From positions 1 through 35,531 of the forward strand of contig NZ_VMDW02000157.1 of assembly GCF_007644045.2 (NCBI RefSeq): a stretch of DNA of 35,531 bases, read 5' to 3'. The notes under the pieces were generated by a model, which was not told the DNA's origin, searched no databases, and worked only from the letters and a program-made list of their open reading frames with translations. Within the stretch, counting starts at the first letter, position 1. Each line of letters begins with the position of its first letter. Position numbers and translations under genes: made by a program. The DNA is from Vogesella urethralis. Lineage in GTDB: Bacteria; Pseudomonadota; Gammaproteobacteria; Burkholderiales; Chromobacteriaceae. Shown piece by piece: positions 1 through 35,531 of this stretch.

Positions 1-62
1 CAAACGGTCCGCATGGGATAGATCTGCCCGGGGATTGGGGTAGCTCGACCTGCAGCTGATTT

Positions 63-1202
63 GTGCAACAAAGCCTGATGCGGGCGTTGCCGCCGTTGCC
101 TGCGGCAGCGGCCCGTGCCCAGCGTCGAGATCACGCACTGGCGGCCTTGTCGGCCTTGAACGCGCAGGGGGTCACCACCTTTCTGGATGCGGCCGCCGAC
201 CCGGATGGCCTGCAGGCATTCACTGCCTTGCGCGCCGAAGGCAAGTTGACGGCGCGCGCGCACTTTGCGCCAGTCATTACCCCGGATCAGGCGCGCCAGC
301 CGGAACAGGCTGCGGCCAACGTTGCCAAGTTGGCCAAGCGCTATCACCAGCCACGGGTGGATGGCCAGCCGGATATCCGCCTGACCACGGCCAAAATCTT
401 CATGGATGGGGTGATCCAGGCGCCGGCACAAACCGCAGCGTTGCACCTGCCTTATCTGCACAACCATGGCAGCGAGGCAGCACCGGACTGGCGCGCCGGG
501 GACAAATGCGGCGAGCTGTACTTTGACCAAGCCAAGCTGAACCGGCTGGTACTGGCATTGGCCCGCCACCAGCTGACGCCGCATTTGCACACCGATGGCG
601 ATCAGGCGGTGACCGTGGCGCTGAATGCCGTCGAGACGCTGCGCCAGACGTACCCTGGCGTCAAACTGCGCCCGGCATTGGCGCATAACGAGCTGGTGCG
701 TGCGGCGGACTACCCGCGTTACCGGCAACTGGATGCGTTGCCGATACTGTCTTTCCAGTGGGGCAAGCCGGCGGCGGACACGCTGGATACGGTCAAGCCT
801 TATATCGGCCATGAGCGGTTCCCGTACCTGGAGACCGCCGGCAAGTTCCAGCAAGCCGGTGCCACCGTCGCCTTTGGTAGCGACTGGCCGGTTGATCCGC
901 TGAACGAGTGGTTTGCCCTGCAAATCGCCGTGACCCGTGCCAACCCCACCGAGGCCGACCGTTACCCGGGCCGCTTGGGGGATGACCCGGGCCTGACCGT
1001 GCCGCAAGCCATCCGTGCCTTTACCTACAACGCGGCGTATTCGCTTGGCAGGGAAAAAGAAATCGGTTCGATTGAGGCCGGCAAGTGGGCAGACCTGATT
1101 GTGCTCGACCGCAACTTGCTCAAGATTCCCGCGACGGACATCCAGCAGGTGAAGGTGTTGTCGACAGTGCTGGCCGGCAAGGAAGTCTACCGGCAGCCCT
1201 GA
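63..1202 (+). CDS. YtcJ-type amidohydrolase, 5' end missing or frameshifted
   Basis: This is the C-terminal two-thirds of a metal-dependent amidohydrolase of the amidohydrolase_3/YtcJ type, probably an exported or cytoplasmic amide/imide hydrolase of unknown substrate. Visible motifs are HLHTDGD (metal-ligand His region), AHNELV, the late GSDWPVDPLNEW with its catalytic Asp, and the C-terminal 'GSIEAGKWADLIVLD' that closes the composite beta-sandwich. The family is usually 540-600 residues and starts with a metal-binding HxH, which is absent here. The GTG at 63 is only the first start after a stop at 57-59 and is probably not the true start. Frame 1 at 40-57 reads VARPAADL and would join the VQQSL of this frame if one G were restored near 62. 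The gene is therefore truncated by the window edge and apparently also frameshifted. The family assignment is firm; the substrate is not known. Confidence 0.8.
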   Translation: MQQSLMRALPPLPAAAARAQRRDHALAALSALNAQGVTTFLDAAADPDGLQAFTALRAEGKLTARAHFAPVITPDQARQPEQAAANVAKLAKRYHQPRVDGQPDIRLTTAKIFMDGVIQAPAQTAALHLPYLHNHGSEAAPDWRAGDKCGELYFDQAKLNRLVLALARHQLTPHLHTDGDQAVTVALNAVETLRQTYPGVKLRPALAHNELVRAADYPRYRQLDALPILSFQWGKPAADTLDTVKPYIGHERFPYLETAGKFQQAGATVAFGSDWPVDPLNEWFALQIAVTRANPTEADRYPGRLGDDPGLTVPQAIRAFTYNAAYSLGREKEIGSIEAGKWADLIVLDRNLLKIPATDIQQVKVLSTVLAGKEVYRQP

Positions 1203-1238
1203 GCAAGACCGGGTATTGATCCTTGCCTGGAAATAGCT

Positions 1239-1277
1239 GGCCGCTTTCCTGTTGGAAAGCGGCCATTGTCATTTTGG
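1239..1277 (+). terminator. Intrinsic terminator after the amidohydrolase
   Basis: An 11-bp perfect stem (GGCCGCTTTCC at 1239-1249, GGAAAGCGGCC at 1254-1264) with a TGTT loop is followed by the T-rich ATTGTCATTTT. It lies 37 bp after the amidohydrolase stop. The stem is strong and the T-tract only moderate. Confidence 0.75.
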
Positions 1278-1428
1278 GCTCGACCGTCCGTTATGGCGGG
1301 GGCCGTTCATCCGTTATTGCCGGATCTGCGGCGGGCTGCGCAATGTGCCGGGGGATGACTTCACCACGTTGCGTAACATCGATGACGCGGCGAAGGTTGG
1401 CCGCAGGCAACCCCCGCGGGCTGGCCGA

Positions 1429-2634
1429 TCAGTGCACCGATACCGGCCGGGTGGTCGGGGTCTGTGGATCATGCCCGGCGCGGCGATCCAGCATGCCGGA
1501 CCAAGTCGTTAGCAGCCAGGCGGCCAGTACGATCAGCGCGCCTATCCATGTGGTGTGCATGATGCCGAGGCTGGCCACGATGTGGCCGCCAGCCCAGGCG
1601 CCGAAGGCAATGCCCAGGTTGAAGGCGGCAATGTTGAGGCCGGAAGCCACGTCTACCGCCTGCGGTGCTACCCGCTCGGCCTGCTGTACCACGTACAGCT
1701 GTAGCCCTGCCACGTTGCCAAACGCTACCGCACCCCATAGCAGCACGGTCACTACCACCAGCCATGTCGATGCAGCGGTCAGCATCAGCAACAGCAACAC
1801 GGCAGCCAGCCCGGCAAAGATGATCTGCAGCGCCCGCACCGGGCCCAGGCGGTCGGCCAGACGGCCGCCCCATACATTGCCTACGGCCACGCTCAATCCA
1901 TAAACCAACATGATCAGGCTGACTGCCTGAGCAGGAAAGCCGCTGATCTGTTGCAGCATTGGCGCCAGGTAGGTAAAGGCGGTGAAGGAGCCGCCGTAAC
2001 CCAGCGCGGTCATGGCGTAGACCAGCAGCAGCCGCGGTTTGGCAAGCACCGCGAGCTGGCTGGCCAGCGAGGCGGGGGCCGGACGCGGAAGGTTGTGCGG
2101 TACCAGCAGCAAGCTGCCGACAAAGGCCACGATGCCCAGCAGCGAGACGGCCAGAAAGGTAGTCTGCCAGCCGAATAGCTGGCCAATCCAGGTGCCCAGC
2201 GGCACGCCGCTGACCAAGGCGACCGTCAAGCCGGAGAACATCATGGCGATGGCGCTGGCTGCTTTCTCGCGCGGTACCAGGCCGGTGGCGATGGTAGAAC
2301 CGATGGAGAAAAACACGCCGTGCGCCAGCCCGGTGAGGATGCGCGCCATGATCAGCGCCTGGTAGCCGGGGGCTTGCCACGCGACCAGATTGCCCACCGT
2401 GAACAGCGCCATCAGGCTTAGCAGCAGCGTCTTGCGCGGCATGCGGCTGCTGAGCGCGGTCAGCAGGGGCGCGCCGATGGCCACGCCCATGGCGTACAGG
2501 CTGACCAGTAGCCCGGCAGACGGCAGCGACACCTGCAGGTCGGCGGCAATGGTGGGGATAAGACCGACAATCACGAACTCCGTGGTGCCGATGGCAAAGG
2601 CGCTCAGGGTGAGTGCCCAAAGGGCTAGTGGCAT
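1429..2634 (-). CDS. MFS transporter, DHA1 (AraJ/YdhP-like) family
   Basis: A 401-residue inner-membrane protein with the spacing of 12 transmembrane helices. The N-terminus ('LSAFAIGTTEFVIVGLIPTIA') is the signature of the DHA1 subgroup containing AraJ, YdhP and related drug or sugar efflux permeases. The short helix 2-3 loop carries basic residues (SSRMPRKT), and helix 5 holds a motif-C-like 'SGVPLGTWIG'. The role is proton-driven export of a small molecule; the substrate cannot be read from sequence. An AAGGAGCGG ribosome binding site precedes the ATG. It is divergent from the LysR gene with 70 bp between the first ATGs, so that regulator probably controls it. The length is normal for the family. 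Confidence 0.92.
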   Translation of the reverse strand: MPLALWALTLSAFAIGTTEFVIVGLIPTIAADLQVSLPSAGLLVSLYAMGVAIGAPLLTALSSRMPRKTLLLSLMALFTVGNLVAWQAPGYQALIMARILTGLAHGVFFSIGSTIATGLVPREKAASAIAMMFSGLTVALVSGVPLGTWIGQLFGWQTTFLAVSLLGIVAFVGSLLLVPHNLPRPAPASLASQLAVLAKPRLLLVYAMTALGYGGSFTAFTYLAPMLQQISGFPAQAVSLIMLVYGLSVAVGNVWGGRLADRLGPVRALQIIFAGLAAVLLLLMLTAASTWLVVVTVLLWGAVAFGNVAGLQLYVVQQAERVAPQAVDVASGLNIAAFNLGIAFGAWAGGHIVASLGIMHTTWIGALIVLAAWLLTTWSGMLDRRAGHDPQTPTTRPVSVH

Positions 2635-2734
2635 GAACCGCTCCTTGGTTGACAGGGAATGCGGCGATTATCTGTGCTTGCGGCACTGGTAAAAATAGTG
2701 GTAAATGGCAATATCTTTTGACTTGAAATCAACA
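2635..2734. promoter_or_regulatory. Divergent MFS/LysR control region
   Basis: The short divergent spacer contains an interrupted dyad, CACT-N9-AGTG, at 2684-2700, which could be a LysR-type binding site. On the minus strand a GATAAT -10-like hexamer (plus-strand ATTATC, 2667-2672) with a weak upstream TTTTAC could drive the MFS gene. I see no strong promoter for the LysR gene. Both assignments are tentative. Confidence 0.35.
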
Positions 2735-3658
2735 ATGTTATCCAGTGAAACCTTGAGCGTATTCGTCGCGGTGGCCGAGGCAGGCTCATTTACGGCGGCT
2801 GCCGAACGGTTGGGGCTGACCCCGTCCGGCATCAGTCGCAGCATTGCCAAACTCGAGAAGCAGCTGGGGGTTCGCTTGATTACCCGCACCACGCGGCGGT
2901 TGGACCTGACGGCGGAAGGGCAGTGGCTGCTGGAGAATGCGCGTGACATCCTGACCCGGCTACAGGAAACCGCGCTGACGCTGCAGTCTGCGGCCGAGCA
3001 TCCGTCCGGGCTGCTGCGCGTCAATGCCGCGACCCCGGTGTTCAACCATTTGCTGGCGCCGCTGCTGCCGGCTTTTCAGGCACGCTACCCGCGCATCCGT
3101 CTTGAGCTGGTGAGTGGCGAGTCCATCGTCGACCTGATCGAAGAACGCGCCGACGTGGCGATACGGGTGGGCGCGCTGCAGGATTCCACCCTCAGCGCGC
3201 GGCTGCTGTGCCAAAGCCGTCTGCGCTTGCTGGCGGCGCCTGCTTACCTGCAGCGTTGCGGCCAACCTGACACGGTAGACGCGTTGGCCACACACAGCTT
3301 GCTGGGTTTTACCCAGCCTGCGTCGTTGAACATCTGGCCGTTGCGCCATGCCGGCGGTGACGGTTACCCGGTGCAGGCTGCCATCAGCACGTCCAATGGT
3401 GAAACCCTGCGCCACCTGGCGCTGAACGGTAGCGGCATCGCCTGCTTGTCGGATTTTCTGACGGCCGATGACCGCCTGGCGGGGCGGCTGGTGGAGGTGT
3501 TGCCGGCGCAGACGCTGGACTGGTGGCAGCCAATCTGGGCGGTGTATTACCGGCAGGGCTTTCTGGCAGCGCGGGTGTCGCACTTTGTTGCTTTCTTGGC
3601 CGAGCACTTGCAGCCACTTGGCACCGATGGGGCGCCGGGCAAGCAGGCCGTGCAGTAA
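2735..3658 (+). CDS. LysR-family transcriptional regulator
   Basis: A cytoplasmic DNA-binding regulator of about 307 residues. An N-terminal winged HTH covers roughly residues 1-60 (FVAVAEAGSFTAAAERLGLTPSGISRSI, then KLEKQLGVRLITRTTRR). It is followed by a periplasmic-binding-protein-like effector domain ('LRVNAATPVFNHLLAPLLPAF' onward). The arrangement matches the large group of LysR proteins that sit beside and repress or activate an efflux gene. I prefer the ATG at 2735, because LysR proteins normally begin just before 'LxxFVAVAEAGSF'. An in-frame ATG at 2705 would add ten residues and also has no clear ribosome binding site. The divergent MFS gene is its likely target, with the effector unknown. 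Confidence 0.92.
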   Translation: MLSSETLSVFVAVAEAGSFTAAAERLGLTPSGISRSIAKLEKQLGVRLITRTTRRLDLTAEGQWLLENARDILTRLQETALTLQSAAEHPSGLLRVNAATPVFNHLLAPLLPAFQARYPRIRLELVSGESIVDLIEERADVAIRVGALQDSTLSARLLCQSRLRLLAAPAYLQRCGQPDTVDALATHSLLGFTQPASLNIWPLRHAGGDGYPVQAAISTSNGETLRHLALNGSGIACLSDFLTADDRLAGRLVEVLPAQTLDWWQPIWAVYYRQGFLAARVSHFVAFLAEHLQPLGTDGAPGKQAVQ

Positions 3659-3745
3659 AACGCAGCGCATGCTGTTGCTGCCGGGCAGCAGCTTGAATCG
3701 GCTTTCCTCGTAGGGATGAAGTGGCAGGAGCGTGCCAAGTAAAAA

Positions 3746-3766
3746 AGCCCGCCTTGTAGGCGGGCT
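3746..3766 (-). terminator. Intrinsic terminator for the minus-strand oxidoreductase
   Basis: An 8-bp GC-rich stem (AGCCCGCC at 3746-3753 with GGCGGGCT at 3759-3766) and a TTGTA loop is preceded on the plus strand by A6, which is a U-run when read on the minus strand. It lies 27 bp beyond the stop of the gene at 3794-4807 and may also limit read-through from the LysR gene. Confidence 0.85.
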
Positions 3767-3793
3767 GTGAAGGAGGGTGAGAAAACACGGTTG

Positions 3794-4807
3794 CTACAGC
3801 GCGACGGCCTCGCCGCTACGGAACGCCTGGGTAATGGCCAGGCCGATCCGGGTGGCTTCGCGTGCGTCTTCCAGCGTTACCGGCGACGGGCGGTCGTGGC
3901 GGATAGTGTCGACAAATACCTGCGCTTCGGTGACGAACGCGTCGGCAAAGCGCTGGTAGAAATCCTGTACGCAGGTATTGCGGATGCCGCTGGCGTCGCT
4001 GATTTCCACACGATCGGCACGCGGGTTGGCGCCCACACTCAGGCGGCCTGCCGTGGCAAAGATTTCGGTGAGGGTTTCGTGGCCGTGGGCCAGCGTGCGC
4101 GAGGCAAAGAAGCAGGCCAGCTGGCCGCCTTCGAACTCGCACATGGCAATGCCGTTGTCCACGTCCTGGTGCTCGGCCAGCGCCGGGTGCAAGGCATTGG
4201 TGCCGGTAGCCCAGACGCGCTTGGGTTTGGGGTTGCCCAGCAGCCAGCGCGCCAGGTCGATGTCGTGGATGCTGCAATCGAGGAAGATGCCGCCGCTGCT
4301 GCCGGAAAAGCGCACGAAGAAGCCGGACTCGTCGTTCTTGTCGCAGGTTTGCGAACGCACCATGTACGGGTGGCCCAGCTCGCCTTCGGTCAGTAGCGTG
4401 GCCGCGTTGCGGTAGCTGGCGTCAAAGCGGCGCACGAAGCCGATCATCACTTTCAGCTGCGGATGGCGGCGTGCTTCTTCTTCCACGGCCAGGCAGTCTT
4501 CAACATTCAGCGCCAGCGGCTTTTCGCAAAACACGTGCTTGCCGGCGCGCAGGGCGGCAATGATCTGATCTGCGTGCAGCGAAGTGGGCGTTACCAGAAA
4601 CACGGCATCCACTTGCGGGTCTTGCAGCAGCGCATCGTAATCGCTGTACAGGCTGCAGCCGGGCAGGGCGGTGGCGGTCCAGTCGCGCTCTTCTGCCAGC
4701 GGGCTGCAGGCGGCTTGCAGCCGTGCGCCCTGGGTGTGTTGCAGGTTGGCCGCATGGCGGCGACCCAGTCGGCCGAGGCCGATAATGCCGATACGTACGG
4801 TGCTCAT
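3794..4807 (-). CDS. Gfo/Idh/MocA oxidoreductase, inositol dehydrogenase-like paralogue
   Basis: A 337-residue cytoplasmic NAD(P)-dependent oxidoreductase. The Rossmann fold opens with GIIGLGRLGRRHAANL (residues 7-22). The catalytic EKP is at 95-97, and Asp177 and His181 of 'FLDCSIHDID' keep the D-x3-H spacing of inositol dehydrogenases. Its place behind iolG suggests oxidation of an inositol isomer such as scyllo- or D-chiro-inositol, or of an inosose; that is inference. It shares the family fold with IolG but differs around the substrate loop ('TCDKNDESGFFVRFSGSSGG' against 'SRDPGAPPVDYIKRSGG'). It probably belongs to the iolG transcript with a 129-bp spacer. The ribosome binding site before the ATG is weak. 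Confidence 0.88.
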   Translation of the reverse strand: MSTVRIGIIGLGRLGRRHAANLQHTQGARLQAACSPLAEERDWTATALPGCSLYSDYDALLQDPQVDAVFLVTPTSLHADQIIAALRAGKHVFCEKPLALNVEDCLAVEEEARRHPQLKVMIGFVRRFDASYRNAATLLTEGELGHPYMVRSQTCDKNDESGFFVRFSGSSGGIFLDCSIHDIDLARWLLGNPKPKRVWATGTNALHPALAEHQDVDNGIAMCEFEGGQLACFFASRTLAHGHETLTEIFATAGRLSVGANPRADRVEISDASGIRNTCVQDFYQRFADAFVTEAQVFVDTIRHDRPSPVTLEDAREATRIGLAITQAFRSGEAVAL

Positions 4808-4936
4808 GGGGTAGTCCGTCGGGTTGCCGCTGCTGCGCTGCGTGCCCGTATACCGTTCCTATCGTCCGGTGGGCGGCATGCAGGCCGCGCCGGTACCCGG
4901 CAGGCGGGCGGCGCAGCGCAACAGTGCTGGCAAGGG

Positions 4937-5923
4937 TTACAGGGTAATGGCGCGGCCTTCTTGCCAGGAACGGGTGGCGGCATCGGCCAGCTCCAGCGCT
5001 TGCACGCCGTCCTGTACCGTGGTGCGCGGCGCTTCGCCCTGGGTAATCACGCGGAAGAAGTGCGCCATTTCGCCGGCGTAGGCGGCCTGGTAGCGTTCCA
5101 GGAAAAAGTGCTGCGGCAAGTCGGTGCTGACCTGGCGGCTACCGTAGGCGGTAACTTCGGTGGGGCGGTGGTTGCCGGCTTGCAGCATGCCGTTGCTGCC
5201 CAGCACTTCAAAGCGCTGGTCGTAGCCGTAGGCGGCGCGGCGGCTGGTGTTGATCTGGCACAGGCGGCCACTGCGGGTGCGCAGGGTAACCGCGCTGCAG
5301 TCGGCATCGCCGGCGTCGGCAATGGCCGGGTCGGTCAGCACGCTGGCGCTGGCGTGCACGGCCACCACTTCGTCATCGAGAATCCAGCGGCAGATATCGA
5401 AGTCGTGAATCAGCATGTCCTTGAAGATGCCGCCGGAGCGTTTGATGTAGTCCACCGGCGGGGCACCTGGGTCGCGGCTGGTGACCACCAGCATTTCCGG
5501 GGTGCCGATTTCGCCAGCCTCGATGCGGGCTTTTACTGCGGCAAAGGTGGGATCGTAGCGGCGCTGGAAGCCGATGACGCACGGTACACCGGCCTGGGCG
5601 ACCGCCGCTGCGCAGTCGCGGGCGCGGGCCAGGTCGAGGTCGACCGGTTTTTCGCAGAAGATAGCCTTGCCGGCGGCAGCGGCACGCAGGATTAGCTCGG
5701 CGTGGGTGTCGGTACTGCTGGCAATCACCACGGCGCCGACACTGCTATCGCCCAGTGCGGTATCGGTATCGCTGACGGTGGCGCCGTATTGTTCTGCCAG
5801 CGCCTGGGCAGACGGCGCATGGGTATCCACCACGTACTTCAGGCGTACGCCTTGGTGGGCAAACAGGTTGGCCGCATGGATCTTGCCGATGCGACCGGCG
5901 CCAAACAGGGCTACTTCAATCAT
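4937..5923 (-). CDS. iolG: myo-Inositol 2-dehydrogenase
   Basis: A 328-residue Gfo/Idh/MocA enzyme that oxidises myo-inositol to 2-keto-myo-inositol (scyllo-inosose) with NAD+, the first step of the pathway. Sequence support: ALFGAGRIGKIHAANL dinucleotide-binding start, EKP at 91-93 with the catalytic Lys92, and Asp169 and His173 in 'GGIFKDMLIHDFDICRW', the catalytic pair of characterised IolG proteins. It has the usual length and a GGAGA ribosome binding site before the ATG. Its promoter region carries the iol operator at 6014-6027. It is divergent from the LacI-type regulator, and the second dehydrogenase follows downstream. Confidence 0.93.
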   Translation of the reverse strand: MIEVALFGAGRIGKIHAANLFAHQGVRLKYVVDTHAPSAQALAEQYGATVSDTDTALGDSSVGAVVIASSTDTHAELILRAAAAGKAIFCEKPVDLDLARARDCAAAVAQAGVPCVIGFQRRYDPTFAAVKARIEAGEIGTPEMLVVTSRDPGAPPVDYIKRSGGIFKDMLIHDFDICRWILDDEVVAVHASASVLTDPAIADAGDADCSAVTLRTRSGRLCQINTSRRAAYGYDQRFEVLGSNGMLQAGNHRPTEVTAYGSRQVSTDLPQHFFLERYQAAYAGEMAHFFRVITQGEAPRTTVQDGVQALELADAATRSWQEGRAITL

Positions 5924-6002
5924 GGTGCTCTCCGGGTCGGGGTTTGTTATGCCAGTCTGCGCGGCGTGTTGCGGGTTGCCCGGCCGCGTGACCGTGAAGC
6001 AC

Positions 6003-6030
6003 AGTATATGTTTGGAAATTAATTTCTCAA
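6003..6030 (-). promoter_or_regulatory. iolG promoter
   Basis: Read on the minus strand: -35 TTGAGA (plus 6025-6030), a 16-bp spacer, and -10 TATACT (plus 6003-6008). The operator palindrome GAAATTAATTTC fills most of the spacer, so a bound protein would exclude RNA polymerase. This arrangement indicates repression. Confidence 0.65.
6014..6027 (+). promoter_or_regulatory. iol operator, iolG copy (GGAAATTAATTTCT)
   Basis: This 14-mer contains a perfect 12-bp palindrome and is identical to the copy at 9490-9503. It fits GGAA-N6-TTC[C/T], close to the GGAA-N6-TTCC site reported for RpiR-type IolR in rhizobia. A related AT-rich dyad (CAAATGTAAATTTG) abuts it at 6028-6041. A weaker GAA...TTC element starts 30 bp from the first site, at 6044-6057. 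Confidence 0.7.
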
Positions 6031-6038
6031 ATGTAAAT

Positions 6039-6066
6039 TTGAAAGAAAATATTGTTCAAATAATTA
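6039..6066 (+). promoter_or_regulatory. Possible promoter of the LacI-type regulator
   Basis: TTGAAA (6039-6044), a 16-bp spacer and TAATTA (6061-6066) face the regulator gene. The AT-rich patch here overlaps the operator array of the divergent iolG promoter, so both directions could be controlled together. The remaining stretch, 6067-6244, is a long GC-rich leader in which I see nothing recognisable. Confidence 0.35.
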
Positions 6067-6244
6067 TTGTGCACGGCTTGCAACAGCGTGCAGTCTGCGC
6101 GTTGTGCTGCAAGCGATCGGCCCGCACCGCCGGCGTTATCGTGACCGTCTGGCGCCATGACAAGCTGGCGAAGGATGCCCGTGCAATCGCTTGGCTACGG
6201 TGCGCAACACGGCCGTGCCACAGATACGAAAAAGGGGAGAGCAC

Positions 6245-7297
6245 ATGACCGCCACACCACGCCGCAAGCGCTCGGCGCGTTTCAGTGATATTGCCGATGC
6301 CGCCGGCGTCAGCATTGCCACCGTTGATCGGGTACTGAACGAGCGCGGCAGCGTGTCGCGCAAGGCGCGTGAGCAGGTGGTGGCTGCTGCGCGCGAGCTG
6401 GGCGTACCACGGTTGCTGCCCGAGGTGGATACCGGCCTGCTGCACGTGGATATCGTGCTGCCGGATAACCGCTCGCCGTTTTTCCAGCGTTTGGGGCAGG
6501 CCTTCCAGCGCATCGTCGCCATGCTGGACCGCCGCCTGGTGGTGCACCGCGTCAGCGTGCCAGACAACGATGAGGCAGCCCTGCTGCGCGTGCTGGCACC
6601 GCGCCGCTATCCGCGGCGGGCGCTGATCGTGGCGGCCCCCGACTCCGAAGCCAGCCGCCAGGCGCTGCATCAGGCCCAGCTGCGCGGCGAGCATGTGGTG
6701 ATGGTGGTGACCCGCGTCGAGGCCTTACCGGGGGCCGCCTATGTCGGTATCGACAACTACGCGGCGGGGCGTACCGCCGGCCACCTGATAGGACGCTACT
6801 GCCCACAGGGCGGCCGGGTGCTGATTCTCAGCAGCCGCCGCGACTACCGTGGCCACCGCGAACGCAGCCAGGGCTGTCGCGATGCGCTGGCCGATCTGCC
6901 GCACCTGCTGTGTGATGCCGTCAGCCAGGAAACGCGCGATGACCCCGACCAGTGCTATCTGGCGCTCAGCGACGCCTTCCGCCGCAGCGAAGGCATTGCG
7001 GCCATCTACAACACCGGTGCCGGTTCGCCCGGGGTGGTGGCGGCGCTGCGGCGCTTCGTGGCGCACAAGGTGTGCTGGATTACCCACGAGCTATCTGACG
7101 ATCATCGGCAGTACATGCAGCAGGGGCTGCTGGATGTGGTGATCGACCAGGACCCGGATACCCAGGCACTGCGTGCCATTCAGCACATGTTGGCCGCGCT
7201 GGGGCTGGCGCCGCCTGCGCCCGGTAGCGAGCAGGGGGGCGAGTTTCGCCTGTACGTGCCGGAGAACATGCGAGGCGAGCGCTACCTTGCCGAATAA
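6245..7297 (+). CDS. LacI-family transcriptional regulator of the iol locus
   Basis: A 350-residue LacI/GalR-type regulator. The N-terminal HTH (FSDIADAAGVSIATVDRVLN, about residues 13-32) precedes the hinge region and a sugar-binding periplasmic-protein-like domain ('VDIVLPDNRSPFFQRLGQAF', 'AAYVGIDNYAAGRTAGHLI'). The ATG at 6245 is chosen because GGGGAGA lies 5-8 bases before it; an upstream in-frame ATG at 6191 lacks a ribosome binding site. It sits between divergent iolG and co-directional iolD, so it probably senses inositol or a pathway intermediate. No classical LacI-family CG-centred palindrome is evident in nearby promoters, so its operator is unknown. It is one of two regulators in this locus. 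Confidence 0.88.
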   Translation: MTATPRRKRSARFSDIADAAGVSIATVDRVLNERGSVSRKAREQVVAAARELGVPRLLPEVDTGLLHVDIVLPDNRSPFFQRLGQAFQRIVAMLDRRLVVHRVSVPDNDEAALLRVLAPRRYPRRALIVAAPDSEASRQALHQAQLRGEHVVMVVTRVEALPGAAYVGIDNYAAGRTAGHLIGRYCPQGGRVLILSSRRDYRGHRERSQGCRDALADLPHLLCDAVSQETRDDPDQCYLALSDAFRRSEGIAAIYNTGAGSPGVVAALRRFVAHKVCWITHELSDDHRQYMQQGLLDVVIDQDPDTQALRAIQHMLAALGLAPPAPGSEQGGEFRLYVPENMRGERYLAE

Positions 7298-7302
7298 GCA
7301 AC

Positions 7303-7316
7303 GGAAAATAATTTCT
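7303..7316 (+). promoter_or_regulatory. iol operator, iolD copy (GGAAAATAATTTCT)
   Basis: This is one mismatch from the iolG and binding-protein copies and lies 6 bp after the stop of the LacI-type gene. A second site, GAAAATAATTTGCAAAA, begins exactly 30 bp later at 7333, the same spacing as at 9490/9520 and 15118/15148. Confidence 0.7.
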
Positions 7317-7332
7317 GCAAAATTAAAAATAA

Positions 7333-7369
7333 GAAAATAATTTGCAAAAGGAGCGGCTTCCTATATCGT
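7333..7369 (+). promoter_or_regulatory. iolD promoter with secondary operator
   Basis: The secondary site (7333-7349) contains the -35-like TTGCAA at 7342-7347. A 16-bp spacer leads to TATCGT at 7364-7369. The element after TTGCAA, GAGCGGCT, recurs in the binding-protein promoter at 9540-9547. The -35 region lies inside the operator, which fits repression. Confidence 0.5.
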
Positions 7370-7436
7370 GAACGGGTAGCCGCCGGTATGCGCACGCTTG
7401 GCCGCGCACCGGGCAACACAGGACAAGGAGACACAG

Positions 7437-9293
7437 GTGAAAACGATACGCTTGACCGTAGCCCAGGCGCTGGTGCGCTATCTGGCTGCGCAGTATGTGG
7501 AAGACGAACACGGCCACCGCGAGCGCCTGTTTGGCGGGGTGTGGGCCATCTTCGGCCATGGCAACGTGGCTGGCCTCGGCGAGGCGCTGCACGCCATGCG
7601 CGAGCAATTGCCCACCTTCCGGGCCCACAACGAGCAGGGCATGGCGCTGGCGGCTACCGCTTACGCCAAAGCGCACTTCCGCCGCCGCATGATGGCAGTC
7701 AGCACCTCCATCGGCCCCGGATGTACCAATCTGGTGACGGCGGCCGCGGTGGCGCACGTCAACCGCCTGCCCATGCTGCTGCTGCCGGGCGACATCTTTG
7801 TTAGCCGCGCACCGGACCCGGTGTTGCAGCAAGTAGAAGACTTCCACGACGGCGGCGTGTCAGCCGTGGATACCCTGCGCCCGGTGTCGCGCTATTTCGA
7901 CCGTATCGTGGTGCCCGACCAGTTGCTGACCGCCCTGCCGCGTGCCATTGCCTACCTGACCGACCCCGCGCTGTGCGGCCCGGTGACGCTGGCGCTGCCG
8001 CAAGATGTACAGGCGCAGGCGTTCGATTGGCCGCTGGCTTTCTTTGACGAGCGGGTGGTGCGTTTCCGCCAGCCGCCGGCAGAAGATGCCGAAATCCAGG
8101 CCTTGGCGGCCATCCTGCGCGACGCCAAACGCCCGATGATCGTTACCGGTGGCGGCGTGCTGTATAGCGAAGGCGGCGCGGCAGCACTGCAAGCGTTTGC
8201 CGAACAGCACGGTATACCGGTGGGCGAGAGCCAGGCCGGCAAGGGCGCGCTGTCTTGGCAGCACCCGCTGCTGGCCGGTGCGGTGGGGGTCACCGGCAGC
8301 CCGGCGGCCAATGCGCTGGCCGAAGACGCCGACGTGGTGCTGGCTGTGGGCACCCGGTTACAGGATTTCACCACCGGCTCGCACGCGCTGTTCGCCGGGG
8401 CGAAGCTGCTGTCGATCAACGTCAGCACCTTTGATGCCATCAAGTGGGGCGGCGTCAGTGCCCAGGCCGACGCGCGTGCCGGGCTGATGGCCTTGTCCGC
8501 CGCGCTGGGCGACTGGCGTGCCGATAGCGGCTGGCAGGCGCAAGCCACCCGGCTGTGCGATGCCTGGCGCCGTCAGGTCAGCGAAATCGTGGTTAGCCCG
8601 CGTGCCGCGTTGCCCACCTACGCCGAAGCCATCGGCGCGGTGCAGGCGTCTGCGGCCAACTCTTGCGATAACGACATCGTGGTGTGCGCTGCCGGTACCT
8701 TGCCGGCTGAGCTGCACAAGCTGTGGCGCACCAGCCGCCCGGGTGGCTACCACATGGAATACGGCTACTCGTGCATGGGTTACGAGGTGGCCGGCGCGCT
8801 GGGGGTGAAGATGGCCCGGCCCGAGCGCGAGGTGATCGTGATGGTGGGCGATGGCAGCTACATGATGCTCAATAACGAGCTGGCTACCTCGGTGATGCTG
8901 GGGCAGAAGCTGATCGTGGTGCTGCTGGATAATGCCGGCTATGCCTGCATTAACCGCTTGCAACAGGCCTGCGGCGGTGCCGAGTTCAACAATATGTACA
9001 AGGACTGCCTCACCGGGCCGGATGGTGCGCCCGATATCGATTTTGCGCTCAATGCCCGTTCACTGGGCGCCGAGGCCGAGACCGTGCACAGCGTGGCCGA
9101 ACTGGAGGCCGCCATGCGCCGTGCCCGCGCTGCCAGCCGCAGCTACCTGATCAGCTTGCGTATCGACGGCCCGCAGTGCACACCGGAAGGCGGTGCCTGG
9201 TGGCAAGTCGGCATCCCGGAGGTTTCCACCCGCAGCCAGGTGGCAGAAGCGCTTGCCCGCCACCAGCAAGGTATGCAACGCCAGCGCCGTTGA
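7437..9293 (+). CDS. iolD: 3D-(3,5/4)-trihydroxycyclohexane-1,2-dione hydrolase
   Basis: A 618-residue thiamine-diphosphate-dependent enzyme that opens the ring of the diketone made by IolE, giving 5-deoxy-glucuronate. The N-terminal pyrimidine-binding domain has GHGNVAGLGEAL and 'FRAHNEQGMALAATAYAK', where the Glu activates ThDP, and SIGPGCTNLVTAAA. The middle domain ('AKRPMIVTGGGVLYS') is Rossmann-like. The C-terminal domain carries the ThDP-Mg motif GDGSYMMLNNELATSV...DNAGYACIN. GTG at 7437 is the preferred start: AAGGAG is six bases before it, and family members begin close to 'KTIRLTVAQALVRYL'. An ATG at 7398 would add 13 unrelated residues. It is a monocistronic unit with its own operator and terminator. 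Confidence 0.95.
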   Translation: MKTIRLTVAQALVRYLAAQYVEDEHGHRERLFGGVWAIFGHGNVAGLGEALHAMREQLPTFRAHNEQGMALAATAYAKAHFRRRMMAVSTSIGPGCTNLVTAAAVAHVNRLPMLLLPGDIFVSRAPDPVLQQVEDFHDGGVSAVDTLRPVSRYFDRIVVPDQLLTALPRAIAYLTDPALCGPVTLALPQDVQAQAFDWPLAFFDERVVRFRQPPAEDAEIQALAAILRDAKRPMIVTGGGVLYSEGGAAALQAFAEQHGIPVGESQAGKGALSWQHPLLAGAVGVTGSPAANALAEDADVVLAVGTRLQDFTTGSHALFAGAKLLSINVSTFDAIKWGGVSAQADARAGLMALSAALGDWRADSGWQAQATRLCDAWRRQVSEIVVSPRAALPTYAEAIGAVQASAANSCDNDIVVCAAGTLPAELHKLWRTSRPGGYHMEYGYSCMGYEVAGALGVKMARPEREVIVMVGDGSYMMLNNELATSVMLGQKLIVVLLDNAGYACINRLQQACGGAEFNNMYKDCLTGPDGAPDIDFALNARSLGAEAETVHSVAELEAAMRRARAASRSYLISLRIDGPQCTPEGGAWWQVGIPEVSTRSQVAEALARHQQGMQRQRR

Positions 9294-9316
9294 TACCCTC
9301 GTTGTTTGTAATGCCC

Positions 9317-9341
9317 AAGGCCGCCTGCAGCGGCCTTTTTT
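9317..9341 (+). terminator. Intrinsic terminator after iolD
   Basis: AAGGCCGC (9317-9324), loop CTGCA, GCGGCCTT (9330-9337), then further T residues to 9341. It is a textbook stem plus U-run, 24 bp after the iolD stop. Between it and the operator at 9490 I see nothing else. Confidence 0.9.
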
Positions 9342-9489
9342 CATGCACTTGATGTTGTCAGGTGCATGGTGCTGGCGGTAGCAGCTTGCCAGACGGCAAC
9401 GTCTGCAGTGGCAGGGTGATAGCTAAGTTGATGATTGGAAAATTGTTTTTGCTGCTATGCAGCAATTGGAAATGCTGTTGCAAGTTTGT

Positions 9490-9503
9490 GGAAATTAATT
9501 TCT
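9490..9503 (+). promoter_or_regulatory. iol operator, ABC-importer copy (GGAAATTAATTTCT)
   Basis: Identical over 14 bases to the iolG copy at 6014-6027. A secondary site, GAAATTTTATTTGCAAAAT, begins 30 bp downstream at 9520. Confidence 0.72.
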
Positions 9504-9519
9504 ACATAAAAAATCTTGT

Positions 9520-9558
9520 GAAATTTTATTTGCAAAATAGAGCGGCTGCTCTTATCTT
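9520..9558 (+). promoter_or_regulatory. Promoter of the inositol ABC importer operon
   Basis: TTGCAA (9530-9535) inside the secondary operator, a 17-bp spacer with GAGCGGCT, and -10 TATCTT (9553-9558). The layout parallels the iolD promoter. Confidence 0.6.
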
Positions 9559-9635
9559 AGCCATACGGATTTGCATGGCTTACCGCGCAGCAGCGCTGGC
9601 CGTGGCACCGACCTACACAACAAGGAGAGACACCG

Positions 9636-10571
9636 ATGAAACGCATGACCAAGTTTGCTGGTTCCCTGGTTTTCCTGTCCCTGACTGCCGCTGCCATGCC
9701 GGCCTCTGCCGCCAAGATCGGCGTCACCATGTCCGCCTTCGACGACAACTTCCTGACCGTGGTGCGTAACAGCATGAAGAGCCATGCGGCCAGCCAGAAA
9801 GACGTAAACGTGCAGTTTGAGGATGCCCAGAACGACATCGGCAAACAGCTTTCCCAGGTACAAAACTTCATCGCCCAGAAAGTGGACGCCATCGTGGTGA
9901 ACGTGGTGGATACCGAAGTGACCCCGAAAATCAGCAAGATGGTGTCTGCTGCCGGCATCCCGCTGGTGTACGTGAACCGTCTGCCGGCCGACCGCGTTCT
10001 GCCGGCCAAGGTGGCGTTTGTGGGTTCCAACGAGCTGGAGTCGGGCACCCTGCAGATGAAAGAGGTATGCCGCCTGATGGGGGGCAAGGGCAATATCGTG
10101 GTGATGATGGGTGACCTGTCCAACCAGGCGGCCCGTCAGCGCACCAAGGACGTGGAAGACGTGATTGCCACCCCGGCGTGCAAAGGCATCAAGATCGTCG
10201 AGAAGCAAACCGCCAAATGGTCGCGCACCGAAGGCCGTGACCTGGTGATGAACTGGCTGAGCGCCGGCGTGAAGTTTGACGCGGTGGTATCCAACAACGA
10301 TGAGATGGCACTGGGCGCCATCCAGGCCCTGAAAGCCGCCAAGCGCAGCAACGTGATCGTGGCCGGCGTGGATGCCACCCGCGATGCACTGACTGCGATG
10401 AAAAGCGGCGACATGAAAGTGACCGTGTTCCAGAACGGTGCCGGTCAGGGGCGTGGTGCCATCGACGTGGCACTGAAGCTGGCCAAAGGCGAAAAAGTGC
10501 CGCCGATGAACTACATCCCGTTCGAGCTGGTGACCCCGGCCAACCTCAAGAACTACGAAGCCCGTAACTAA
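9636..10571 (+). CDS. ibpA: Inositol-type ABC importer, periplasmic binding protein
   Basis: A 311-residue periplasmic sugar-binding protein of the RbsB/pentose-binding fold. It has a Sec signal peptide (basic MKRMTK, hydrophobic FAGSLVFLSLTAAAM, cleavage after PASA around residue 24). The mature part starts 'AKIGVTMSAFDDNFLTVVRN', and 'VVNVVDTEVTPKISKMV' and 'VVSNNDEMALGAIQALK' are typical of this group. Its operator-controlled promoter and place in the iol locus support inositol as ligand, as for Caulobacter IbpA; the ligand is inferred. AAGGAGAGA precedes the ATG. It is the first gene of a three-gene importer operon. Confidence 0.88.
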   Translation: MKRMTKFAGSLVFLSLTAAAMPASAAKIGVTMSAFDDNFLTVVRNSMKSHAASQKDVNVQFEDAQNDIGKQLSQVQNFIAQKVDAIVVNVVDTEVTPKISKMVSAAGIPLVYVNRLPADRVLPAKVAFVGSNELESGTLQMKEVCRLMGGKGNIVVMMGDLSNQAARQRTKDVEDVIATPACKGIKIVEKQTAKWSRTEGRDLVMNWLSAGVKFDAVVSNNDEMALGAIQALKAAKRSNVIVAGVDATRDALTAMKSGDMKVTVFQNGAGQGRGAIDVALKLAKGEKVPPMNYIPFELVTPANLKNYEARN

Positions 10572-10586
10572 GCACGTTCCACTCTT

Positions 10587-10618
10587 GGCCGGCCGGCCCT
10601 GCGGGGCTGGCGCCGGCC
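10587..10618 (+). repeat. Stem-loop between binding-protein and ATPase genes
   Basis: GGCCGG (10587-10592) can pair with CCGGCC (10613-10618), with an inner GCCC/GGGC pairing between them. There is no U-run. A GC-rich hairpin here is typical after binding-protein genes, where it protects the upstream mRNA segment and raises binding protein over membrane components. The function is inferred. Confidence 0.5.
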
Positions 10619-10638
10619 TGCAACAAGGATGACGAGCC

Positions 10639-12183
10639 ATGCTGAGTCTGGCCCCAGAAAAAGTGACTGCCGCCCAGCCGGCGCCCCTGCAAGCGGCAGC
10701 AGTGCCGTTGATCGAAGTAAAAGGCGTGCGCAAGGAGTTTCCGGGGGTAGTGGCACTGGATGACGCTTCGTTCTGCCTGCGTCGCGGTACCGTCCACGCG
10801 CTGATGGGTGAAAACGGCGCCGGCAAATCCACGCTGATGAAGATCCTGGCTGGCGTACAGCCGCCTGACAAAGGCGTGTTTCGCCTCAATGGCCAGGATG
10901 TCACGCTGACCTCGCCGCTGGATGCGCTGGAAAAAGGCATTGCCATGATCCATCAGGAACTCAACCTGATGCCGTACATGACGGTGGCCGAAAACATCTG
11001 GATCCGTCGCGAGCCGCTGGGGCGCTTCGGCCTGATCGACCACGGGCGCATGGCCGAGATGACCCGCCAGCTGCTGACCGAACTGGCGATCGACATCGAC
11101 CCGGAAAGCCTGGTCCGCGACCTGAGCCTGTCCGAACGCCAGATGGTGGAGATTGCCAAGGCGGTGTCGTACAACTCCGACGTGCTGATCATGGACGAGC
11201 CGACCTCGGCCCTGACCGAGCACGAAGTCGCCCACCTGTTCCGCATCATCAAATCGCTGCGTGCCCAGGGCAAGGGCATCATCTACATCACCCACAAGAT
11301 GAATGAACTGTCGGAAATCGCCGACGAAGTCACCATCTTCCGTGACGGTCGCTATATCGGCTGCATGCAGACCGAACGGCTGGACCGCGACGAAATCATC
11401 CGCATGATGGTTGGCCGCGAAGTGGGCGACATGTTCCCCAAGGAAACCGCGCAGATCGGCGAGGTGGTGATGTCGGTGCAGAACCTCACCCTCGATGGCG
11501 TGTTCCACGACGTGAGCTTCGAGCTGCGTAGTGGCGAGATTCTGGGTGTGGCCGGCCTGATCGGCTCCGGCCGCAGCAATGTGGCGGAAACGCTGTTCGG
11601 CGTTACACCGGCCAGCAGAGGCAGCATCAGCCTGTTTGGCCAGCCGGTGACTATCAGCTCACCTAAAGTTGCCATGGCGCACGGCATGGCGTTTTTGACC
11701 GAAGACCGCAAGGACACCGGCTGTTTCCTCAAGCTGAGCATCCAGGAAAACATGCAGATTTCGGTACTGGGCGGCGACAACATCCAGGCGGGCTTTGTGC
11801 GCCAGTCTGCCCTGAGCAGTGTCTGCGAACAGATGTCCGCCACGCTGCGTGTGAAGGCGCCGGGCTTGTACGAACGGGTGGAAAACCTGTCCGGCGGCAA
11901 CCAGCAGAAAGTGCTGATCGGCCGCTGGCTGCTAACCAACCCGCGCATCCTGATTCTGGACGAGCCGACCCGCGGTATCGACGTGGGGGCCAAGGCCGAA
12001 ATCCATCGCCTGATTTCCCGCCTCGCCTGCCAGGGCGTGGCCGTGATCATGATCTCGTCCGAACTGCCCGAAGTGCTGGGCATGAGCGACCGCGTGATGG
12101 TGATGCACGAGGGCAGAGTCACCGGCATCCTCGATCGCAGCGAGGCTGACCAGGTAAGCATCATGCAACTGGCGTCGCGCTGA
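10639..12183 (+). CDS. iatA: Inositol-type ABC importer, double ATPase
   Basis: A 514-residue sugar ABC ATPase of the RbsA/MglA type with two nucleotide-binding domains. The first has Walker [10 protein letters not shown], signature LSLSERQ and Walker [12 protein letters not shown]. The second begins around '[35 protein letters not shown]' (degenerate Walker A, usual for domain 2), with signature LSGGNQQK and Walker [13 protein letters not shown]. It works at the cytoplasmic face with the permease downstream. The N-terminal 20 or so residues before '[12 protein letters not shown]' are variable. The length matches the family. Confidence 0.92.
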
Positions 12184-12249
12184 GCGCCAGACGAATACAC
12201 AGAGAGACAGGCGCCGCCCGCGGCGCAAAAAAACCGGAGGATTCACAAC

Positions 12250-13275
12250 ATGGCAATCAGCAACGCAGGGCAGCTCGGCAACGCCGGCAAACCCGCCAAG
12301 TCCAAATTCCGCCTGCCGGGCGAAGCCCGCATCTTTGCCGTGCTGATGGGGGTGGCACTGTTGTTCGAAGTACTGGGCTGGTTCCTGGTGGGGCAAAGCT
12401 TTCTGGCCAATACCGATCGTTTGCTGGTGATGATCTTGCAGGTATCGGTGATCGGCATCATCGCGGTGGGCGTGACCCAGATCATCATCATGGACGGCAT
12501 CGACCTGTCGTCCGGCTCGGTGGTGGCGCTCACCGCCATGGTGTCGGCCAGCCTGGCGCAGACGTCCGATTTCGGACGTGCCGTGTTCCCGTCGCTGACC
12601 GACTTGCCGGTGGTGGTGCCGCTGTTGGCGGGCTTGCTGGTTGGCCTGTGCTGCGGCCTGCTGAACGGCTTCGTCATCGCCAAGACGGCCATCCCGCCGT
12701 TCATTGCCACGCTGGGTGTGATGGTGACCGCCCGTGGCCTGGCCAAGTGGTACACCGAAGGCGAGCCGATCAGCATGCTGTCCGATAACTACGCGGCTAT
12801 CGGTAGCGGCATTACCCCGATATTGATCTTTCTGGGCGTAGCGGCCGTGTTCCACGTCATTCTCAGCTACACCCGCTACGGCAAATACACCTACGCTATC
12901 GGCGCCAACCGTGCTGCCGCCCGCGTGTCCGGCATCAACGTCAACAAGCATCTGGTGATCGTGTACACCGTGGCCGGTCTGTTGTCCGGTCTGGCCGGGG
13001 TGGTGACGTCGGCACGTGCCGTGTCCGGCCAGGCAGGCATGGGCATGATGTACGAGCTGGACGCGATTGCCGCCGCCGTGATCGGCGGGACATCGCTGGC
13101 CGGCGGGGTTGGCCGCATCACCGGCACCGTGATCGGTGTGCTGATCCTGGGCGTGGTGACCTCGGGCTTTACCTTCCTGCGGATCGATGCGTACTACCAG
13201 GAAATCGTGAAAGGCGTGATCATCGTGGCCGCCGTGGTGGCTGACCAGTACCGCCAGCGCAACCGTCGCACCTGA
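12250..13275 (+). CDS. iatP: Inositol-type ABC importer, permease
   Basis: A 341-residue inner-membrane permease of the RbsC/BPD_transp_2 family. After a polar N-terminus, hydrophobic segments run to the end. Diagnostic stretches are 'GVTQIIIMDGIDLSSGSVVAL', 'IAKTAIPPFIATLGVMVTARGLA', 'YGKYTYAIGANRAAARVSGINV' (the loop that contacts the ATPase) and 'LDAIAAAVIGGTSLAGGVGRI'. GGAGG lies nine bases before the ATG. It is the last gene of the importer operon, followed by a terminator. Confidence 0.92.
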   Translation: MAISNAGQLGNAGKPAKSKFRLPGEARIFAVLMGVALLFEVLGWFLVGQSFLANTDRLLVMILQVSVIGIIAVGVTQIIIMDGIDLSSGSVVALTAMVSASLAQTSDFGRAVFPSLTDLPVVVPLLAGLLVGLCCGLLNGFVIAKTAIPPFIATLGVMVTARGLAKWYTEGEPISMLSDNYAAIGSGITPILIFLGVAAVFHVILSYTRYGKYTYAIGANRAAARVSGINVNKHLVIVYTVAGLLSGLAGVVTSARAVSGQAGMGMMYELDAIAAAVIGGTSLAGGVGRITGTVIGVLILGVVTSGFTFLRIDAYYQEIVKGVIIVAAVVADQYRQRNRRT

Positions 13276-13302
13276 TCGTTATTCCCATTTCCCTCTTTAC
13301 CC

Positions 13303-13325
13303 AAGCCCGGCTGTGCCGGGCTTTT
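13303..13325 (+). terminator. Intrinsic terminator after the ABC importer operon
   Basis: AAGCCCGGC (13303-13311), loop TGT, GCCGGGCTT (13315-13323), then TT. It lies 28 bp after the permease stop and ends only 13 bp before the EamA start codon. Confidence 0.85.
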
Positions 13326-13338
13326 GACCGTTACTGCC

Positions 13339-14196
13339 ATGCCCCTTGCTGCCGTCCGTCGTCGTTTGCCCGAGTCTGCCTTGCTGCTGGTGACCCTGCT
13401 GGCCGCCAGCGGCTGGCTGTTTTCCAAAGCGGTACTGCGCGACCTGCCGCCATTGCTGTTCATGGCCATCCGTTTCGGGCTAAGCGCCATGGTGCTTGCC
13501 GGGCTGGTGCGGCGCCGGCAGCGCTGGCAACCCGGCGTATGGCGACCAGCCTTGCGCGGCGGCTTGCTATTAGGGCTGGCCATGATGTGCTGGGTATACG
13601 GTTTGAGTTTGAGTCAGCACGTGGGGGTGGCTGCCTTCATCAGCAGCCTGGGCATTGTGTTGGCGCCGTTTGCCGCCCGGCTATGGCTGGGCACGGCCTT
13701 GTCGCGGCGTGCCTGGCTGGGCATGGGGGTGGCGATGGCGGGTATGGCGTGCCTGTCGTGGCGGCCGGGCGGGACATTGGCGGTAGCAGAAAGCTGGCTA
13801 CTGTTGGCCGCGGCCGGGCAAGCAGCCTACCTGGCCGTCAACAGCCGCGATATGGCGGCCATGCCGGTGCTGCAAGCCACTGCCTGGCAGCTGTTGGTCG
13901 CTGGCGCGGCGTGTCTGGCCGCCAGTGCGCTGCTGGAGCGCTGGCAGGGGCTGGCGTGGCAGGCCTGTTGGCCGCCGCTGCTGGGCAGTGTGCTGCTGGC
14001 GACTTGTTTGCGTTTTGTGTTGCAGGGTTGGGGGCAGGGCAGGCTGGGGGTGGCGCAGGCGTCGTTCATCCTGCTGCTGGAACCGGTATGGACGGCGCTG
14101 TTGGCCGCGTGGTGGTACGGCAGTGGTTTCAGCCTGCAGCAGGGCAGCGGCGCCGCCCTGGTGCTGCTGGCCTTGCTGCTTACTCGTCGTAACTGA
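13339..14196 (+). CDS. EamA/DMT-family permease
   Basis: A 285-residue protein with about ten hydrophobic helices in two EamA repeats ('LLVTLLAASGWLFSKAVLRDLPPLLFMAIRFG' and, later, 'SFILLLEPVWTALLAAWWYG'). It is a drug/metabolite transporter-superfamily exporter of unknown substrate. ATG 13339 is chosen because the upstream in-frame TTG lies inside the terminator hairpin. No convincing ribosome binding site precedes it, so the start is uncertain. It sits inside the iol locus without an obvious pathway role. Its last 17 bases overlap the 3' end of the convergent RpiR gene. Confidence 0.85.
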   Translation: MPLAAVRRRLPESALLLVTLLAASGWLFSKAVLRDLPPLLFMAIRFGLSAMVLAGLVRRRQRWQPGVWRPALRGGLLLGLAMMCWVYGLSLSQHVGVAAFISSLGIVLAPFAARLWLGTALSRRAWLGMGVAMAGMACLSWRPGGTLAVAESWLLLAAAGQAAYLAVNSRDMAAMPVLQATAWQLLVAGAACLAASALLERWQGLAWQACWPPLLGSVLLATCLRFVLQGWGQGRLGVAQASFILLLEPVWTALLAAWWYGSGFSLQQGSGAALVLLALLLTRRN

Positions 14197-15046
14197 CCGC
14201 GTCACGGGTTTCTTCCACCACCAGTTCCAGCCGGTAAGACAGGGCGATGAACAGGGCCTGGCACAGGCTGATGGTGCTGCTCATCGAGCGGAAGGCAAAC
14301 GCGCTGCCTTCTTTTACGGTGAGGATGCTGGCGGCGTCACGGCACAGCGGGCTGAGCTGGCTGTCGGTGATGACCAGCAGCTTGGCCTTGTTCTGGCTGG
14401 CCACGCGGGCGCAGTAGCGGGTTTCGCGGCCATAAGGCTGGAAGCTGATGGCGATCATCAGGTCGCCTTCGCTGATGCTGCGGATCTGCTCGTGGTACAT
14501 GCCGCCGAGGCCCGATACCAGATGCACGCGCTTTTTGGTGTGTTGCAGCGCATAGGTGATGTAGCTGGCAATGGGGAACATACGACGCACGCCGATCACG
14601 TAGATGTTGTCGGCGCGCTGTAGCAGGTCAACGGCGGCGTCGAACGCCACCGGGTCCAGCGTCTGCGACAGCTCGTCCAGCCCCTGCTGGCAGGCAGCCA
14701 GAAAGCTCTGCGCCAGGTCGGTGTTGCTCAGCGGGGCGTTCTGCTTGGCGATGACGTCGCGGATGCGGTGCTGATAGCTGCTGGTATTGGGCTGGGCTGG
14801 CACAAAGGCTTCGCGGAACAGGGCCTGCATGTCGCTGAAACCGGAGAAACCGAAGCGTTGCGCGAAACGCACAATGGCCGACGGCTGCACTTCGCAAGCC
14901 TTGGCGATGTCGGTGATGCGCTCCAGCACCAGTGTCTGGCGGTGGTCCTCGATGTACTTGGCGATGATCTTAAGTTGCTTGCTCAGGCCCTCGTACTCTT
15001 CGGAGATGCGCTTCATCAGCTGGTCGGCGGTGATGTTATTGCTCAT
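14180..15046 (-). CDS. iolR: RpiR-family regulator, probable IolR
   Basis: A 288-residue RpiR-type regulator. The N-terminal HTH_6 domain (about 10-85; ITDIAKACEVQPSAIVRFAQ is the recognition part, followed by RFGFSGFSDMQ) precedes a C-terminal SIS sugar-isomerase fold that binds a phosphosugar ('IYVIGVRRMFPIASYITYAL', 'SEGDLMIAISFQPYGRET', 'LLVITDSQLSPL'). RpiR proteins in this position repress inositol genes in several proteobacteria, and the effector is probably an IolC product such as 2-deoxy-5-keto-gluconate-6-phosphate (family knowledge). It is divergent from iolC with an operator array between them. It is probably the protein that binds the GGAA-N6-TTCT sites and likely regulates itself. 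Confidence 0.88.
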   Translation of the reverse strand: MSNNITADQLMKRISEEYEGLSKQLKIIAKYIEDHRQTLVLERITDIAKACEVQPSAIVRFAQRFGFSGFSDMQALFREAFVPAQPNTSSYQHRIRDVIAKQNAPLSNTDLAQSFLAACQQGLDELSQTLDPVAFDAAVDLLQRADNIYVIGVRRMFPIASYITYALQHTKKRVHLVSGLGGMYHEQIRSISEGDLMIAISFQPYGRETRYCARVASQNKAKLLVITDSQLSPLCRDAASILTVKEGSAFAFRSMSSTISLCQALFIALSYRLELVVEETRDAVSYDE

Positions 15047-15103
15047 TGGCCTGGTCTCCGGGGCGATGTGGTGGCGTTATGGTACGGCGGCTGTTGCAAA
15101 AAT

Positions 15104-15162
15104 GAAAAAAAATTTGCAGAAATAAATTTCCGATACAACAAATATACGAAAAAAAATTTGCA
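15104..15162 (+). promoter_or_regulatory. iol operator array between iolR and iolC
   Basis: Three related elements: GAAAAAAAATTTGCA at 15104-15118, AGAAATAAATTTCC at 15118-15131 (the reverse complement fits GGAA-N6-TTCT), and GAAAAAAAATTTGCA at 15148-15162. The first and third are identical. The core and the third element start 30 bp apart, as at the other promoters. Binding here could repress both iolC and iolR. Confidence 0.7.
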
Positions 15163-15186
15163 GACGAGGCGGGGGCGCAGTAATCT
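15158..15186 (+). promoter_or_regulatory. iolC operon promoter
   Basis: TTGCAG (15158-15163), a 17-bp spacer and TAATCT (15181-15186). The -35 overlaps the third operator element, as in the iolD and importer promoters. Confidence 0.6.
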
Positions 15187-15264
15187 AGTTTCATCACGGT
15201 AGCCCGCTGCGCCGAGTCCGATCGGCGGCTGAGCACAAGACCTCGGGCATCGGCAACCAATGGA

Positions 15265-17217
15265 ATGGAAACCATGCAAAACCAGACTCACTTTGCTTCA
15301 GAGCGTCCGCTGGACGTGATCTGCCTGGGCCGCCTGGCCGTGGACCTGTACGCCCGCCAGCTGGGCTCGCGTCTGGAAGACGCCAGCAGCTTTGCCAAGT
15401 ATCTGGGTGGCTCGTCGGCCAATATCGCCTTCGGTACCGCCCGTCTGGGCCTGAAGTCGGCCATGCTGTCGCGCGTGGGTGACGAACAGATGGGGTGCTA
15501 CCTGGTGCAAGAGCTGCAGAACGAAGGCTGCGACACCTCGCAGGTGAAAACCGACCCGTCGCGGCTGACCGGCCTGGTGCTGCTGGGCATCAAGGACCGT
15601 GACACCTTCCCGCTGCTGTTCTACCGCGAAAACTGCGCAGACATGGCGCTGTGCGAAGACGACATCGATGAGGCCTTCATCGCCAGCAGCAAGGCGCTGC
15701 TGATTACCGGCACCCACCTGTCCACCGCTACCGTGAATGCCGCCAGCCGCAAGGCGCTGGGCTATGCCCGCCAGCACAATGTGCGCACCGTGCTCGATAT
15801 CGATTACCGCCCGGTGCTGTGGGGTCTGACCGGTCGCGGCAACGGGGAGCAGCGTTTCATTGCTGACGACGCTGTCAGCGCGCACTTGCAATCGGTACTG
15901 CCGCTGTTCGACCTGATCGTGGGTACCGAAGAAGAATTCCTGATTGCCGGCGGCAAGCCGGCGCTGATCGACTGCCTGAATGTGGTACGCCGCCTGGCGC
16001 CGCAAGCGGTACTGGTGGTAAAGCGCGGCCCGCTGGGCTGCGCGGTGATTGCCGATGCAGTACCCGCCGACATTGACGATGCTTTCACGGTGCAAGGCGC
16101 CCAGGTGGAAGTGATGAACGTGCTGGGTGCCGGCGACGCCTTTCTGTCCGGCTTCCTGTCGGTGTGGCTGCGCGGTGGTGATTACGGCCACGCTTGCCGT
16201 ACCGCCAATGCTTGCGGCGCGCTGGTGGTGTCCCGTCACGGCTGCTCGGTGGCCATGCCTACCCAGGCCGAGCTGGACTACTTCCTTGGCCTGCCAGTAC
16301 CACCGCAACGGCCGGGTGACGATGCCACGCTGACCCGTTTGCACCGCGTGACGGTATCGCGCCCGCACTGGGACAACCTGTGCGTGTTTGCCTTTGACCA
16401 CCGCAACCAGTTCTTCGAGCTGGCGCGCCAGAACGGCGTACCGGAAGTGCGCCTGACCGACCTGAAAGCCCTGCTGGTACAGGCCGTAGCGCAAACCGAA
16501 CAGGCCAACGGCTTGCAAGGCCGCATCGGTATCCTGGTAGACGACCGTTACGGCGAGGATGCCATGTACGCGGCCACCGGCCGTGGCTGGTGGATCGGCC
16601 GCCCTATCGAGTTGCCCGGCTCCAACCCGCTGGAGTTCGACCACGGCCGTGCGCTGGCCGCCCGTCTGGAAGCCTGGCCCAAGGAACACATCATCAAATG
16701 CCTGGTGCAGTACCACCCGGACGACGAAGTGGGTAACCGTCTGGAGCAGGAAGCCCAGGTCAAGGCGGTATACCAGATGGCCCAGATCAGCGGCCACGAG
16801 CTGCTGCTGGAGGTGATTCCGTCCAAGAAACTGCCGCAAGGCCCGGACACCGTCCTGCGTGCGATGAAGCGCTTCTATAACCTGGGCATTTACCCGGAAT
16901 GGTGGAAGCTGGAGTCGATGAGCGCCGAGCAATGGCAGGAGGTAGACGCCCTGCTGGCACAGCGTGACCCGCACTGCCGCGGCGTGGTGCTGCTGGGCCT
17001 GAATGCCCCGCTGGGCGAGTTGCGCGAAGGCTTTGCCCAGGCGCGCGACGCCAAGACCTGCCGTGGCTTCATGGTTGGCCGCACGCTGTTCCAGGAGCCG
17101 TCGCAACGCTGGCTGTCCGGCGACATCGACGATGCCGGCCTGATTGCCGCCGCCCGCCACAATTTTGAAACCCTGATCGATATCTGGCAGGCCCAGCGCC
17201 GCCAGAGCCAGCGCTAA
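15265..17217 (+). CDS. iolC: 5-Dehydro-2-deoxygluconokinase fused to DUF2090 domain
   Basis: A 650-residue two-domain cytoplasmic enzyme. Residues 1 to about 345 are a PfkB/ribokinase-type kinase: YLGGSSANIAFG near residue 48, and LGAGDAFLSGFL with catalytic Asp291. It phosphorylates 2-deoxy-5-keto-gluconate. Residues from about 365 to 640 form a DUF2090 domain ('HWDNLCVFAFDHRNQFFELA', 'EAWPKEHIIKCLVQYHPDD'), a TIM-barrel thought to act as the following aldolase; no separate iolJ is seen here. The fusion is known in proteobacteria. Starts at 15265 or 15274 are both possible because the ribosome binding site is poor. It is the first gene of iolC-E-B-A, under the operator array. Confidence 0.93.
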   Translation: METMQNQTHFASERPLDVICLGRLAVDLYARQLGSRLEDASSFAKYLGGSSANIAFGTARLGLKSAMLSRVGDEQMGCYLVQELQNEGCDTSQVKTDPSRLTGLVLLGIKDRDTFPLLFYRENCADMALCEDDIDEAFIASSKALLITGTHLSTATVNAASRKALGYARQHNVRTVLDIDYRPVLWGLTGRGNGEQRFIADDAVSAHLQSVLPLFDLIVGTEEEFLIAGGKPALIDCLNVVRRLAPQAVLVVKRGPLGCAVIADAVPADIDDAFTVQGAQVEVMNVLGAGDAFLSGFLSVWLRGGDYGHACRTANACGALVVSRHGCSVAMPTQAELDYFLGLPVPPQRPGDDATLTRLHRVTVSRPHWDNLCVFAFDHRNQFFELARQNGVPEVRLTDLKALLVQAVAQTEQANGLQGRIGILVDDRYGEDAMYAATGRGWWIGRPIELPGSNPLEFDHGRALAARLEAWPKEHIIKCLVQYHPDDEVGNRLEQEAQVKAVYQMAQISGHELLLEVIPSKKLPQGPDTVLRAMKRFYNLGIYPEWWKLESMSAEQWQEVDALLAQRDPHCRGVVLLGLNAPLGELREGFAQARDAKTCRGFMVGRTLFQEPSQRWLSGDIDDAGLIAAARHNFETLIDIWQAQRRQSQR

Positions 17218-17259
17218 GGCGCCGGTAGCCCCTTCCATCACACAGCACAGACGGACAAC

Positions 17260-18165
17260 ATGATGACTGCCACTTTTAACGTTCGTATCGGTATCAATCC
17301 GATTTCCTGGTGTAACGATGACCTGCCGTCGCTGGGCGGCGAAACGCCGCTGGAAACCATCCTGCGCGAAGGCAGCGAGATCGGTTACCAGGGCTTCGAG
17401 CTGGGTAACAAGTTTCCGCGTGACCCGGCCGCCCTGCGTGCCGTGCTGGCGCCCTATGGCGTGGCCTGCGTGTCCGGCTGGTACTCCGGCAGGCTGGCCG
17501 AGCGTTCTGCGGAAGAAGAAATCGCGGCAGTAGAAGAACACCTCACGCTGCTGGTGGAAAACGATTGCCAGGTGATGGTGTACGGCGAAGTCGGCGGCTC
17601 CATCCAGGGCCAGATCGATACCCCGCTGTTCAAGCGGCCAACCTTTACCAGCGAAGCAGCCTGGCAGCAGTACGCCGAGCGCCTGACCGTGTTTGCCCGC
17701 CATCTGGCTGCGCGCGGCATCAAGCTGGCCTACCACCATCATATGGGCGCCTTTGTGGAAAGCCCGGCCGATGTGGACAAGCTGATGGCACTGACCGGTG
17801 AAGAAGTGGGCCTGCTGTTTGATACCGGCCACATGGCCTTTGCCGGTGGCGACCCGCTGGCCGAGCTGGAAAAACATATTGCCCGCGTGGTGCACGTGCA
17901 CTGCAAGGACGTGCGTGGTGAAGTGCTGCGTCGCGCCCGCAACGGTAGCTGGAGTTTCCTGCAGTCGGTACTCAATGGTGCCTTCACGGTACCGGGCGAC
18001 GGGGATATTCCGTTCGGCCCCATCATTGAGCGTCTGGCCCGTCACGGTTACCAGGGCTGGCTGGTGGTGGAAGCCGAGCAAGACCCGACCATCGCCCCCA
18101 GCTACGAATACGCCCAGAAAGGCTTCCAGACGCTGCAGTCGCTGGTGGCCCGCGCCAGCCGCTAA
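17260..18165 (+). CDS. iolE: Inosose dehydratase
   Basis: A 301-residue TIM-barrel (AP endonuclease 2-like) enzyme that dehydrates 2-keto-myo-inositol to the cyclohexane dione, the substrate of IolD. The sequence opens 'VRIGINPISWCNDDLPSLGG', the IolE signature. Metal- and substrate-site segments include GYQGFELG, KLAYHHHMG, LLFDTGHMAFAGGDP, VHVHCKDVR and WLVVEAEQDP. The length is normal. Two adjacent ATGs (17260, 17263) are possible starts. It is 42 bp after iolC and 10 bp before iolB in one operon. Confidence 0.95.
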   Translation: MMTATFNVRIGINPISWCNDDLPSLGGETPLETILREGSEIGYQGFELGNKFPRDPAALRAVLAPYGVACVSGWYSGRLAERSAEEEIAAVEEHLTLLVENDCQVMVYGEVGGSIQGQIDTPLFKRPTFTSEAAWQQYAERLTVFARHLAARGIKLAYHHHMGAFVESPADVDKLMALTGEEVGLLFDTGHMAFAGGDPLAELEKHIARVVHVHCKDVRGEVLRRARNGSWSFLQSVLNGAFTVPGDGDIPFGPIIERLARHGYQGWLVVEAEQDPTIAPSYEYAQKGFQTLQSLVARASR

Positions 18166-18175
18166 GGAGACAGGC

Positions 18176-18973
18176 ATGAATCTGCTGGTAAAAGCCGATC
18201 CGGCGGGCAAACCGCTGGTCGATGTTACCCCGGCCTCTGCCGGCTGGACCCATGTCGGTTTCCGCGCCGTCAAGCTGGCGGCCGGCGAGCACGAGGTGTG
18301 GCAACAGCCGGGCCGCGAATGCTGCGTGGTCATCCTGGCCGGCAAGGCCAGCGTGCAGGTGGGTGACACCGTCTGGTCGGGGCTGGGGCAGCGCGACAGC
18401 GTGTTTGACGAGCAGGCACCGTACGCCGTCTACGCTCCGCCGGGGCTGGCGGTGACCGTGACGGCAGACAGCGCCGCCGAGGTGGCTTTTTGCTCGGCAC
18501 CGTCGGCGGGCAATCATCCGCCACGCCTGATCACGCCGGACAGCATGACGCGCAGCGTGCGCGGCAAAGGGGCCAATACCCGCTATGTGACCGACATCCT
18601 GCCGCAGACCGAGCCGGCTGACGGCCTGCTGGTGGTGGAGGTGCGTACCCCGTCCGGCCACTCGTCCAGCTACCCCCCGCACAAGCACGACCGTGACGCG
18701 CTGCCGGAAGAAAGCGTGCTGGAAGAAACCTACTACCACCGCCTCAACCCGGCGCAGGGGTTTGCCTTCCAGCGCGTGTATACCGACGACCGCCGCATTG
18801 ACCAGTCGATGGCGGTGGAAGACCACGACGTGGTGATGGTGCCGGAAGGTTACCACCCGGTGTGCGTACCGTACGGCTACGACTCCTACTACCTGAACGT
18901 GATGGCCGGCCCGCGCCGCGAGTGGTGTTTCCGGAATGACCCGGCCCACGAGTGGCTGCTCGCCAAGCCCTGA
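18176..18973 (+). CDS. iolB: 5-Deoxy-glucuronate isomerase
   Basis: A 265-residue double-cupin (KduI/IolB family) isomerase that converts 5-deoxy-glucuronate to 2-deoxy-5-keto-gluconate. Support: 'GWTHVGFRAVKLAAGE' near the N-terminus, VTDILP, and the metal-binding 'SYPPHKHDRDALPEESVLEETYYHRLNP' with paired His and Glu, followed by 'EDHDVVMVPEGYHPV'. The reading frame stays open far upstream into iolE (to 17798), but the true start is the ATG at 18176: AAGGAGA overlaps the iolE stop five bases before it, and IolB proteins begin 'MxLLVK'. The tight spacing implies coupling to iolE. Confidence 0.95.
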   Translation: MNLLVKADPAGKPLVDVTPASAGWTHVGFRAVKLAAGEHEVWQQPGRECCVVILAGKASVQVGDTVWSGLGQRDSVFDEQAPYAVYAPPGLAVTVTADSAAEVAFCSAPSAGNHPPRLITPDSMTRSVRGKGANTRYVTDILPQTEPADGLLVVEVRTPSGHSSSYPPHKHDRDALPEESVLEETYYHRLNPAQGFAFQRVYTDDRRIDQSMAVEDHDVVMVPEGYHPVCVPYGYDSYYLNVMAGPRREWCFRNDPAHEWLLAKP

Positions 18974-19063
18974 GCTGACCCCGTTTCACCCTATACGACC
19001 ATGGCCGGCCCCTGCGGGGGCTGCCAGGGCACCCTGTTGCCCGCTCGCTGAGGATACTGCTCC

Positions 19064-20560
<1,497 letters not shown>

Positions 20561-20595
20561 TTTCTGCTGTGACGCTCCCCCAGAGAGCACCTTTG

Positions 20596-20621
20596 CGCCA
20601 CCTTCACGGGTGGCGTTTTTT
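20596..20621 (+). terminator. Intrinsic terminator closing the iol operon
   Basis: CGCCACC (20596-20602) pairs with GGTGGCG (20609-20615), followed by T6. It lies 36 bp after the iolA stop. Confidence 0.9.
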
Positions 20622-20697
20622 ATCGGGCTGCAGTGAAGCAGCACCTGCGGGCAGGGCGTGTCACAATCCTGACGCTTCGCTTTACATTGGCCAGACC

Positions 20698-21504
20698 ATG
20701 ATCCCCCAGCAATTCTGGCGCGACGACGCCATGCCCTACGTTGAAAGCCGGCGCGCCCAGCAAAGCCGTGCTTGTTACCGTGCCCACAGCCATCCGGCGC
20801 TGTCTGTCGGTGCGGTGGATGCCGGCGCGTCGGTATTGCAGCTTGCTGGCAGGCAAGACCAGCCGTTGCAGGCGGGAGATGTGGTGGTGATACCCGCCAA
20901 TTGCGTGCACGCCTGCAACCCGCAGCCCGGCGGCGCGTGGAGTTACCAGATGCTGTATCTCGATACCGCATGGCTCGATGCACTGTGGCACGAAGCACAT
21001 GGCCAGGCTTTTACCTTGGGCACCACTGATGCCTGTCATTGGCGTGACCCGGCGACGTATACGGCGTTCTGTCAGTTGAATCAGCGCCTGTTTTCGCCTT
21101 CGCCGGTGGAGATGAAAGAGGCATCGCTAATTGCCTTTATCAGCGAATTGATGCTGCCTGCCGCGCCGGCAGCTGCTTGCCCCCCGGCATGGTTGCCCGG
21201 GTTGTGCCGGCAACTGCGCGAGCAGTGCCAGCAAGCCTGGCCGGTTGCCAGCCTGGCCGCTTCTGTGGGGGTAAGCCGCTACCACTTTATCCGCCTGTTC
21301 CGGCAGCACTGTGGCACGACACCCCATGCCTACCTGCTGGATTGCCGCATCCAGCGCGCCAGGCAATGGCTGCGCCAAGGCGAGGCACTGGCCGACTTGG
21401 CCTATCGCTTGGGCTTTAGCGACCAAAGCCATTTCCAGCATGCTTTCCGTGAGCGGGTAGCAGTCACCCCGGGCGAATACCAGCGCGGCGTTGGCAAGGC
21501 GTAG
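20698..21504 (+). CDS. AraC-family regulator
   Basis: A 268-residue regulator with an N-terminal cupin sensor domain ('YRAHSHPALSVGAVDAG', 'QAGDVVVIPANCVHACNP') and a C-terminal double HTH_18 ('ASLAASVGVSRYHFIRLFRQ' and 'EALADLAYRLGFSDQSHFQHAF', ending RVAVTPGEYQRG). The open frame extends upstream to 20569 through the iolA terminator, so the ATG at 20698 is the sensible start. It precedes a LysE-family exporter by 66 bp on the same strand, a common pairing in which the AraC protein activates the exporter. The effector is unknown. Confidence 0.9.
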   Translation: MIPQQFWRDDAMPYVESRRAQQSRACYRAHSHPALSVGAVDAGASVLQLAGRQDQPLQAGDVVVIPANCVHACNPQPGGAWSYQMLYLDTAWLDALWHEAHGQAFTLGTTDACHWRDPATYTAFCQLNQRLFSPSPVEMKEASLIAFISELMLPAAPAAACPPAWLPGLCRQLREQCQQAWPVASLAASVGVSRYHFIRLFRQHCGTTPHAYLLDCRIQRARQWLRQGEALADLAYRLGFSDQSHFQHAFRERVAVTPGEYQRGVGKA

Positions 21505-21570
21505 CACTTTTCTGCAATACCCGCGGCCTGCAGGCTGCCAAGCTGGCCTCTCTTCAACAGGGAGGTATCC

Positions 21571-22206
21571 ATGACTTGGCATCATTTCATCTTGCTGGCC
21601 GGCGCCCATTTTCTGGCGCTACTTAGCCCGGGGCCGGACTTTTTCCTGCTACTCAATCACACCGTGGCCCATGGCATGCGCGCCGGCTTGCTGACGGCGC
21701 TGGGCATAGCCTGTGCCAACGGCGTGTTCATCGTGGCCGCCGTGGCCGGTGTCAGCTGGCTGCAAGATAGCCTTTGGGCGTATTGGCTGGTCTACGTGGC
21801 TGGTTGCAGCTACCTGCTGTGGCTAGGGTGGCAGTTCTGGCAAGCCGCCAGCCTGCACGGTGCTGGCGCAACAGCCTCCCGGCAGCTGGGCAGGCAAACC
21901 GCTTTCTGGTGGCGTGGCGTGCTGTCCGGTTTGCTTAACCCCAAAAATGCGCTGTTTTATCTGACCCTGTTTGCCTTGCTGGCTGGCAAGGACAGCACCG
22001 TTTGGCAACGCAGCGCCGCTGGTGTGTGGCTGTTTGTGGCGGTGCTGGGTTGGGACGCGCTGGTGTGCTGGGCGCTGGCGCGGCCAACGTCACTGGCCTG
22101 GTTTCAACGCCAGCTGCCACTGCTGCATCGGGCCAGTGCGCTGCTGTTGTGGGCAGTAGCGGCCGCCATGCTATGGGCGGCGCGTGACGTGTTGCAAACA
22201 GGATGA
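21571..22206 (+). CDS. LysE/RhtB-family amino-acid exporter
   Basis: A 211-residue inner-membrane protein with five to six hydrophobic helices. 'FLALLSPGPDFFLLLNHTVAHGMRAGLLTALGIACAN' is the family signature at the N-terminus, and 'GVLSGLLNPKNALFYLTLF' is the second conserved block. It exports amino acids or related small molecules; the substrate is unknown. GGGAGG stands seven bases before the ATG. It is likely controlled by the AraC-type protein just upstream. No clear terminator follows. Confidence 0.92.
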   Translation: MTWHHFILLAGAHFLALLSPGPDFFLLLNHTVAHGMRAGLLTALGIACANGVFIVAAVAGVSWLQDSLWAYWLVYVAGCSYLLWLGWQFWQAASLHGAGATASRQLGRQTAFWWRGVLSGLLNPKNALFYLTLFALLAGKDSTVWQRSAAGVWLFVAVLGWDALVCWALARPTSLAWFQRQLPLLHRASALLLWAVAAAMLWAARDVLQTG

Positions 22207-22610
22207 TGGCGCCACCCGATAGGTCGGTCCTCCTGCTCGCGGTACAGGGCAGGGTGAACGCGTCATGTCATTCCCGTTTGCGCCTTCTCCTGCCCGCTTA
22301 TGGGCGTCGTGTTAGCTGCCACTCGCGCGGTGAGGGTGTGCCATTCATTTCATGCTGATGGCAAGTGTTCTGGCCGGTGAGGAAGCAGTTTGCCTGTTGT
22401 CACGCTTACCTGTCCTGATGCTAGGTGGCGGCGCGGTGGAAGCATCCAAACTGGCCTGAGCGCGAATGTCATGATGTTGTTATCATGTAAAAAGTGTGTT
22501 CTATAAATTTCATAACAGTATCCGTGTGGTATTAATAATGTAAATTAACCGAATCAATGCTAAGTACGTCTCCATTGCCACTGACCAAGAACTGCAGGAA
22601 AGACCTCCCT
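22207..22610 (+). promoter_or_regulatory. Intergenic region with probable promoter for the TolC-adaptor genes
   Basis: About 400 bases without a supported gene. The first 240 are GC-rich and featureless apart from weak stem-loops. The AT-rich end holds a dyad, CATGAT-N6-ATCATG (22470-22487), that overlaps a -35-like TTGTTA (22478-22483). TATAAA lies 18 bp further on (22502-22507). This could be a promoter with an operator on its -35. It is tentative. Confidence 0.4.
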
Positions 22611-24149
22611 ATGAAAAAAGACAGCCCCATGCTTGCGTCCTTTGCCATGCTGCGCCCGATTGCTGCTGCAGCGCTGTTGCTAGGTTTGTCGGCATGCGCG
22701 TCCGTCGACTTGGCACCGTTGAGCTCTGCCGAAATCCAGAAAACCGTTAGCGAGGACCGGCAGGCTCTGGATAAAGACCTGGAGCCCATGGCGGGCGAGC
22801 TGACGCTGGAAGAGGCGATTGCGCGCGCCATCAAGTACAACGCCGAGCGCCGTGTGCGGCTGATGGAAGAGGCGGTGGCGGCGGGGCAATTCGAGTTGGG
22901 CAATTTCGACATGTTGCCGCGCCTGGTTGCCAGTGCCGGTTACCGTGATCGTGACAGTGACCTGATTTCCCGTAGCAAGGACTCGGTCACCGGGGCGCCT
23001 TCGCTGGCTAACCCGTCGATTTCCTCCAGCCGCAGTGCGCTTTCCAGCGAGCTGGGCTTTAGCTGGAGCCTGCTGGATTTCGGTCAAAGCTATTACGCTG
23101 CCAAGCAGAATGCCGATCGTGTTCTTATTGCCACCGAACGCCGCCGCAAGGCACTGCATAACCTGATCCAGGATGTGCGTACCGCCTACTGGCGGGTGGT
23201 GGCCGCCGAGAAGCTCAATGCTTCCATCCGCCAGACCATCCGCCAGGGTGAAGAAGCACTGGCCGATGCCCGCAAAGCCGAGGAGGAAAAACTGAAGTCT
23301 CCTCTGGAACCGCTGCGCTACCAGCGTCAATTGCTGGAAAACCTGCGCATGCTCGAACTGGTGGAACAAGAGCTGTCAACGGCGCGCATCGAACTGGCTG
23401 GCCTGACCCAGCTGCCCATACTGCAGGTACGCAACCTGGTCGAGCCTCGCAGCACCGTCAGCACGGTATGGCTGGATACGCCGGTTGAACAGATGGAAAC
23501 CTACGCCCTGCTGCAGAACCCCGAGCTGCGGGAAAGCATTTATAACGCCCGTATCGCACAGCAGGAGACACGGCGTGCGATGCTGAAGATGTTTCCCGGC
23601 CTGTCTTTCAATTACGCCATCAAGAACAGCGACGACAGTTACCTGATCAACCAGACCTGGCAAGAAACCGGGGTACAGGTTTCGTTCAACCTGCTGGGCT
23701 TTCTGTCGATGCCCGCCCAGCGCAAGCTGGCCGAAGCCGGCGTGACGCTGGCGGAACAGAAGCGCATGGCGACGCAAATGGCAGTGGTGTCCCAAGTGAA
23801 TATCGCCCGCTTGCAATACGCCAATGCCGCCGCGCAGTTCAACCGGGCCGACGCCATTGCCAGCGTGGACCAACGCCTGGCCGATCACGTCAATAACCAG
23901 GTACTGGCAGAGCGCCAGACCAAACTGGATAGCGTGTCGCAACAGACGTCCTACATCTTGTCCACGCTGCGTCGCTATCAGGCCCTCTCCAATGCGCAAG
24001 CTGCCGGCTCGCGCCTGCAGGCCAGCCTGGGGCTGGAGCTGCCTCTGGATGCCAGCCGTCAAGCATCGCTTGCCGAGCTGAAAGAGCAGGTAGCCAAGGC
24101 ATTGAATGCCTGGGAACAAGGCAAATTGCCCGCCGTAACCACCCCTTGA
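22611..24149 (+). CDS. TolC-like outer-membrane efflux lipoprotein
   Basis: A 512-residue outer-membrane channel of the TolC/OEP family. Starting at ATG 22611, the signal peptide ends in the lipobox LSAC with Cys29, so the mature protein is a lipoprotein. 'ELTLEEAIARAIKYNAERRVRLMEE' begins the first OEP repeat. Long coiled-coil helices ('KLNASIRQTIRQGEEALADARKAEEEK', 'YALLQNPELRESIYNARIAQQETRRAMLKMFPGLSFNYAI') lead into the second repeat. A start at 22557 is open but would put 18 polar residues before the signal peptide; AGGAAAG also favours 22611. It is 22 bp upstream of the adaptor gene. With no inner-membrane ATPase in the window, it may serve the giant protein downstream or an RND pump. 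Confidence 0.88.
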   Translation: MKKDSPMLASFAMLRPIAAAALLLGLSACASVDLAPLSSAEIQKTVSEDRQALDKDLEPMAGELTLEEAIARAIKYNAERRVRLMEEAVAAGQFELGNFDMLPRLVASAGYRDRDSDLISRSKDSVTGAPSLANPSISSSRSALSSELGFSWSLLDFGQSYYAAKQNADRVLIATERRRKALHNLIQDVRTAYWRVVAAEKLNASIRQTIRQGEEALADARKAEEEKLKSPLEPLRYQRQLLENLRMLELVEQELSTARIELAGLTQLPILQVRNLVEPRSTVSTVWLDTPVEQMETYALLQNPELRESIYNARIAQQETRRAMLKMFPGLSFNYAIKNSDDSYLINQTWQETGVQVSFNLLGFLSMPAQRKLAEAGVTLAEQKRMATQMAVVSQVNIARLQYANAAAQFNRADAIASVDQRLADHVNNQVLAERQTKLDSVSQQTSYILSTLRRYQALSNAQAAGSRLQASLGLELPLDASRQASLAELKEQVAKALNAWEQGKLPAVTTP

Positions 24150-24171
24150 TCGAATAGAAAAGCAAGTTGTG

Positions 24172-24975
24172 ATGAATACCCGTCGTGTCGTGCCCGTGCT
24201 AGCCATATTGCTGGCTTCTTTCCCGCTTGCCGCGCAGCAGGCGCCGGCCCCGTTGCCATTGGCCAAGCCGGCCGTGCGCGCGCCGGTCGCCGCCAAACCG
24301 GCGGCGGAGCAGCGCGAAATCCGTGCCCAGCTGGCCCCCAAACGCTACACCACCTTGGCCGCAGAAATCGGTGCCAAGATTTCGCGCATTGCGGTACCGG
24401 AAGGTGCCGCATTCAAGGCCGGCCAGACCTTGATCACCTTCGACTGTTCCTTGCAGGCAGCCCAGCTCAATCGTGCCCGCGCCGCGCAAAGCGCTGCTGA
24501 CAAAGCGTATAGCACCAACCGTCGCCTGGCCGAGCTGAATTCAGTGGGCAAGCTGGAGCTGGACACCTCTGAAGCCGAGGTGCGCAAGGCCAAGGCCGAT
24601 GTCGCCGCGGGGGCGGCAGTGCTGAGCAAATGCAGTATTGCCGCGCCATTCAGCGGGCGGGTGGCCGAGCAGAAGCTGCGCGAACAGCAGTTTGCCCAGG
24701 CTGGCCAAGCCATTCTGGACATCATTGATGATTCGGTGCTGGAACTGGCCTTTCTGGTGCCATCGCGCTGGCTGGCCTGGATGAAACCGGGCACGGCTTT
24801 CCAGGTGCGCATTGACGAAACCGGCAAGACTTACCCGGCGCGCATTCAGCGCTTGGGTGCCCGTGTCGACCCGGTCAGCCAGTCGATCAAGGTGAACGCC
24901 GTCATTGATGGCAAGTTTGCCGATTTGATGGCTGGCATGAGCGGCAAGGTGCTGATGACGCCCCCCGCCAACTGA
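24172..24975 (+). CDS. HlyD/RND-type periplasmic adaptor
   Basis: A 267-residue periplasmic adaptor (membrane-fusion protein). The Sec signal peptide (MNTRRVVPVLAILLASFPLAA) has no lipobox Cys and no remaining membrane anchor, unlike classic HlyD. It has a Pro/Ala-rich linker, a lipoyl-like half ('IGAKISRIAVPEGAAFKAGQTLITFDC'), a short coiled-coil hairpin (about residues 95-145), the second lipoyl half ('CSIAAPFSGRVAEQKLREQQFAQAGQAILDII') and a beta-barrel. It is short for the family (usually 350-450), so the C-terminal membrane-proximal domain is reduced. The start may also be the GTG at 24169. It is co-directional with the TolC-like gene and the giant gene. Confidence 0.88.
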   Translation: MNTRRVVPVLAILLASFPLAAQQAPAPLPLAKPAVRAPVAAKPAAEQREIRAQLAPKRYTTLAAEIGAKISRIAVPEGAAFKAGQTLITFDCSLQAAQLNRARAAQSAADKAYSTNRRLAELNSVGKLELDTSEAEVRKAKADVAAGAAVLSKCSIAAPFSGRVAEQKLREQQFAQAGQAILDIIDDSVLELAFLVPSRWLAWMKPGTAFQVRIDETGKTYPARIQRLGARVDPVSQSIKVNAVIDGKFADLMAGMSGKVLMTPPAN

Positions 24976-24992
24976 TTGCTACCCAGTAATAA

Positions 24993-25040
24993 GCCGGCCT
25001 GTGCCGGCCCCTATCGCCACGCTGTGCAGCCTGCAGGCTG
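24993..25040 (+). other. Stem-loop and 14-bp palindrome ahead of the giant gene
   Basis: The 99-base gap holds a hairpin, GCCGGC-CTGT-GCCGGC (24993-25008), and a perfect palindrome, CAGCCTGCAGGCTG (25027-25040). Neither has a U-run. They could attenuate read-through from the adaptor gene, stabilise its mRNA or be a protein site; nothing decides between these. Confidence 0.35.
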
Positions 25041-25074
25041 ACAGTATCGGAGCCATCGGCCCGAGGAGAAAGAC

Positions 25075-28000
25075 ATGAACCGCATTTACCGCTCTATCTG
25101 GAATGAAGCCAGCCGTACCTTTGTGGCCGTTGCCGAAAAAGTGCGTGCCAAAGGCAAACCTGCTTCCACCCAGCGTGGCCAGGCGATAGAGGAGGCACTC
25201 GTTACCTCGGCAGGCGCTGCCGCGCCTCAGGCGGTGCCACCGCGCTCACTGGTACGCCCGCGTGCGCTGGAGCAGCGGTTCATGTTTGATGCAGCAGCAG
25301 TCAGCACCGCCATCGATGCCGCTGGCGAGGCAGTAAACCATGACGTGCAGGCCGACAGTGGCCTCAGCAGTGTGCTGGACAAAATCGCGCAGTCGGTTGC
25401 CCAGCCACGCGATAGCGAGCGTGTTGCCGAGCCGGTACTGGTGCGCACGGGCGACCCGTCTGCCAGTGGCGGGCGCAAGGAAGTGGTGTTTGTCGATAGC
25501 CGTGTGGCCGATTATCAGACATTGATTGCGGGTATCGGGGCCGGCATTGAAGTGCGCCTGATCGACGGCAGCCAGGACGGCTTGGCCCAGTTGGCCGCAT
25601 GGGCGGCCAGCAACCGCGATTACGATGCCATCCACATCCTGAGCCACGGTAGTAGTGGTGTGCTGGCACTGGGTACCACAAAGCTCGACCTGAATGCACT
25701 GGATGCGCGAAGCGATGCGCTGGGGCAGTTGGGTAACACCCTCACCGCGAACGGCGACATTCTGCTCTACGGCTGCAATATCGCCGATGGCGAGGCTGGT
25801 GCGCAGTTCCTGACCCGGCTGGCAGCGCTGACCCGTGCCGATATTGCAGCGTCGGATAACAAGACTGGCGCTGCTGCTTTGGCAGCAGACTGGGTACTGG
25901 AAAGCCGGGTTGGTGAGATTGAAAGCAGCCTGAAAATCAATGCCGAAAATTGGCACGATGTCATGGGTACTGATTTTCTCAATATTTATACCTCGGCAGC
26001 GGCGGCTGCTACTGATGCCAATAATAACACTTATCTCGCCGGCAATTTGAGGGCTCAGACTTTTGATTTTGGTGGTCAAAGTCTGACTTTCGGTGAGAGC
26101 ACAGGGGTGTGGTTGGCAAAATATGATTACAACAATAACTTGGTGTGGGTTAAGCAGTGGAATTCACTGAAGGCAAACTCTTCTTATGGTGATAATGCCC
26201 GGGCATTGGCCATAGATGGCGCGGGTAATGTTTATTTATCAATGAGGGTCATGGGTGCTGGTAACGGAGGTAGTTCAAATGTTGGTAATGACACATTTGA
26301 TGCTGACCCGGGCGCCGGTGTGTCCAATGTGACAACCACGTCTTTTAATGGCGCAGGAATGCTGGTCAAACTGAATGCTTCTGGTGACTTTCAGTGGTCC
26401 AGACAAACCGGAGTGTCCGGCGATGGCGGGCGCATAGCGATTGATGGCAGTAATAATGTCTACTACCTTGGCACCTATCGTGATAATGCCAGTTTTGGTG
26501 GTGTTGCATTGGGTTCTGGTGGTTCCGGTACGCACCATTTCATTGCCAAAATGAATGCGGCAGGTAGTGTGCTTTGGACCAGAACTGCCTTTGCTGGTAA
26601 TGATGTTAATGCTTTTAGTGATGTGACTGTAGATAGCGCGGGTAAAGTTTATATTGCTGGTTATAATGGCCTTTCGCTTACAATTGATGGCGTGAATTAC
26701 ACAACTAATTGGTCGAGTACTGAGTACGATGGATTGTTATGGGCGTTGAATGCGGATGGGACGACAAACTACGTCAGAAAAATCTCGGGCTCTGCTAACG
26801 AACGCTATACCAATGTGGAAGTGCTAGCCGACGGTAATTTATTGCTGTCCGGTGTGTACCTGACCGGGACGGATCTGGACCCTTCGGCAGGAAGTACTGT
26901 GCCAAGCAATGTTGGTTTGACAGATTTCTTCCTCACCAAAATCAGTCAGATAGGTAGCCTGATCTGGTCGATTACCGCGGGAGGTACCGCTGCGGATACG
27001 GCCAAGCGGCTGTTTCAGGCGACAGATGGCTCTATCATTGTTACCGGTACATTCAATAACACCATTACGCTGGGCTCATATTCGCTTACCTCGGCCGGCT
27101 CCACCGATGCATTTATTGCAAAAATCACTAATGATGGTCAGGTTGCATGGGCGTACCGCTTAGGCAGTAGCGGGGCCGACGATATCATTGATGTCAAGCC
27201 ACTCAGCGGTACCCAGTTCCGGGTAATTGCCACTATCCGCAATACCACGGACGTTGACCCAGGTCCTGGGGTAGTGAATGCCACAACATCCACTGCCGGT
27301 GTGGCTAGTGTTGTGGCGTACACGCTTGATCTGAGCGGTGCATTTGCCACCACCGCCTCTGCCAGCGACACCACCCCGCCGGTATTCGATGTGGCACCGG
27401 CGGCAAGCAATGTCAGCACCAGTACGCTGACGCTGTCCGCCAGCATCGACGAGGCCGGCACGCTGTATTACGTGGTCGTGCCCGACGGCTCGCCAGCCCC
27501 TACGGCGGCGCAGGTGAAGGCCGGGCAGAATGGCAGTGGTGGTAGTGCCGTTACCTCGGGTAACAGCGCGGTGGCCAGTAGCCCGTTTACTGGCAGCTTC
27601 AATGTCAGCGGTCTGAGCGCGGGTACCGCTTACGATATCTACGTGGTGGCGCAGGACGACGAGGGCACGCCCAACCTGATGGCCAGCCCGGTCAAGGTGG
27701 ATGTCACCACCGCAGGCAACCCGCCAGTGTTTTCCTCCGCTGGCGCGGTCAATTTTGCCGAAAATGCAGCCGGTACCGTTTACGATGCCGAACTGAGTAG
27801 CGCTACTGGTACCGTCACCTTCTCGCTCAGCGGTACCGATGCCGCCAAGTTCAATATCAATGCCAGCACGGGGGTGCTGACATTCAAGGGGGCGCCGGAT
27901 TTCGAACAGCCCACCGATGTGGGGGCTAATAATGTTTACAATGTGACCGTTCGTGCCTCGGATAACAATGGTTATACCGACAAGGCCGTGGCCATTACGG

Positions 28001-31000
28001 TGACGAATGCCAGTGATGTCAATTTCACCGCTGCAGATAGTTCGGCTATTTCCAATAACGCATTGGTCAAATCGGTGACTGCCGGGCAAACGGCAAATAT
28101 TACGTTCTCTGCCGCTTCGTTTCTTGATTACTATGCGCCAAATGCGACTGCTGGTTTTCCTGGCGGCTTGTATGCCTACTCCGGGACCGGCTCTGAGCAA
28201 GAGCTGATCATCACGGCCCAGGCGGGTTATACGTTTGATCTGGCAAGTTTCAAGTTTGCACCGGATTTTTCGCAAGGTACCAATGCTGTCAAAGTACGCT
28301 TCACGTCTGGTGGTAATACTTACGAAGATACCTACGTACTGTCATCCAATGGCCAGTCTGGCTATTACAACCTGGTTATTCCCGCCACGCATGCCGTGAA
28401 TGATGTGACGGAAGTGCGCATCTGGGCTGCAAGTTATGGCGAGTTCCAGGATATCGAAATCTCTGATATCAAACTCAGCGACACTACGGCACCCACCGTG
28501 TCGTCCGTTACCCTCACTGCGGCCACCGGTGCGGCCAACAATACCCTCAATGCCGGTGATGTGCTGACTGCTACGGTCACCATGAGCGAAGCCACCACGG
28601 TTACCGGCACGCCGCAACTTGCCCTGAATATTGGCGGTACCACCGTGCAGGCCAACTATGCCAGCGGTTCAGGTAGCAGCGCGTTGACTTTTACCTACAC
28701 CATCCAGTCGGGTCAGACCGACCTGAACGGTGTCAGCATTGCGGCCAACGCCTTAACGCTGAATGGTGGCACCCTGAAAGATGCAGCAGGCAACGATGCC
28801 ACCTTGACATTTGCAGCGGTGGCAGACAATGCCAGCTACAAGGTGGATACCACGGCGCCGGTAGAGTCGGGCTCTGCCAGTTCCAACCTTGCGCAAACTA
28901 CGGCCACCATTGCTTCCACCAGCGACGAAGCAGGCACCATGTATTACGTGGTAACGACCAGCGCAACCCCCCCCAGCGTGGCGCAAGTCATGGCCGGGCA
29001 GAGTAATACCGGTGCGGTCGCGACCAAATCCGGCAGCGATGCGGTGGCGGCGGCTACGTCGAAGAGTTTCAATCTCACCGGGCTGACAGCTGCAACGCAA
29101 TACCACGCGTACTTTGTGACCGTAGATGCCGCCGGTAACCCAAGCAGCGTGGCCACGGCCAGTTTTACCACGGCTGCGCCCAATGTCGCCCCGACGCTGA
29201 CAACCGTGGGCACGGTAACAGGTGGCAACGAGGACAGCGAACAGACCATTACCTTTGCCAATCTGGTGGCGGCCGGCAACGAAGCAGACAGTGACGGTAC
29301 GGTAGACGCTTTTGTGGTGCGGGCGGTCTCCACCGGTACCTTGCGCATTGGCACTAGTGCCGGCACGGCCACCGCCTGGGCTGCCGGCAGCAACGATACG
29401 ATTGACGGCTCGCGTCAGGCGTACTGGGTGCCCGCCAGCAATGCCAACGGCAACCTCAATGCCTTCACCGTGGTGGCAAAAGACAATGCGGGCGCAGAGT
29501 CGTCTGCAGCCGTGCAGGTGGCAGTGGCGGTAACCGCAGTCAACGACGCGCCTACCGATATCGCTCTTTCAGCCACGGCCATTAACCAGTCGGCGGCGAC
29601 CCCGGCTGCCACCATTGCGACCGTGTCTGGCGCAGACCCTGAAAACGACGCCCTCACCTTTACCCTGGTGAGCGGTGCCAACGCCACCGACAACAGCAAA
29701 TTCGTCATTGACGGTACCACGCTGAAAGTAGGCGCTGACGCACTGGCAGCAGGTAGCTACAGCATTCGTTTGCGCGCCACCGACAATGGCACAGGCAATC
29801 TGGTGTATGAAGAAGTTTTCACCATCACCGTGGCCGATAATGTCGGCCCGAGCCTCGCCAGCAGCACGCCAGCAGACAACGCGTCGGGTATTGCACCTTC
29901 CGCCAATATCAGTGTGACGTTCAATGAAACCGTTGTTGCCGGCACCGGCAGCATTACCCTCTACAACGTCACCACAGGCGCAACAGTTGAAACGTTCAAC
30001 ATTGCCACAGGGGTAGGGAGTGCAGGCGGTACCGCATCGATTGCCGGTAGTACCTTAACGCTCAACCCGTCGGCCAATCTAGCCGAAGCAACGCAGTATG
30101 CAATCCGGGTTGATGGCACTGCAATCAAGGACGTGGCCAATAATGCCTTTGCCGGTATTGCCGACAACACCACACTCAACTTCACCACCGGCGTCAGCGA
30201 CAGCGCCGCACCGCTGATCCAGTCCATCCAGCGCCAGACGCCGGCTGGCGAGGCCAGCAATGCGGCCAGCCTGGTCTACACCGTGCGTTTCAACGAGGCG
30301 GTGACCGCAGCCGATAGCAATGACTTCCAGCTGACTAGTACCGGCACCGCCAGCGGCACCATCAGCGGTGTCAGCGGCAGCGGTACCGATACGCTGACCA
30401 TCACCGTGAGTAGCGTCAGTGGCACCGGTACCCTGGGTATCAGCCTGAAAAACACGCAAAACATCACCGATATTGCCGGCAATGCGTTGGCAACGGCCGA
30501 GCCTGCGGATGATGAGCTGTATGTTGTAGACCGTGATGCTCCGACACTGCTGTCGATCAACCGCGTCGGCGGGGAAAGCAGCCAGGGTGGCAGCGTGCAG
30601 TTCCTGGTTTTATTCAGCGAGCCGGTCAGCAATGCGGACGTGGCCGACTTTGCGCTGCAGCTGGGTGGTACCGCCAGCGGCACCATCAGCAGTATCAGCG
30701 GCAGTGGTACGCCGGTGCTGACGGTGACGGTGAGCAACGTGGCCGGTAACGGTGTACTGGGTCTGGGCCTGGCGAACGGCTACAGCATGAGCGACGCCGT
30801 GGGCAATGCCCTGGCCAGCAGCACGCCGGGGACCGGCGTGGCGGAAAGCTTTGTCATTGATAGTGTGGCACCACTCGTTACCAGCATTACCCGCACCGCA
30901 GACAGCCTCACAACCGCCGATAGCGTCAGCTTTGATGTCAGCTTCAGCGAGGCCACCAGCGGGGTAGACCTGAGCGATTTCAGCCTTGTTACCAGCGGTA

Positions 31001-34000
31001 CGGTAGCCGGCACGCTCAGCGCCATCAGCGGCAGCAACGGCCATTACCGGGTGACGGTATCGGGCATCAGCGGCAATGGCACGCTGGGCCTGACCTTTGC
31101 CGGTGGCCAGAACATTACCGATGCCAACGGCAATGCGCTGACGGCAACAACGCCGACGTTGGGCGAGGCGTACACCATCGATAATGCGGCGCCCACGGTC
31201 AGCGCCATCAACCGTGCCGGTGTGAATCAGATTGTGGCCGGCACCAGTACGACGGCCGTATTCACTGTGGTATTCAGCGAGGTAGTCAGCGGCGTCAGCG
31301 CGGCAGACTTTACCGTGACCGGCACGGCGGCCAACACTGGCATCAGCAGTGTCAGCAGCAGCGATGGCAAGACCTTTCACGTCACCGTCGGCGGGGTCAA
31401 CGGCAGCTCGGGCCAGACCGTGGGGCTGAACTTTAGCGGCACGGTAAGTGACCGTGTCAGCCAGACCGGCAGCACGGCGTTCAGCGCCGGCCAGGTTTAC
31501 ACCGTGGGTAATCTGTTGCTGAACGAAGGCGCGATCGATCAGGCAGCGCTGGATGCCTTGCTGGGCGTCAACCGTGATGGCGTGCAGAAGCTGGTCAGCA
31601 GCAGCGCGCCCGTGACGCAGGTGATCATCATCGATAGCCGCCTGCCGGGTCTGGCCGAGCAGCTAAGCAACCTGGCTGCCGGTACCGAGGTATGGCTGCT
31701 GGATGGCACGAGCAGCGCCACTGCGCAAATTACCCAGATTCTGGCGCAGTACCACAACCTGGCTGCGGTGCACCTGTTGTCGCACGGTAGCGAGGGCGCG
31801 CTCTATCTGGGTGCCGAAACGCTGTCTGCGGCCAACCTTGCCGCCCAGCAAACGACGCTGGCCGCGTGGGGTAGTGCCTTGTCTGCCAGCGGCGACTTCC
31901 TGCTGTACGGCTGCGATGTGGCCAAGGGCACGACTGGTACCGAGTTTATCAATGCGTTTGCCGCGGCTACCCAGGCCGACGTGGCGGCCTCCACCGACCT
32001 GACCGGCGCCAGCTGGCTGGGCGGGGATTGGGTGCTGGAGATGAAAATCAATGAAACAGTGGCAGAACTCAATATTGATGGTTATGCAAAAACATTAGCA
32101 CCAACAGTTCTTGCTGCTGGTGATATCGCCGTCGTCGGTATTAATACGGATGATTCTTTCCCTAATCAAAGATGGGCTTTTGTTCCTCTTGTGAATATTG
32201 CGGCAGGTACTGTCATTCATTTTACTGATGCAGGTTATACGGAGTCCGGTAGTTTTTATGATAATGCTACCAATGAGGGGCATCTGACTTGGACTGTGCC
32301 AAGTGAAATACTGGCTGGAACATTGATTACTGTTACTGGCAGTAATATAGATAATTACACAGGAGAGACTGGTGCTATAGGTGGCTCTAGTTTTACGTTC
32401 TCTTCTACGGGTGATCAGATTCTGGTATATCAGGGTACATCTGGCTCTACGAATGGAGCGACATTTGTTTATGCATTTAACAATGGTCAGCATGGCACAG
32501 TGTATGCTGCTGGTAATGGCTCTTGGAGTTCGAGCGTCAGCATTCAGCAAGCTAGCTTATTGCCTTCTGGTCTTGTCAGCGGCACAAGCGCAGTCGCTTT
32601 GTCTTCAAATATTACTTCGGGATCATCGTCTGGTGGTAGTTTCGGTTTTGATAACATGAAATACAATGGTATAAAAACTGGAACAAGGGCTGAGCTGTTG
32701 GCGGCTATAGGTAATGCAGCTAATTGGGTTGGTGATAATACTACCCCATATGATATGACGGCTATTGGTAATTTTACAATTACTTCCCCCGCCGATATGG
32801 TTGCACCAATATTCGATATCACGCCTGTCGCTGGCTCAGTGACCACGAGTGGCTTTACGCCTTTTGCCTCGTTGAATGAAGCTGGTACAGTGTATTACGT
32901 GGTTGTACCAAATGGCGCGACAGCACCCAACGTTGCAGAGGTGAAAGCTGGGACCGCGTCGGGCGGTGGTATGGTTTTTGCGAGCGGTAATAGCACAGTC
33001 AGCAACGGCAGTTTCGATACCAATTTCAGTTCAGTAACGAGCCTGACGGCCAGCACCGCTTACGATGTTTACTTTGTCGCAAAAGATGCCGCGAATAACG
33101 ACCAAACCAGTGTGACCAAAGTAACGGTCACCACGGCGACACCCACGGCCACCATTACCTCGGCGACGTACGATGCCAGCACCAATGTATTGACCGTCAC
33201 TGCGGCCAACCTTACCGCAGGTGACAGTATCGATGAGACCAAGCTCACGCTCACCGGTCAGGGCGGCGCAAGCTACACCTTGCAAGAGCAGGGGGCGGTG
33301 ACGGCCAGCAGCAGTACCTCGTTCTCGCTCACACTGAATACGGCCAACCAGGCTGCGGTGGAGGCTTTGCTGAACAAGGCGGGCTCTTCGGCCTATAGCG
33401 GTACCACCTACAATCTGGCTGGCGCTAGCGGCTGGAGCGTTACGGCCAATGCACCCGCCGATACCACCGGTAATGCGGTAACCGTGGCCAATGCCAATAC
33501 CTCGGCCACGCTGACTTTTGAGGCGGCGGACGGCACCTTGTCGGCCGATAATGCCACCAGCCTGACCTATACCACCGCTGCAGGTGTGTTTACCGTTACC
33601 GCTACCGATGCCGGTAATAATAATGCGGCGGGGCATGTCCGTTATGGTTCCGCATATGGTGATGTGAACGGGCGTATTGGTAGCGAGTCTATTTATGTTG
33701 TTAATGAGGGCAAGGCGGGCTCGGTCACCTTCACCGTCGAGCCGGGCAAGGTATTTGATCTGCTGTCTTTTTACCTGAGCAACCAGAATGGCTCGGTGAA
33801 TGAGAACTTTGTTATTACCACCAGCAAAGGCGGCTCTCATGCGGGCGTCGCAGGTGGTACCCCATCATCTATCGATACCGACCTGATTACCTTACCCAGT
33901 ACGTCGCTGTTCCAGGGCATTACGTGGTTTACGATTACCGCACCTAGCGGTGGTGCATTCATGGAGGTGGACAATATTGTTGTCGCCAACGTGCTGAGCA

Positions 34001-35531
34001 CCAACACCAACCCCACCATCTCCGATGTGAGCAACCAGACCATCAGCGAAGGCGGCGCCACCTCGGCACTGGCGGTGACCATTGGCGATACCGAAACCGC
34101 GGCCAGCTCGCTGACGCTGACCGGTAGCTCCAGCAACACCACGCTGATCCCCAACGGCAATATCGTCATCAGCGGCAGCGGTGCCAACCGTACCGTCACC
34201 ATCACGCCTGCGGCCAACCAGACCGGTAGCGCCACCATCACCCTGACGGTGTCGGACGGCAATGGCGGCACGGCCACCGATACCTTTACCGTCACCGTTA
34301 GCGACGTCAACCCGGTCATCAGCAACGCCACGGCCAGTGTGGATGAAAATGCCAGCAGCGGCACGGCAGTCACCACGGTGACCGCCAGCGGCGACACCAA
34401 TGGTCTGGTGTACAGCATTACCGGCGGCACCGGCAGCAGCCTGTTCGACATCAACAGCAGTACCGGCGCCATCACCGTGAAAAACGGTGCAGTGCTGAAC
34501 TACGAAGCCGCCAGCCAGGTCACGCTGACCGTGGCGGTGGACGACGAAGATGCCGATACCACGGCAGACAGCACGGCCACCCTCACCATCAACCTGAACA
34601 ACCTGAACGAGGCGCCTACCGATATCGCGCTGACGGCGACCGCGTTTACCAATACCCAGGCCACGGCAGGGGCAACGCTGGCTACCATCAGTGGTACCGA
34701 CCCGGATAACACGGCGCCGAACAATACGCTGACCTATGCCTTGGTTAGCGGTACCGGCGATACCAATAATGCTGCTTTTGTCGTGGATGGCAGCTCACTG
34801 AAGGTGGCCAGTGGTAGTGCCTTGGCAGCAGGCAGCTACAGTGTGCGCTTGCGGGTGAGCGATGGCGGCAGTCTGAGCTACGAGAAGGCCTTCAGTATCA
34901 CGGTGACAGACCCGCTGCCTACGCTGGTGTCTGCCAGCCCGCTGGATAACAGCACCGGCGTGGCGGTGAGCAGCCATATCGTGCTGACCTTCAGCGAAGC
35001 CATTACGCTGGGCACGGGCAATATCGTGCTGTACGACATCACGGGTAGCGGTGCCAACTCTGTCACCATCGATGCGGCCAACCATGGCGGTCAGCTATCG
35101 ATCAATGGCAGCACGCTCACCATCAACCCCACTGCCAACCTGCGTGCGGCCAACCAGTATGCGGTGCAAATCGCCAGTACCGCCCTGCGTGACAGCAGCA
35201 GCCAGGCCTATGCCGGCATTGCCGACATGACCTCGCTGAATTTCACCACCGGCACCACCGATACACAGGCGCCGATTGCCACCATCATCGACCTGGCCGA
35301 CCCGTCTGCGACGCATGCCGGTACTGCCAGCATTCGCTTTAGCGAACAGGTACAGAACGTCGATATCAGCGATTTCACGCTTACGCGTGATGGCCAGAGT
35401 GTGGATATCAGCAGCCTCAGCGTGGGCGGTAGCGGGGCCAGCTATACGGTGGACCTGTCCACGGTGACCACCGTGGCCGGTACCTATGTGCTGACACTGA
35501 ATACCAGCAACATCACCGATACCTCGGGTAA
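25075..35531 (+). CDS. Giant multidomain surface/secreted protein with two DUF4347 domains (3' end outside window)
   Basis: The frame stays open to the window edge: at least 3,485 codons. AGGAG lies just before ATG 25075. Domains by approximate residue: ESPR-like N-terminus 1-25; LEQRFMFDAA motif 65-74; DUF4347 135-290; SBBP-like beta-propeller repeats 303-700; FN3-like 764-880; cadherin-like 881-979; unnamed beta module 980-1136; Ig-like 1136-1262; FN3-like 1259-1366; cadherin-like 1491-1590; Big_5-like 1591-1706; four Ig-like repeats 1706-2143; second DUF4347 2179-2332; GDIAVVG domain 2341-2576; FN3-like 2576-2689; beta modules to 3080; two cadherin-like 3081-3281; Big_5-like 3281-3396; a further Ig-like domain at the edge. 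No RTX nonapeptides are seen, though they could lie in the missing C-terminus. The architecture matches very large adhesins exported by type I or related systems; the adhesin role is inferred. Confidence 0.9.
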   Translation, partial: MNRIYRSIWNEASRTFVAVAEKVRAKGKPASTQRGQAIEEALVTSAGAAAPQAVPPRSLVRPRALEQRFMFDAAAVSTAIDAAGEAVNHDVQADSGLSSVLDKIAQSVAQPRDSERVAEPVLVRTGDPSASGGRKEVVFVDSRVADYQTLIAGIGAGIEVRLIDGSQDGLAQLAAWAASNRDYDAIHILSHGSSGVLALGTTKLDLNALDARSDALGQLGNTLTANGDILLYGCNIADGEAGAQFLTRLAALTRADIAASDNKTGAAALAADWVLESRVGEIESSLKINAENWHDVMGTDFLNIYTSAAAAATDANNNTYLAGNLRAQTFDFGGQSLTFGESTGVWLAKYDYNNNLVWVKQWNSLKANSSYGDNARALAIDGAGNVYLSMRVMGAGNGGSSNVGNDTFDADPGAGVSNVTTTSFNGAGMLVKLNASGDFQWSRQTGVSGDGGRIAIDGSNNVYYLGTYRDNASFGGVALGSGGSGTHHFIAKMNAAGSVLWTRTAFAGNDVNAFSDVTVDSAGKVYIAGYNGLSLTIDGVNYTTNWSSTEYDGLLWALNADGTTNYVRKISGSANERYTNVEVLADGNLLLSGVYLTGTDLDPSAGSTVPSNVGLTDFFLTKISQIGSLIWSITAGGTAADTAKRLFQATDGSIIVTGTFNNTITLGSYSLTSAGSTDAFIAKITNDGQVAWAYRLGSSGADDIIDVKPLSGTQFRVIATIRNTTDVDPGPGVVNATTSTAGVASVVAYTLDLSGAFATTASASDTTPPVFDVAPAASNVSTSTLTLSASIDEAGTLYYVVVPDGSPAPTAAQVKAGQNGSGGSAVTSGNSAVASSPFTGSFNVSGLSAGTAYDIYVVAQDDEGTPNLMASPVKVDVTTAGNPPVFSSAGAVNFAENAAGTVYDAELSSATGTVTFSLSGTDAAKFNINASTGVLTFKGAPDFEQPTDVGANNVYNVTVRASDNNGYTDKAVAITVTNASDVNFTAADSSAISNNALVKSVTAGQTANITFSAASFLDYYAPNATAGFPGGLYAYSGTGSEQELIITAQAGYTFDLASFKFAPDFSQGTNAVKVRFTSGGNTYEDTYVLSSNGQSGYYNLVIPATHAVNDVTEVRIWAASYGEFQDIEISDIKLSDTTAPTVSSVTLTAATGAANNTLNAGDVLTATVTMSEATTVTGTPQLALNIGGTTVQANYASGSGSSALTFTYTIQSGQTDLNGVSIAANALTLNGGTLKDAAGNDATLTFAAVADNASYKVDTTAPVESGSASSNLAQTTATIASTSDEAGTMYYVVTTSATPPSVAQVMAGQSNTGAVATKSGSDAVAAATSKSFNLTGLTAATQYHAYFVTVDAAGNPSSVATASFTTAAPNVAPTLTTVGTVTGGNEDSEQTITFANLVAAGNEADSDGTVDAFVVRAVSTGTLRIGTSAGTATAWAAGSNDTIDGSRQAYWVPASNANGNLNAFTVVAKDNAGAESSAAVQVAVAVTAVNDAPTDIALSATAINQSAATPAATIATVSGADPENDALTFTLVSGANATDNSKFVIDGTTLKVGADALAAGSYSIRLRATDNGTGNLVYEEVFTITVADNVGPSLASSTPADNASGIAPSANISVTFNETVVAGTGSITLYNVTTGATVETFNIATGVGSAGGTASIAGSTLTLNPSANLAEATQYAIRVDGTAIKDVANNAFAGIADNTTLNFTTGVSDSAAPLIQSIQRQTPAGEASNAASLVYTVRFNEAVTAADSNDFQLTSTGTASGTISGVSGSGTDTLTITVSSVSGTGTLGISLKNTQNITDIAGNALATAEPADDELYVVDRDAPTLLSINRVGGESSQGGSVQFLVLFSEPVSNADVADFALQLGGTASGTISSISGSGTPVLTVTVSNVAGNGVLGLGLANGYSMSDAVGNALASSTPGTGVAESFVIDSVAPLVTSITRTADSLTTADSVSFDVSFSEATSGVDLSDFSLVTSGTVAGTLSAISGSNGHYRVTVSGISGNGTLGLTFAGGQNITDANGNALTATTPTLGEAYTIDNAAPTVSAINRAGVNQIVAGTSTTAVFTVVFSEVVSGVSAADFTVTGTAANTGISSVSSSDGKTFHVTVGGVNGSSGQTVGLNFSGTVSDRVSQTGSTAFSAGQVYTVGNLLLNEGAIDQAALDALLGVNRDGVQKLVSSSAPVTQVIIIDSRLPGLAEQLSNLAAGTEVWLLDGTSSATAQITQILAQYHNLAAVHLLSHGSEGALYLGAETLSAANLAAQQTTLAAWGSALSASGDFLLYGCDVAKGTTGTEFINAFAAATQADVAASTDLTGASWLGGDWVLEMKINETVAELNIDGYAKTLAPTVLAAGDIAVVGINTDDSFPNQRWAFVPLVNIAAGTVIHFTDAGYTESGSFYDNATNEGHLTWTVPSEILAGTLITVTGSNIDNYTGETGAIGGSSFTFSSTGDQILVYQGTSGSTNGATFVYAFNNGQHGTVYAAGNGSWSSSVSIQQASLLPSGLVSGTSAVALSSNITSGSSSGGSFGFDNMKYNGIKTGTRAELLAAIGNAANWVGDNTTPYDMTAIGNFTITSPADMVAPIFDITPVAGSVTTSGFTPFASLNEAGTVYYVVVPNGATAPNVAEVKAGTASGGGMVFASGNSTVSNGSFDTNFSSVTSLTASTAYDVYFVAKDAANNDQTSVTKVTVTTATPTATITSATYDASTNVLTVTAANLTAGDSIDETKLTLTGQGGASYTLQEQGAVTASSSTSFSLTLNTANQAAVEALLNKAGSSAYSGTTYNLAGASGWSVTANAPADTTGNAVTVANANTSATLTFEAADGTLSADNATSLTYTTAAGVFTVTATDAGNNNAAGHVRYGSAYGDVNGRIGSESIYVVNEGKAGSVTFTVEPGKVFDLLSFYLSNQNGSVNENFVITTSKGGSHAGVAGGTPSSIDTDLITLPSTSLFQGITWFTITAPSGGAFMEVDNIVVANVLSTNTNPTISDVSNQTISEGGATSALAVTIGDTETAASSLTLTGSSSNTTLIPNGNIVISGSGANRTVTITPAANQTGSATITLTVSDGNGGTATDTFTVTVSDVNPVISNATASVDENASSGTAVTTVTASGDTNGLVYSITGGTGSSLFDINSSTGAITVKNGAVLNYEAASQVTLTVAVDDEDADTTADSTATLTINLNNLNEAPTDIALTATAFTNTQATAGATLATISGTDPDNTAPNNTLTYALVSGTGDTNNAAFVVDGSSLKVASGSALAAGSYSVRLRVSDGGSLSYEKAFSITVTDPLPTLVSASPLDNSTGVAVSSHIVLTFSEAITLGTGNIVLYDITGSGANSVTIDAANHGGQLSINGSTLTINPTANLRAANQYAVQIASTALRDSSSQAYAGIADMTSLNFTTGTTDTQAPIATIIDLADPSATHAGTASIRFSEQVQNVDISDFTLTRDGQSVDISSLSVGGSGASYTVDLSTVTTVAGTYVLTLNTSNITDTSG
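25477..25950 (+). other. DUF4347 domain, first copy
   Basis: Residues 135-290 of the giant protein: EVVFVDSRVADYQTLIAGI, then HILSHGSSG (His187, His191, Gly192) and DILLYGCNIADG (Cys234), ending in DWVLESRVGEI. The SHG and YGC motifs on hydrophobic strands resemble the His/Cys dyad of caspase-like (clan CD, CHAT) folds. No activity is established from sequence. Confidence 0.9.
25981..27200 (+). repeat. SBBP-like beta-propeller repeats, AT-rich segment
   Basis: Repeats of the type 'D..GNVYLxG' recur: DANNNTYLAGNL, DGAGNVYLSMRV, DGSNNVYYLGTY, DSAGKVYIAGYN, LADGNLLLSGVY, TDGSIIVTGTF. Six such units would close a beta-propeller. The DNA from about 25970 to 26800 is clearly more AT-rich than the flanking parts of the same gene. 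Confidence 0.7.
29545..30190 (+). repeat. Cadherin-like plus Big_5-like module, first copy
   Basis: This encodes NDAPTDIALSATA...LAAGSYSIRLRATD, then GPSLASSTPADNASGIAPS...LTLNPSANLAEATQYAIRV...FAGIADNTTLNFTTG. The same order with closely similar wording recurs at 34610-35255. Confidence 0.75.
30190..31500 (+). repeat. Four tandem Ig-like repeats of about 108 residues
   Basis: Each unit has the form 'AP.v.SI.R...VxFxVxFSExVxxxDFxL...GTxxGTIsxIsGSG...VTVxxVxGNGTLGLxL...ITDxxGNAL', ending in a D-x-x-AP link. The units start near 30193, 30535, 30868 and 31189. At DNA level the stretch around 30345-30380 is nearly repeated around 30666-30710. The fourth unit has diverged in its second half. Confidence 0.75.
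31610..32070 (+). other. DUF4347 domain, second (internal) copy
   Basis: Residues 2179-2332: VIIIDSRLPGLAEQLSNLA, VHLLSHGSEGALYLG (His2233, His2237, Gly2238), DFLLYGCDVAKG (Cys2280) and GDWVLEMKINETVAEL. All the motif positions of the first copy are kept, including the 43-residue His-Cys distance. Confidence 0.9.
32071..32800 (+). other. AT-rich segment coding a 'GDIAVVGIN' beta domain
   Basis: Residues 2341-2576 read GDIAVVGINTDDSFPNQRWAF...IAAGTVIHFTDAGYTESG...LTWTVPSEILAGTLITV...TGDQILVYQG. This matches a module I know from large secreted bacterial proteins but cannot name firmly. The base composition is much more AT-rich than the DUF4347 segment before it and the repeats after 33130. Confidence 0.6.
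34610..35255 (+). repeat. Cadherin-like plus Big_5-like module, second copy
   Basis: This encodes NEAPTDIALTATA...LAAGSYSVRLRVSD, then LPTLVSASPLDNSTGVAVS...LTINPTANLRAANQYAVQI...YAGIADMTSLNFTTG, parallel to 29545-30190 in order and length. It is followed by another Ig-like unit that runs off the window. Confidence 0.75.

Follow-up and report, generated by a model that had tools for sequence, protein, structure and literature searches.

A giant adhesin-like protein of Vogesella urethralis with two DUF4347 domains, each heading an exchanged segment

The locus and its giant open frame

The window analyzed here is the whole of contig C82 (35,531 nucleotides) of the 4.03-Mb draft genome of Vogesella urethralis, which comprises 157 contigs. 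Its distal part carries a TolC-type outer membrane channel gene, an HlyD/RND-type periplasmic adaptor gene and a giant open frame. As the contig end cuts this frame, the C-terminus of the encoded protein lies outside the window. A profile search of the draft genome found exactly two DUF4347 matches, both in the giant frame. Upstream of this locus, at 15265-21504, are genes for a PfkB-DUF2090 fusion, AP_endonuc_2, KduI/IolB, an aldehyde dehydrogenase and an AraC-type regulator, a run which we take to resemble inositol catabolism. In the following list, each DUF4347 heads a slot and the segment directly behind it is called a cassette.

22557..24149, +, TolC-type outer membrane channel gene (Pfam OEP, E 2e-30)
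24169..24975, +, HlyD/RND-type periplasmic adaptor gene (Pfam HlyD_3, 3.8e-18)
25075..35529, +, giant two-DUF4347 protein, open frame of 3485 aa running off the contig end
25075..25218, +, ESPR leader, aa 1-48 (Pfam ESPR, E 4.6e-13)
25267..25290, +, LEQRFMFD motif, which we presume to be LEPR-like (relatives carry LEPRLMFDGA or LEPRLLLDGA at the equivalent position)
25483..25956, +, DUF4347-1, leader type, slot 1, starting at aa 137 (187 bits, Pfam cut-off 24.6)
25633..25650, +, HILSHG motif with the putative catalytic His of DUF4347-1, by sequence position
25759..25776, +, ILLYGC motif with the putative catalytic Cys of DUF4347-1, by sequence position
25963..27384, +, cassette 1 AT-rich core, SBBP beta-propeller repeats (24.2 bits, cut-off 20.5; borders by eye)
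27562..27669, +, FN3-like module, with EAGTLYYVV at 27451-27477 (fn3 19.2 bits, below the cut-off of 25)
27775..27984, +, cadherin module, first half (30.9 bits, cut-off 28.8)
29836..30189, +, Big_5 module, first half (66.6 bits)
30859..31149, +, Big_12, best of three stretches preceding the linker (39.9 bits)
31501..31620, +, internal-type linker (LLNEGAIDQAALDALLGVNRDG)
31621..32076, +, DUF4347-2, linker type, slot 2, starting at aa 2183 (164 bits, cut-off 24.6)
31771..31788 and 31897..31914, +, His motif and Cys motif of DUF4347-2, by motif position
32040..34002, +, cassette 2, without DNA counterpart in V. aquatica
32110..32709, +, cassette 2 AT-rich core (GC 44.0%, GC3 32.0%; core borders by eye)
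34003..34296, +, Big_9 module, at which DNA similarity to V. aquatica restarts (40.8 bits)
34330..34596, +, cadherin module, second half (56.3 bits)
34918..35250, +, Big_5 module, second half (72.9 bits)

The first-pass annotation of this DNA had raised the concern that the assembly joined two loci around 31500-31620. Contig ends do fall inside the giant frame in the window genome, and also in V. aquatica DC21W (G050), in a third Vogesella genome (G059) and in G049, which would fit such a chimera. However, a blastn alignment to V. aquatica (85.5% identity, 1872 columns, window 30176-32040) spanned 31500-31620 uninterrupted, which excludes a chimeric junction there; the locus is shared by V. 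aquatica, where tolC, hlyD and a two-DUF4347 frame are all present, the frame being likewise cut by a contig end. Complete two-DUF4347 genes were also found in other genomes, among them G1189 of the genus g446, which is a single contig. An assembly chimera is therefore scarcely credible.

Contig C83 of the same draft genome was considered as the missing C-terminus and rejected; its 1211-aa frame matched V. aquatica in Big-like modules only (48%), and its relatives occur in genomes of the genus that have no close match to the adaptor gene of the window. This contig (L080:2-3637) begins inside the 1211-aa frame, which encodes a large adhesin-like protein with, by eye, RTX-like repeats near its end.

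Neighbouring genes and predicted export

V. aquatica and G059 likewise have the OEP gene upstream of their giant gene, and among 13 genus genomes, including its own, the window adaptor gene had matches of 94-96% identity only in these two, the next best being 47-48% identical. Its best NCBIfam match was RND_mfp and not type_I_hlyD. In five of the six g446 genomes with a two-slot gene, tolC and hlyD ORFs lie directly upstream of the giant; in G1189 tolC is separated from the giant by another ORF, no hlyD of at least 240 aa was listed upstream, and the giant is followed by genes for HlyD and M50-HlyD. No inner-membrane ABC transporter was found among the nine upstream ORFs scanned, the region downstream of the giant being beyond the window. 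Of the features of type I secreted (RTX) adhesins, TolC and HlyD-type genes are thus present at the locus; a search of the complete relative in G1189 gave no Pfam RTX match at E<=0.001, and the window gene is cut. With respect to the leader, ESPR is a feature of type V secretion passengers; the hydrophobic signal-peptide core that should follow it in such passengers was not seen, as no strongly hydrophobic stretch was found in aa 1-144 by a crude test (best 15-residue Kyte-Doolittle mean 1.23), and a leader of the ESPR type without an evident hydrophobic core speaks against plain Sec export. From the gene order we infer that export proceeds via TolC and the HlyD-type adaptor. The giant protein is most likely a secreted surface protein, presumably displayed on the surface and acting as an adhesin.

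Repeat of architecture between the two halves

The internal DUF4347 copy reported from the first pass was confirmed by two Pfam matches far above the cut-off (187 and 164 bits). After DUF4347-1 the Pfam order was SBBP propeller repeats, fn3-like, cadherin, fn3-like, Big_5 and three stretches of Big_12, and after DUF4347-2 it was 600 aa without a credible family followed by Big_9, cadherin, Big_5 and a Big-like module, the fn3 and final Big-like matches being below their cut-offs. The two halves share the order cadherin, then Big_5, ahead of Big_12-like modules. A window-by-window self-comparison found the DUF4347 domains of the halves 38-48% identical (25/65, 33/78, 34/71 and 22/48), the FN3-like EAGTxYYVV module identical at 39/77 and 39/78 positions, and a collinear block, aa 1481-1760 against aa 3170-3440, with identities of 43/79, 44/76, 39/77, 38/75, 37/73 and 33/72, all three shared in the same relative order. 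Scores in the collinear block were 151-201, compared with a maximum of 70 in 40 shuffled-sequence comparisons, and the best shared modules besides DUF4347 were about 46-58% identical.

The earlier proposal that the same module series follows each DUF4347 holds in that the order recurs, but the recurrence is not exact, as an FN3-like EAGT module occurs twice in the first half and a Big_9 match was obtained in the second only. The AT-rich domains of the halves differ from one another, as had been described: the first contains SBBP beta-propeller repeats (GC 49.6%, GC3 47.7%) and is without a counterpart in V. aquatica, and the second matched no Pfam family at E<=0.05. DNA similarity between the halves was confined to a few short stretches, which indicates that no whole half was recently duplicated.

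Predicted fold and putative catalytic dyad of DUF4347

Clan CD cysteine peptidases (caspase, CHAT, gingipain, legumain) carry His-Gly and Gly/Ala-Cys motifs after consecutive strands. Both DUF4347 copies of the window contain HxLSHG and LLYGC. The His was kept in 116 and the Cys in 118 of 120 aligned copies, a set made up of copies above a score cut (60 or 100 bits) together with those of L078 and L079, and excluding the weaker first copies of doublets L076 and L077, in which the dyad is absent by eye. In the predicted model of DUF4347-2 (pLDDT 86), strands 87-93 and 127-136 precede the two motifs, and structure matches assigned to the model the alpha/beta fold of clan CD cysteine peptidases, with Tce1 as the closest solved relative. 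DUF4347 thus models as a clan-CD (caspase/CHAT-like) cysteine-peptidase fold.

Distribution of DUF4347 and of multi-copy frames

In the family sample, 32 of 61 genomes carried DUF4347, two copies in one frame being present only in the window's genome (G000) and V. aquatica. The order sample had DUF4347 in 64 of 399 genomes, with no further two-copy frame among the matches listed; the class sample in 48 of 369, with side-by-side doublets in G735, G702 and G723 (first copy partial); and the phylum sample in 95 of 398, with two in one frame in G937 among the matches listed. Two matches were assigned to a single frame if they shared contig and frame length, and because at most 8-9 candidates were scored per genome in the order, class and phylum searches, the multi-copy frames found there are lower bounds.

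In g446, a genus of the same class as the window and of the family of G937, 26 of 48 genomes had DUF4347. Six of them (G937, G1185, G1189, G1191, G1198 and G1207) had two far-apart copies per frame, with complete two-slot ORFs in G1189 (4409 aa), G1185 (4560 aa), G1191 (4114 aa) and G1207 (5094 aa) and cut ones in G937 and G1198. In G1197 (L099) the linker-type copy is open and the first DUF4347 is broken by stop codons, and an internal linker-type copy is present in at least 7 of the 48 genomes. Side-by-side doublets were found in G1165 and G1169. A 3.3-Mb metagenome-assembled genome (MAG) labelled uncultured Chlorobiaceae (G812; loci L070, L071, L073 and L074) had 29 DUF4347 matches, three of its frames holding three, two and two, and some of its copies are followed by FG-GAP propellers. 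The copies fetched from g446 and G812 for the comparisons below are a subset. In doublets L075, L076, L077 and L079 the first copy is partial or is missing the His, the Cys or both, the second copy of L076 also lacking the His; both copies look intact in L086 (G1169) and L087 (G1165). The suspicion that the two-DUF4347 layout had gone undescribed was borne out in the literature searched; the layout is not unique to the window, however, since frames with two or three copies, and doublets, occur elsewhere. DUF4347 itself is widespread, as the phylum sample illustrates, yet the word appears in just four papers of the literature searched.

Ancestry of the internal DUF4347

A shared linker, LLNEG-A/S-xxQxxLD, precedes the internal copies in Vogesella (V. 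aquatica included), g446 and G812. In a tree of 77 rows, built from 77 of 87 domain copies after omission of identical ones and of duplicates of the window and V. aquatica loci, seven internal copies and one N-terminal copy of G812 formed a clade (100/99), and the window's N-terminal copy was placed elsewhere, with the N-terminal copies of V. aquatica and G059 (100/94). A tree of 95 rows, from which a further 16 (near-copies plus G735_a) had been dropped together with the broken first copy of L099, united 13 linker-type internal copies and the same G812 copy in one clade of 14 rows (SH-aLRT 99). The exception from G812 (L074:15421-15942, minus strand, contig C44) is a hybrid domain in which an N-terminal-type start runs into an internal-type copy. 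On this contig the N-terminal and internal copies fall together, but the former looks replaced by an internal-type one. The linkers, the hybrid and the doublets were read directly from the sequences, with borders taken from a preliminary DUF4347 profile. Coordinates, trees and counts rest on the final profile, which was seeded with 56 copies chosen by a His/Cys pattern; of 59 loci three failed this pattern, and the final profile found all three.

That the internal copies of Vogesella, g446 and G812 form one clade shows that the internal DUF4347 belongs to an old subfamily, distinct and marked by a specific linker, and is not a recent copy of the N-terminal one, and a two-slot layout of such ancestry would have been inherited or transferred, not produced by recent duplication in the window gene. 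The first-pass annotation had proposed either fusion of paralogues or a multi-kilobase duplication, followed by module exchange. The exchange stands; duplication of the gene's own N-terminal half was rejected, since the internal copy groups with those of g446 and G812 and not with its own N-terminal copy. Derivation of the second half from the first by recent internal duplication and later module exchange would account for the recurring module order and for the ~40-58% identity of FN3-like, cadherin-like and Big_5 modules, and copying between halves does occur, as a 99.1% identical 1301-bp block behind both DUF4347 domains of V. aquatica (see below) indicates; but with the two DUF4347 domains in different clades, the internal one beside internal copies of another genus and a MAG, the LLNEG linker seen only before internal copies and minimal DNA similarity between the window halves, we consider it very unlikely. 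The layout may instead go back to an old fusion of two paralogous genes or to insertion of an internal-type DUF4347 unit. Fusion of tandem leader-type and linker-type genes, subsequently inherited or transferred, is possible but doubtful. Distinct DUF4347 frames are close neighbours in G260, in G307 and on G812 contigs C19, C21 and C40, as such an origin would have it, although all 13 linker-type copies in the tree, which took in a subset of the G812 and g446 copies, are internal. This scenario concerns origin only and is compatible with the exchange of cassettes.

Exchange of the segments behind each DUF4347

Comparison of the window protein with that of V. aquatica (60-residue test, 60% identity) found similarity at window aa 1-240, 1591-2340 and 2941-3480. 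At the DNA level, blastn similarity stops at 25651, one base past the HILSHG codons in DUF4347-1, and restarts at 30176; it stops again at 32040, near the end of DUF4347-2, and restarts at 34003, the start of Big_9. DNA identity in DUF4347-1 falls from 79-97% (aa 1-200) to 49-59% (aa 201-275), which places the left exchange border there inside the domain. The segment behind DUF4347 thus matches in neither slot of this Vogesella pair, and G059 has yet another segment behind DUF4347-1.

The same pattern was observed in g446. In the 15 pairs of the six two-slot genomes, the leader was 68-98% and the halves of DUF4347-1 69-93% identical, and the 250 aa before DUF4347-2 were 79-95% and the halves of DUF4347-2 77-97% identical. 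The 200 aa behind DUF4347-1 matched in one of the 15 pairs and those behind DUF4347-2 also in one, the two pairs being different: G1198 shares its slot-1 segment with G1185 and its slot-2 segment with G1207. In a larger set of copies, 5 of 78 slot-1 pairs and 1 of 21 slot-2 pairs reached at least 50% identity over 100 aa (shuffled, 0 of 200), with four further slot-1 pairs at 40-50%; the slot-1 pairs came from 13 copies chosen by the leader word PTEVRA, a rule that missed G1207 and L096. One weak cross-slot pair was found, between L093 slot 1 and L099 slot 2 (45% over 193 aa). Several cassettes contain FG-GAP propellers and many are without any Pfam family, and short generic modules match inside g446 cassettes. 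An Arteri_Gl match in a cassette was weak, under its cut-off, and was taken as chance.

As a control, 56 single-copy loci from the window's family and order were compared, and the following 200 aa were kept in 184 of 192 pairs, so that the exchange is lineage-bound. As single-copy g446 genes also vary in their cassettes, the contrast with the control lies between lineages and not between one-copy and two-copy genes. Nor does every variable stretch follow a DUF4347. G1189 at about aa 3570-4080 and G1207 at about aa 3210-4740 have no match in G1185 or G1191 and contain no DUF4347 there; DUF4347 is thus the fixed left border of two exchanged segments and not of all variable ones. The last 250 aa of the four complete g446 proteins are 54-67% identical. 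Module exchange has, on these comparisons, clearly happened; its block-wise form behind DUF4347 is a newly located feature, at which the earlier mention of module exchange hinted without locating it. In the g446 giants L072 and L081-L085 such a variable stretch, for example aa 3210-4740 of L083, is found well behind the second slot with no DUF4347 ahead of it.

Base composition and copying between slots

In eight two-slot proteins the 200 aa after DUF4347 were encoded by GC-poorer DNA than the preceding DUF4347 in 16 of 16 cases; in the window protein the GC content of the two segments was 47.0 and 43.7%, compared with 61.6 and 64.2% for the DUF4347 domains. In a wider set of 37 copies (12 overlapping) GC was lower in 32 and equal or higher in five (L092, L094, the first copy of L099, L108 and L109). 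Lower cassette GC fits arrival from elsewhere, although selection on composition could also explain it.

In V. aquatica (L032) a block of 1301 bp is found behind both slots (approximately aa 476-909 and 2399-2831) with 99.1% DNA identity and 11 mismatches. It contains Calx-beta, Big_9 and cadherin modules, and its protein sequence is identical over most of its length. Such identity behind both slots indicates recent copying between them.

Proposed mechanism and alternatives

Taken together, we regard the giant gene as probably encoding a two-slot adhesin with DUF4347-headed slots, independently exchanged cassettes and TolC/HlyD export. The protein would be a very large surface protein, secreted through the neighbouring TolC and HlyD-type components, whose backbone offers two slots, each headed by a conserved DUF4347. 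Directly behind each DUF4347 the cassette would begin with a GC-poor beta-propeller or other domain, presumably ligand-binding, and would continue into a stalk of Ig-like and cadherin-like modules. The propeller repeats of some cassettes (SBBP, FG-GAP) would suit ligand binding. Recombination would let lineages swap the cassettes of the two slots separately, with the left border at the end of DUF4347 or inside it, and a peptidase activity of DUF4347 would likely serve self-processing adjacent to the cassette.

Self-processing at the cassette border is the mechanism that we favour for DUF4347, albeit tentatively and at somewhat less than even odds. Its main rival, a catalytically dead structural collar or spacer whose conservation merely provides homology for recombination, is a little less probable: the placing of the left exchange border within DUF4347-1 when window and V. 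aquatica are compared, the hybrid domain in L074 and the doublet copies without a dyad would all suit it, but retention of the His and Cys in nearly all aligned copies (116/120 and 118/120) speaks against it. A polymorphic toxin or secreted effector with DUF4347 as its active enzyme, a role proposed for the type VI effectors Tce1 and Tce2, would be in keeping with Tce1 as closest solved relative; given a conserved DUF4347 ahead of the variable part, the opposite of a toxin-tip layout, and the long Ig/cadherin stalk, we find it unlikely. Returning to self-processing, a wider extension of it is speculative: in a cassette system of two to three slots, slot-specific DUF4347 peptidases of leader and linker type might mark and process the cassette borders, with the adhesin retargeted by swaps, even between slots, through recombination in DUF4347.

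These data give DUF4347 a testable role: the domain forms the fixed border of segments swapped among related species, and it has retained a His and a Cys of peptidase type. Were the borders sites of processing, they could represent a general bacterial means of presenting different binding parts on one scaffold, and the mosaic two-slot genes found here are ready material for testing this idea.

Comparison with known systems

Giant modular adhesin-like proteins are already known; a role of DUF4347 at an exchange border was not found in the literature searched. The RTX adhesin AhLap of Aeromonas hydrophila (PMC12077191) is likewise giant and secreted and carries at least two different ligand-binding domains between its Ig-like extenders, but its binding domains bud from split Ig-like domains, whereas the variable segments of the window protein each follow a DUF4347. 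BapP of Pseudoalteromonas tunicata similarly combines a beta-propeller with Ig-like repeats and predicted type 1 secretion; unlike the window protein it has a single N-terminal propeller, and its paper (PMC12153261) is not one of the four in the literature searched that contain the word DUF4347. The DDxP proteins (PMC7730722) are also giant modular proteins that change by module gain, with insertion at DDxP motifs as opposed to replacement behind a peptidase-like domain. Tce1 (PA0256), a type VI effector, is named a DUF4347 protein in PDB entry 9qpe and, under the name PA0256, also in PMC8262886. It has the DUF4347 fold with a His and Cys pair (PMC13323088), and differs from the window protein in being a 310-aa type VI cargo and not a module of a giant surface-type protein. 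In the single-copy relatives of the window's family and order (n=56), by comparison, the segment behind DUF4347 is mostly conserved.

With respect to mobile elements, DUF4347-2 had no match in the phage collection at E<=1e-5 and matched 106 plasmid records. The 4473-aa "Ig-like domain-containing protein" of plasmid pKL53-L (DUF4347, PF14252) resembles the window protein in its N-terminal DUF4347, its giant Ig-like build and its adjoining TolC gene, and differs in having one DUF4347 where the window protein has two. On this E. coli plasmid the gene (L078:13767-27188) lies near a silver/copper resistance cluster.
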